A stretch of DNA of 64,000 bases from Zoroaster sp. YZ-2022. Lineage: Eukaryota > Echinodermata > Asteroidea > Forcipulatida > Zoroasteridae. The notes beneath the pieces were generated by a model. The model saw nothing but the letters and a program-made list of their open reading frames with translations. It did not search any database and was not told where the DNA came from. Where the stretch lies: assembly GCA_029582265.1 (NCBI GenBank), contig CM055820.1:14559695-14623694 (forward strand), read 5' to 3'. Positions within the stretch are counted from its first letter, which is position 1, and each line of letters begins with the position of its first letter. The translations under genes were made by a program, and so were the position numbers. Positions 1-64,000 of the stretch are shown here, one piece after another.

Positions 1-836
1 TTTTTTACTCACAGGTTATGTAGTAACTGAAACACCACACAAATTGTCATTTACTTGTCTGTGACAGAAGAAAATATAGAAACAAATTTGTAGGGAACAT
101 TGATTACTTTGATAGTTTGGCGCAAATCTGTGGGATTGCAAAAATTTCAAAAAATGGTTTGTGTGGTTTATTAGGTTGGCTTTATAATAATAAAAATGCA
201 TTAACCATGACCCAAAGGTTAGTGTTATCACATGTTGCAATCAACACAGCCGTCTTTCATGTACAAGTCTATGAGAATCAGAATGAGGCTAACGTCCAAG
301 ATTAGACTGGTGCCTATAGTGAGATGACACTACATCATAGTGATCTTTACCATGTGTTTTAGGTAACTAGACAATCATGGTCGCAATGCAATCTCCAAAT
401 ATATTGTTTTCCCCCCTGCCACATTTCCACCTGCCACATTTGAATCCAACTCAATTAAATTACTAACATGGCTGAATTGACTTGACTTGAAAATGAACTT
501 TTTTATCAAACAGAGAGAGAGAGATTTTGAAAAGAAACAAAGCGTCTTACCTCGGCGAAGTAGCTGAAGATAGGTTTGTAACCTTTGCCCTTGAGAACGC
601 TACCTTTGAACCTGAAACATTGACAATTGAACAGTCACTTGAATACATCGTTGATAGAATGTTATGCAAAGTTATACATTTCCATGTACATTCAGGGACC
701 AATTTCATAGCACGACAAAGCTGACAATTATTTGCTAAATTCCTGACCCTTATTGCTAGCAAATAGTGACTTAACAATACAAATTCACTTTAAAAGTGCA
801 TGCATTGTGCCCAAATTTCTTGCTGACATGTGAAAT
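1..836. other. No recognisable gene (intron or flank of IARS1)
   Basis: AT-rich sequence upstream (in plus coordinates) of a minisatellite. The short open frames here show no family resemblance and no good splice context that I can defend. The next synthetase exon, which should follow the one at 1401-1471, was looked for on the minus strand and not found, so it probably lies beyond base 1. Confidence 0.5.
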
Positions 837-899
837 ATGCTTACGTCTAGCACAACAACTGCAAAATACGGCAAACAACATACTATCACTGCCCTATCT

Positions 900-1397
900 A
901 TCAATAGCGATCTAACATGTGCCCTCAACAGCTCACATACAGTGCGAATAGCTTCAAGGAGTTCCCTCAACAGCTCACATGCAGTGCGATTAGCTTCAAG
1001 GAGTCCCCTCAACAGCTCACGCAGTGGGAATAGCTTCAAGTTCACTCAACAGCTCACGCAGTGCGAATAGCTTCAAAGAGTTCCCTCAACAGCTCACGCG
1101 CAGTACAAATAGCTTCAAGAAAGCTCCCTCAACAGCTCACGCGCAGTGCGATTAACTTCAAGGAGTTCACTCAACAGCTCACGCGCAGTGCGAATAGCTT
1201 CAAGAAAGAGCTCCCTCAACAGCTCACACGCAGTGCGAATAGCTTCAAGAAAGAGTACACTCAAACAGCTCAAGCGCAGTGCGAATAGCTTCAAGAAAGA
1301 GCTCCCTCAACAGCTCATGCGTAGTGCGAATAGCTTCAAGAAAGAGTACACTCAAACAGCTCAAGCGCAGTGCGAATAGCTTCAAGAAAGAGTTCCT
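900..1397. repeat. Minisatellite of about 43-48 bp units
   Basis: About eleven tandem copies of a unit containing CTCAACAGCTCACGCGCAG followed by TGCGAATAGCTTCAAG. Units differ by short indels (AAGAAAGAG blocks). The last unit runs straight into the splice donor of the synthetase exon at 1401, so the array begins about four bases into that intron. Confidence 0.9.
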
Positions 1398-1400
1398 TAC

Positions 1401-1471
1401 CTGTCAATTATCTCATACTCATCTTCTCCTTTGAATAGAGCAGGTAACCTTGCCTCCATCATGATGTACAC
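1401..1471 (-). CDS. IARS1: IARS1 exon 7
   Basis: 71 bp between a TTTAG acceptor and a CAG|GTAAGG donor. It encodes [13 protein letters not shown] then a short acidic stretch ending in EIIDR, matching the LMEARL segment in the editing domain of cytosolic IARS1. It enters in phase 0 and leaves two bases for the next, unseen exon. Confidence 0.9.
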
Positions 1472-4400
1472 CTAAACAACACACATATTTATAATATTTA
1501 ATTGTATCATTAAATTCATCAACACAATTATTTGTATTGCTATTGAAAAACATTAAATGTATACAAATATGAATGTTAACACAAGGCTTCTTTGAATCCT
1601 GGCGGCGACCATGGTACTTGTGTCCTTGAGCAGGACACTTCACTGTACAGTGCTCCTCTTCACCCAGGAGTATAAATGGGTACCTGTGAGGGTAGAGGTT
1701 GATATTGTGGTTGAAAAAGCTTCCGATGTGCTACGGTAGCTCAGGGCTGTATACTCTCAGGGAGCTGAGAAAGTTTAAGGATTGATATTGGCCCAATGAC
1801 CAGGGATAATAATGTAAAAGCGCCTTGTATCCTTTGGCAATTTGGCGCTCTATAAATCCAGTTATTATTTTTGTCCACAACCCACCCCAGACTGAGGGAT
1901 CTCCTATATCCTAAGTCAACCACCCTCCATCCCCCTGTGCTTGTCAACAACTGATTCAGTTCAGTGAGCACACACTCCTCTCCCCCAACCCATAGGATCC
2001 TAGTCTCAACAGTTCCCGCCTGCACGCCTCAACGAACTAATCCTCCAGCATCCATTCATGGGATGATCCTCCAGCAGTCTACTTAAGCAGCAGCATTTTC
2101 CAGAGTCCGGCATTCTCCTGAGGACGATCAGAGCATACTGATCGAAACGTCGAGTTGTACCACCAGTTCTTTTCAGAACTAATTACTACTCAATTGAGAT
2201 TCCACATGGTGTCACCGCAATTAGTCTTACTTATCATCCTCACCATGCAAAGCTACAAGTTTTACCAGTTATTGTTATTATATTTTGAACAGTAAAATTG
2301 ACAACTGTTAGGATTCCATCATGACAGTAGGTACACAATCACACAGAATCTATGGCTTAGAAGAGGACAGAGTTCATATGAGATCAAGCAAGTTCTCTAG
2401 ACAGCAATTCTTGTAAGATGCATCTGAGATGTCAATTACCTTGCCATCTTTCTTGTGCAAAATTTTCACGTACTCCATGTCCCCATTTAGACATACTGCC
2501 AGGTTGCTAGGTAACGTCCATGGAGTGGTTGTCCAGGCGATAAGACTGACATTAGGATCCTCATCCAATGGAAAACTCACAATCACTGTATGATTTGAAA
2601 AAGAAAAATCACAGGCAACTATCAATCCATCTGAGTTACAGAATCAATACAGAATTCAACATAAATTTTGCAACCCTAGATCTGCGCCCCCCAACCTCCA
2701 TTCCTATGTTTAGCAATTTCAATTTTGCTCCGATATCGCTTGAGCAAATGTTTCCAAGGAGATGTTGGTTTTCAACCATTACTGTATGAGTGTAGGGGGT
2801 GTGCCCATGATTGTCCATGTTTCTATCATGTTTATAACCTGTGCCAGTTGACCTATGACCTACCAGCAGGATCCACGACATCCTTGTAGTTTTGTCCAGA
2901 CTCAAAGTTAGATAGTGGTGTGTTACATGCTGTTGAGAATGGCATTACCTAAATGAGGAAAAAACACATCATATAGTCATTACAAGGAACTTGATATATC
3001 GGTAAATAAAAATTACATTTTAAAACCATGTACAGTGTACAAACAAATATAACACTCGGTGTAACAATGACACAATTGACACCTTTAATTTGGATGTAAA
3101 CATCTGAAAATTTTCAATAATTTATGAAAAACATATTTTATATCTTGCTCAATCTTCTCCAATAATTACAACCAATAAAAATTCATCATCAAAATGAATA
3201 TTTTTAATGGATGAGAAAATTGTTTATAGTTGTATGGCCCATCTGGGGGATGTAGTTGGGGGTTCTCATGCTTTGGATGGGATGTTAACCCGGAGGGTCC
3301 TTGGTATTAGGCAATTAATGGAACCCACAAAATTTAATGTGAAAGAGAAGGTGTTTACACCATTGTCTCTGGAGAGAAGGTGTTTACACCATTGTCTCTG
3401 GAATGGCAGCAAAATGTATCCTTTATAAATGACTCATTTTATATTATTATTAAACATTTTTAAAGTGAACAAAGAAATATTTGTGACCCGCTGTGTGAAT
3501 ATGAGTCACAAGTCGCAAATTTGAAAAATTGAGATTTCTATGTGGCTGGAAAGAATACATCATCAGCTTTTATTTGGTATGTTAGAGGTGTGTGACGTAT
3601 TGCATTATGGAGATTTTTAACCCTCCTATAGGTTCAACACTCAAAGACACTCAAAATTTGTATGTCTCTCTTAACCCATTGACTTTGTGCAGTGCACTCA
3701 AATACATGCAAACATATGTGGCTGTAATAGGAGGTCAAACCCAACGACACTCAAAATTTGTATGTAACTCCCAACCCATTGACTTTGTGCAGTGCACTCA
3801 AGGAGGTCAAACCAAAACCAAGTACATACACAGCTCTGTGTGACTGTGGTTTGACCTATTGGCAATGCAATCAAAAATACTCAAGTGAGTGTCTGTGGGT
3901 GCCGTGCTAACTGGGCCAAATTTCAGCCTGGGCATAGGAGGGTTAATAATCAACATTTTTAATAATCAATAATAACACAATTGAATTGTTTGGAAAAACA
4001 AACATTCAAAATGTGACATGCATTATTAATGAGCTGTTCATGAGTTCGCTGCAGTTACCCATAGCAACCAATAGGTTCAGAAAATCCAATTGAGTTGAAT
4101 TTTTCAGTGGGCAGTCTTCTAACATGAAAACCCCAAAACAGATTTTCAACAAAACAAAAAAAAATCACCCTCTACACACAACATTCAATTGCCTATTACG
4201 TGTAAACGCATGGTGCGACATGCGACTCATTTTCACAGAGCAGGTGACATTTACCTGTGACCCTCTGGGTGTACCCAGCGGCGTAGCCAGGACTTTTTCA
4301 GTGGGGGGGGCATTGCTTTTCAGTGGGGGGGCAGGGGGGGGGGGAAGGGGTATGGGTTTTTCCCCTTTTCTTTTTCTTTTGGGGTACTATGAGGATTTTT

Positions 4401-7400
4401 CGTGGGGGGCACTGGAAATTTGTGGGGGCACATGCCGCACATGCCCCCCCCTCCCCCCTCCCCCCTAGGGTGTACCTTGTCAGCTTCTCTTGTGCTTTAT
4501 TTGATTTTTATTATTAATAATGTACTCACCTTAAAGCCTCGATATACCAATCCGCTATCAAACAGTTGTCTGAAGACCCACCAGATGGACTCCATGAACC
4601 ACGGATACAATGTCTTGTAGTCCTTCTTGAAGTCTATCCATCGTCCCAAACGTGTCACAATAAACTGTAAGAATGATTGAATAAATATAATAATAATATG
4701 GACTACATGCGCAGGTATCCATCAAACTGGTACCCATTATCATCATCATCATATCATTATATTTATTAACCCTAACCTTCCCAAATCCTCCAAAATCCTC
4801 TTTGCTCAAGTGAAGGATTTTGAAGGATTGAGGTTACATGCTACATGCTCATGTACATCTATGTTTGTTGTAGTGATTGCAAGGTCAGTGCTTGGGTCAG
4901 TGGACACTGTTTATTGCTCCATGCATGCAGAGAGGGTCCCTGGCTATGTACATGTATCACAGATTAGAAACACATGTGTGCATACATGTCATGTGCTTGC
5001 TTTACTACTGAAAGATTTTGGAGGATTCAGGTTATGTGTAAGCAAATGGGCCTAGGGAGTTAGGAAGGATTCATGCATTTATGTGTAAGCAAATGGGCCT
5101 AGGGAGTTAGGAAGGATTCAGGTTATGTGTAAGCAAATGGGCCTAGGGAGTTAGGGAGGATTCAGGTTATGTGTAAGCAAATGGGCCTAGGGAGTTAGGA
5201 AGGATTCAGGTTATGTGTAAGCAAATGGGCCTAGGGAGTTAGGAAGGATTCAGGTTATGTGTAAGCAAATGGGCCTAGGGAGTTAGGAAGGATTCAGGTT
5301 ATGTGTAAGCAAATGGGCCTAGGGAATTATGAAGGATTCAGGTTATGTGTAAGCAAATGGGCCTAGGGAGTTAGGGAGGATTCAGGTTATGTGTAAGCAA
5401 ATGGGCCTTGGGAGTTAGGAAGGATTCAGGTTATGTGTAAGCAAATGGGCCTAGGGAGTTAGGAAGGATTCAGGTTATGTGTAAGCAAATGGGCCTAGGG
5501 AGTTAGGGTTAATCATCATTATACCCCTGCTCATCAGGCTCATAAATCATTCCTGAAATTTCCGCTCCCTGGGGAGTATACAGCTCAATTGCTGCCATTT
5601 CGGCGCATATAGCAGAGCTGCCAACTCTTCCGGATTCTGCGGAAGACTGTGTATTTGACGGTAATTTACTTACTTAAAATATATGCAAGGAGGCCTCTCC
5701 TTTCGGCACCAAAAGGAGAGGCCTCCTTGCATATATTTTAAGTAAGTAAATTACCGTCAAATACGCAAAGTCTTCCGCAGAATCCGGAAGAGTTGGCAGC
5801 TCTGATATAGGGCTAATCAAACACAACAACCAACTCTGCCCTCACAGGTACCCATTTACCCCTGGGTGGAGAGAAGCAATTATGGTAAAGTATCTTAAGG
5901 ACACAAGCACCATGGTCACAGCCAGGTTTTAAACCCACATTCTGACGACTCAACCATCAAAACACAAATTAGGTACACCAAACTACTCGGCCATGGTTTT
6001 TCAAAATAAAATCAATAAACTGTATATTTTCATCATCACAGCTGCTCTCTTATTTTTTGTTTATCTGAAAATTCTGGTTTTTGTTTAACTTGTTTTTTTT
6101 TTTTAGTGTGGGATTAGAAATTATTACATTTTCTAATTAATAAATTAAATATTGCAGAGATTGTCAACAGTCAACACATGGCTTAGAACCTAGATTGTTT
6201 AAATATGGCCAAAAAACTTTTCATAAATGAAATGTTTAAACATTTTGAATTGGTGGTTCTTTCTGTTGTAACATTGTTCCTATTCAGTTGAGCCAATCTA
6301 TCCCTTATTATATTCCTCCGGATCCTTACCTCCCAGTCACTTGAGTATCTCATCACAATCTTACGACACTCATTGTTGTATGCCTCAATACCCATCTTAG
6401 CAACATCCTCTGGACCCTTGATTCCAAGCATCTTGTCAATTTCATACTCCTGTAAGATAACAGTTTTCAAGGTTTTAACATATATTCCAGGCATGGAATT
6501 TCATTCTTGTAGAAGCAAGGCCACTTTTCCCGAGTAAAGGGCACTTCCATTAGAATATCAGAATGTCTATGAGAACATGTCTAAGGGACACCAAGGACAA
6601 GACCAGGGCAATGGAGGCATTAGTGTCCTTAGCCTCCATGTATTTCCAGACCTGATGTTCCTTGGGGGATTCAACCATAATCAAGGGAAATGAAAGCTGC
6701 ATGGACAGCAATGTTGATGATATATGTTCTAGGTGACCAGCCCAACACACAACGCACATGTGTACCAAGTTGCTAAAAATAACGGTAAGTTCCAGAATTT
6801 GATTCAATTTATTCCAATGTTAAGAACCATGTTGTTGATTAAATCATTAACCCTAACCCTCTTTAACCCTAACCCTCTTTAACCCTAACCCTCTTTAACC
6901 CTAACAACCCCAAACCAATCAAACTCCAATGGCTAGTTGTGTTGGATTTTGATGGACTCTGTACTGTATAGCCCAGACTGGGATACTTTACATGGGGCCG
7001 GGTGTCCCAATTCCATCTAAGTCCAACAGTTGGGTGGTAGTGTAACACTTGATTTGGATGGGTTACTTTAGCTGGCCGTTGATAATGACGAAGAGACAAA
7101 CAATGATGAAGAGACAGGCTGAGACGATGTATCTTTGGGCTTATAACAGATTAGGTTTATTATAAATCTGTGGCTTTGACAAAGATAATTCTAGCTGTAC
7201 AGTAGAGAGATAGAGAGAGAAGTGTAGTAGGTAACAGCAGGAGACGAAGTGAGTTTTCTATTCTAAAGAATAACTATATAAACTGGATGGAACTGGTCAC
7301 TTACAATAGTGGGGTATTGTGTTTGGATTATAATAGGGGAGGTCTAAGTGATAATTAAATTGGTCTAGGGGATGTCAGGGAGGTCTAAGTGATAATTAAA

Positions 7401-10400
7401 TTGGTCTAGGGGATGTCAGTCTTGGCATGGAGGAAGGAAAAGAAAGGAGTTCGAACGAGCCAGTGATCAAACGTTCAGACTGCCTCGCCGAAGTCGTAAA
7501 AACAGCAGGGGCTACACTCTGTAAACACTGGTCTTAATCCAATTAGCGCGATTCCAAGTCGAGGGAGACCGTCGGCTGCAAGGACCCGGATGTGATCTTC
7601 AGTGTTTGCGCATGCGTAAAATGATTTTTGTGTTGCCTGTCGCGATGCGTGTGTCTCGCGATGTTCGATCAAGATGGCGGCGTACGGTAAAGACGATTTT
7701 GTGTATGGCTCGGATCTCAGCGATTTTAGTGACATTTCCGAGAATGATTTAGACCCAAATGAGTTATCAGATTGTAGCTTTAGTTCAGAAAACGACGATC
7801 GGCAATACTGTATTTGTGGAAAAGCTTCAACAATGGAGATGATTGCATGCGAAGGTGAAGAATGCGATCATCTGGTGGCATTACAATTGTGCTGGTTTTG
7901 CCATTAACACTATTCCTGGTCCATTAGACTCCTGGATTTGTGATCGTTGTCGCCCAGGAACAAGCACAGGTAAGCAAGAAGAATTTTATTGGTCTCACTA
8001 GTTTTTTTTTGTTTTTTTTCGGCCATTTTTTTTTTTCAGAAAACCTAATAATTGTATAAAATATGAAGATAAACTCGCCAAAGGCAAAGTAAAAATAAAA
8101 AAAAAAAAAAATTTGAAAGCTCACTTGTCATTCACATCTGCCATGTTGCAACAACAAAATTAGGATCTATGTTAGGCCCCCACCTTTGGACTTGGTAGTT
8201 GTCTGGGCATCTATGATCTAGGCTACCCAAATAAAATAATGGATAAATAAAATTGATGAGTATTTTTAACAAAAGATTGGTTATGAGTAAAACCTGATTT
8301 AAATAAAGCAATTTAATTTGTGTTTTACATTCTTAAATCAGGAAGCGTAAACACTGAAGAGTCGTTCCCATCAGCTTCTCTCCACACAACAGCAGAACCT
8401 GCTGCTGCAAGAACATCTACAGAGGAACCTGCTGCTGCAAGTACATGTACAGAGGAACCTGCTGCTGCAGCTCCAACTACAAAGAAAACTCCAAAAAGCA
8501 GGTCTAGGAAAGCCAAAAAAAAAGGTACAATGTACATGCATATTTGACGATTTTTCCATCAAATCTGGTTTTATTAAAACCTTTTGGTTGGTATTATATA
8601 ATGAATATTTTACAAGCATGCTTGGATATAGCTGCGATAATCGTAGCTCTTGGTCACGTCCCTTACACCGAAGAGGCACGACAGATCATATGTTCAAATT
8701 TTGCTGACGCTTTTTTCAACATTTTAAACATACCAATTGTTTTTATTTTCATTAATTTGTTTTTGAAAATTGTTTACCACATAGTCCATTTGAGCACTTG
8801 GATCTAAGGGACGTGATCAAGTGCTAAGATTAACACAGCTACATGTAGCTTGGATAACAAAACATATCCTTATAAACGGTCTGCAATTTTTGCAGAAAAT
8901 GATTTTTCAAACAGAAAAAACATTGTTTTGTATAAACATTCAAATAGACTTATGTTGTTCCCCAGTGTTTCATTTTAAGAAATACGAGGAGAGCTTTAAA
9001 TTGCCCTCCTTAAATTATTGAGGAGAGCTATTTACACTGCTCAGAACCACATTTACTTAACACATTAGAGTACAAAGTGGATTAAAAACATGATTTTATT
9101 GCTATTTTGGCTGCATGATGCAAGGAAATAAACGCCACATCAGTAGTTAATTTCCGTTTGTCAATGAAATTGTGTCTTTTCCCCTTCAGACCTTATCTTA
9201 TATATGTCTACAAGTGGTTTTTTTTTCGTCAGAATCCTAACTGAAATTTTAACCATCTGTGTTTTTTTTTCTTTTTTTCAACAGTTTCCAGAAGACCAGA
9301 AGCCATTTTTGATGGTGAACTTGCCAAGGAGCAAGCTTCGAAGTATTTCAAGACTAGTCTTCAACAGATGAAGACCCACCCTGTTTTTAGGGCAAGATAT
9401 CCTGCAGCTCTTTGCGTGATGGCATTGGTAATGCAGCTAATGGAACTTCTTGACAGCCAAGAATTTGAAGTCTTTTGTCAAGACACGGTTGCTGCTCTTT
9501 GGATCGTTGTAACTGCTGGTGATACTAAACATCTGAAGCCAGAGGGTTATGAAATAATGTGGCGTTCTTTTCATACTTATAGATTAAGTAGCATTGCTAA
9601 TTGGAAGAGATTCTTGCATTCAGTACATTTAGACGACAATGGTCAACATGTTTACCTTCTATATCAATATTTATTACAAGCGGTGTTGGATTTATTAATT
9701 AAAGACCGAAATAATACAGATAAACCAGAGCAGTCAGTAAAACAGCAACCCAAACCCATAACAATAGAAGAGCAAGTATTAAGATATGTAGCAGGTTATG
9801 TCCCCTTCTCATTACATAAGAAATTTTCCAAACAACTAATGAAACTGCCCGAACATTATTGTAAATTTTTAAAGACATGGAAAACTTGTACATCTGATAC
9901 TGCAAAAACATTTTTGGAATATACTAATGAGTGGATTGAGGCCCAAAACCGAGGTGGCCTATTTCATGTTTCTGATGGAGTCTACCTACTTTTCTGAAGC
10001 ATTGAATTTGTCACGAGAGAATATCTCACAACATCAAATATTGAGTCATTTCCAGGGCTTGATGTTCAGACAGAACTCTTTGACAAAATAGTTGCTGACC
10101 AGAAAGTACAACGTTACTGGTGTAGCTAACAGGGGAAAATTCTACAAAATTGCTAGGTATAATTGCAAAGCAGTGGATTAAAATCAGAACAAAAGCTTTC
10201 ATCAATGTTTACTTAAATTTAAGAAAGGCATCTGGTAGTGGTGTCTCAAAGAAAGCAGAGAAGGCTCTACGTAAGGATTTAAGTGTTTGATCAAAACACT
10301 GTAAACTTGAAGTTATAACTCATTCATAAGTCTTAACCAGTTAACATTGGAGGCCGGATTAAATATTTTTATGGATTTTTGCCTTATCCCTTTATCCAAG

Positions 10401-13400
10401 ATTGATTCGTTTGTACAACCAGTTGTTTTTATAAAAGGACGCTATTTGGTCCATTGTTACGAGGTCTTTTGTCCAGGCAAGTTAAGGCTGTGTTTTTTCG
10501 AGCCGGGCTGACTGTGACAGAACAACAATGCACGGTCCAGGTTTTGGTACAATATACTCGCACAACTCAAATTCTATCCATTGAAAAACTCAAAATGTCA
10601 GTGAGCAAACGTTTTTTTTCTCTTCGTCCTGAAACATTTTCTTTGACATGAAAAATTGTTAATGGCTATAATTTTTTTCTTCTGATTTTTCACTGAAAAT
10701 AATCCCGTACGGGGGACTGGAAAAACTTTTAAACCCGATGGCAACCGGTTAAGAGATTTTGAAAATTATATAACCCCCTGTATATTTGTTTTCAATTAAA
10801 AACACTTTGGCTTTATAACGTTTATTGTAAATATTCAACAAGTTGATTTTCTGTACATCGCACAAAACTAGTTAAAATGAAGCCTCCAGTAATGTATGTA
10901 CATGTACAGTACTAGAAGTAATGCAATATTTACATGTTGTATCAACTCTTGTTAACACACTCCATGTGTTACATTTTCTTCACAATACATGTACATGTTT
11001 TTATGTAAAGCAAACTGTTTTGATTATATGGGAAATAAAACAGAAAGCCAAAATTGTTTCCCAACAGTCATTATTTATTTATCCCTCGTAATAACAATTC
11101 GTTCGACTCTAAATAATATTGAGTTGGAACAAAACAAAATTTTAGAAAATTTAATGATTTCATTTCAAAATTTGTCTGCCAAAAATAAAAATGACAAATA
11201 ATTGCCCTCAAATTAATGTCTCATGGTTGATGGCTCACATTTGCTGGATGTCAATGGTGACCTTTTGTCCATGAGACCTACACAGTCTATTGGAGATGCA
11301 CATGTACATGTAAATGCAATTGTAATAAGTACAGCACAGCTTGAAAAACTATGCTTTTTTTTCAAAAGAACCCCAAAGCCTAAAGAAATTTAATGCCATC
11401 TTGGATAAAAAATTACTTTCTTCGAGGAAGAGGAGTGCTGTCAAGATGAATTTCCTGATCGGGTCTATCTGCCAGACGGCAGTTACCTCTCTTCGATGCC
11501 TTTACACTGCTTGAAGCAACATGTAATGCCAGCATGTTGTGCCCAAACTGCTCGACTGTAGGGTTGTCGTTGCATCCCCCTGCACCCCGTTGCTTGCTAA
11601 AGTACTCTTCTAACGGGTCCTTGTTGAATTTCTCGCTAAGAAGAAACTCAACTCTAGGCAGTTTGAGAAGAATCTTCGCGAGACTGACAAAGGAGTGCAC
11701 TGAAAATACAAAATAATTCATAGGAAATAAAAAGGAGAAAACTAATTCTGGACAACAACAAAAATGTAGGGCATTGCCGTTAAAGCTCAGTTTAACCTTC
11801 AATTTCCCTTCATTTTTCCTGTATCATACCTTTAAACAATGGAAGTTTATATAAAAGAAAATGACATTTGACAAAACTAAAGATGTCCGTTTCTCTTTCT
11901 CCCTGAGTTATTTTGCCAGTTGTCATGTGGGGTATTAATTCAAATGTATTGCAAATCTGAAACAAAAAATTGTTTATCAAATATTTATTAAAAAAATGAA
12001 GAAAAAAAAAAAAAAACCAAAACCCCCCCCCCAAAAAAAAACCAGTTGATTGTTCTGTTTATTTTCAAGAAGAAGAGAATGAGGGCCTTTAAAAAAAAAA
12101 ATTCTAGGATGGCCGCCAAGCATCTAAATTCAAAATGGCCATCAACATTTTATTTATACATGTACAAATGGTGCCAAGATGAAACAAAAATACATGAAAA
12201 ATCTAGACTTTTTGGGTGGGGGTAAAGGAGAAAAATGCAGCTTCAAAAAAGGATGCAGGCGGGGATGATCAACTGGTGTTTTTTTTACTTGGTCTAATGC
12301 CTCTGAGAATTGAGTACCTAAATATACACGTACCTGTGATTTTTAGTCCATTGATTGTCTCCCTGCTTAGACACATTTTCTTCTTGGTAGCCTTGTCTAA
12401 CTGATGAGACTCTACTTCGTCCTCCCAGCTTGTCAGAAATCCAAGAAAGTCTGTCAACAGCCACTGTGAAAAGTTTAATTGGAACCGGGTGACACTTAGT
12501 AAATACAGTTCAGGCACATAAGAAAAGGTTCTAAGTCAAATTAGTTAAAATAATACAGTTTAAAGAATGTATTTTATACAAAAACAAAAGAATTTTCAAA
12601 AGTACACTTTTCTTTTTGTTTATGAAAAGAGTGAAATCATAAATGCAGCTGCAGAGAAATTCATGTCGTCATAGGGGGAGACAATATTAGCAAGGAAACC
12701 AGTTTGGGAGTATGTGATTTTTTTGCATTATATAAGGCCTTTTGGCAAGCAGAAAAAGGTTTAACCGGAGCGTGCTTACAATGATTAACAGCCTGAACGA
12801 GTATCAGTGTGATAGCCGTCACTGGGGAGAGTGAGGAACAGTTATAAAGAGACAAGCTTCAGAAAACTTTGGAGGTGTCAGGTTGGTTTAAATTTGGGGG
12901 AAGGAGGGAAGAAAGAAAGAGGGATGGTAAGGGTTGGAAATGAGGGGAGTGGTGGGGAACGTGCTAGGTTGAGCGGGGGAGGGGGGGGGGGGGGGAGGAC
13001 AGTAATATGGTGCCTGTCCGCATGTCCATGGACTGGTTAAAGGATGTTCTCTTACCTCAAAACGCCAGTCATCGGAACTTCTGTATGGCTCCAGTGCAGG
13101 TTTCCTTAGCCGTGAAGCTTTGAAGGTGTTCGATACATTCAGGCAGTCAAAAAATTTATCGAAAAACTCTACAAATGTCTCGGTTGACTTGGTCTCTAGC
13201 TTCCCCTGTGATCTGAATGCATTGACCACTGTTGTACTCAAAACCTGAAGTTTTAATTAACAGAGAAATATTCAGAGTTGATGATATTGATGTAAAGAAT
13301 TAATTCTACTCAGGAGCCGTATATTGTTTTTGCCATTCTCCCTCTTGTCTGAGAGTACGGCAAGATCACCACAAATCAATGACATTTAGTTTCAAAAGTA

Positions 13401-16400
13401 TCAGATTTGTTCAATTTTATAAATAATAAATGCAGGGACGATAATCAATACATGTACTTTGAATTTATGGGGAATGATTTGCTTGGGATGAATGCAAACT
13501 AAACCTGCATGTTTACTTTTCACAACAATTTTGAATCATTAAAAACCATTGTTAACTGATTATCATATTACCTGTGCAGCCATGTAAACTCTCATCCTTA
13601 ATGGTGGAGTCAAGTGAAGATGTTCATGTGTCAGCTTGTGCAGGCGTCTTAAACCAAGAGACTGACGATCCTTGCCAACATCCTTCTCATACAGCTGCAA
13701 CAACTGGACCCAGGAAATGGCTTTCTTGTTGAACTGTTGGTTTAACAAAAACAATATAATTATAATATTTGTGTATTGCCTTTATAAGGATGAGTGGTTT
13801 TAAATACACATAATGGAATACAAAAATAGTAAAATTAATATTGAATATCGATTCACTGTCATTTTTCCAGTCATCACTTTGAAGGTTTGATTAGATGCTA
13901 TTAGTTAGACATCAAAACATTTTGACATTATCAAAAAGCGAAAAACATTACAACATGACTTACACAAAGGTTCTTGGTCTTGTTGTGATATCCAGAATTC
14001 TCCCAGTTGTTACGAGTGGTTTTCATCAGGTGGGGGACGTCACAAATGAAAAAAATCTGCCGCTCAGGATCACAAGGGTGGGGAGTGAAGTAGGTGGCCT
14101 CAGTGGTTGCCTCTGGAGAATGTAATCGGTAGAATTTGCGGTTTGGTGAAGCGCCATCTGAAACTAGTGCACGTACTTGGAAGCCAGCCAACTCCAAAAA
14201 AACAATGGCCTCCCACATACAAGGATACAACTGGTCACTGGAAACACCAGTACTTGGGTTATACCCAATTGGTGCATGCAGAGAACTGAAGATGCCTCGT
14301 ATCATGAGGACAAGCACATGACTCGCCACTACCGGCTCAGACTCCCCACGACATCTCCTCTCAAACTCTGCCACCTCATTGGCAATACTCCCGACATCGG
14401 TGAATCCGATCACTTTTCCAGACCTCACGGAAAATGCCAAACCTGCCTTAATCTTCATTTCATCGAAGAGTAATGAAACATTCTTCTCAAGGTCTGGGCA
14501 AGACAGAATCTTGTTATCTTGAACAACCCTGTCAAGCATTGCGGCATTAAAACCAGTGGTTGGATCGGCAAAGTGGGTATATGGGTGTAGTGTGCTTGGA
14601 TGTGGTAACTTCATGAACCCACTTTGCCGAAGTAAATTGTATGAACTGGACGACTTACTCTGGATAGCAATGCACCAGCGAATGATTGCTGGGTGCCAGC
14701 GCATCTGTTTTCCTTTTTTGATTGACTCTTTTTGCTGTTCCCACAACAAATACGATGCTGAGCCCTTCTCAAGGGTGTTAACCAGACCCTCCTCACACTT
14801 CTCAAGGGTTTCTTCCAAGTGCCCATTTTGCTCACTAGAAACACAAATTGCCTCCGTCATCATCAGCTCTGACACTTTATCCTGAAGGACAACCACTCTC
14901 AGATTCAAATTTCGTCTTTCCTTCTGCAGGAGGGAAACCTTTTCCTGAAGTTGTTTTGTTGAGAGGCGGATGTTTGGTATCGTCGATGGAATGGAAATGT
15001 CATAACTCCTCTTGGCACGTTCTTGTGTGGCCATGGACATCAAATCGCCACGATGGACCATACACACCTCGCATCTGACTTTTCCATCGGTCATGAGTTG
15101 GCAATGCTTGTGTCTTATGGTCTGACCAACAAGACTGTCATGTGTTGTTATCCGGATTGGAATCTGCCCCTCTGGTCCTTCCTTCTTTTCCACAAACAAC
15201 TTGAAGTCACTACATTTGTTGCCCTCGCAAACCATAAAAGTTGACAATCTTTGGAAAATGCTGACAACCAAATCGGAGGAAAGATTTTCAGCAACATCTA
15301 CGAAAACCTTATGGACTGTTGGATCAACTGCCACCCCGTCAACCACAATTTGCCAAGACAAATCACTGGAAATGGTCAGATAAATTATTGGCTTACCCAA
15401 TGGACCCATCTTCATCACATGCAGCTTATTGAAACCCTGCCAAGCGACAAGATCGTAGTCACTTGCAAGAGAAGCCCACTTTTTAAGTGACTGTGCAGCA
15501 AACTCATCAGCAGTGACCACTTTACATTTATGGCATTCCCTCTTGTCGAACAATGCCAAATCTATATTGCAGGATGCCTTCTTATTTTTCTGATGTTTTC
15601 CCCACCACTTCTTGAGCATCACTTCACAAGGCTTGCAGACAAAGGGCGGATGCATGTCGGCTTCATCATCAACCACATCAACAGATAGAGCAGCAAATAT
15701 CATTCTGGAAAGTGCTTCCTTCATGATAGGATGACGACCTTGCACAATGGTCCGTTCTTTCCCACACAGCCGACAGATGGCCTGAAGACAATCTGAATGC
15801 TGCATCTTTGCAGAAATCAGGAATTCTGTGAAATAAACATAATAAAATACACATGTTGTTAGCTTACACAACAATAATTGAGACCCCCAAAACACTTTGA
15901 GTGGAGTATTTCGTCAAAGATGGCAGTATATTTATTTCTCTTTTGAATTTTTTTTTAATACATGCATTACAGGAAAAGACCCTTTCACGGTAATATGCAC
16001 CATGTATGCACCATCTTGTTTAAGGGGCAGATTTGTTTATTTCCACTCGGCAATAGAACCTCACTCAGCATACGGCTACAGGGTTGTGTTAAATTCCAGC
16101 GGCGAATCGCAGATGGCAATGCGTATACCAATTAAACAAATCTACCCCTTGAACAAGATGGCGAATATTACCGAGAAAGGGTCTACCCTTCGTGACATTA
16201 CTATTCTGGAATTGTTTGTATTAATATGAAAATAGTTGTTTTTATAATCTGTTTTAATTAATTTATCTACATTTTTTGAGGCAAATTAATACTAGTAGGC
16301 CTATGTGGTAGAGTAACCATCAGTCATAGTAAAGTAAAATGATTGCTGAAATTTTATATTATAAAATAAAACTTCAATTTCCTTCATGTTATGATATTAG

Positions 16401-19400
16401 CATGGAGGAAGGAATAAGTGCGAAAATAAATTTTAAAAAGGGCTAGTTTTGTTGTCTGTATTGTCATTGTCAAGCTTGAGGCCTAAAATGTATAATTAAA
16501 AAAAAATCTTAACCTAATTTTACCATGGTTTAATTTTCTTTCTTTCTTTTTTTCAAATGAGAACCAATCTTTACTGAAAATGTGAAAGAAAACCTTTTAT
16601 TTGTGTTAAGTATGTGAACATACAGCCCTTGGTGCGTGGCGCACATGAAAAAAAATGGGCTGTTATTTTGTTGTTGGTTGAAAAAAAAAAATCGAAATTT
16701 ATTTTGCGATTTAAAATAAAGGACCAATGCGGACCATATATCAGCACCCACGAATGAACAAAGAATACTGTTGGCAATCCAAAACCACTCGAACTGTTTT
16801 CCGGGTGTCACCGGAACGGGCTAAAAACAGGTAAAATATTATTTCATATTTTCACAAAACACTAGGTTGTTGCTGAGATAAAAGGACTGTTATCTTACCT
16901 TCAAATCGTTGAAATCTGACGATCAAAAAACGAAAATAACCGGAAAATCAAAACAAATCGGTTGAAATACACGGCGCGTAGAGAAAAGCCATGGAAATGC
17001 AACTGCGCATGCGTTATCTGTTTGTTGGGTGCTCTCTTACGATGCGTTGTCAAACAATTCATTACTCCAGTGAAGTAGCAGGGCGGCGAGATGCATTGTA
17101 CACAAAGACACTTGGTGAGATCTTATCGCGCTCGTAAAACAGTCGCGCAACGGGAGGTCTTCGTTCCTTTTGCACAGGGCCATCTAAGTCGCTAATTGGT
17201 TCGTAAATACCCAGTGGGGATTAGGCGGGTCGTTCGAACTCCTTTCTTTTCCTTCCTCCATGGTCTTGGAGACAGGGAAATTATTTTTATGACCCCACTG
17301 ACCCCACATGTGGTCAGTGGCCTTCAGTGTAAAGTCAACCAGATGTCAGCTTACAGTAGTGTTACTGCATGGTGTTGTATTTTGATGGACTCAGTACTGT
17401 ATAGCCCAGACAGGGATACTTTGTATGGGGTCAGGTGTCCCAATTCCAGCTAAGTCCAACAGTTGGGTGGTAGTGTTACTGCATGGTGTAGGATTTTGAT
17501 GGACTCAGTACTGTATAGCCCAGACAGGGATACTTTGTATGGGGTCGGGTGTCCCAATTCCATCTAAGTCCAACAGTTGGGTGGTAGTGTTACTGCATGG
17601 TGTTGTATTTTGATGGACTCAGTACTGTATAGCCCAGACAGGGATACTTTGTATGGGGTCAGGTGTCCCAATTCCATCTAAGTCCAACAGTTGGGTGGTA
17701 GTGTTACTGCATGGTGTTGGATTTTGGTGGATTCAGGAAGGTTCTTAGCCAAAACCATTATTAGAGGGTTAGGATTACTAACTGGCTAGACACCCTGCTT
17801 AATGAAAACAATATCCATTAATTGTCCAAGTTTGAAGCTTGCTGAGTGCAAAAAGATCCATCAGCAAGAACAATAGATCTTTTGCTTTCTGCTTACTTCA
17901 ACAAGATCCAACAGAAAATTTACATTTGTTGTATTGTGTTGCATTGAGCATGGTTACAGTTAATTAACTTATTGTTTTACATCTAGTGGGGTCAATTTCA
18001 CAAAAAACAAATCTTGAATGTTAGTTGCTAAGTGCAAATGTGATCTCCATGGAATTTGTATTGTTATGTGAACGTTTGCTTGGCAATAAAGACCAATAAA
18101 TCAAGAACAGTAAAATGCCATAAGATTAGCCTACATAAGATGCATCTTTGTTTTGTGTGAGGCCCCGTTATTTAGCGCAGATGACAGGTGTAAATAACTG
18201 AAAATCTTACCACCGGTAGCCCGTGACAATCCCAACCAAATCTCCTATCCACATGAAAGCCACTCTGATGTGCATATCTGGTCACTATGTCCTTGATAGT
18301 TCCAGCCAGAATGTGACCATAATGAGGCAGACCAGTAGCAAATGGTGGACCATCGTAGAAGGCATAACTACATTGTAGATAGCACAAACAAGTAACATTT
18401 TACTTAACCAAAACAGGTCAACGGTCAATTACAACGGTCAATTACAACGGTCAATTAAATAGAACTTCTGAGCAGAAAATTTGTATTATATTGCTTTGGC
18501 TGCATGTTTGTTTTTTTATTCTGCTGATCAAATATACATAGTACACCAAAGCCTTATTACTGTCCATTAACCCTAACCCCCTGGGTAATCTGGCTAGGCA
18601 CCTTCCTGAATCCTCCAAAATCCATCAGTGCACTTTTGGAAACATGCCCTTATCTTCAAAATGCACCATGCATTTTCGTTGATATTTCATATTCAGCACT
18701 TATGGCCTGTACTTCTTGCCAGGTAGTAATTTTGTCCCATTTGAAGAGGTGAAAGTACCAGTTTCCAACAGTGCTGAATTTTCCCCAAAAAGTGCCGCTT
18801 GGAGGATTTTGGAGGATTTTGAAGGATTTGGGGTGGTTAGGGATAATGATGGAAGCTGTAGAAGTACTAGTTCTCATCAACAACTATCTAAGATTTCTAT
18901 TCCAAATATTGTTATTGGTGACTCTCATGCAATCTTCTTCTCAAGCAAGGAACCTTGGAGTTATTTTTGATGCAAACATGACACTTAAACCTCATATTTC
19001 AAATGTTACTCGCACCGCAGCATTTCACCTTAGGAACATTGGAAAGTTGCGCAAATATCTTAATTATGATGCAACAGAACAAATTGTTCATTCCTTCATA
19101 ACATCTCGTCTTGATATGGCAAATTCACTGCTTTATGGACTTCCCAAGGATCAACTACGAGGACTTCAAAAGATTCAAAACACTGCTGCACGTATTGTGA
19201 CTCTAAAAAAAAATCATGTCATATCACCCCCATCCTGAAAGATCTGCATTGGTTGCCAATATCATATCGTATTATTTATAAAATATTGCTTATTGTCTTC
19301 AAATCTTTGAATAATTGTGCACTATTATATATATCTGACTTGTTGAAATATTATGCCCCATCTCGCAAGTTACGTTCCAGTGCAAAATTTTTGCTGGCTG

Positions 19401-22400
19401 AACAAAAGTCAAAACATTCTTGGGGTGACAGATCTTTTAGTGGCTCCACGCCTTTGGAATGATTTACCTCTGTACATTCGTGAATCTCAATCTGTTGACT
19501 CATTCAAGAAAAACTTATCTTATGTGTATTGCCTATAAGGACTACTAACATTCATTTATGCATTTTTTTTCTTTTGTTTAGTATTATTAGGTGTTCGGGT
19601 ATGCACCCGAAACACCTATTGTTTTTTTTCGTCTCCTTCTCCGGATATATTGTCTACAAAAAAACACATACTTCCAAACTTCACATAAACTTGAAACTTG
19701 GCATGTACTTAGAACTTAACAAATAGATGAAACACGAGTTGTGAGTGACCCCAATTTGACCTTACTTCCTGTCCAAACCGGAAGTCAAAGTTTAATATTT
19801 AAAAAAATCATATCTCAACAACCACAACAGGTAAATTCACAATTTTTGCACCATTGTACAGATTGTTAATTGTCAACAAATATTTACACAAAGGTGACCC
19901 CAATTTGACATTACTTCCAGTCCAAACCGGAAGTCAAAGTTTAATATTGAAAAAAAATCATATCTCAACAACCACAAGAGGTAAATTCAGTTTTTGCGCC
20001 ATTGTACAGATTGTTAATTGTCAAAAAATATTTACACAAAGGTGACCCCAATTTGACCTTACTTCCTGTCCAAACCAGAAGTCAAAGTTTAATATTTAAA
20101 AAAATCATATCTCAACAACCACAACAGGTAAATTCACAGTTTTTGCACCATTGTACAGATAGTTAATTGTCAAAAGTATTTACAAAAACATGACCCCAAT
20201 TTGACCTTTACTTCCTGTCCAAACCGGAAGTCAAAGTTTAATATTAAAATAATTTCTAAATTCAGTATTGTATTGTATTCAAATAAACTTCATGAGAACT
20301 TCAACAGGCGTTAACATTTGACTTCTCCAACACTTCGAATTGATGACGTAACCATTTTAACTTCAACCGAACACCTTGTTTTTGTTGTGACAAAAACTTA
20401 TATCTAGTTAGGTGTTCGGGTATGTACCCGAAACACCTATTGTTTTTGTTCGTTTTTTGTTTTTTTTTCCTTCTCCTTCTCCGGATAGATTGTCTACAAA
20501 AAAACACATACTTCCAAACTTCACATGAACTTGAAACTTGGCATGTACTTAGAACTTAACAAGTAGATGAAACACGAGTTGTGAGTGACCCCAATTTGAC
20601 CTTACTTCCTGTCCAAACCGGAAGTCAAAGTTTAATATTTTAAACAAATCTAGTTTAATATTTAAAAAAATCATATCTCAACAACCACAAGAGGTACATT
20701 GGCATTTTTTGTACCAGTGTGTAGATTGTTAATTGTTGAAAAATATTTACACAAAGGTGACCCCAATTTGACCTTACTTCCTGTCCAAACCGGAAGTCAA
20801 AGTTTAATATTTAAAAAAATCATATCTCAACAACCACAAGAGGTAAATTGACATTTTTGTACCATTGTACAGATTGTTAATTGTCGAAAAATATTTACAC
20901 AAAGGTGACCCCAATTTGACCTTACTTCCTGTCCAAACCGGAAGTCAAAGTTTAATATTTAAAAAAAATCATATCTCAACAACCACAACAGGTAAATTCA
21001 GTTTTTGCACCATTGTACAGATTGTTAATTGTCAAAAAATATTTACACAAAGGTGACCCCAATTTGACCTTACTTCCTGTTCAAACCGGAAGACAAAGTT
21101 TAATATTTAAAAAAATCATATCTTAACAACCACAACAGGTAAATTCACAGTTTTTGCACCATTGTACAGATAGTTAATTGTCAAAAGTATTTACAAAAAC
21201 ATGACCCCAATTTGACCTTTACTTCCTGTCCAAACCGGAAGTCAAAGTTTAATATTAAAATAATTTCTAAATTCAGTATTGTATTGTATTCAAATAAACT
21301 TCTCGCGAGAACTTCAACAGACGTTAACATTTGACTTCTCCAACACTTCGAATTGATGACGTAACCATTTTAACTTCAACCGAACACCTTGTTTTTGTTG
21401 TGACAAAAACTTATATCTAGTTAGGTGTTCGGGTATGTACCCGAAACACCTATTGTTTTTGTTCGTTTTTTTTTTTTTTTCCTTCTCCTTCTCCGGATAG
21501 ATTGTCTACAAAAAAACACATACTTCCAAACTTCACATGAACTTGAAACTTGGCATGTACTTAGAACTTAACAAGTAGATGAAACACAAGTTGTGAGTGA
21601 CCCCAATTTGACCCTACTTCCTGTCCAAACCGGAAGTCAAAGTTTAATATTAAAAAAAAATCTAGTTTAATATTTAAAAAAATCATATCTCAACAACCAC
21701 AAGAGGTACATTGGCAATTTTTGCACCAGTGTGTAGATTGTTAACTGTTGAAAAATATTTACACAAAGGTGACCCCAATTTGACCTTACTTCCTGTCCAA
21801 ACCGGAAGTCAAAGTTTAATATTTAAAAAAATCATATCTCAACAACCACAAGAGGTAAATTGACATTTTTGTACCATTGTACAGATTGTTAATTGTCGAA
21901 AAATATTTACACAAAGGTGACCCCAATTTGACCTTACTTCCTGTCCAAACCGGAAGTCAAAGTTTAATATTTAAAAAAATCATATCTCAACAACCACAAC
22001 AGGTAAATTCAGTTTTTGCACCATTGTACAGATTGTTAATTGTCAAAAAATATTTACACAAAGGTGACCCCAATTTGACCTTACTTCCTGTTCAAACCGG
22101 AAGACAAAGTTTAATATTTTAAAAAATCATATCTTAACAACCACAACAGGTAAATTCACAGTTTTTGCACCATTGTACAGATTGTTAATTGTCAAAAATA
22201 TTTACAAAAACATGACTCCAATTTGACCTTTACTTCCAGTCCAAACCGGAAGTCAAAGTTTAATATTTAAAAACAAATCATATCTCAACAATCACAAAAG
22301 GTAAATTGACATTTTTTGCACCATTGTATAGATTGTTAATTGTCGAAAAATATTTACACAAAGGTGACCCCAATTTGACCTTACTTCCTGTCCAAACCGG

Positions 22401-23214
22401 AAGTGAAAGTTTAATATTTAAAAAAATCATATCTCAACAACCACAAGAGGTAAATTCACAGTTTTTGCACCATTGTACAGATAGTTAATTGTCAAAAGTA
22501 TTTACAAAAACATGACCCCAATTTGACCTTTACTTCCTGTCCAAACCGGAAGTCAAAGTTTAATATTAAAATAATTTCTAAATTTAGTATTGTATTGTAT
22601 TCAAATAAACTTCTCGCGAGAACTTCAACAGACGTTAACATTTGACTTTCTACAACACTTCAAATTGATGACGTCATCATTTTAACTTCAACCGAACACC
22701 TAGTTTTTGTTGTGACAAAAACTTATATCTAGTATTGCATTTGCTATTGTATTGTTATGCTATTGTATGATTTCTTGTTTACTGTAAAGCGCCTTGAGCA
22801 CTTCTTGGTGGATACGTGCGCATTATAAATCTTCTGTATTATTAGTAGTAGTAGTAGTAGTAAGGCTGTGGTCACCATGCAGCTAAAATTGTACGTGTGA
22901 ACTGAAAACCTTATGTGTATATTAGCCTTACTCATTAGTTTGGCTCAAAGAAAATGAAGTTGAAAAACAAATTATTAAAATTTAATAAAAAGTTATGTCA
23001 CCACACCACTTTTGAAGCTCATCTCAGACTAGAATGCAGATCCTTTCTTACGAGTGAGGGGGTGGGGGTTATGCTCCTTAACAACATACCGAGGTTTTCC
23101 TTTAGACTGTTTCAATGACGTCTGGAATGCATCAAGCTTCTTCCATAATTCCAAGATTTTCTCCTCCTCTTGGGGGAAATTGATGGGATCTGGTACAGGT
23201 TGCAGCTTATCCAT
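1401..23214 (-). CDS. IARS1: Isoleucyl-tRNA synthetase, cytosolic, N-terminal part (7 exons, partial)
   Basis: Charges tRNA-Ile with isoleucine in the cytosol; a class I synthetase. The exons, in transcript order, are 23214-23090, 18367-18211, 6449-6330, 4664-4530, 2948-2864, 2585-2440 and 1471-1401. All junctions are GT-AG and all phases agree. The product starts MDKLQPVP at an ATG 23214-23212, followed by the EEEKILELW motif typical of the eukaryotic enzyme. Exon 2 carries the class I HIGH-type signature as HYGH inside [11 protein letters not shown], and exon 6 carries the start of the editing (CP1) domain with [13 protein letters not shown] compared it with remembered vertebrate cytosolic IARS1, to which it aligns almost without gaps. 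The KMSKR motif and C-terminal half are missing, so the gene continues beyond base 1. Introns reach 11.8 kb and hold the P transposon and many MITEs. A 5' non-coding exon probably exists, because an acceptor-like CTCCAG lies just upstream of the ATG. Confidence 0.93.
1590..1870 (+). mobile_element. tRNA-derived SINE with L2-like tail
   Basis: Contains the head motif TTGAATCCTGGCGGCGACC, the body block GTGTCCTTGAGCAGGACACTTC, then ATAAATGGGTACCTGTGAGGG and a tail with AAAGCGCCTTG and GGCGCTCTATAAATCC. The same body in the other orientation is at 5521-5960 and 27640-27975, so it is an interspersed family. The tail resembles L2-type LINE 3' ends, which suggests LINE-driven mobilisation. Confidence 0.75.
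1995..2265 (+). mobile_element. Penelope-type element end with hammerhead ribozyme (copy 1)
   Basis: Shares about 240 bp with the inverted copy at 34556-34805. The hammerhead core is at 2118-2151: CTGAGGA, a stem GATCAG/CTGATC closed by AGCATA, then GAAACGTC. Penelope-like elements are known to carry minimal hammerheads with a very short stem III, as here. No reverse transcriptase or GIY-YIG frame is attached, so this is a truncated end. Confidence 0.7.
2118..2151 (+). ncRNA. Hammerhead ribozyme motif, intact core
   Basis: CUGANGA, a 6-bp stem II, GAAA and a GUC cleavage triplet are all present. Stem III is only the AC/GU step without a loop, as in Penelope and retrozyme-type minimal hammerheads that are thought to work as dimers. 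Confidence 0.65.
2440..2585 (-). CDS. IARS1: IARS1 exon 6
   Basis: 146 bp between CATACAG and AAG|GTAATT. With the single base left by exon 5 it reads [18 protein letters not shown], then [17 protein letters not shown] and [13 protein letters not shown]. The [10 protein letters not shown] block is a hallmark of the editing domain of Ile/Val/Leu-type enzymes and lines the pocket that hydrolyses mischarged valine. Confidence 0.93.
2864..2948 (-). CDS. IARS1: IARS1 exon 5
   Basis: 85 bp between CATTTAG and CTG|GTAGGT. It encodes [17 protein letters not shown], then [11 protein letters not shown], the conserved linker between the Rossmann half and the editing domain. It leaves one base for exon 6. 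Confidence 0.92.
3000..3480. other. Intron sequence, no gene seen
   Basis: AT-rich intron 4 sequence. The only structure I see is a 27-bp direct duplication around 3346-3400 that includes GAAGGTGTTTACACCATTG. Confidence 0.5.
3590..3830. repeat. Imperfect duplication of about 130 bp
   Basis: The block ACACTCAAAATTTGTATGT, followed by AACCCATTGACTTTGTGCAG and TGCACTCAA, occurs twice (from about 3648 and 3748). The flanks resemble an interspersed repeat, but I could not find its ends. Confidence 0.6.
4276..4468. mobile_element. hAT-type MITE (CAGCGGCGTAGCC family)
   Basis: 193 bp starting CAGCGGCGTAGCCAGG, rich in G runs then C runs. It is flanked on both sides by GGTGTACC (4268-4275 and 4469-4476), an 8-bp target duplication as expected for hAT. 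The right end is only CCCCCTAG and lacks the full inverted repeat. It sits in intron 4 of IARS1. Confidence 0.75.
4530..4664 (-). CDS. IARS1: IARS1 exon 4
   Basis: 135 bp, phase 0 at both ends, between CTTACAG and AAG|GTGAGT. It encodes [18 protein letters not shown], then [13 protein letters not shown] and GLVYRGFK. The RLGRWIDF and FMESVWWVF motifs are strongly conserved in class Ia synthetases. Confidence 0.95.
4766..5512. mobile_element. TTAA-flanked MITE A with internal 44-bp array
   Basis: Starts TTAA-CCCTAACCTTCCCAAATCC and ends GGGAGTTAGGG-TTAA. The CCCT terminus on a TTAA target is the piggyBac pattern, so this is probably a non-autonomous piggyBac-like element. The left 260 bp are nearly the same as in element B at 23551. 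There is no coding frame. Confidence 0.7.
5024..5508. repeat. 44-bp minisatellite, about 11 copies
   Basis: Unit AGGAAGGATTCAGGTTATG followed by TGTAAGCAAATGGGCCTAGGGAGTT, 44 bp. The end of the unit equals the right terminus of the host MITE, so the array appears to be an expansion of that terminus. Confidence 0.95.
5521..5960 (-). mobile_element. SINE, minus orientation, split by a palindromic insert
   Basis: Same family as 27640-27975: shared blocks include GCTCATAAATCATTCCTGAAA, CTCCCTGGGGAGTATACAGC and CACAGGTACCCATTTACCCC. It is interrupted at 5613-5804 by a fold-back element. Confidence 0.75.
5613..5804. mobile_element. Near-perfect fold-back MITE (192 bp)
   Basis: Starts CAGAGCTGCCAACTCTTCC and ends with its reverse complement GGAAGAGTTGGCAGCTCTG. 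The arms are almost perfect and meet at CTCCTTT-CGGCACC-AAAAGGAG. ATATAG stands on both sides (5607-5612 and 5805-5810). The CAGAG terminus resembles hAT ends, but only 6 bp of duplication is visible. Confidence 0.85.
6330..6449 (-). CDS. IARS1: IARS1 exon 3
   Basis: 120 bp, phase 0, between CTTACAG and GAG|GTAAGG. It encodes [20 protein letters not shown], then [20 protein letters not shown]. This segment follows the HIGH region and is diagnostic for cytosolic IARS1. Confidence 0.95.
6847..7425. mobile_element. TTAA-type element E, left part (split by the P transposon)
   Basis: Begins with four copies of a TTAACCCTAACCCTCTT-like 17-bp unit, then carries one copy of a 114-bp sequence (GATGGACTCTGTACTGTATAG onwards) that recurs in tandem at 17340-17740. 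The P transposon at 7426-17262 separates the two parts. A 39-bp direct duplication (GGTCTAAGTGATAATTAAAT) lies at about 7340-7416. Confidence 0.6.
7426..7458 (+). repeat. Left terminal inverted repeat of the P transposon
   Basis: 33 bp, perfectly complementary to 17230-17262. It is preceded by the target duplication GTCTTGG. Confidence 0.95.
7607..7618. promoter_or_regulatory. NRF1-like palindrome near the left end
   Basis: TGCGCATGCGTA, one base from the NRF1 consensus YGCGCATGCGCR, lies 56 bases before the start codon of the PHD gene. A matching TGCGCATGCGTT lies near the right end, so each gene has the same kind of site at its 5' side. The promoter role is inferred. Confidence 0.4.
7674..10290 (+). 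pseudogene. PHD-finger companion protein of the P transposon (3 exons, broken)
   Basis: Exons are 7674-7969, 8342-8524 and 9285-10290; junction phases agree (CAG|GTAAGC, AAATCAG|, AAAG|GTACAA, CAACAG|). The start ATGGCGGCG is in good context. Exon 1 gives an acidic N-terminus and then a complete C4-H-C3 PHD finger: CIC, CEGEEC, WWHYNC and WICDRC. One extra base near 7872 shifts the frame between CEGEEC and WWHYNC. Exon 2 is a low-complexity segment with repeated EEPAAA and a basic tail. Exon 3 encodes a helical domain with the motif VLRYVAGYV, which I associate with P-like and related transposon proteins. An in-frame TGA stands at 9995-9997, and the frame shifts again near 10128, before a basic C-terminus ending [12 protein letters not shown] fingers usually read histone H3 tails, so a chromatin-targeting role is possible. 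The exon 3 domain is otherwise unknown to me. Confidence 0.75.
10300..11400. other. Spacer between the convergent transposon genes
   Basis: AT-rich sequence between the two 3' ends. There is no convincing coding frame. TACATGTACATG-type runs occur near 10900-11310. Confidence 0.5.
11413..11699 (-). CDS. P transposase last exon (catalytic acidic residue)
   Basis: Acceptor TTTTCAG, stop TAA at 11415-11413. It encodes [19 protein letters not shown] followed by GGCNDNPT, the block that supplies the last acidic catalytic residue in P-element transposases. Confidence 0.88.
11413..15805 (-). CDS. P-element/THAP9-like transposase with RAG1-like N-terminus (6 exons)
   Basis: Exons in transcript order: 15825-13964 (ATG at 15805), 13733-13572, 13244-13056, 12463-12334, 11956-11830 and 11699-11413 (stop TAA). 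About 910 residues. Residues 1-94 hold three cysteine pairs (C11/C14, C57/C60, C91/C94) in a pattern very like the N-terminal zinc-binding region of RAG1: AICRLCGK, then VDV, then [10 protein letters not shown] coiled coil of about 60 residues follows near 300-360. The catalytic core is P type: D448 in FDEM, D550 in [12 protein letters not shown], a [13 protein letters not shown] block at D589, the [13 protein letters not shown] and KLTHEHLHL helical region in exon 2, and the acidic residue in [15 protein letters not shown] in exon 6. There is no THAP finger; the RAG1-like module takes its place. Phases agree at every junction except exon 4 to 5, where I find no in-frame GT-AG pair. This may be a one-base lesion or an unusual splice. 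Confidence 0.85.
13964..15825 (-). CDS. P transposase exon 1 (zinc module, coiled coil, first catalytic residues)
   Basis: A 1.86-kb exon open throughout. The acceptor TTTCACAG just upstream implies an earlier non-coding exon nearer the right end. The donor is TTTGT|GTAAGT. It holds the RAG1-like cysteine pairs, the coiled coil, D448 and D550. Confidence 0.88.
16401..16414 (+). repeat. Internal copy of the P terminal sequence
   Basis: CATGGAGGAAGGAA, identical to the first 14 bases of the left terminus, lies in the upstream intron of the transposase in the same orientation as the left end. Confidence 0.7.
17004..17015. promoter_or_regulatory. NRF1-like palindrome near the right end
   Basis: TGCGCATGCGTT stands about 250 bases inside the right end, where the first non-coding exon or promoter of the minus-strand transposase would be expected. 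It mirrors the site at 7607. Confidence 0.4.
17230..17262 (-). repeat. Right terminal inverted repeat of the P transposon
   Basis: 33 bp ending CTTCCTCCATG, the exact reverse complement of 7426-7458. It is followed by the target duplication GTCTTGG. Confidence 0.95.
17263..17780. mobile_element. TTAA-type element E, right part, with 114-bp tandem repeats
   Basis: Three tandem copies of a 114-bp unit (GTTACTGCATGGTGTTG onwards, at 17361, 17475, 17589 and a partial at 17703). A related single copy is at 6945-7050 on the other side of the P transposon. The right end reads GAGGGTTAGGATTA, a worn form of the GTTAGGGTTAA terminus. Confidence 0.65.
17785..18205. other. Intron 2 of IARS1, no gene seen
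   Basis: Plain AT-rich intron sequence; I see no repeats or conserved blocks. Confidence 0.5.
18211..18367 (-). CDS. IARS1: IARS1 exon 2 (HIGH-type motif)
   Basis: 157 bp; its first base completes an Arg codon begun in exon 1. It encodes [20 protein letters not shown], then [20 protein letters not shown] and [16 protein letters not shown] is the ATP-binding HIGH-type signature. Confidence 0.96.
18567..18846. mobile_element. TTAA-type MITE F, about 280 bp
   Basis: Left end TTAA-CCCTAACCCCC; right end GGTTAGGGATAA, with one change in the target motif. Subterminal inverted blocks AATCCTCCAAAATCC and GGAGGATTTTGGAGGATT are shared with elements A, B and C. Confidence 0.65.
18855..19586 (+). mobile_element. 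LINE reverse transcriptase C-terminal fragment (CR1/L2-like)
   Basis: The frame carries [14 protein letters not shown] text ([13 protein letters not shown]), then [41 protein letters not shown] and WGDRSFS, the usual C-terminal landmarks of CR1/L2-type non-LTR polyproteins. Frame breaks occur near 19205 and 19440. The 3' tail resumes at 22733 after the Helitron-like block. The 5' side abuts MITE F. Confidence 0.85.
19587..22732 (+). mobile_element. Three head-to-tail Helitron-like units with 148-bp subrepeats
   Basis: Units 19587-20407, 20408-21420 and 21421-22732. Each begins TTAGGTGTTCGGGTATG (a hairpin, GGTGTTCGGGT/ACCCGAAACACC) and ends with a second hairpin GTTTTTGT-TGTG-ACAAAAAC, six bases and CTAG. 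The internal body is a variable number of 148-bp subrepeats (marker GACCCCAATTTGACCTTAC). Hairpin plus CTAG at the 3' end, insertion before a T, no target duplication and tandem head-to-tail copies fit a non-autonomous Helitron/Helentron. The 5' end is not the canonical TC, so a Helentron-like assignment is likelier. It splits a LINE 3' end (19586/22733). Confidence 0.7.
22733..22862 (+). mobile_element. LINE 3' tail displaced by the Helitron-like block
   Basis: Contains TGTAAAGCGCCTTGAGCA and GATACGTGCGCATTATAAAT followed by a TAG/GTA trinucleotide run, the standard L2-type 3' end. It continues the LINE that breaks off at 19586. Confidence 0.7.
23090..23214 (-). CDS. IARS1: IARS1 exon 1 (first coding exon)
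   Basis: ATG at 23214; reads [20 protein letters not shown], then [11 protein letters not shown] and [10 protein letters not shown], ending on a CG|GTATGT donor. The upstream AGCACAATGG is a good start context. Confidence 0.93.
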
Positions 23215-23259
23215 TGTGCTCTAAATGCTGGAGACAAAAACAAGAATATTCAGAGCAGG

Positions 23260-23545
23260 TGGACAAGTAGCCCAACAAGTATGCCATAGACCTGGCTCCT
23301 TAGCCACACACTTGTTCCATTAATACTAACAGTCTCGATATTGTAAATTCTTAGCACTCAAATTGACGATATTTGCTATTTTGACACACGTTCCTTACAT
23401 GATGAACTATCAAAGTGGCTAAAAAATAGCGATTTTACATTTAAATTTTGTGACATATGGGACCGAAAATGTTACACTACGCTCGGCAGTTTGCATATTT
23501 CAACAAAGGCTGCCATTTTGATTTAATTCAGCTTGTGCGTACAAC
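23260..23545 (+). repeat. Dispersed repeat family R (copy nearest the IARS1 start)
   Basis: Shares blocks with 27060-27440 and 29480-29900 (same strand) and 28375-28575 and 31390-31530 (opposite strand): AAATTGACGATATTTGC, GTTCCTTACATG, and a run ending in GGCCATCTTG-like text. It spans the likely upstream region of the synthetase gene. It does not look coding. Confidence 0.6.
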
Positions 23546-23550
23546 AATTA

Positions 23551-25949
23551 TTAACCCTAACCTTCCCAAATCCTCCAAAATCCTCTTTGCTAAAGTGAAG
23601 GATTTTGAAGGATTGAGGTTACATGCTACATAACTCTTTGCTAAAGTGAAGGATTTTGGAGGATTGAGGTTATTAGGCATACTTGCCTTTCCATGATACA
23701 TGTACATCCATATTTGTTGTAGTGATTGCAAGGTCAGTGCTTGGGTCAGTAGACACTGTTTATTTCTCCATGCATGCAGGGAGGGTCCCTGGCCATGTAC
23801 ATGTACATGTATCACAGATTAGAAACACATGTGTGCATACATGTCATGTGCTTGATTTACTACTGAAGGATTTTGGATTCAGGTTATATGTATGTGTAAG
23901 CAAATGGGCCTAGGGAGTTAGGAAGGATTCAGGTTATGTGTAAGCAAATGGGCCTAGGGAGTTAGGAAGGATTCAGGTTATGTGTAAGCAAATGGGCCTA
24001 GGGAGTTAGGGAGGATTCAGGTTATGTGTAAGCAAATGGGCCTAGGGAGTTAGGAAGGATTCAGGTTATGTGTAAGCAAATGGGCCTAGGGAGTTAGGAA
24101 GGATTCAGGTTATGTGTAAGCAAATGGGCCTAGGGAGTTAGGAAGGATTCAGGTTATGTGTAAGCAAATGGGCCTAGGGAGTTAGGGAGGATTCAGGTTA
24201 TGTGTAAGCAAGTGGGCCTAGGGAGTTAGGAAGGATTCAGGTTATGTGTAAGCAAATGGGCCTAGGGAGTTAGGAAGGATTCAGGTTATGTGTAAGCAAG
24301 TGGGCCTAGGGAGTTAGGAAGGATTCAGGTTATGTGTAAGCAAATGGGCCTAGGGAGTTAGGAAGGATTCAGGTTATGTGTAAGCAAGTGGGCCTAGGGA
24401 GTTAGGAAGGATTCAGGTTATGTGTAAGCAAATGGGCCTAGGGAGTTAGGAAGGATTCAGGTTATGTGTAAGCAAGTGGGCCTAGGGAGTTAGGAAGGAT
24501 TCAGGTTATGTGTAAGCAAATGGGCCTAGGGAGTTAGGAAGGATTCAGGTTATGTGTAAGCAAATGGGCCTAGGGAGTTAGGAAGGATTCAGGTTATGTG
24601 TAAGCAAGTGGGCCTAGGGAGTTAGGAAGGATTCAGGTTGTGCAAGTAAATGGGCCTAGGGAGTTAGGAAGGATTCAGGTTATGTGTAAGCAAGTGGGCC
24701 TAGGGAGTTAGGAAGGATTCAGGTTATGTGTAAGCAAGTGGGCCTAGGGAGTTAGGAAGGATTCAGGTTATGTGTAAGCAAGTGGGCCTAGGGAGTTAGG
24801 AAGGATTCAGGTTATGTGTAAGCAAATGGGCCTAGGGAGTTAGGAAGGATTCAGGTTATGTGTAAGCAAATGGGCCTAGGGAGTTAGGAAGGATTCAGGT
24901 TATGTGTAAGCAAATGGGCCTAGGGAGTTAGGAAGGATTCAGGTTATGTGTAAGCAAATGGGCCTAGGGAGTTAGGAAGGATTCAGGTTATGTGTAAGCA
25001 AATGGGCCTAGGGAATTAGGAAGGATTCAGGTTATGTGTAAGCAAATGGGCCTAGGGAGTTAGGAAGGATTCAGGTTATGTGTAAGCAAATGGGCCTAGG
25101 GAGTTAGGAAGGATTCAGGTTATGTGTAAGCAAATGGGCCTAGGGAGTTAGGAAGGATTCAGGTTATGTGTAAGCAAATGGGCCTAGGGAGTTAGGAAGG
25201 ATTCAGGTTATGTGTAAGCAAATGGGCCTAGGGAGTTAGGAAGGATTCAGGTTATGTGTAAGCAAATGGGCCTAGGGAGTTAGGAAGGATTCAGGTTATG
25301 TGTAAGCAAATGGGCCTAGGGAGTTAGGAAGGATTCAGGTTATGTGTAAGCAAATGGGCCTAGGGAGTTAGGAAGGATTCAGGTTATGTGTAAGCAAATG
25401 GGCCTAGGGAGTTAGGAAGGATTCAGGTTATGTGTAAGCAAATGGGCCTAGGGAGTTAGGAAGGATTCAGGTTATGTGTAAGCAAATGGGCCTAGGGAGT
25501 TAGGAAGGATTCAGGTTATGTGTAAGCAAATGGGCCTAGGGAGTTAGGAAGGATTCAGGTTATGTGTAAGCAAATGGGCCTAGGGAGTTAGGAAGGATTC
25601 AGGTTATGTGTAAGCAAGTGGGCCTAGGGAGTTAGGAAGGATTCAGGTTATGTGTAAGCAAATGGGCCTAGGGAGTTAGGAAGGATTCAGGTTATGTGTA
25701 AGCAAATGGGCCTAGGGAGTTAGGAAGGATTCAGGTTGTGTGTAAGCAAATGGGCTTAGGGAGTTAGGGAGGATTCAGGTTATGTGTAAGCAAGTGGGCC
25801 TAGGGAGTTAGGAAGGATTCAGGTTATGTGTAAGCAAATGGGCCTAGGGAGTTAGGAAGGATTCAGGTTATGTGTAAGCAAATGGGCCTAGGGAGTTAGG
25901 AAGGATTCAGGTTATGTGTAAGCAAATGGGCCTAGGGAGTTAGGGTTAA
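23551..25949. mobile_element. TTAA-flanked MITE B, expanded by a 44-bp array
   Basis: Same left end as element A (TTAACCCTAACCTTCCC) and same right end (GGGAGTTAGGGTTAA). It is 2.4 kb, of which 2.05 kb is the array. Confidence 0.75.
23885..25945. repeat. 44-bp minisatellite, about 47 copies
   Basis: The same unit as at 5024-5508. Units differ mainly at one A/G site (AAATGGG or AAGTGGG). Between about 24205 and 24520 the two forms alternate, giving an 88-bp higher-order period; elsewhere AAATGGG dominates. One unit near 24640 is shorter (TTGTGCAAGTAAATGGG). Confidence 0.97.
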
Positions 25950-25964
25950 TGAATTGTTCTGTCA

Positions 25965-26054
25965 TTAACCCTAACTCTCTAGACAACAAAGCCAGTTGGA
26001 GGATTTTGAAGGATTTTTATTGTTATAGTACAATGCTTAGGGAGTTAGGGTTAA
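25965..26054. mobile_element. TTAA-flanked MITE C (90 bp)
   Basis: TTAACCCTAACTCTCTAG to CTTAGGGAGTTAGGGTTAA; a minimal member of the same family with inner GGAGGATTTTGAAGGATTT. Confidence 0.8.
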
Positions 26055-26283
26055 TGGACTACTGTCCGTTAATGACATAAGTTGTAAAAGTCACAGCTAG
26101 TCACAGATGTAGCTAAAGTTTTAAGTGAAGGTACAACATGATAATTATCCACTTACAATACCTAACTATTATCACTTGAAGGAAAGTTGGTTATTGTTCC
26201 AATCACCTTAAACTGAAAAGTTTGAAGTGCTCTGAAGTGCTCTCATGCCATTTGAGAAAAAGCAAAAAAAAAATTGAGAACGT

Positions 26284-26440
26284 TTTCCTAAGGACGATCA
26301 GAGCATACTGATCGAAACGTCGAGCTGTAACCTCCAGCTCTTTTCAGAACTAATTACTACTCAATTGAGAATTTCACATGGTGTCACCGCAATTAGTCTT
26401 ACTTATCCTCTTCACCATGCAAAGCTATAAGATTTACCTA
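26284..26440 (+). mobile_element. Penelope-type end with decayed hammerhead (copy 2)
   Basis: The core at 26288-26321 reads CTAAGGA instead of CTGANGA, so an invariant G is lost; stem II and GAAACGTC are intact. The downstream block GTGTCACCGCAATTAGTC is shared with copies 1 and 3. Confidence 0.65.
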
Positions 26441-26639
26441 GTCTTAATTTGCATACTTATAAAGCTACATTGCAAGTTCATGACCCTGTGATTTTTTTTC
26501 TTTGTGCGATCATACAGCAGAAATTAAATATGCATATAAAGTATGCATTATCACATTAATTAGATTTGCTAATTAGCATACGCAAATTTACATATGCAGA
26601 TTAGGTGTTTTAATATATAATTGTCAAATAATGTTCAAT

Positions 26640-27050
26640 CTGATGCTGTCTTCAAATTTCGGAACGAATGTCGTATCCGACAGCCACTTTTTAAGTGTTT
26701 TTGGAGAATTTTTTTGCAACCACTAACCAGTTAAAAAAAGTTATTCTATCGATTTTTGGGGGTACAGAAAGCGAAAACTATCTTTAAAATCCACTTTTAT
26801 GATGGTTTTCGGACTATTTCCCTTCTAAAAATATTCTCCCCTTCAGAAAATAAAAGAATCCTATTATAGTTGCCACTGCGCATGTACAATGACCGTGTTG
26901 GTCACTAATCGGGGAGTTGACAAGATCAGACTGACATGACTGAGGAAGTCATCGTATACCAAAAATGCCTGATTTTTCATGAAATAAATATCCTGGAATA
27001 ATTTGAAGTATATGAAAATATGTCCATCATAATCCATATGTTCTCCTTGC
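26640..27050. repeat. Interspersed repeat shared with 48640-49000
   Basis: Shared blocks include CGATTTTTGGGGGTACAGAAA, CCACTTTTATGATGGTTT and GACTGAGGAAGTCATCGTAT. One half also occurs inverted at 49090-49310. Coding content not seen. Confidence 0.6.
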
Positions 27051-27059
27051 CCCACCAGT

Positions 27060-27440
27060 GTGGTACAGACCTCTATCCTTAGCCACACGTTGGTCTCATT
27101 GCCGCTAACAGCGGGGTTTTCTAGAAATTTTCTAAATTCCAGGCGCTGAAATTGACGATATTTTCAACTATTTTGACAGACTAGATACATTCCTTACATG
27201 TTGAACTATCTCGGCACCCCCCAAAAAATTTCACTTCCATTTATATTTCTTTCCATATACATTGTAGGTCCGAAAAAGTTACAAGACGATTGGCACTTTG
27301 CAGGTTTCAACGAGGACGGCCATCTTGAAAAACAACTTATGCACGCAACAATTTTACGACGGCTGTTTTATGTGTGCACATACTTGCTGTATTTTAGCGC
27401 GCGAAGTATTCTGTTTCGGGGTTGCACGTGTTGTCGTTAG
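27060..27440 (+). repeat. Dispersed repeat family R, second copy
   Basis: Contains GCGCTGAAATTGACGATATT, CATTCCTTACATGTTGAAC and GAGGACGGCCATCTTGAAAA. It forms an inverted pair with 28375-28575 around the MITE at 27489-28032. Confidence 0.6.
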
Positions 27441-27488
27441 TCTGAGCATTTTTATGTGCTAAAAATGTGATATAACTAATTTAAAAGT

Positions 27489-28032
27489 ATATACATAACA
27501 GCAAAAGAAACGTCACCCTTAAAAATATTTATTATTTTCATTTTATAATTAATATAATTTGTTTAATGAAGAATATTATGAGTATGGAGTGTAACACGAA
27601 CACAATGTGGCAAATTTAGTTGACCTGGCAGCCAACCATCCCACAACATTAATAATAATAATAATGTGTGGATTTATATAGCGCACGTATCCACCAACTA
27701 AGTGGTGCTCAAGGCGCATTATATTATTATCCCTGCTCATAAGGCTCATAAGGCTCATAAATCATTCCTGAAACCATCTCAGCTCCCTGGGGAGTATACA
27801 GCTCAATTGCTGCCATTTCTAGCGCATATAGAGCAAACCAACTCTGCCTTCACAGGTACCCATTTAACCCCTGGGTGGAGAGAAACAATTATGATTAAGT
27901 GTCTTGCTCAAGGACACAAGTGTCACGGCCGTGATTCGAACCCACATTATGTTGCTAACACCAGAACTTGAATAATAATATAATTACTTAACAAAATTTA
28001 GGGGGTGACGTTTCTTTTGCTGTTATGTATAT
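27489..28032. mobile_element. MITE with 30-bp inverted ends, holding a SINE
   Basis: Left end TATACATAACAGCAAAAGAA then ACGTCACCC; the right end is its reverse complement at about 28002-28031. The TA-rich boundary suggests a TA target and a Tc1/mariner-like origin (inference). A SINE is nested inside. Confidence 0.7.
27640..27975 (-). mobile_element. tRNA-derived SINE, minus orientation, nested in a MITE
   Basis: Read on the minus strand: GGTTCGAATCACGGCCGTG (B-box-like head), GTCCTTGAGCAAGACACTTA, ACCCAGGGGTTAAATGGGTA, then CGCCTTGAGCACC and GTGCGCTATATAAATCC, ending in an ATT repeat. The family is also seen at 1590 and 5521. Confidence 0.78.
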
Positions 28033-28039
28033 ATAAATT

Positions 28040-30470
28040 AAAATAAAATATTAATAAATAAATAAAACATGCCCAGTTCCTGGATTCAATTATTTACTTT
28101 TACTGTAATAAGTAGGGCATATATATATTAATTTTATTTTGTTTGTGTCCACAATATAATTCAGCAAAAGAAAAATGTTTAAAACACCGTTCAGTGACAG
28201 GCAATAATGGACCGATCAAATCAAAATAAAGTGTTTCATGTTTGAGGATATCGCTGATACTAGATAGCATATTGTTGTTTGACAAAATAATAATAGTAAT
28301 AGTAATAATATTATCAGTATTATTGATAATGATGGATGGCCAAAATGTTAATAATTGGTCCCATTCCCTGTAGCCCTGGAATTTTATTGAGAAATTCACG
28401 CCCCCAAATAGACCCAAACCCCACTTGAACCATCTTTGCAATTTGTCTGTGCACACATTAAACAGACATCGTAAATTTTTTTGTGCGCATAAGTTGTTTT
28501 TCAAGATGGCCGTCCTCGTTAAAAAAACCTGCAAAGTGGCGATCGTCTTATAATTTTTTCGGGCCTATATGTAGGGTTTTCAGGTGAAAAATTATTCCTA
28601 AACCAATATGCTCAATATTTATATCAAATTAAAGGTCTTGATGAAAGAAATACAATGGTTTTTAAATAAAGAAAATCAGACGAGTAGTTTTTGAGGAATC
28701 CTGTTTTATTTAATCAAGTATATAGCATTCGATGAAGCGCGACTGTCCATACACTGTGTACATCCCTAATGGCAACAAAACCGTTGAATCAGCCTACACA
28801 CACCGTGATACACACGCACAGCGTTCGTGCTCGTTTCCCTCATAAGAGCTTTTGAAAGGGTGTAAAAAATACACTCTCTGCTCAAAACTAAACAAAATTG
28901 CGGCTCAAAACTTTCACATACATGTATGATAGAAAAGAAGTGTAAAATTAATTCAGACACCGCTCTTAACTTTCAACTTGAAGATTTCACCTAAAAAAAA
29001 CGGTGTTTACTTTTTATCTCTTCATTACTTCGGTTGTAGAGTAAGCTGTGGAGATCGAGCAAGCATGGGTATGTAAAGGAGCCCTTTGACTCAATAGGGA
29101 AACCCGTTTTCATGTCAATCACAATGTATTCGGGTGCGGAGACAGCTCCGAAGTGGATGCCCTCAGCAGAGCGCGGCAAATTTTACGGGCTGAATGCACC
29201 CGATCTCAGAACACTTCGCAAAAGGCTGGGCGGGACGAGAGTGGTTCATTCATAAAAACCTAGGCTTTCGCACGTACTTCCGATTGCTATTTTATGTACA
29301 TTGTTGGATAGCTGAAACTAAGCTTTCCAATGAGCTATTACATGTAAGATTTCGATAGGTAAAAGTAGTAAAAAAATTTGATTTAAAATTTTGATGTTTT
29401 TTGTTGTGGGCGATGCGCTGTGTGTGTGGAGGGCTTCAGTCAAGCACGTACGAACTGAAAACCCTACTATATGGCACGAAATATAAATGTAAGTGAAACT
29501 TTTTGGGGGGGCGCCTTGCCCCATGAGTGTGGCTCAGACACGTACCTGTATCCAGAGCCACACATTGGTATGATTTCTGCTAACGGCAGTATTTCTTTAA
29601 TTCCAGGCGCTGAAATTGACGATATTTGCAACCATTTTGACAGACTAGATACGTTCCTTACATGTTTAACTAATGGTGATTTCACTTACATTAAAATTTC
29701 GTGACATTTTGGCCCGAAAAAATTACAAGACGATCGACATTGTGCAGGTTTCAACGAGGACGGCCATCTTGAATGTATGAGAGTGGTGAACGGGAAAACA
29801 ACTTGCGCACGCAACAATTTTACGAGAGCTGTTTTACGTGTGCACATACTTGCTGTATTTTAGCGCGCAGAGATATGACCACGTGATGTCGCCGATATAA
29901 ACTTTCATCAAATTAACCGTACTGCATGTGTGACCAGCCAGACTAACTACGCTGCCAGGCCCCTGTATAATACACCTAATGTTTACCTTGTTTATTTTCT
30001 TTGTATATAAAAGCTTGGCACTTGTACTGCACAGTAGGCGAAGTAAGTTGAACAGCGCCGCCAGCGTTGATCACTTTGCGCCCGCTAGCGTTCTTTAACT
30101 GCATAATTTGCATAAGGCGGACGATTTAAATGCACCTCTTAACGGCTATAGGCACATGGGCGTGAACATTCCGGAGATTCCTAGATATTTTCCTGGAGAG
30201 TAAGCAAGTAGGGTATAGCGCATTTGACTTCTTGCAATCCTTGAAGCCACACCTTACTCCTCTGGAGTTTTTTTTTTTGCTGTTTAATTATTGATATTGC
30301 CGGGCTGCGTTTATTAGGCCCCTATCTTCAGTCGCTAAGCCGTCAGTCTCCGTGAGGCATAGGTGGAGAAACTACAACTGCGCTGGTAAGTGTCTTTAAC
30401 CTTAAAATGATTGTAAGATTTTATTTTAAGAATGATTGCTGAAGTGAAATTGGCTTTAGATAAGATTAAC
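28040..30470. other. Repeat debris, no gene recognised
   Basis: Contains family R copies at 28375-28575 (minus) and 29480-29900 (plus). The rest is AT-rich sequence without convincing frames; a short minus-strand frame at 28991-29179 shows no recognisable motif. Confidence 0.5.
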
Positions 30471-30477
30471 TGTTTTA

Positions 30478-31124
30478 TTAACCCTAACGATCCCCATCCA
30501 GCCAAACCCATCCACCAGGGATTGTTGGAGTTTGATGAGTTGAGTACTGTGTACTTCTGATATGGCATGTGTAAAGTGTTGGAATATGGCTGGATGAGTA
30601 CTGTATGTGTGCGGTAACAGTGTTGGATTTTGATTGAGTGAGGACGGTGGTTCTACTAGCATGCAACATTGTTAGACTTTGAGTGGAGAGAGTGTGTGTA
30701 TGCAACCTGCTGTAATAAACAACTGATAAAGGCAAATATTGTACTTAGGTATGCTTGGCATTGTGTCTAACATCGTACAACTACATTTTGTAGAACCTAC
30801 CATTTATTCCATAGGGTGTTTTAGTTTTTGTATAGTTAAGTTTTTTTAGCATGAAAACAATTGTTGGATTATGATGGGTTGATTATGATGGGTTGAGTAC
30901 TGTGTGACTCCAGTGTTCAAACTTTACTTTGGGCCATGTGTCCCCACTCAATCAAAATCCAACAGCTAAGGGCCTGTTGGAGTTTGATTGGTTGAGTACT
31001 GTTATGGCAAGTGGACTGTTGGAGTTTGATGGGTTGAGTACTGTAAACCAGCAACAGTCAACCATGGTGTTGGGATTTGATAGGTTGAGGAAGGTTTCTA
31101 GTATGCTTAGGGAGTTAGGGTTAA
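30478..31124. mobile_element. TTAA-flanked MITE D (647 bp)
   Basis: TTAACCCTAACGATCCCC to GGGAGTTAGGG-TTAA, with several scattered copies of GTTGGAGTTTGATGGGTTGA-type text followed by GTACTGT inside. Confidence 0.7.
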
Positions 31125-32739
31125 AGATACAGAATTTGTGTATAATATTTTGAATGGATAACTGAATTTCGATGGATTTAATATTTGTTTCCCATTTATT
31201 TACAGAAAGCCATAATATATTATTAGTGACTGTCGTTTTGTAAAGTGTAAATACTGTAAATTTCATCCACACCACGCCGAATAAATTACTTGTAAAGAAA
31301 CATAATCTCTGACTCTTTTCGTTGTCACCATCCCGCGTAACCTCACCAACTCGGTTACACATGGTAAGTTCATCCCCTTTTAACTATTATATATGCCCCC
31401 AAATAGACCCAAACCCCGCTTGAACCATCTTTGCAATTTGTCTGTGCACACATTAAACAGCCGTCGTAAAATTGTTGTGCGCATAAGTTGTTTTTCAAGA
31501 TGGCCAACATGTGGCTAAGGATAGACTAGAGGTCCGTGCCACACTGGAAGGGCAAATGTTCTCCACCTTACTGGGCAGGTAAGATTACATTATTGGTTAT
31601 ATCAGTCCGGGAAAACTCCAAATACGGCAACGCTGCTATATACGGCAACCTTGAGTTGCTGAATACAGCAACGTTTCATTATACGGCAACGTTAGGGTTG
31701 CCGTATACGGCAACTCTTTCATTCAAATGCAAAAAGGGAAACGAAATATGCAAAATTGGAATAGTGAAAATCATAAAAATATGTTCTTTGGTTCCTTACC
31801 CAAATTCCTATCTGCGCACATCAAAAAGATATCTGTGCATTTTCTTGCAAATGACCGTTTAAAACCAACACTCTAGCCCATCCGACGGTTAACGTGTGAC
31901 TCCATTTTTGACGTGCAAGAATACATCCTCAATCAAGATTATTATTTTACGCATGGTTCATGAAACAAAACTTTAAACATGGTTGTTGTTCTCTAAAATA
32001 TAATAATTAAAATTAAACAAATAACATTATTTATGTTAATATGAGTAAACACTTTTTTTTAAATTGTATTTTAAATATATACTACATTGGAAATTATCTC
32101 TCTTCGCGGGAAAAGCTCTGGAAGCGCGGGAAACTAAAATCGACGACAACATTTATACAAACAAAACTCAATTATTGGATAAAAATAGAAGTAAAAGAAG
32201 ACATATTTTGCATTTATACATTGTGATTAAAGCCAGCACCTTTTGACAATGATAAATAGCCTTGAAGCTGACGTTGAAAGTGAGAAAGGACGGCGAAAAC
32301 ACAAGACATGTACCAAGAAATATATTGAGAAACCTAACCATCGCCGTTCTTGTTACCACAAACGAAGCCGCAGCATTGTTCTGGCCGTTTAAAAACTTGT
32401 ACCGTAGGGACTAAATAGGGCATAAATCCCTAGGCCTATGTCCGATAATGTAATTTCATGTGCGTTTGGGCTTTTTAACGCTTTTTTATGTGATGGGGGC
32501 TGTCGGGTAAAGCCAATTAAAAAAAGGTATATACTATATAATAGTGATAATTAAAGTTTTAAACCTTTGAAATACGAAAGCAAAGGAGCTTGAAATTCAG
32601 ATGAGATGTAAAGTGACACTAAGTATTGAACCTACATGGAAGTGGTAAGAAAGGCTTTGGCCGAAGACCTGGTGAATCACATCACTCCTCACTTGGCCCG
32701 TCCTAGTGACCCGATCATTATATTAGGCTGAAGAAGTTG

Positions 32740-32850
32740 TGGCAGCACCACTTTCAAAATTCAATAAAGGGAAGGTGCAAAAACACCAGTAACTTTACAA
32801 AGAATCTAATTGAACATTACGAAAGTCATCCACCAAAATATTATTTCCGA
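32740..32850 (+). pseudogene. Possible BED-finger relic of a transposase
   Basis: The frame gives LWQHHFQ, then CKNTSNFTKNLIEHYESHP, which resembles the second half of a BED zinc finger (C, TSN, H, H). It is isolated, so weak. Confidence 0.3.
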
Positions 32851-34555
32851 GTTGAATTCTGCAAATTCCATTGTCAGTTCACTTCAAGCGAGACAAGTAC
32901 AATAGTACACTTCTCCATTTATCCATATCAGCAGACAATGATGGCAGTGCAAATTTAAAAACAATATTTCATTTTTGTCAAAGTTGTACCTTCCCTTTAT
33001 CAAAGGTTGTGTTCCAACCCTGTATACATTTTAAAGTTGGTTTCAGTTTTAACAGTTATAAGTTATAACTTTCATGAACAAAATACACAGTAATTAAAAC
33101 AACATTAACAAATGATATTTTTCTTAATTTGATTTATTTAAATCTTTCTTTGTAATGACAACATTGTAATAATGACAACTATAATTTACTAAATATTTAT
33201 TTTTAATAAGCACTGTTGTTGACTCGAGTCGGTGACTCGGACTCGAGTCCGACTCGAGTCGCCAATTTTTGTGACTTGCGACTTGACTTGACTTGGACAA
33301 AAATGACTTGGGACTTGACTTGACTTGTACAAAAATGACTTGTGACTTGACTTGACTTGAGTAAATTTGACTTGACGACATTGCAAGTCATCATGTATTT
33401 TAGGTTGTTTTATTACATGTATTTTTCTGGTCAATCCAGCCACGGCAGCCGAATACTTTTTGTGACGGGAAAAAAATGCCGTCGCGAATCTATACGTAAT
33501 ACATAATAATAGTGTATACTGTACACGTATGTGCCTTGTACTGTAAAGTGTACGCTACATGTCTAGTCTTCAACACGATCCGTCGTAGTGGCAGAAGTGG
33601 GCTATTACTGGTAAAGGCATTGCATTAATATTCAAAATAATTTATACAAACGGCTGGAACGAGGTTATAGCGACATTGTTAATTGTATTAAGAATTTGTA
33701 AAGTGTTGAACAAATTATCGCAAATTTTTCGTAAAACAAAACCGAATAGTTATTTTGACTCAAATTATGTTTATTATGTGTGTAATCATTTAAGGGTACA
33801 TGTTTTTTTTTTAATGTTTTACTCCGTAAAAAGGGAATTTTAAAATATTTTACGAACGTAATTTTTAAATTCTCCTTACATCACCTATGCAAGCGTTGTC
33901 AGAGTTGTCAACACAGAATCATTAAGTATTTCATGCACAACGTTGTAATACACTGGAGTCCGTGATTTTAACAAATGTATTGTTTGTGACAATTAACAGC
34001 GACCAAATAACTAAGAAGCAGCAATTACTAGTTTTTGGGGCGTATACAAAATTTATCTTCTTCCAAATTACCAAATTCCGAGGCCCATATAAGACTAGGA
34101 GTGTAAATTACCATCCGTCGGTTTCCGTCCTGGGAGAAAAATGAATTGTCCCGCGTGTAACAGCTTCAACCGTCTGCAAATTTTCGTACAAATATTGAAA
34201 TGAACCACTCTAAATACATGTTACCTACGCTAGATTGATAATTTTCAGATTAAAAAAATTTAAAACCTCAATCGCTTCTTTCTATACTTTCCACACAACC
34301 CCCATAATTTCTGGACCGAATTTATGAAAAACTACCTGGTTCCCTGTTTTGTAAATAAAATTCAGATGCGGACACCAACAAAAACAATGACGCACTACAC
34401 AATTTGTGAAGCGTTAACGTCATACTTGGCAGGTTTGACAGATTTGTTTGTGAGTTTCTGGTCTTCAATAGTCCTTTATTGACCTCCCATCATGTTATCA
34501 CTTGTTTTTCATTTATTTTATTCAATCAGCAACTTATATTAATGAAGTAAAATAC

Positions 34556-34805
34556 GTAAGACTAATTGCGGTGACACCATGTGGAATCTCAATTGAGTAG
34601 TAATTAGTTCTGAAAAGAACTGGTGGTACAACTCGACGTTTCGATCAGTATGCTCTGATCGTCCTCAGGAGAATGCCGGACTCTGGAAAATGCTGCTGCT
34701 TAAGTAGACTGCTGGAGGATCATCCCATGAATGGATGCTGGAGGATTAGTTTGTTGAGGCGCGCAGGCGGGAAACTGTGAAACTGTGAACTGTTGAGACT
34801 AGGAT
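34556..34805 (-). mobile_element. Penelope-type end with intact hammerhead (copy 3)
   Basis: Reverse complement of copy 1 over about 240 bp. Core at 34668-34635 on the minus strand: CTGAGGA, GATCAG/CTGATC, GAAACGTC. Confidence 0.7.
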
Positions 34806-35169
34806 CCTAGTAAAATACGTCTAAACATCTTCAATAAAGCCTGTCAATCTTTAGGCCTACAGTGTACATTTGAGCCTATATGTTTAGCATACATTTCCCT
34901 TTACATGTACTGCACGATACACGGTACATGTGTGTGCGTTTGTATAGTTTTCTAGAAAATATTGCCCGATGATTACAGCGAGGTTTCGCGGCTAATTCGA
35001 GATAAATGTGTCAATTATGTATATCCTATAAACAACAAATGACAAACACTGGATTTATTCTCACTGCCAAGACAGGGAACATGACAAACAGAACATTATT
35101 ATAGGCCAACAAATTTTTTTTTTTTAAAAGCCTCCGGTTTCTGGTGATCTCCGTGCACGTGGCCTCAGC

Positions 35170-35335
35170 TAGACCTGCACGTCGGCATTTTATTTTATTA
35201 TTTTTTGCTATGAAACGATGTCCAATCGCAGCCACACTTTTTCACATAGGGGTATAAACGTTTCCCTGATTTGTGAGTCCTCTCTTAGCCACCATACTTT
35301 GTATAATGGGAAATTTGGTCCCCACCTATACATGT
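35170..35335. repeat. Dispersed repeat family S (also near 40340 and 55640)
   Basis: Shared blocks: GCTATGAAACGATGTCCAAT, CACTTTTTCACATAGGGGTA, CCATACTTTGTATAATGGG. The copy at 40290-40480 is inverted; the one at 55650-55830 is in the same orientation. All three lie close to a GTCACCGCACC-like sequence. Origin unknown. Confidence 0.6.
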
Positions 35336-37179
35336 AAAACAAATTTAAACAAAACAAAACAAACAAAAAACAAAATCGCGTCACCGCACCAATTTTGAAA
35401 CTGGACACTTTTTTAGCCTTATTTGGGACGATAAATGACTTGTGACTTGACTTGACTTGAGAAAATTTGACTTGTGGCTTGACTGGAGAAAATTTGACTT
35501 GTGACTTGACTTGACTTGAGAAAATTTGACTTGAGACTTGACTTGAGAACATTTGACTTGTGACTTGACTTGACTTGAGAAAAAATGACTTGGTTACAAC
35601 ACTGTTAATAAGTACTTGATTACAATCACAGCTTGGTAAATAATGAGTCAAATTCAAGAGCAATATTTATTTTCATAAATATTTATATTTATTTAAATTT
35701 CTAATTTACTAAATATTTATTTTACTAAGTACGTGATTGCAATCACAATTTAGTAAACGAATCAAATTCAAAAGCAATATTTATTAAAATGGAGAAATTA
35801 TTTAAATTTTTACAGCAGATCTTTGTGATTATACAAAAATTACTAGTCCTTGTTTTTACAATCCGCCTAAATAAAACTACAAAACATTCGCTCTGTCAAT
35901 ACCTTACTTATAAAAATTGCTTTGTATAATTAGCATGTGAACAAATTACTGGAATTGAAAATTTTTCTGAAATTCAATATTTGACAATCTTGCCTACAGA
36001 GTGCTGTATCAGTGTATGTGTTGATTTTTATTCTAACTTGATTTGAACCAATGGACAAAATAAATGATCTCGTATTTTTTTTATTATAAGAGGTCCATAT
36101 TTTCATTAATACAGTTGTTCAATTGATAAGACCATGATGCTCTTCTGCCAAGTAGATTGCTTACACTTCTGGTAACCAAGCAATCAAGACACTAGCCCCT
36201 CTCCCCAATCCACCAATTACACACATTTCTACTGCCGCACCCTACTGGTCACACCCCGCCCCATCCCCACCCATCCCCAATCCCCACCCCACCCCACTAT
36301 ACCACACATTCCAAATGACCCTATCCACATTGATTTGAACAACGATTAAGATGTTTAATTAAAGACACAAAACAATAAAAACATCGGTTATTCAGTAGTT
36401 TTCTATAAATTTAAGCCCCTTAGCTAGGTATGTGAAGAAAATATTCAAAGTGAACCAATACCAATGCAATTAGTACCACTGGAAAGAGTTTGAAAAATCC
36501 TACACAGTGGTACCAAAGTTATTGAGATATCTTAATTGATAAGGAAATTACACGCATTTGGAGCTCATTATTAGCGTCATTTCTCTGACAGGTACTTGAT
36601 TAGAATTTTGTGACCGAAAACGCGACTTTTTTGAATAAAAACGATTGTGGTTTGAACAAAAACGCTTGTGATTCCTTCGTTAATCAGCTGCGACTGGTCG
36701 GCCGACCCGCCGCGTCAGACTCGGGTAAGTCAATTTTTGGGGACCCATAAAATACAATGAAACTTTGGGATTTTAAAGATGAAATAACAACAATAATGTA
36801 GACTAACCTTTCAATAATGTAGGATTGGGCCTTAGAGTGGTATTTGTGCCGTCAAAACAGTGATTTCTTAAACTTTTCCAGCGAAGGTCAAAACATTCCA
36901 AAAATAAAAAAATCAAACATGGCGGATGTAAGAGGGGATTTTCCACTACGTCATCATCGTCTACAGCCAATCAGAATGCGAATTTATGGGGATTTCCCCA
37001 GCGTGCATGACGCGATGCGGAACAGAAATCGGGCAGAAAATATCGGCCGCGATCGATGCGTATCTTCACATACCTACCTTAGCTGTATTTCGCGTTTACA
37101 CACCGGAAGTTGCATTATTCGGCAACTGGTTGCCGTATACAGCAACGTTGCCGTATTTGGAGTTTTCCCGGACTGAGTG

Positions 37180-37700
37180 ATAATTGATAATATTAATAAG
37201 ACAGTGAATCACTGAATGAGTGATAGGCCTACTGATAGTGATATAATAAATGAGAACAAGTGGCGGTCGGATACGGCATTCTACCCCATTGATTAATGGC
37301 CAGACACTTAAGTACTCAGTGGTAAAACCAGCTTTAACAATGTTTGCGAGTAAATTACTTAAATAAATCATTAAATTTTAAGACTTACCACCGTTTTCTT
37401 AATACTTAATAATAGCACCTCCGCACGTGTGCATATGCGCCGTGGCAATTTACAATGGTAAATAACTTAACTCAATGCTTAATTCTAAGCTAGTACGGAA
37501 CCCTGACTGAATGTATTCAGTTCATTTTCAGTAATTTGGGCGCTGTTGAATTAATTGAGAACGCAAGAGGGCGCTTTATCTAACCAGGGTGAATCACTGA
37601 TGGTGATCAGTCAGGTGAATCGGTAAGTATTCGGGTGTCCATCAATATCGCCTCACCCACCCATTGTTCTTTACACAAATTGCAGTAACAAATAAATAAC
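37180..37700. other. No gene seen
   Basis: Right-hand remainder of the repeat hosting the 5.6-kb element, then unremarkable AT-rich DNA up to the LINE. Confidence 0.45.
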
Positions 37701-40134
37701 ATTTTAAATCCTTGTCAATCTGGTTTCAGAAGTAAACATTCTACAAATACTACACTTTTAGATGTTTCTGATCATATTCTTAAGAACATGAATGATGATA
37801 AAGCTACAGCTGCTATTTTTCTTGACCTGAAAAAGGCATTTGACACTGTTAACCACCATCTGCTTATTGAGAAGCTTAAACATATAGGTATTAAAGACAA
37901 CACATTGAACTGGTTTATTTCTTATCTCTCAAATAGATCTCAAGTTGTTAGTATTAATTCCTCACTCTCTGATTTAAAATGTATTGACATAGGGGTTCCC
38001 CAGGGTTCTATTCTTGGACCATTATTGTTTATAATCTTTGTTAATTCACTTGCTGACTGCATTTGTATCTTGCAAGTGCGTAATGTATGCTGATGACACA
38101 ACTCTTTTGTGCAGTTCAAAAGATTCTCTTACCTTAGGGGCCGTTCACAATTATCAACATTTTCACGAGCGTACAAACCGTACGCTGGGGGGGAGGGGGT
38201 TAAGGCGCCGCGTACGCTTTTTCAAAAAGTAAAAATGTCGATTTGTAAAAACGGCGCGAAATACACGGCCAACGCCCAGAAAGATCGTAGGCCTCGATCT
38301 TAACCGCGGCCACCGCGGCCAATGCCGTGATGCCCTGTCGAGATTGCCGCAATGTTCCTTCAAAAAACGCTCTCGTAACGGCCAACTTGGCCAGCATGCC
38401 CTTTTTGAGAAACATACAGTAGTAGATAGGCCTACCTCTATTTGCGTATTCATGTCAGATGAAAACGTAAATACATGTACACGTAAATAACAGGAGATTT
38501 CTTGTGCGGATCCATTGTTTAATTTTGTGTTTTGCAGTCACGCAATCACACACAAAATCCCATCAAGCCACGACCATGACATGCATGACGACCGGCCAAC
38601 GTACATGTACATACGTGTGCTAAGTTTTAGACTCAAGTTTTGAAATGCCTACATTTATTGATTCTGTTGTGTGTCTCTGTTTTGCTGCAGACTCTTTAAA
38701 TTTGACTTTGCCTTCATAAGTTCATAGTGCACGCTTCTGAGACTTGGTTTTCTTCAGCTACCAAATCTCAGGAGTTTGCACAATGGACATGATGGAGGCA
38801 AAGTCAAATTACAGCTAAATTCTGTGTGCTGAACCATGCAAGTATTATAATACTTCTTTATCATGTTTATAATACTTCCATGGTTGAACTGACCTCGGTT
38901 TAAAATATTTGCTGCAGACTGACTGTATATTATACTTTGCCTGAATACATTACTTTTGAACACAAATCTATTGTTTGAAATCAACATTTTATTTTGTACA
39001 CTTAAAGGGGGGGGGAGGGGGGTCTGAAAAAGTGTACCGGTACTCTTTGTACACTTGTGAAAATGTTCATAATTGTGAACGGCCCCTTACAATCTGAGCT
39101 TAATGCAAACTTAAATAGCATTTCGAAGTGGTTTAATGTAAACAAACTAACTCTTAACATTAATAAAACAAAGCTCATGATATTTGGAACTAAACACACA
39201 TTACAAAACTTCAAGAATATTTCCCTTACATATGATACAGATATAATTGAAAGAGTGGACAATTTTAAATACTTGGGTGTTGTTTTTGACCCACAACTAA
39301 TATGGAGTAATCATATTGATCAATTAACTTCTAATGTATCCAAACGTATTGGTATAATTCGAAGAATCAAATATTATCTTCCTTCGTCTACTCTGAATTT
39401 GCTTGGCAATGCTCTTGTTATGCCTCTTTTTGATTATTGTAGTTCTGTTTGGTCTAATTGTAAAGCTCAATATTCTAATTCTCTTCAAATTCTTCATAAT
39501 ACTAATAGGCTTGCCAGAATATTGCTCTCTGCTGACAGTCGTACTTCGGTTAACGATCTAATGACTAAACTTAGCTGGAATAAATTAGAACAAAGATGGA
39601 ATGACCAACTTCTTATCACAACATTTAAATGTTTACAAGGCAACGCACCTTCATATTTATCGTCAAATTTCTTATTCAGTGATTCTGCACATTCCAAGGG
39701 TACACGGAGTCAAACATTTAAATGTTTACTTCTTCCACCATGGAAAACTAATCCAGGTAGACGGTCATTCCACTTTAGAGCTGTAAATCGCTGGAATAAG
39801 TTGTCAAATGACATTTGGCTCAACTTTAGTACCATGACTACACATATTTTTAAAAATGACATCAGTACTCATTAATGCTGACATATTATGATTTCATGTA
39901 TATTGATATATAGGCCTAATGTACATTTATATGTTTACACTTTTAAACTTAATACTATGTTATGACTGTGTATATTATGTACACATACTGTAAATATATC
40001 TTGTATATACTTTTGTACATTTTAAATACATGTAGTGTAGAATACAATAATGTTTTAATCTGGACCTCTTGGGAGACCAGTACTTTGTATTGAAAGAGAT
40101 ATCCAGAATAAAGATAGAATAAACAAACAAACAT
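37701..40134 (+). mobile_element. 5'-truncated LINE, split by a Harbinger-type MITE
   Basis: Reverse transcriptase from QSGFRSKHST (motif 1-2), FLDLKKAFDTVNH (motif A), GVPQGSILGPLLF (motif B) and YADDT (motif C), which lies across a one-base frame shift near 38085. It resumes after the insert at 39090 with LTLNINKTKLMIFG, FKYLGVVFD and RRSFHFRAVNRWNKL to a stop at 39873. A 3' untranslated region of about 260 bp ends in an AAACA-type tail. The endonuclease domain is missing. Confidence 0.88.
38137..39086. mobile_element. Harbinger-type MITE inside the LINE (950 bp)
   Basis: Ends GGGGCCGTTCACAATTATCA and its reverse complement GTGAACGGCCCC, with about 30 bp of inverted similarity. A TTA duplication (38134-38136 and 39087-39089) fits PIF/Harbinger. 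No transposase inside. Confidence 0.82.
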
Positions 40135-40289
40135 TAGTTGATGATCTAATTGATTCTACGGTTCTACGATTTCAACACCCTCGATCAAACGTACAATAAT
40201 GCCAAAAATGTCTCCAGTTTCTGGTCATCGGTCAGCTTCAAAATCGGTGCGGTGACGCGTTTTTTGTAGATTTTTTTGGGGGGGGGGGG

Positions 40290-40480
40290 GTTGCCAACAG
40301 GGAAATACGTGACACATTGTATATGCGGGGACCAAATTTCCCACACACAAAGTATGGCGGCTATAATAAGAGAGGTCTCACAAATCGGACAAACGTTCAT
40401 GCCCCTGTGTGAAAAAATCGTTTCGAACACAGCACGGCGGTATTCCACGGCTGCAATATTGGACATCGTTTCGTAGCAAA
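40290..40480 (-). repeat. Dispersed repeat family S, inverted copy
   Basis: Reverse-complement match to 35170-35335 (AAAGTATGGCGGCTATAATA, GAAAAAATCGTTTCG). It starts about 440 bases upstream of the XDH start codon. Confidence 0.55.
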
Positions 40481-40919
40481 ATAAAAGAAAATTAAAAACG
40501 CGTGTTTCTGAGGCGGCGGCACACGGAGACAAGAAACCAGAGACCTTTTTTATGGATAAAGGCCGTTCTAAAAGTGGCACTATTGTCCGATAACACCACT
40601 CAACCACTGATAGATCAGTGCATGCACTCAACAGCGCGTGTGTTGAAAATTTTGGCTTCAACCTCTGTGAGACCGGAATTCGGCCAAACGGGGTTGTCTT
40701 GGATCTAGGTTTGGTACTCTCGGGTTGATTAGCTGGGCCGCAGCCGGCCGTAGCGAAGGTACGTCCTTATACAACGGTTACAAACACAGTGTCCAGCTCA
40801 TCAGGCTACCGAGGTTGGTCGGACAGGTGTATGGATCTGGTTCACGCATTCACATAAACAAATTCACATCGTGTCCAACTTGAAGCACCATCAAATAGAA
40901 TTCTATGAGCTGAAGCGCA

Positions 40920-40982
40920 ATGGATTTAGCAGGAGAAAGTCTTGGAAGCAACGTGCTAGTGTTCTTTTGTAATGGAAAAAAG
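40920..40982 (+). CDS. XDH/AOX exon 1
   Basis: ATG in the context GAAGCGCAATGG. Reads [20 protein letters not shown], then K, ending AAG|GTAAGA in phase 0. The LVFFxNGKK block is the N-terminal strand of the family. Confidence 0.8.
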
Positions 40983-43900
40983 GTAAGATTAGAATTTAAG
41001 ATTAACAGTACTATAGGTAAAACCATAGAGAAAGGATTTCTCTATGGTAAAACCCATAAATATGGCCAGTCACTGGATATTCCTCTGTATTACTGGTCTG
41101 GTCCTATGGCGTCACATGCACAAAAACTTTAATTTAAACTTTTGAAATACACATGATTTCTAAACCCTAATGTTTATATTTATATTTATATTTATTTATT
41201 TATTTCTGATCTTTTATCTTTTGTTCACACAAAATGTGGTTTTCCACGGGACCCCGAAAATTATGAGAAATAAGTATTATTACAAATATAGACAAATCAA
41301 TTAGACAAATACCTAATTCAGTTATAAATAAAAGCCAATGTGGTAAAAAAGTACTTGATACCTACTTCATAAAAGATCTATATATAGGCCTACAAAAGAT
41401 AAAACTTGTTACAATAATTTTTGATCGAAATCTGTATCCCTCCCCCATTCCCAAAAAATTTACACCACTGATTCTATTGAGTAAACAACTAATAACTCTG
41501 AATGATACAGAGTACGTGAACATTAATTTTCTCGTGGTTGCCGTCGGTCAACCCCTCACGTATGGAATTCCATATCTGCCATTCTAAACGTCGCCCTTCG
41601 CCCTTCTAAACGTCGCGCGTTGCCTTCAATGTGATTGATCAATTGACCTTCGCTGTATTTTTTGTAATGAAATAGAAGCATCAAATAAAATTTGCAAAAA
41701 AACAATAGTCTTCCTTCCAAGTTCCTACATGTATGTGAATTTTTCCAGTATTCCTAGCAAAATGGAACAGAGATATGTTTGTTTATGAAATTGTGATTTT
41801 GATGTGATTTTGTCTCTAGGAATATAATTGTTAGTGAAACTTATTATCTATTTAGTATTGTAGGCCTATAAATGGGTAATAAACTGGTCCAATCACTCTC
41901 AAAGATATAACAATATTGCTTTCCCTGTGACACTGAAAGGAACATGAACAGAAATCATTTGACACTAATACATTTGAAAGTAACCCAAGTGTCCGCGAAA
42001 AAATGATATTAAATCTCGGGCTTCTGACAGCTGATAAAATGAAACTGGGCTTTGACGCTAGGTCACAAAACACGACTCTACACGAGACTGGTCAAATTTT
42101 GATTCACGGGGGCGTATTATTATTCTTATTATACGAAATATCCAGGTTATTTCGGGGTTAACGACAAGTCTTAGCAACGAAACGAAAATACATACACCCG
42201 GGCAACTAATCTCCAGGTTAATAAGCAGCTTGGAGTGAAAGAACAGTATTACTCATTACATATTTTCCTGACTGCATAAATATTTTACGCTCGTCTGATA
42301 TGCCTACTATTGGTTCAAAGCTACAATCCCTTGGTATTTACTTCACGTTTCTGATGTTGTCAATATTAAATATAATTATATCATATTATCTGAATGATTA
42401 TGTTTAGATGATTTGGGGGTGAGAAGTGAACTGAATGTGGATTTTGTTGGGTTTATTTCTTTGAGAGTGGTTGGACCAGTTTATTACCCATTTATAGGCC
42501 TACAATACTAAATAAATAATAAGTTTCACTATAACAATTATATTCATAGAGACAAAATCACAATTTCATAAACAAACATATCTCTGTTCCATTTTGCTAG
42601 GAATATTGGAAAAATTCACATAGGAACTTGAAAGGAAGACTGTTGTTTTTTGCAAATTATATTTGATGCTTCTATTTCATTACCAAAAATACAGCGGTCA
42701 ACTGATCAATCACATTGAAGGCGACGCTCGACGCGCGACGGTCAACGGGCGACGCCCGACGTTTAGAAGGGCGACGGGTGACGGGCGACGTTTAGAATGG
42801 CAACGGGCGACGGACGACGTTTAGAAGGGCGACGGTCGACGGTCGATGGTCGACGGGCGACGCGCGACATTTAGAAGGGCGACGGGCGATGTTTAGAATG
42901 GCAGATCTGGAATTACGTACTCACGCTCTTCGTCTGTGCAGCTCCGCGCTAAACCAAGAAGAATTAGCTGTTGTTAACTGCTTACCAAACTAAAGCCGGG
43001 ACCTGCAGTCTAAATGCAAACTAAATAATGGATTGGCCTTCAAGTTACGTTTCGAACCTAGCAGGTTTTTTCTCAAAGGTACAAAAAGCAGAATGTAATG
43101 AGGTATCACGAGTTTTTGGCTGGAAGAAGGTTCGTTTACTCTTCCACCGTTTTCGTTTTTCGTTTTTCGTTAAAATTTAAGGTGTAAGTAAGACTTTGCA
43201 TGGTGAAAAGGATAAGTAAAGAATTAGACAGTCTTCGAATTGCGGTGACACCTGAAGACAATCAGAGCATAGGCCTACTGATCGAAACATCGAGTTGTAA
43301 CCACCAGTTCTGTTCAGAACTATTTACAACTCAAAGAGAATTTCTACATGGTGTCACCGCAAAAAACATTCTTTACTTAATTTAAGGTTTGTTTTTGTTT
43401 AAAAAACAACAACAACAAACAATAACTAGAGATTGAGTGTTTGTTGGAACAAACACACGGTGTTCGTTTCAACTTTTGGCTCAATCAAGTGATCATTGAT
43501 ACTTCACAATCATACTTTTGAAAAGAACTAACATAATTTATTATAACAATACTAATTTTCTTCTTCAAAAGATCTATACATTACAATATATTTAATTTCA
43601 AACTTCCAGTTTGGACCGGAAGTAAAGGTCAGATCAGCTTCATGTCCATGAGAGAATATTTAACAGATCCAAGCAGATGATATCTGTCAAAATGAAAACT
43701 AAGCCCAGCTATCATATAAATCAATTATAAATCTCTCCACCGCATGTATGTACTTCTAAGACACAGTTTTGATATCAGTTAAAAGTTGTATGTGTTATGT
43801 AAAAGAAATCAGTAATATGTGATTAATAGAATACTTTGATTTGTCATGTCTGTATTGCTTTTTAAAATATCTACTTCTTTTTCAAGAACAAGAGGCAAGT

Positions 43901-46900
43901 AAATAAAGAGAAATTAGTCAAGCTGTTAGCGTATGTACTTAATTAATTCGGTAGACGCATGTGAATGACAGGCGCTGTGTGACGTGACATGCAGCGATCA
44001 CGTCGGCAGGGTTTTCGTGCAAGTTTTTTTTTGCATGGCGCTAAAGTTGTCCATCGTTGGTGTACAGATAATTTGAACAATGTGGTGGCGCGCACGGACA
44101 CAATTAATATCACATGAAAAATATTACTTTTTATGATTGCCAAAACCGAAAAAATTTAAGAAATAAAATTCCATTCACATGTAACTTCACATCTTTCAAT
44201 TTACTTTATTTCCAACTGTAACCGGGGGAATAGACAACCCTGTCGGTTATATTATGGACGCAACGTTGAAAGGAATTTGTTTTAATTGTAGTTGTACGTT
44301 TTGTATCTTGTTTGCTTAATATTAGTTATGTAGTGTTATTATTGCCTTTTTGTGTTACATTTAGGAATGTTCAGTTCGAGTTATGAAACGCTAGGGGGTC
44401 TTGCCACCACTGAGGGCTATAACACCTACATGTACGTCCTTGTCTAGCCCTGTGGTAATTTTTGGGGTTGCAGCGGGTACGGCGATTTCGAGCCTGGCTG
44501 GCACTTGCCAACGCGCTGCATGCCGGTCACGGCGGTTGCGAAGGCGAACGTCTGTCCAGTGAGCCTTAATTGTAGTTTCATCTTTGTGTCGGGATGTTCT
44601 TCGACTATTACAGTACATGTCTGATACAGACCATCGTCCACCTGCTGATGACAGCTGAAGGTTGTTTTAGCCAGAGACCGGATTTTATCATGGTGCCGAA
44701 ATGGTGGGTCCGTGATCTGTAGACCCATTGTCGCTGGTTGGTGTTTTTTTTTGTGTGTGTTTGGTTTCGGGTTTACGTTTTCATTTTGGTTGTAGTTCTC
44801 TAGATTTGTGATTTCATTAAAGTTCATTGGTCCACGGTATCCTTACTTGCATTCTGTGTATTATTCCTGGGTGTGCAAAAGCTCCGGTTACACAACAATG
44901 GGTTAAATTCTCCATTCACACTGTTATTATTATATGCTCAGGGTCAGACAGGGCCAGTCCCTTGATTGTGATATCGAATTATAATAACAAGGACATTGTA
45001 GAACATTTGTACAATACAAAGACATTGTCTGATCACCTAATATACACAAAATTTGTTTATTATTTATATCATAGGGAATTTATGTCAATGACATTCAGGG
45101 CCGTAGCTTTATTAGCCTCAGTCGGCAAATGAAGCATCAAAGATACTAGAACAAGGGTTGGTCCAGAATAAATTTTCATTGGCAAACCTAGAGCTATGGG
45201 TTTTTCTAAGCACTGAAGATTGTTTGTTGTGTTTACTTTGTAATACATTGTACGTATTTTACTCACGGACAGAGCTGCGGTTTAAGGTGGCGGTTCACAC
45301 TCCTCCCCCCCCCCCCCACACACAAAATTACCCACAAAAAATGTTTTCCCCCACTCTGAAAAGCCTGGCTACGTCAGTCGGCAATTGGCTTCCACACCTC
45401 CCCAGAGAAAATACCTCGCCGCTACACCCTTGCTAGTGGTTAGAAAGCTCGCAGGGCGAAGGGGGCCGTAAGCCGTGTGCCCAGGCACGTGCATACATAG
45501 GTCCCAAAGGGTGCTTGAGCCCCTGCCCTTTTTGCCTAGTATAAAAAGTGCCCTTTTTAGCCCAAGGTTTTATTATTATTATTTTTTTTTAATGAATTAT
45601 TAAGTTCCTGTTGCGCATAGACTGCCCTGCCTAGTTGAAAGATGTCAGGATAGAATAAAATTAGAATAAATATTAGGTCAGCAGAGATGCCCCTTACTAT
45701 TCCTGTGCACGGGCCTGCATGTGCCCCTCCGCGAAACTAGATTTCACGCATAGCCGCGCGCGCCTATACGTCTTTGATAGGCAGGCACACGCTGTCACTG
45801 AAACACGAAATTGACATCCTGCTCCCACTCGAGACCTATGTCTTACAGTTAGCCTACTTCAAAGCAACTACTACACTTACTTCATTAGGTAGGTAAGCTA
45901 TTTGCCCCAATACATGTTCATTTTCGGTTTTGTGTTATTGGTGCACTTTATGATTGTTTGACTAGGCGGAGCTCCGTTTTCTTGTGCAAATATCAGGTGA
46001 TATGATACGTTTATTATAAATTTGAGACTTAAGGGGATAATTAGACTTGGTGGACTTGGTCCTTGACTATAGGCTCACTCACCACCAGATCAGATTGTAA
46101 ATGAAAACCAGTCATCAACATAATCTGATCTGATTGTAATGTTAAAAACCATATTATGCGTTTTTATTAATAAATAAACGCCCAAATTTTTTTTAGCTCG
46201 CGCGCTACGCGCGCTCGCATGGAATTACACTGCCCTTTTCAGACTCTGAGCCCCCCCTTATAAAAAACCACTGCATTATTACTATAGTTTTTATTATAAT
46301 TTTACTGTTGTTTTCCTACAGTGGTATTATAGTAAAAACACAGTAAACATGCAATATTTTCTTATTTGTACTGTAATAACACTACAGAATAACTGTAGTT
46401 TTATCATAATAGATTACTGTAGTAACTGTAGTAGAACTATAGTGTTTTGGCCAAAATCGTGTGATAAAACTATGTTAAAATTATGTTAAAACTGTAGTTT
46501 TAACGCACTTTCACTACAATATCACTGTAATTGTACTGTAGTTTTATTACAGTTTTACTACACTGTAGTTTCACTGTAATATCACTGCAGTTTTTATTAT
46601 AGTTTCAGCATAGTTTTACTACAATTTTTGTGTAGTAAAACAATGTTGAAACTGTAGTTTAATTCATCTTTACTAGATTATCACTGTAATTCTACTGTAG
46701 TTTTATTACAGTTTTAGTACACTGTAGTTTCACTGTAATATTACTGCAGTTTTTATTATAGTTTCAGCATAGTTTTGCTACAATTTCTGTGTAGTAAAAC
46801 AATGTTGAAACTGTAGTTTAATTCATTTTACTAGAATATCACTGTAATTGTACTTGTAGTTTTATTACAGTTTTACTACACTGTAGTTTCACTGTAATAT

Positions 46901-49900
46901 TACTGTAGTTTTTATTATAGTTTCAGCATAATTTTGATACAATTTTTGTGTAGTAAAACAATGTTGAAACTGTAGTTTAATTCATCTTTACTAGATTATC
47001 ACTGTAATTGTACTGTAGTTTTATTACAGTTTTACTACACTGTAGTTTCACTGTAACATTACTGCAGTTTTTATTATAGTTTCAGCATAGTTTTGCTACA
47101 ATTTCTGAGAAGTAAAACGATGTTGAAACTGTAGTTTAATTCATTTTTACTAGAATATCACTGTAATTGTACTGTAGTTTTATTACAGTTTTACTACACT
47201 GTAGTTTCACTGTAATATTACTGCAGTTTTTATTATAGTTTCAGCATAATTTTGATACAATTTTTGTGTAGTAAAACAATGTTGAAACTGTAGTTTAATT
47301 CATTTTTACTAGATTATCACTGTAATTGTACTGTAGTTTTATTACAGTTTTACTACAATGTAGTTTCACTGTAACTGCAAGTTTACTGTATTTTCCTGTT
47401 CCTACTGCTGTAAAATAATTATTTTGTTGTGGATCTTGACCACAATTAATTAACAGGTTCCTATAACATTACACTGACTTAAACAGGTCTAGCAACAATA
47501 AACCGACAGTAATCATGATGATTCTATCAGACGAAATTACATAACACAAACAAAATCGTTTGGTACATGATACATCTTCAGTCTTATTCTTGAGCACCGG
47601 GCCACCATGAAACAAAATAATAAAATAAAATACATAGTTTAAAATTAACCCATATTAATTTTTTTTAAATGTTTTTGTAACAGTCGCCTGATGACCATGA
47701 AAAACAAAATACAAAGTTGAATTATAAAAACTAAAGATAAAGTAATGCTTTGGTACATTCGCTTTGAGATTGCACTTTATCTTATGATTGTGCAAAGAAA
47801 ATATGTCTATAAGATTATAAATAAATGTAATGTAAATTTACCTGAGTAAAACAACAAATTGTTGTTATAAAATATATTTTTTAGACTATGAAATGGCAAG
47901 TTTATTTCCATAGATGCTAATTAAAATATAGGCCAGTCTCATATAAACTTAGGTCACGTCAATGTATGTACGGAACATGAACATTCAATGCTGGCCATTG
48001 GTAAAAAGGGTTATGGAAACAGGGAGAGACACACTTTCAATGTTGAGGTCAACTAGTACTGTTTTATCAGCAGGCTTGGTACTGGTATGAACTTGTTATT
48101 TCAACTCTCCTAAAGGCAATTAGAACACACTAATTGAAACATGAATTTTTGTTCATTTTTACACGGTGCCATAGCAAACCTCTAGAATATGAGATCTAAA
48201 ATCAATGATCAATAATGTTAAAGCTCAACCAAACAGGTAAAATGAACTGACTTATATCCACTTAAAAAAGGATTTCTGACAAACATCCGAGTCCTGTAGG
48301 TGTTGCAGCATCTTGACAGCTCAGTAGACCGTATGTTCAACCGTGTGAGGGTGCCATTCAGGGGTAAGGCCATTCCAATTTTATTAGTTGGTTTACGGAT
48401 TTTTTAGGTGCTGAAAAAAGTTGTCAGACAGGAAAAAAAAAAAAAAATGATGGCAAGTGTTGTATACATGTACATGTAAATCCATTGGACGACGATCATA
48501 AGGTGTTTTTTATACTGGGATTTGCCTCCGTCTCGCAATTCCATGTCAGTTATAATAAGCCTTCTATGCATCTTTTAAATTTCTGTTTAATACCCATTAT
48601 AATTTATTTATTATTTTGTATTATTTTAATAATTGTTACTGCGAATTGGAAAGGGTTTTTTGGAATTTTTTTAACAACCACTAACCAGTTAAAAAATGAT
48701 TCCATCGATTTTTGGGGGTACAGAAAGCAAAAACTATCTTTAAAATCCACTTTTATGATGGTTTCGGACTTGATAATTTCCTTCTAAAAATCCTCCCTTC
48801 AGAAAATAGAAGGATGATCCTATTATAGGCTCCTAGTTGCCACTACGCATGTACAATGACTGTGTTGGTCACTAAATTTGTGGAGTTTACAAGATCAGAC
48901 TGACATGACTGAGGAAGTCATCGTATACCAAAAATGCCTGATTTTTAATGAAATAAATATCCTGGAATAATTTGAAGTATATTTCCATCATCATCCATAT
49001 GTTCTTCACCTTACTAAAAAATACTAGGTAGGTAACGTAAGATTAACATAATTGGTTATATTTAATGAGAAAAAGTGGCGGTCGGATACGACATTCTACC
49101 CAAGGATCCTTCTATTTTCTGAAGGGGAGGATTTTTTTAGAAGGGAAATAAATTCTGAAAACCATCATAACACTAAAAAAAGTGGAGTCAAGATAGTTTA
49201 TGTTTTCTGTACCCCCAAAAAACGATAGAATAATTTTTTACCTGGTTAGTGGTTGCAAAAAAAATCCAAAAATCCTCTTAAAAAGTGGCGGTCGGAGACG
49301 ACATTCTTCAGTAGCACTAGCACTAGCAGAAGTACAAGTGGATTGCTTCTCTTCCTTCTTCCCTGCAGGGTTTATCTTCATTTCGATAAATTTCCACCTG
49401 AACGAAGCAGCTGTGTATTACATTTCTAGCCGTTCCGGTGGCAGTCATGTCGACGGCACTTGCAGTGATTCAAGGGATTGTTCACCGACGCCCATTGCAT
49501 TGGACAATGAACCAATACTTTCACATCAAGGGATGCGGCAATAAAGCATTTATCCAGCTTTCCTCCCTCCTTTACAGTCATAGAATTCAGAAAAGTATTC
49601 GTTGCTGACAGAACGAACGTGCAACAGCATGGAATTTGATTACACAAGTATAAAGGGACGGGTATCAAACTATTATGTTTACATCGCGTATTACACTTTC
49701 CGTCTAACACCCAATCCCACGGCCGCTGGTCTAGCACCGAACAGTGCACACGGGCTGTTCTCACGGTTCAGCACGCCCCGCTGCGCTGTATGTATTTGAT
49801 ATCAAGACATGAGGGAGGCACGGAGTCGGATCGCCGCGCGGCCGGCCGGGGCCGATGCACATCATCAGGACGGCACGTATGGATGCGTGATCGAAACGTA

Positions 49901-52900
49901 TGGTATTCAAGTACGTACACAGACACGTAGCCTTCACGATTTTTTTTTTCGCAATTCGTTTTCTCGACACGAAAAATCAACTTATTTATTTTTAATTTTT
50001 TTTTTTAATATTCAGACCAATGTTTTGAATATTCGTCGCCGGGCAAAAAAAAAGAAAAAAAAAGTACAGATTTCTAATTTTTATTTTTTTCAAAACTCTA
50101 GTTAAATCATAATAAAACTACAGTAATACCAAATGAGTATAATACAGGAATACTGCAATTTTACTGCAGTATTACTATAGTTGTATTACATTCAAAACTC
50201 TAGTTAAATCATAATAAAACTTAGGGCTGTGCCGGGTATCCGGATACCCGACCGAAACTGTCATTACCCGATTCCATTTTTCGGTTCCGGGTACCCGTAA
50301 ACGACTTTTTAAAATTGGGACTTACCATTTCAGTGATGTGAACAGAAATCTTTTACTATTGAACAATGTAATGTTTACACTTTAAAGAGCAATTTTATTC
50401 AAGAGATTAACACTCTGATAACGCCTTTGTAGTATTTTACGGACATTTTCCATACACTTTTGTCCAACTGTTTGTGTTACATTAAAAACACTTTCGTAGA
50501 GGATGTCCTATTACATTGTATACGACAACCCCATAGAGTGGGTTTTGTACAGAAAAAGTTAAGCAAGTTAATCACTACCTTCACCCAAGGTTTGTTTATG
50601 CCACAGAGAATGCAGCGTGAGGGTGTGGGTTTTGTATACGAGTGTGTAGTGTAAGGGTTACAGAGTCATCGTCGTTAACATTTTAATTTAAAGAACATAA
50701 AATAGTTATAGCCTAATTAGAACGTTGCTAGACTGTTACACCATGTATACAGAAACAATTTGATTATTCATGAAACGATCGAGTACCGTATGAATTAAGC
50801 GTGCCATTGCTGCATGCTACGCGCGATATGCATGTGCCACTCACTTAAAACGACACCAATTGTAATCCAGACTACCAGATTATAATCTGTGCTTGTTAAT
50901 AGCAAGATGAAATTGATCTTTTTGAGACGTTATCTACTGACACAAATTTGGAGAATACATGTTGCGATGAATACATAGGGAAGAAAACAGTGAATCCATG
51001 CCCGCGTGTTATTTTGTTCGTGGTACATGTATTAAGACAGTAAACTACCCGTAATTTATATTCAATAACACTCTAACAAATTAAACACCCTACTAATTAT
51101 TTATCAATCCTATTTCCCCTTTGAGAAAGAACCTGCTGTAGGTTCGAAACGAATAACGACTAGTTTGCATTTATACTACAGGTCCTTTAGGTTGGTAAGC
51201 AGTTTGCAACAGCTAATTCTCTATTTATCCAAAATTTGTTTAATATTTAGATGTAATTTGAGATGCCATTTGAGATGTATAGTTCCTATTTAAAAATAAA
51301 CCATACTAAGAATGTGTTTGCAGATATCTCAAAATATCAGGATTTATAGTTTCTTGTCATACACCAGTGTACATTTGGTGGAATATTCTATTAAAAACCA
51401 GACATCCTCAAAGTTACCCCCAGACATCATTAATCATCCCTTCAGCTGCAGTTTGAAAGCTAAGTATGCTTTTGAAAGTCATCTGAGCGCAACGGCTCAT
51501 TTCAATACATTTCATATGACTAAAAATACTTTTTCTTTCACGCCAAAATAATTCAATGTGTAGGTCAAGGTTGTTTGTGTTAGTGACTTTCCAAACATCA
51601 GTGTAGGCTATACATCACGTGTACATGTACAATGTACATATAGCTTCAGACTTCAATTTCGATCCAAAACTTGAAAAGATCGACGGATGAAAGCGCACCA
51701 AAATTTGCTGCCCATTACAACGCGCTGGGAAGACATAAACAAAAGTATTACCCAATAATATGACTCCCAAAGTTGATCTCAAAAGTGCTTATCGGTATAT
51801 ATATATACCTGTCATCCCGATGACTTATTTAAATGGCACTAAACTTCCATTTGGAAATACACGTGCGCCATGCATTTTTCATAGAATTACTCCGTCTGCA
51901 TGTCTCTCGTATGATGCAACATCATGGTTGTAATGGGGTCGTTGCTTACCTGGATGATTTTCTCATCAAAATTGAAAATACACGGGAGGCTTGTAAATGG
52001 CATTTTAATTACTTGTTTTACTTTATGGTTAGTATTTCATATAAATTGCTCAAAGATGGACAGCCCTTCCCAAACAATCACTTGTCTTGGTATCTTAATT
52101 CATACCAATGCTCGAACTCATAAAATACCTCAGGAAAACTAGATTGTTCATTGAACTACTTCAGGAGTGTTCGCAGCCATTTACTCTGCATATTATATTA
52201 AAAATCCCAGACATATTCAAAGTTATTCATCCGTCCAGTTGCAGTTTGAAAGCTATCGCTATGCTTTTTGCAAATCATGTGAGCGGAACCCTCATTTGTG
52301 ACTCATTTCAATACGTTTCATATGACTAAAAATACAACAAAGGATCTGCACTTTTTTCTTTCACGCCTACATGTTGTGTTGCTTTTTGTACACCAAAGGA
52401 GTGCATGTTTTCAACAAGAATGAAAACGGGTATCCGGGTATCCGAACTTTCCTGATTTCGGGTATCCGGTTCCAAAAATATCCGAAAACGCACACCGCTA
52501 ATAAAACTACAGTAATACCAAATGAGTATAATACAGGAATACTGCAATTTTACTGCAGTATTACTATAGTTGTATTACATTCAAAACTCTAGTTAAATCA
52601 TAACAAAACTACAGTAATACCAAATGAGTGTAATACAGGAATACTGCAATTTTACTGCAGTATTACTATGGTTGTATTACATTCAAAACTCTGGTTAAAT
52701 CATAATAAAACTACAGTAATACCAAATGAGTATAATACAGGAATACTGCAATTTTACTGCAGTATTACTATAGTTGTATTACATTCAAAACTCTAGTTAA
52801 ATCAGAACAAAACTACAGTAATACCAAATGAGTGTAATACAGGAATACTGCAATTTTACTGCAGTATTACTATAGTTGTATTACATTCAAAACTCTGGTT

Positions 52901-55345
52901 AAATCATAATAAAACTACAGTAATACCAAATGAGTACAATACAGGAATACTGCAATTTTACTGCAGTATTAATACAGTTATATGACATTAAAAACTGTAG
53001 TTAGATCATAATAAAACTACAGTAATACCAAATGAGTAATACAGGAATACTACAATTTTACTGTAGTATTAATACAGTTATATGACATTAAAAACTGTAG
53101 TTAGATCATAATAAAACTACAGTAATACTAAATGAGTATAATACAGGAATAGTACAATTTTACTGCAATAATATTATAATTGAATTACATTGAAAATGTA
53201 GTAACAATGCAGTATTATTAAAGGGAAAGTAACATAGGATTACTGTAATTTTACTACAGTTTTAGTGTAGTTTTACTACATTAAATTATCATAGTAAAAC
53301 TACAGTAAAAAATATACTCCACTTTTAGTGTAAATTTACTATAGTTTCTTGCTTCTACAGTTACTGTAATAAAACTGTAGTAACACAAACTTCATGTTTA
53401 ATTCAATTATTATAGTAAAACTTTAAATACCACAGTAAAACTACAGTTTTATTACAGTAAAACTGCAGTGGATTTTTATAAGGGCCTGCCCCTCTACAAC
53501 CCTGTGCACGTCCCTGCGTGTGCCGGATTGCAATGTATTGTGTAGACTATACAATGTCCTTCTCTTGCACCAAGACGATGACAACCTACGTCCATGGAGG
53601 AAGGAAAATAGCCTTATTCCATGCTACGTCTGACAGCTCAATATTATTATATAATAATGAAAACAGGAAGGAGTGAGGCAGCCCCTCAAATCCTACTCCA
53701 AGTACATGCACATTTGACTCGAATTTACAAGAGAATAACACAAGGCTGCTGCCGGCAGCAGAGAGGTGGAAACATCAGCAAAATGTTGGTGCTTGTAAAA
53801 TTACTAGTCAATGTCACACTAGTTCTAAAATAGTTCTAAAATACTTCGTGACAATACGTATCTCCTTATGGGCGACAAAATAAATAAGATACGTTGGAGA
53901 CAATTCTTTAACTTGGAACAATTAATCATAATAAAACCTCAAAGCGTGACGTCAGATCTTAGGCTGTCATAGAGTTATATAACATACAAATGGCCCTTTT
54001 CGAAACCACGGCTTCGCCTTCGTCTCCGGCTTAGGCTAGCTACGCGCCCTCGGTTGTTTTGTACGGAAGCGTATTTAGGACATGGCAGAAAAAAAATTCC
54101 CGGATTACTATTTCGCCCGGGCGAATTACTAATCCACCCGGGCGAATTACTATTTCGCCCGGGCGAAATAGTAATTCACCCGGGCGGATTAGTAATTCGC
54201 CCGGGCGAAATAGTAATCCGGGAATTTTTTTCTGCCACGTCCTAAATACGCTTCCGTAGTTTTGACTAATGCGTGCTTTGCATTCAGGACTTCAGACAGG
54301 AGGACGGAGCCTGAAACCGGAGCCCAAGCCGAAGCCGTGGATTCGAAACGGCCGTGCGCCAACTCGAGTCAAGTCTGTTGTGCATAGCGCCCGCTAGCGG
54401 CGGATCCAGTGATCGTTAATTCCGTCTTTATTTTTACAATCGACTCGAGTCTAGTCCTAGCCTAGCACTACTGTAGCTGAAGTAATGTTATTGCATTGTA
54501 AATGTATTAACAGTAACAATCTCTTTCATTAGATCAGAGATCCTCATGTTGAGCCTTCAGTGACGTTACTCACTTATCTGCGAACAAAATGTATCCTTTT
54601 TTAGATTCTTCTTGACTGTTTTTGTATTTGTATTTTTGTTCTTTATTTAATTTCTTTAACTTATAAATATAATTATCATCATAAACTTTTTAAAAGCTTT
54701 ATTTACAGATGGTAACAACGTCACCCTCAGATGACTTTCAATTGGTAATCATTCAAATGGGCCATCATTAAAAATACAATTGAATGCTCTCTCACTTTCC
54801 AGCACCGTTCTCTTTCTGTTTGTGTTCTGTTGGTTTCATGTGATGATTATTATTAAAGTGACGGTATCGTCACGATCAGAGCTAGCCCCATTCTAGGGCC
54901 AATACACTGGACTCCTTCCGTATCCTTAGCCCTAGCCCTACACTTTTGGAAGTCTTTTATTTTGACGTAGAGTGATTATTGAGTAATTGTAAAAATGCTA
55001 TGATTATCCTTGACACACCACAGGAACACAGTGCCACAGCGCCACTAAAAGGAAACAAAATTTAGGAGTCTAAGAAAACGAAGGGCAGATGGGGGAGATG
55101 GATGACGGCCATGAATTGGCAAATAAAAAGGTAGAAAAGTCAATATGGATACAGAGTTGGGCATAATGTTTAAAGTAAAACCATCTTATTTCAAACTTTT
55201 TTGCAGCAAGTGAGTTTTAAAATAATGTCCTTAATTCTGGGGTAACAGTACGTCTAACAGGAAGCAAACTAGGATGTGGAGAGGGTGGATGTGGTGCCTG
55301 CACCGTCATGGTGTCGAAATATTCCCCTCTTGACAAAACTATCAG
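40920..55345 (+). CDS. Xanthine dehydrogenase/aldehyde oxidase, N-terminal part (3 exons)
   Basis: Molybdo-flavoenzyme of purine breakdown or aldehyde oxidation; the visible part is the start of the first 2Fe-2S (ferredoxin-like) domain. Exons are 40920-40982, 54533-54590 and 55249-55345, all GT-AG and phase-consistent. Exon 1 gives LVFFCNGKK, exon 2 gives [19 protein letters not shown], and exon 3 gives [20 protein letters not shown], then [13 protein letters not shown]. The C-GEGG-C-GA-C spacing ligates the first cluster. The likely paralogue call is XDH, but aldehyde oxidase cannot be excluded from this much. Intron 1 is 13.6 kb and packed with nested elements. The next exon (NACLAP-type block) was not found before base 64000. 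Confidence 0.88.
41560..42915. mobile_element. Fold-back element with GCGACGG-rich ends
   Basis: Arms 41570-41910 and 42460-42910 are inverted copies: ATCTGCCATTCTAAACGTCG at the left and the reverse at the right. The right arm carries an expanded array of ACGTTTAGAAGGGCGACGG-type units; the left arm keeps about two. The arms include GTAGGCCTATAAATGGGTAA and its reverse. The flanks share TGGAATT, a possible duplication. Confidence 0.75.
42940..43090 (-). repeat. Repeat with Penelope/DIRS-like ribozyme-type sequence, inverted copy
   Basis: The minus strand reads CTTTGAGAAAAAACCTGCTA then GGTTCGAAACG and later GGTAAGCAGTT; it matches 51118-51235 on the plus strand. The GAGAAA-stem-CGAAACG layout resembles a degenerate hammerhead core. 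Confidence 0.45.
43230..43375 (+). mobile_element. Penelope-type end with altered hammerhead (copy 4)
   Basis: Core 43252-43291: CTGAAGA, a stem whose loop has gained GGCCTA, then GAAACATC in place of GAAACGTC. The change removes the GUC cleavage triplet and the stem III pairing. Confidence 0.6.
43390..46250. other. No gene recognised; XDH intron 1
   Basis: AT-rich intron with a C run near 45305 beside a TGGCTACGTC block that recalls the GGCGTAGCCA MITE family. The frames here are short and without motifs. Confidence 0.45.
46300..47400. repeat. 160-bp tandem array, about 5-6 copies
   Basis: Marker GTTGAAACTGTAGTTTAATT at 46644, 46804, 46963, 47122 and 47281, so the period is about 159-160 bp. 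The sequence is almost entirely AT plus ACTGTAG motifs. Confidence 0.92.
47400..48600. other. Centre of the 7.2-kb element, no gene seen
   Basis: AT-rich; no frame, motif or repeat that I can name. Confidence 0.45.
48640..49310. repeat. Inverted repeat of about 180-bp arms
   Basis: The left arm (48640-48820) and right arm (49090-49280) are inverted copies of the repeat at 26700-26860: GATTTTTGGGGGTACAGAAA on the left, TTTCTGTACCCCCAAAAAAC on the right. Confidence 0.7.
49310..50100. other. No gene recognised
   Basis: Several short overlapping frames on both strands with GC-richer sequence near 49700-49900. No family motif was identified. Confidence 0.4.
51118..51235 (+). repeat. Repeat with ribozyme-like GAGAAA...CGAAACG text
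   Basis: TTTGAGAAAGAACCTGCTGT then AGGTTCGAAACG, later GGTAAGCAGTTTGC. Inverted relative of 42940-43090. Confidence 0.45.
51765..52140 (+). pseudogene. DIRS-like reverse transcriptase relic
   Basis: Reads [10 protein letters not shown] (motif A), [10 protein letters not shown], then in another frame [11 protein letters not shown] (motif C). Frame shifts lie between them. The order and wording fit tyrosine-recombinase retrotransposons of the DIRS type. It is bracketed by a diverged direct duplication (51400-51560 and 52195-52370). Confidence 0.65.
53593..53608 (+). repeat. Solitary P-type terminal sequence
   Basis: CATGGAGGAAGGAAAA matches the first 16 bases of the P transposon terminus. No inverted partner was found in the window. 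Confidence 0.6.
53991..54354. mobile_element. MITE with GGCC...TTCGAA ends, holding a palindrome
   Basis: The left end GGCCCTTTTCGAAACCACGG and right end (reversed) GGCCGTTTCGAATCCACGG are inverted over about 45 bp. Confidence 0.7.
54062..54258. mobile_element. 197-bp near-perfect palindrome with five CCCGGG blocks
   Basis: Ends TACGGAAGCGTATTTAGGAC and the reverse complement. The inner part is ATTACTATTTCGCCCGGGCG-type units repeated with CCCGGG five times, the third sitting on the dyad. GTTTTG stands on both sides (54056-54061 and 54259-54264). Superfamily unknown. Confidence 0.88.
54533..54590 (+). CDS. XDH/AOX exon 2
   Basis: 58 bp between TTCATTAG and AAAT|GTATCC. It encodes [19 protein letters not shown] plus one base, the DPxxTLLxYLR motif. 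Confidence 0.9.
55249..55345 (+). CDS. XDH/AOX exon 3 (2Fe-2S cysteines)
   Basis: 97 bp between GGTAACAG and CAG|GTAAAC. Three of the four cluster-1 cysteines are visible in [13 protein letters not shown]. Confidence 0.95.
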
Positions 55346-55649
55346 GTAAACAACTATTTGCTTATTATTTACATATAATTAGCATACATTGAAAACAATT
55401 TTAGTGATAATAAGAATAAGTAAAAAGGCAAAAAGGAGGGGGGGAGAGGGCTTCGCACTTGGGTCATCACTTGGGTCATCACTTGGGTCATCACTTGAGT
55501 CTTGTTGGCGGCATCCGTGATGGATCTTACCATAGCGAAAGGTCTTACAGAGTGTTTTGTGTAATGTTTTGTTTCTTTTTTAAACTCTGTGATAATTTTA
55601 TATTTGTATTTATATTAGGCCAGACCCACGCGTCAGCATTTGAGTTCTC

Positions 55650-55830
55650 TTTTTTTGGGCTATGAAATGATGTCCAATTGCAGCCAAAATTGCTGGATCG
55701 ATTGGAAATCTGCAGTGCTGTGTTTTAAACGACTTTTTCACAAAGGGGTATGAACGTTTGCCCGATTTGTGAGGCCTCTCTTAGCTACCATACTTTGTAT
55801 ATGGGAAATTTGGGCTGGTTCCATTAACTG
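55650..55830. repeat. Dispersed repeat family S, third copy
   Basis: Matches 35170-35335: GGCTATGAAATGATGTCCAA, CCATACTTTGTATATGGG. Confidence 0.55.
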
Positions 55831-55989
55831 CATTATACATGTATCACGTTGACCCCCAAAAAAAGAAAAGGTTACCAAAAAAGTATGTCACCGCACCGAT
55901 TTTGAAGCCCGGAGACCTTTTTTGTTTGGCCTTGTCGTCCCTGGACACTTTGGAAAAAATGTTTCACTGAAAGGTCTCCCCAGCTTAAA

Positions 55990-56010
55990 ACAGACAGACA
56001 GACAGACAGG

Positions 56011-56041
<31 letters not shown>
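55990..56041. repeat. (CAGA)n microsatellite
   Basis: About 13 units with one interruption (CAGG). Confidence 0.97.
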
Positions 56042-56043
<2 letters not shown>

Positions 56044-56206
56044 TGCTCCAGGGTCATCTTCATGTCAATCTTCAGACCATTTATATATTTCATATTCATT
56101 CTAACATTGATTGATTTTGTCTTCGGAGGTGTTCAGTTGGAAATTGTTTTACTAATTTTACTCCAATTATAGCACCTCACACAAAAGGGCAACTGAGCAA
56201 CCAACC

Positions 56207-59045
56207 ATGGCGCATGCTTTTTGTTTGGCTCTGACATTTCTCAGAATTATTGCTGTATCGAGCTCCATATCTATAGCAATTTTTATATCATATGAAAGAG
56301 CTCTCTCTACTGATCACACAAGCTCATTTCTACATCGAAATGCTGATCATGGAAGCAGTATTTGGACCGAGTTTGTGCCTGAGTTTCAGCTTTCTCTACA
56401 AGTTTCTCAAGAAAGCTGTATGACTCACTGCACGCCCGACCGACTCCACAACAAAGCTGATAGCATCCTTTGTGTTACTGACAGCATACATTGTGTTGCT
56501 CCCACCAGCATTTGTTCTCAACATGCAGCTGATTATTGCACAAAGCTAAACCCAATGTGGCTGAATTCAAGGGAGAAGACAAGTCCCAGAAAACGCAGTA
56601 AGTTTGGAAATGCCCCAGCCAAGTACTATCCCAATTCTACTTCAACATGTAACCTACTTTTATCTGCTTGTGGGGACATTGATAGCAATCCAGGTCCCAA
56701 TAAGGATCCCTGTGGTAGATGCAGTCGGCCAGTTAAATGTAATCAACGATCGCTACTCTGTGAAGACTGTAACAAGTACTGGCATCAGAAATGTATCCCT
56801 GACATGTCGATCATTCTCTACAATGAACTGATATCTAGTACCATCGACTGGTTCTGTCCTGACTGCACCAATCTTCAAAGCCTGCCATTTGCATCTTGTA
56901 GCGACACTTCATTTTGTGAGGTTTTCGCTAATTTGGATGGGGACATCACAGATAACACGTGCCATGAACTACCAGAAAACTTCCCACCAGAGCTAAAACT
57001 TAAATTTCTGGGCTACTTACTACTCAATGCTCGGAGCATCCGCAATAAGCAACACGACCTGCAATCCCACCTCCAACTTTATCCTGTGGACATTGCTATC
57101 ATCACAGAAACATGGATGTCAACTGAGGACACTAACCTGTTTGCAAGTTTGCCAGGTTATTCGATTATTCGATTATTCGTCGTGATCGTAACAGTAGAGG
57201 TGGAGGTGTAATGGCTCTTGTAAAAGACTCGTTATTACCAACCCATCTTGAAAATCTCCACTGTGACATCGAATTAACATGGCTGTCCCTAGCATTCAAC
57301 CGCACAAAATGGTTGATTGGCATTGTATACCGTCCACCAAACTCAGACTTGTCTTTCTTCGATAAGCTGCAAGATGCATGTGACATGGTGCAACCTACTC
57401 TCCATGGTTACAAAGGAGCCATCCTCCTTGGTGATTTTAACATAGACTGGAGCATGGAATCTTCCTCAATGTCCAATTTGCAAGAAATAACCAACTCCAT
57501 CAGATTGACGCAGCTGGTGGATGAGGTCACTCGTCAATCCAACACCAACCCAATGACTGGGACCATTATTGATCTTGTTTTCACTAATCGGCCAGAGAAA
57601 TTCAGAGCTGTCAAAACCACCGCAAATCCAGTTATCAGTGATCACCATGCGGTGTATTTTGAATTTTCAGCAAATTGATCACCTATACAACCCCGAGTTT
57701 TACGCTCTTTCTTACGATATAAGAAAGCTGACTTTGCCCATGACTTTGCATCTTGCCCCTTGGTCAGCCTTCCTAGATGATGGAAATCCCAACTCATCTT
57801 GGGAAGGATTCATTGACATTCTTGATGCTGCTATTCGAGACAGCATACCACGATCGAAACGCCGTCGGAGGAATTCACCTTGGATCACTGCAGAACTCAA
57901 ACAACTCATTCGTTACAAACTGTTTAGAAAAGACAAACACTCCAACTCGGCATCTACATGGCTGCATTACAAACAAATACATAATAAAGTCAAAAATACA
58001 ACGAAAGTTTCATACTGGAACTACGTCAACCGTTTATTTGCAGCAGATGACAACAAACGAAGCTTTTGGTGCTTTGTTCGCGATCAGAGGAAATCCAAAA
58101 GTCCGCCTGCTCTCCAATCTGCAACAGGTAAACTCATGCATAAACCAGCTGAAATTGCTCATGCATTCAACACGCTGTTTACTTCAATCCACTCCCCTGC
58201 CCAGATTCACCACCTGCCTGTATGTTCTCTCCTGATTCCGGACCTTCCTCAAACTTCAATCAGCCTAGGATGGTTGACAAAGTCTCTGTCCTCATTGTCC
58301 CCAAACAAAGCGCTAGGCCCTGACTCCATTTCACCAACAATTCTCCAAACTGTTGCATCTTCAATCGCCCTGCCTTTACTAAGGGTAATGAATTCATCCC
58401 TTGCAAGTGTTTGTTTACCATTGGACTGGAAGCGATCACAAATCACTCCTATTTTTAAAGCTGGCAGTCGCACCGCCATCAATAATTATCGACCAGTCGC
58501 CCTAACTTCTGTGGTCTGCAAGATCCTCGAAAAAGCTGTGGCAGAGAATATCAAAAATCATGTACGTTTATACACAATTAACTGACCAACACAATTCATG
58601 ACTGGGCAACTATCCTTGACGCGCCACACCCACCTCGACTTGACATTATTTTCCTTGATTTCAGCAAAGCATTTGATCGCATGCCTCACCACATCCTTCT
58701 CGGGAAGTTGGCTCGTAACTTTAACATTAGGGGTACTACATGGAATTGGCTGAAATCATTCCTTACTGGCCGACAACAACGGTAGTGTCTCCTCCTGGGA
58801 ACCAGTCACATTAGGAGTTCCTCACGGAAGTATACTTGGCCCTCTACTCTTCAATCTCTTCATCAATGACATCTCCAACAATTTGAGTACGAAATTACGT
58901 CTATTCGCCGATTATACTTTAATTTACAACCCAATCAAATCTCGCCAGGATGAATTGCACTCCAGGCCGACCTCACTGAACTCGGTCGATGGAGTGTTTC
59001 TAACGGTATGGAACTCAATATCAACAAATGTAAAGTTATGCAAAT
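56207..59045 (+). mobile_element. CR1-like LINE with 2A-like motif, PHD-like finger, endonuclease and RT (broken)
   Basis: The frame starting 56207 has a hydrophobic N-terminus (residues 4-28), then GDIDSNPGP at residues 156-164 (56672-56698), a 2A-like ribosome-skipping motif. A PHD-like finger follows (CGRC, CEDC, YWHQKC, WFCPDC). The AP endonuclease follows with LLNARSIRNK, IITETW, then after a break VYRPPNS, GDFNID and SDHHA. RT blocks: PNKALGPDSI, FKAGSRTAINNYRPVALTS, FLDFSKAFDRM, GVPHGSILGPLLFN and FADYT. Lesions: an 8-bp duplication of ATTATTCG near 57160-57180 shifts the frame; further breaks lie near 57660, 58585, 58780 and 58960; the catalytic FADD reads FADY. The C-terminus is truncated. 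It lies downstream of XDH exon 3, probably in an intron. Confidence 0.88.
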
Positions 59046-59630
59046 CACTCAGCTAATTACCTGTGTACAGTCTCCACGGTTCTGGAGCCTTAAACACGAA
59101 GCACCCGCAACGATTTTCGGGCACGCAACTACCCCGTAACCCTCCCCTAAGCACTTGCAGGTTATTCACGAAAGCCCCTTAAATCTGTGTGTGCCCGTAA
59201 ACCACCCGTAAATTTGCGGGACCTCCAGACTTCCCGCAACTTGCTTGGATTGTCACGAGCGTGATAATGGCGGCCCTTATGGCAGTACTTTTGATTCAAG
59301 AATTTACATTTCCCGCGGTTCGTAAAGCGGGAAATTATTGTCTTGCTAATTCGAAGAGCGTTTAGCAAGAGTGTATTACGTAATGAGGAATGGCTAGAAT
59401 GGGGGAGTAGTAGTATTAGCTAAGCATCTCACACCCCAAAAATGATGCGCAGCTACGCATCGCTACGCACTAGTGTATTGTGAGCATCAAAATGATGCGC
59501 AGCTACGCATCGCTACGCACTAGTATATTGTGAGCATCAAAAATAATGCGCAGATGCGGACCGAGCAACGCAGTGGGGAGTTGTTCGCCTCACGGCAGTG
59601 TATGGAGTCACGAAGTGACGATAATGTGAA

Positions 59631-59657
59631 GAACATGATGCAAGTTGCATCATGTTC
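59631..59657. repeat. Perfect palindrome, 13-bp arms
   Basis: GAACATGATGCAA, one central G, then TTGCATCATGTTC. Confidence 0.9.
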
Positions 59658-59876
59658 AGCGGTGTATGCCAAGACGCAGGATTTTGAACGAACCACGTAG
59701 TGGTGAGTGGGATCTCTGTCACGATAGTGTAACTGGAGAAAAACCGTTATTGTTTGATTCAGTTGGGAGGTGCGGGAATGATTGTAAATCATGGAGCGCC
59801 GAAGACACTTCACGCAGCACAAACGAGACGTTGACGTCGCGTTTGTATTTTCACGAAGTGAAAACAAAGCGGCGGA

Positions 59877-59906
59877 TTCCTCGACGTCTATCAAGACGTC
59901 GAGGAA
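59877..59906. repeat. Perfect hairpin, 13-bp stem and 4-base loop
   Basis: TTCCTCGACGTCT, loop ATCA, AGACGTCGAGGAA. No T run follows on either strand, and no gene ends right here. Confidence 0.9.
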
Positions 59907-60029
59907 GGAGAAAAGGGCGGGTCGACCATGCAGTGGGTTATTGTATTTATGAATTTATTTATTTATTTTTAATATCCCGCGTCTATTTTTCCCGCACTCT
60001 CGGTGTGGGTCTGGTCGTCCATTATATGA

Positions 60030-60370
60030 CTAGGCATAAATTGTTGTCGCAGCGGGCTATACAAACTCCGTTTCGGCTCGATGGTTCGACCCCTCCATCC
60101 ATTACTTATTTTAAATTTAATTAAGGTCGTCCTTGATGCGGTGTGTATAAGTTTTCGATTCAAAGACCTTTTGTCGCAGCGGACTATACAAACTCCGTTT
60201 CGGCTCGATGGTTCGACCCCTCCATCATTACTTATTTTGAATTTAATTAAGGTCGTCCTTGATGCGGTGTGTATAAGTTTTCGATTCAAAGACCTTTTGT
60301 CGCAGCGGACTATACAAACTTCGTTTAGGCTCTATGGTTTGACCCCGCCGTCCATTTGAGTTTTAGTTTA
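60030..60370. repeat. 125-bp tandem repeats, three copies
   Basis: Each has GTCGCAGCGGACTATACAAA, then CTCGATGGTTCGACCCCTCC. The third copy has diverged. They precede the Polinton-like frame. Confidence 0.9.
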
Positions 60371-60431
60371 TCTAGTTTGATATTTCTATAGTAGTTACAT
60401 AATTATATTGATTCCTACGCCGGTTGCCAAC

Positions 60432-60704
60432 ATGTCTACCATTATTCTCCAAGATTTTTACAACACCGTAGATAATCACGGCAGTGTTTTACTCCTAGAA
60501 CTTATACGTTGTGCAATAAATATTGATCCCGAAATCCGAGGGTGGAACAGTATCCCTCCAAACTCGGTACACATTTTAGTAATTTCTAGGACGGAAGCCT
60601 TAAAATATGCTATTTTGAAAAAACATTATGGATATACCAAATTCCTCGCCGCGCAATTCAAGATGTGTACAATTTACGGTTGGGACCTCCCTTTCCAAGA
60701 GTAG
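60432..60704 (+). CDS. Unidentified short ORF
   Basis: About 90 residues (MSTIILQDFYNTV onwards, ending WDLPFQE). I do not recognise the family. The final WDLPFQE reads naturally into the next protein segment, so this may be its N-terminal part or an upstream exon. Confidence 0.35.
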   Translation: MSTIILQDFYNTVDNHGSVLLLELIRCAINIDPEIRGWNSIPPNSVHILVISRTEALKYAILKKHYGYTKFLAAQFKMCTIYGWDLPFQE

Positions 60705-61617
60705 GGTTACCCGGTGGTGTCTCCCTCGACGAAGGGTTAAGGGGTATTTTCCCACTTTTACATCCAGATGTAAAATAAACCTTTCATTCGGGTTTGTTTT
60801 ACGACATATAGAGACGGGTGAGTTACGGTATTACCATGCCAGTTTTAATAACGCGCGTTTTTTACCCGACCCGGTCACTATAGCTTCAGAAGATGATTTT
60901 GAAAATTTCCTCCAAAAGATACACGACATGGACGTGCTACAACACGCGTCCAGACACGAAATGGGCCATCGCCGATATCAGTAACGTCACCGTCTATGTG
61001 AATAAAATGCCCTCGATATACATCGGTGCACCCCCACAACAACTACCCGAGTACATCGCGAATAATAAAGGGTTAGACAATCTAATCAGAAATCGTCATT
61101 CCGGTGCTACAAGGACAACTTTTGTCTCTTTAGATGCTTCGCCAGAAAAGAAGGGAATTCATCGATCTCCCTGGAAACCCGTACCAAACACCTCGTTGAT
61201 AGATATACGGAAGTAATGAATGAGCGCCCGACAAAAGGCGTTTGTTTAGAGGACCTGCATCACTTTGAAAGAATCTTCAAAGTGAATGTCAGAGTCTTTA
61301 GCCTCAGTCGTGAGGAAACTCTGAACGAGACCGGGGAGGTTGAATACAAAGTATTAGCCCGCTTGGTTAGGAGACCACTGTGTAATCACAAAATAACCAT
61401 GAACGTTAACCTATACGAATCTCATTTTTCGTACATACACGATATGAACTTGTACAGCCAAGTATTTCCTTGCCCCAGATGCGACCGCGTATTTAACAGA
61501 TCACACAACTTAAAACGTCATGAGGGGCGGTGTGACATCAACGTCAAACATAAGTTTCCCGGCGATTGCTACCGCCTTCCATGCGATTTTCAAATGGTTC
61601 ACTGCAGACCAGAGTGA
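60700..61617 (+). pseudogene. Polinton-like polymerase-protein N-terminal fragment, frameshifted
   Basis: Three successive frames form one protein segment: about 60700-60950 (RYYHASFNN, LPDPVTIASEDDF), about 60950-61105 (VTVYVNKMP, LPEYIANN) and 61103-61617 (YKDNFCLFRCFA, LEDLHHFERIF, HFSYIHDM, then a C2HC finger CPRCDRVF...HNLKRHEGRC). I associate this run with the region before the exonuclease domain of protein-primed family B polymerases in Polinton/adintovirus-like elements of invertebrates. The D-N-x-C-L-F-R and HFSYI pair recalls OTU cysteine proteases. Frame breaks near 60950 and 61104, then a stop at 61615-61617; the polymerase itself is absent. An old inactive relic. Confidence 0.55.
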
Positions 61618-61636
61618 AAAAAAAGAGAAAGAGAGA

Positions 61637-62607
61637 AAAAAAAATTAAACATTTGTATATATATATAAACATATTATGCAAAGGTGACAAACATGAATAC
61701 ATGAATGAACTCAATTGAACTAAGCTAATTAGAGAAATGACACCTGGCAAGGCATGGAGGGGAGCCCTACAAACTAATCCTACCTAATTGCAAAACCTGA
61801 TCCTACTGCACTGTTCTCCCGCAGTTTAAGGAACAAGTCCAGCCGGAACAGTATTCACAAGTTCTCCAGTAGGACAGGGAACTAGCCTACATGTTCTAAC
61901 CAACCATGCCTTGATAGGCATTGCGCTCTGTATACATCAAGAGGAGGCAAGAGACAGGAGATGCTTATGAACTTGAGTCTTGAAAGATTGGACGCCACTG
62001 TCAGAAATTTTCCCAACTACAGCTTTTGGAACTAACCTTCCAGGAAGGTTGTTCCAAGTTCTGATTGCTGTGTGCAGGAAGCTTCTATCCAGGGTGTAAG
62101 TTTTGGCATTAGGCAAGGACAGGGCATGAGCCGGAATGGGTGTGCTAGATCGTGTTACACGCCGCCTATCATAAGGAGGTGGTAGTTTTGCCCGAAGATC
62201 TGAAGGGCAATGGCTGGTGTGCATTTTGTACAACACTGTAGCTGCAGCAACCTGTCTCCTGTGATGTAGACTGGTAATAGCCAACTTCTCAAGAGCAATG
62301 GCTTCATCAACACCAATAATTTTGAGAGCCTTTCTTTGAATGGAGTCAAGTTGACTGAGGATGGTCTGTGAAGCATTCAACCAGGATAAACAGGCATACT
62401 CCATGACACTACGCACCTGCGCTTTATAGACAGTGGCCCTACCCTTGATGTCCAATTTGTTTGCGACTTTCCGCAATGCTCCAAGCCTTTGAGCAGCTTT
62501 CTTGGAAATGGTGGAGATGTTTTTTCCCATGCAAGCTTACTGTCAATGGTAACCCCAAGGATCTCAATTTCTTTCTTCACTGCCAGCTTGCTATTTCCAA
62601 AGTACAA
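61637..62607 (-). mobile_element. LINE RT C-terminal remnant, minus strand
   Basis: Reads EIEILGVTIDSKLAW, then after a frame shift near 62530 SKKAAQRLGALRKVA, MEYACLSWLN, LDSIQRKALKIIG, LHHRRQVAAATVLYK and TWNNLPGRLV, to a stop at 61939-61937, followed by a 3' untranslated stretch. Jockey/I-like by wording. The 5' part is missing. Confidence 0.8.
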
Positions 62608-62792
62608 ATCAAGTGTAGATGTTTACAAACACAATTAATGGTTTAGAGCGATGGAAAGAGTAGAATAGCAGAAAAAGTACAGACATTGTTATGCTGGAGG
62701 AATAAAAGGCGAAAAAACGAGCGTCATTTCTCGTGCTGCGCTATCGCCAAATTAAGATAGCGGTGTTTAGAGTTGTTTTGTAGCGTCAGTAA

Positions 62793-63617
62793 AGGGAAGA
62801 TGAACTAAATCGACGTGATCTTCGGCGCCAGCGCGTTTTCCGTGACCGGTTTAACCAACTAGATTCTTACAATAACCAAGAACTCATAAAACGGTATAGA
62901 ATGCCTCGGCATGTTATTTTACAACTAATCGACTTGATCAACGATGACGTGGCACATCCCACTCAGAGATCGCGGGCCATACCGGCATCCCTGCAGATTC
63001 TATGTGCTTTGAGATATTTTGCCACGGGAAATTTTCAGCTTGTGTGTGGAGACTTGAGTGGAATCAGCCAACCCTCAGTTTCAAGAATTGTAATACGAGT
63101 GGCAACCGCACTCCAAAGGAAATCTCCGCAAATAATTTCTTTCCAAGAGATAGAGAGAGTCAGGAGATGATAAAGGAATGATTTTACCAAAATCGTCATA
63201 GGATCCCAAATGTGTTGGGGTGTGTGGATGGAAGCTTAGTGCCAATCAAAATGCCGGCTCGAGATGAGGATGCATACGTTTGTCGAAAGCAGTTTCATGC
63301 AATAAATGTTCAAGGAATATGTTCCCACGAATTGAAATTCACGAACGTTGTAGCGCAATGGCCAGGTTCTACGCACGATGCATTTATATGGGAAAACTGT
63401 CATCACAACCATGAATTCCAGAACAGCCCAGTCGTTGAAGACTTGTACCTTCTTGGCGATAGCGCCTATCCGTTGCGCCCTTGGCTTTTAACGCCTGTAC
63501 CCAACCCAGAAGATGAAGCGGAAGTGCATTTCAACTCGCATCATCGTAGGACTCGACAGAAGATAAAGGCTACCTTTGGGCGGTGGAAAATGAGGTGGCT
63601 CTGTCTCCACAGGTTTG
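62793..63617 (+). pseudogene. PIF/Harbinger (HARBI1-like) transposase, broken
   Basis: The first frame gives RVFRDRFNQLD, RYRMPRHVILQLID and the HTH-like ATGNFQLVCGDLSGISQPSV. The frame breaks with TGA near 63168, then resumes as RIPNVLGCVDGSLVPI, WPGSTHDAFIW, LGDSAYPLRPWL and RTRQKIKATFGRWKMRW, ending at a TTTG|GTAAGA donor. The DDE glutamate expected before TFG (IVERTFG in relatives) is Lys here. No ATG opens the conserved N-terminus: a TAA stands just before it, with a possible acceptor GCGTCAG. Confidence 0.85.
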
Positions 63618-63619
63618 GT

Positions 63620-64000
63620 AAGATGTGTCCTTTTAGCCTTTTTTAGTTTATAAGTTGATTTACAAAACCTCCGACATTGAAAATGGCAAAAACAGAAAAA
63701 CAATAACATTCAGATTTTGAAAGATGTAAAGTTTCAAAACATCACAAGCTGGATCTGAATTGAGATCAACAACTTCAATCTGGGCGGCTTAGGGGGCATC
63801 GTTATTTTGCCTACCCACCCCTTCCAAAAGCTTGCTTTCTTGCCTGCAAAGGTTTTTAGAGAGTATAAGGCTTAAAAGTGGAAGGTAATTAGTTAGCAAA
63901 AAAGATTCAAAACGTTTCTTAAAAATGCGAATTCTCTAATTGGGCCACAATTTAAGTTGTTTGCGAGTATGACTTTCTGAACAATATTTCAATTTTCTTT
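63620..64000. other. No gene seen
   Basis: AT-rich sequence after the Harbinger donor site; the expected final transposase exon is not recognisable here. Confidence 0.45.

Follow-up and report, generated by a model that had tools for sequence, protein, structure and literature searches.

Two convergent genes, one opening with a RAG1-like cysteine module and the other with a PHD finger, lie within a single transposon of Zoroaster sp. YZ-2022, which raises the question of whether this element is a RAG locus or a separate transposon lineage with the same accessory modules. The window analysed here is a stretch of 64,000 nt (GCA_029582265.1, CM055820.1, 14,559,695-14,623,694, forward strand), and all positions below are positions within it (Table 1). 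The transposon is 9,837 bp long (7426-17262) and is one copy from a lineage that comprises several families in this genome. A previous sequence-only reading had described 33-bp perfect termini, a 7-bp duplication and two convergent spliced genes, all of which were borne out: the inverted ends (7426-7461 and 17227-17262) were 97% identical over 36 bases, with the outer 33 bases identical, GTCTTGG flanked both ends, and the splice signals and reading frames read in the window gave two convergent genes. Twenty copies were sampled (the window copy and 19 fetched ones), of which 15 allowed a comparison of both ends; an exact 7-bp duplication was found in 12 of these 15 and an 8-bp duplication in none. 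The 7-bp duplications showed a bias towards GTNNNAC. A motif resembling the internal 13-bp repeat was also seen at a comparable place in several other copies.

Table 1. Features of the transposon, given as positions in the window
Feature	Position	Strand	Evidence or remark
Target-site duplication, left copy, GTCTTGG	7419..7425	.	sequence read
Left terminal inverted repeat, perfect over 33 bp, one mismatch over 36 bp	7426..7458	+	
Partner exon 1 with PHD finger, within which the frame is broken in the window copy	7674..7969	+	
ING-like PHD finger, frame-shifted in the window copy	7809..7950	+	
Partner exon 2, low-complexity linker	8342..8524	+	splice signals and frame
Partner exon 3 with a conserved domain of ~330 aa, predicted helical; in-frame stop and frame break in the window copy	9285..10290	+	
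Transposase exon 5 with the C-terminal part of RNase H, including E805	11413..11699	-	Pfam PF21789 4.6e-8
Transposase exon 4	12334..12463	-	
Transposase exon 3	13056..13244	-	
Transposase exon 2	13572..13733	-	
Transposase exon 1 with the RAG1-like module, the N-terminal part of RNase H (D448, D550) and the start of the GTP-binding insertion domain	13964..15805	-	Pfam PF21787 5.1e-23, PF21788 2.2e-11
Zinc module of the RAG1 N-terminal type (residues 11-94), with three Cys pairs	15524..15775	-	family profiles
Internal 13-bp repeat of terminal sequence	16401..16413	+	~860 bp from right end
Right terminal inverted repeat	17230..17262	-	
Target-site duplication, right copy, GTCTTGG	17263..17269	.	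sequence read

The transposase gene is open in the window copy, with five exons encoding 869 aa through to the stop. Pfam identified a P-type RNase H core with a GTP-binding insertion domain in the window protein, and an acidic DDE triad is present as D448, D550 and E805 (codons at 14464, 14158 and 11610) in the motifs FDEMK, SDGAS and DPLEEYF. From the domain order, not residue by residue, we infer that these correspond to D230, D303 and E531 of the P element. The predicted fold of the core was much closer to the P element than to a Transib-type core, in a search that covered model residues 421-873, so that the zinc module was barely tested by it. Judged by the Pfam domains and the predicted fold, the transposase core is of the P-element type, in agreement with the P/THAP9-type transposase proposed earlier. 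A THAP domain gave no Pfam match in the window protein at E values up to 10, and THAP was not among the 25 families listed, out of 41, for 25 relatives. By sequence comparison, a RAG1 N-terminal-type zinc module stands at the front of the transposase in place of THAP.

This module occupies the first ~95 residues of the transposase. When the family profile was searched against the PDB, the solved RAG1 N-terminal domain ranked first (E = 7.2e-10), and the best non-RAG1 chain was LD30467p (9.3e-4), which we take to be a ZAD structure. The module could be read as a generic zinc domain of the ZAD type, with convergence accounting for its likeness to RAG1, a reading to which the identity of this runner-up lends some weight. 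It is also favoured by the Pfam matches at E values up to 1, where zf-AD was found in 14 of 25 relatives and the RAG1 model in 13, by one of 10 relatives scanned that exceeded the zf-AD cut-off, and by the window protein itself, whose sole Pfam match in the module region was zf-AD, below the cut-off. However, RAG1 was ahead not only in the PDB search but also in another family-profile search (6.2e-5 against 0.07 for ZAD-type), the best Pfam score among the 10 relatives was 3.2e-9 for RAG1 and 5.5e-7 for zf-AD, and a third motif (aromatic..PH..C..C) like the WHPH..CDIC of RAG1 was kept in 10 of 34 proteins. We therefore regard a ZAD-type origin with convergence as quite improbable. The Pfam RAG1 cut-off was passed by four of the 10 relatives scanned. 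The claimed RAG1-like cysteine module was upheld by the family profiles, which rank RAG1 first and do not place it in an unrelated zinc family, whereas the window module searched by itself did not uphold it and gave no direct RAG1 match. Taken together, these comparisons support a module of the RAG1 N-terminal type, recognized via the family profile, with a weaker relation to ZAD zinc domains remaining. No RING finger following the module was among the Pfam matches of the window protein, but echinoderm RAG1L likewise lacks the RING-type ZDD according to a part of PMC7204232.

The partner gene was less well preserved than had been described: the complete PHD finger claimed earlier is not in the window copy, in which the frame shifts within the finger; the last exon is interrupted by an in-frame stop and by another break of the frame. 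Partner genes without stops in their matched stretches are present elsewhere in the genome. The PHD finger of one relative (P0030) matched ING4 at 5.8e-15; ING proteins headed the 34 PDB matches of the finger, and RAG2 was absent from these 34. In another relative (P0028), the Cys/His spacing of the PHD finger, counted by eye, differed from both RAG2 patterns given in the portion of PMC7204232 considered here. The predicted model of P0028 was all-helical after the PHD finger, at modest confidence (mean pLDDT 59), and this main domain gave no sequence match and no fold match. No kelch match was found in 8 partner proteins. A RAG2 identity of the partner was rejected on these grounds, namely the ING-like N-terminal finger, the predicted helical remainder and the lack of a kelch match. 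In one copy (L038), a non-aromatic residue precedes the first PHD cysteine, a point against the reading preferred below.

Nine transposase loci were read, and in 7 of them the PHD gene lay in convergent orientation to the transposase; these include all 7 loci in which the last transposase exon was found. No transposase with its last exon lacked the PHD gene in the copies and loci read, so that intact copies without it did not appear. These observations support the PHD gene as a regular convergent partner of the transposase lineage. The PHD protein might instead be a regulator, repressing transposition or controlling transcription rather than guiding insertion, with PHD-only deletion derivatives acting in a repressor-like manner; repressor-making P derivatives offer a comparison. 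Nine of 20 copies found by their left end kept PHD sequence with the transposase cut to about half or less, a sample that is biased toward PHD retention because the left end adjoins the PHD gene. Both main PHD exons were free of stops in two of the nine (L009 and L022), and PHD-only derivatives would suit a regulator equally, but the PHD gene was itself broken or incomplete in the other 7. We consider the regulator role unlikely.

We prefer, with a probability of roughly 60%, to read the element as one of a two-gene cut-and-paste P-superfamily lineage, in which a zinc-module transposase and a convergent partner with an ING-like PHD finger and a helical domain would combine DNA binding by the module with histone-guided insertion; here the gene make-up is read from the sequence and the functions are conditional. 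In RAG1, the N-terminal module binds DNA in a zinc-dependent manner without sequence specificity and also serves in nuclear import, and the RAG2 PHD finger brings RAG to active, H3K4-methylated chromatin. Similarly, the zinc module may help the transposase to hold DNA and enter the nucleus, and the PHD finger, by analogy with that of RAG2, would read H3K4 methylation and steer insertion to active chromatin, where insertion would leave the 7-bp duplication with its GTNNNAC bias. The helical domain may bind the transposase, which is a guess because this main domain is without a sequence or fold match.

The element shares with the P superfamily (P element, Galileo, THAP9) the P-type DDE core, by Pfam and predicted fold, and three acidic residues in conserved motifs. 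Its 7-bp duplication is that of most Galileo copies, and the duplication is 8 bp in P and Pdre2. Unlike this superfamily, it has a RAG1-type zinc module where no THAP was found, and a second gene with a PHD finger. With RAG1-RAG2, ProtoRAG and TransibSU it shares two convergent genes, a transposase bearing the RAG1 N-terminal zinc module (via the family profile) and a partner bearing a PHD finger. In contrast to RAG1 and Transib, the core is P-type and the duplication is 7 bp (12 copies) instead of 5 bp (PMC8355894, in part). The partner also differs from RAG2, as no kelch match that would point to a six-bladed propeller was found and its PHD finger is N-terminal and ING-like rather than C-terminal and RAG2-type. 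Because this finger is joined to a predicted all-helical domain without a kelch match, the partner half amounts to no more than a convergent layout. The separate lineage proposed earlier was supported by a P-superfamily core with a RAG1 N-terminal-type module, and of the accessory modules said to be the same as in RAG, the zinc module stood and the PHD part did not. The window element has a RAG-like layout and one RAG1-related module, and is not a RAG locus.

The origin of the RAG1 N-terminus is an open part of the adaptive immunity story, and a P-type carrier bears on it. In the sections of Kapitonov and Koonin 2015 drawn on here (PMC4411706), the module is placed in no known transposable element outside the Transib/Chapaev group, and the authors infer that an ancient fusion took place inside the Transib group. 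The same sections describe Chapa as a truncated RAG1 N-terminal part confined to Chapaev/TransibSU, whereas in our element a module of the RAG1 type belongs to a P-type transposase. Chapa is linked to our element via RAG1 only. An origin of the RAG1 N-terminus from N-RAG-TP of the sea slug Aplysia has already been proposed (PMC8355894 and PMC13337447, in part), and the new point would be a donor of the P superfamily. The excerpts describing N-RAG-TP (Panchin and Moroz 2008) mention no P-type transposase or PHD partner, and no Aplysia protein so named was among the database matches; set beside our element by descriptions alone, it may belong to the same lineage.

Tentatively, the RAG1 module would be a mobile zinc module belonging to a P-superfamily lineage of long standing, with the RAG1 front acquired from or common to that lineage, and the PHD partner would have evolved independently to guide insertion to H3K4-methylated chromatin, bringing two unrelated superfamilies to the same two-gene, chromatin-guided design. 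A regular PHD partner would then provide a second and independent example of a DNA transposon that reads chromatin, and the function of the lineage is testable by transposition and histone-binding assays. A related explanation, a serious one though short of even odds, is exchange between transposon superfamilies in the same animals, RAG1 taking its module from the P-type lineage or the reverse. Both modules may also stem from an older common module, which speaks against exchange; with the genome available, a multi-family lineage and several gene pairs free of stops, exchange is testable by trees. In favour of exchange, the profiles find the module common to RAG1 and the P-type lineage, and RAG-like transposons have been reported from molluscs as well as from starfish and sea urchins (PMC4411706 and PMC7204232, in part), with the P-type lineage likewise occurring in echinoderm and other animal genera, protein matches naming it in Acanthaster, Patiria, Asterias, Anneissia, Amphiura, Holothuria, Apostichopus, Hydractinia and Clytia.

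The sequence-only reading had claimed 33-bp perfect termini and a 7-bp target-site duplication for the 9,837-bp P-type element, and both were found at its ends, as listed in the table. No further match to the terminal 20 bases was present in the window at fewer than 3 mismatches (0.01 matches expected from shuffles). In the assembly to which the window belongs (1.0 Gb, 616 contigs), 27 matches to the left 275 bp were found. Nineteen 10-kb regions were fetched, which together with the window made a sample of 20 copies or fragments. We found that an exact 7-bp duplication flanked 12 of the 15 copies with both ends comparable, including L011, L012 and L023; L009 carried one mismatch, L018 had a one-base insertion in a target site otherwise shared with L015, and the flanking pair of the short L020 failed to match. 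An 8-bp duplication was seen in none of the 15. The twelve 7-mers were biased towards approximately GTNNNAC (G first in 11/12, T second in 10/12, A sixth in 9/12 and C last in 7/12). Galileo, a P-superfamily element of flies, is described in the available part of PMC4168063 as having mostly 7-bp duplications with the consensus GTANTAC, and P and Pdre2 as having 8-bp duplications in that of PMC10983969. Left flanks were identical in L015 and L018 (C4, about 43 kb apart) and in L012 and L016 (C7 and C16), so each pair appears to stem from duplication of a genome segment and not from two insertion events. The element's outer end, CATGGAGGAAGGA, recurs at two extra window sites, 53593-53605 and 16401-16413; the latter lies inside the element, and in several copies a similar motif lies some 860 bp away from the right end.

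Features of the element and its PHD-retaining copies
Feature	Position or members	Remark
Terminal inverted repeats	7426-7461 and 17227-17262	outer 33 bp perfect
Target-site duplication	flanks both ends	GTCTTGG
Partner (PHD) gene exons	7674-7969, 8342-8524, 9285-10290	plus strand
Zinc module	transposase residues 11-94	motifs include ECHKC
PHD-retaining, transposase-reduced copies	L009, L010, L011, L012, L016, L021, L022, L024, L027	

Among the 20 copies found by the left end, both genes were present in seven (the window, L013, L014, L015, L017, L018 and L023), PHD sequence accompanied a transposase reduced to about half or less in nine, and neither gene was present in four (L019, L020, L025 and L026). 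None of the 20 carried the transposase without the PHD gene, in a sample biased towards PHD retention because the left end adjoins that gene. Stop-free transposase frames were found in two of the seven two-gene copies (the window and L014), and the PHD gene was damaged in all seven. In L009 and L022 at least half of the transposase was gone, with both main PHD exons retained and stop-free. The L011 region also holds a more distant PHD-partner relic (C7:21712932-21716358, minus strand), and no transposase match belonging to it was found in the surrounding 26 kb read.

A less biased test started from transposase exon 1, which gave at least 81 matches in the genome, from several families. Nine loci, all picked before the partner search, were read: the five best-scoring unfetched ones and four others with a stop-free exon 1. 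The sequence-only reading had proposed testing whether the PHD gene is always paired with the transposase; a convergent PHD gene was present at seven of these nine loci. Transposase exon 1 was open at all seven, with a stop in a later stretch of the L038 transposase. Both main PHD exons were stop-free in L035, L036, L037/L039 and L038; in L043 exon 3 was stop-free and exon 1 was not found within the 6 kb read, and the gene was frame-broken in L040 and mostly deleted in L042. At L034 and L041 neither the PHD gene nor the transposase last exon was found in the stretch read, so these loci are not established as complete elements. L036 and L038 carry end motifs of the CATGGAGGA type upstream of their PHD genes. 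What the sequences show is a two-gene transposon lineage that has open frames for the transposase, partners free of stops, matching ends and duplications of short length. In Nei-Gojobori comparisons between subfamilies, where synonymous change is saturated, PHD exon 3 gave a dN of 0.34-0.35 and a dN/dS of about 0.11, with 0.09 and 0.19 for transposase parts; near-identical copy pairs gave ratios of 0 to 1.8, resting on few differences.

The RAG1-like cysteine module that had been claimed could not be recognized in the window sequence by itself: Pfam returned only a sub-threshold zf-AD (ZAD zinc domain) match, and a single-sequence search with the mouse RAG1 N-terminal domain missed the module even at E 100. 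The claim stood at the level of family profiles. A search of all PDB chains with a 22-module profile placed 21wb, the solved RAG1 N-terminal domain, at the top (7.2e-10), followed by full-length RAG1 chains (5.1e-5) and LD30467p (9.3e-4), which we take to be a ZAD structure. When the profile was built from the 12 closest modules, excluding the four PF12560 scorers, 21wb was still top (6.2e-5), LD30467p fell to 0.07 and full-length RAG1 chains were absent; RAG1 ranked ahead of LD30467p in both searches. The pairwise hhalign comparison of the module profile with mouse RAG1 gave a probability of 96.6, and the RAG1 single-sequence search matched the relatives P0044 (5.6e-6) and P0024 (3.1e-5). Four of 10 relatives scanned passed the curated cut-off of the Pfam RAG1 model PF12560 (best 3.2e-9) and one passed that of zf-AD; at E up to 1, the two models matched 13 and 14 of 25 relatives, respectively. 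A third motif like WHPH..C..C of RAG1 was kept in 10 of 34 proteins, the window protein not among them. At the family level, sequence comparison does show a link of the module to RAG1. RAG1 residues 87-217 bind zinc, have a role in nuclear import and bind dsDNA in a zinc-dependent manner without sequence preference, according to the accessible part of PMC3124419.

The complete PHD finger ascribed to the window copy was not borne out, since the frame shifts inside the finger; exon 3 of this partner gene also carries an in-frame stop and a second frame break. Sixteen partner relatives were found, five of which are labelled Acanthaster or Patiria. According to record data, the Acanthaster genes LOC110988468 (transposase) and LOC110988470 (partner) lie on contigs of equal length, as do P0001 and P0029. 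The finger of relative P0030 exceeded the Pfam PHD cut-off, with those of P0028 and P0031 (incomplete) below it, and its best match was ING4 (5.8e-15), followed by other ING proteins. In ING2, Y215 is required for H3K4me2/3 binding, as stated in the available text of PMC3395697. The matching residue was Y or F in 11 of the 12 fingers read and non-aromatic in L038. The M and W positions, presumably cage positions, were also kept. The conserved domain after the finger had no PDB relatives and, in the eight partner proteins scanned, no Pfam match above the cut-off; its predicted structure was helical throughout, at modest confidence (mean pLDDT 59), and a fold search with this prediction gave no standout match.

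By analogy with the P element, the transposase would cut and join DNA in the same manner, and the zinc module, in place of THAP, would provide the DNA-binding and nuclear-entry part. The partner may dock on the transposase via the predicted helical domain, and its PHD finger could steer insertion into H3K4-methylated chromatin. The main rival explanation for the PHD protein is that it acts as a regulator.

In the part of PMC7204232 available, RAG1 and RAG2 are convergent, RAG1 carries an N-terminal region of the present type, and RAG2 joins a kelch propeller to a PHD at the C-terminus. With the RAG locus the present lineage shares the convergent arrangement and the RAG1 module; it differs in its core, the duplication length, the kelch domain and the PHD type. 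N-RAG-TP of Aplysia is described, second-hand and in the portions available of PMC8355894, PMC2996935 and PMC13337447, as a transposon whose protein resembles the RAG1 N-terminus, and derivation of the RAG1 N-terminus from it has already been proposed there; as far as these portions go, such descriptions count against the novelty of a RAG1-module transposon here. Our guess is that N-RAG-TP is likely to represent a fragmentary P-type element of this kind.

Other features were noted in the window, the open frames among them being read by eye. Open frames at 56156-58585 (plus strand) resemble a LINE-like retrotransposon with an endonuclease, upstream of which lies a PHD-like finger (CGRCSRPV...WFCPDC). 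Those at 37689-39875 (plus strand) resemble reverse transcriptase, apparently a second LINE fragment, and one at 63182-63646 (plus strand) looks like a Harbinger-type transposase. Tandem arrays at 5022-5507 (about 11 copies) and 23891-25944 (about 47 copies) have a common 44-base unit, and a 21/42-base array at 54104-54219 consists of CCCGGGCGAA-type units that by eye appear largely self-complementary.
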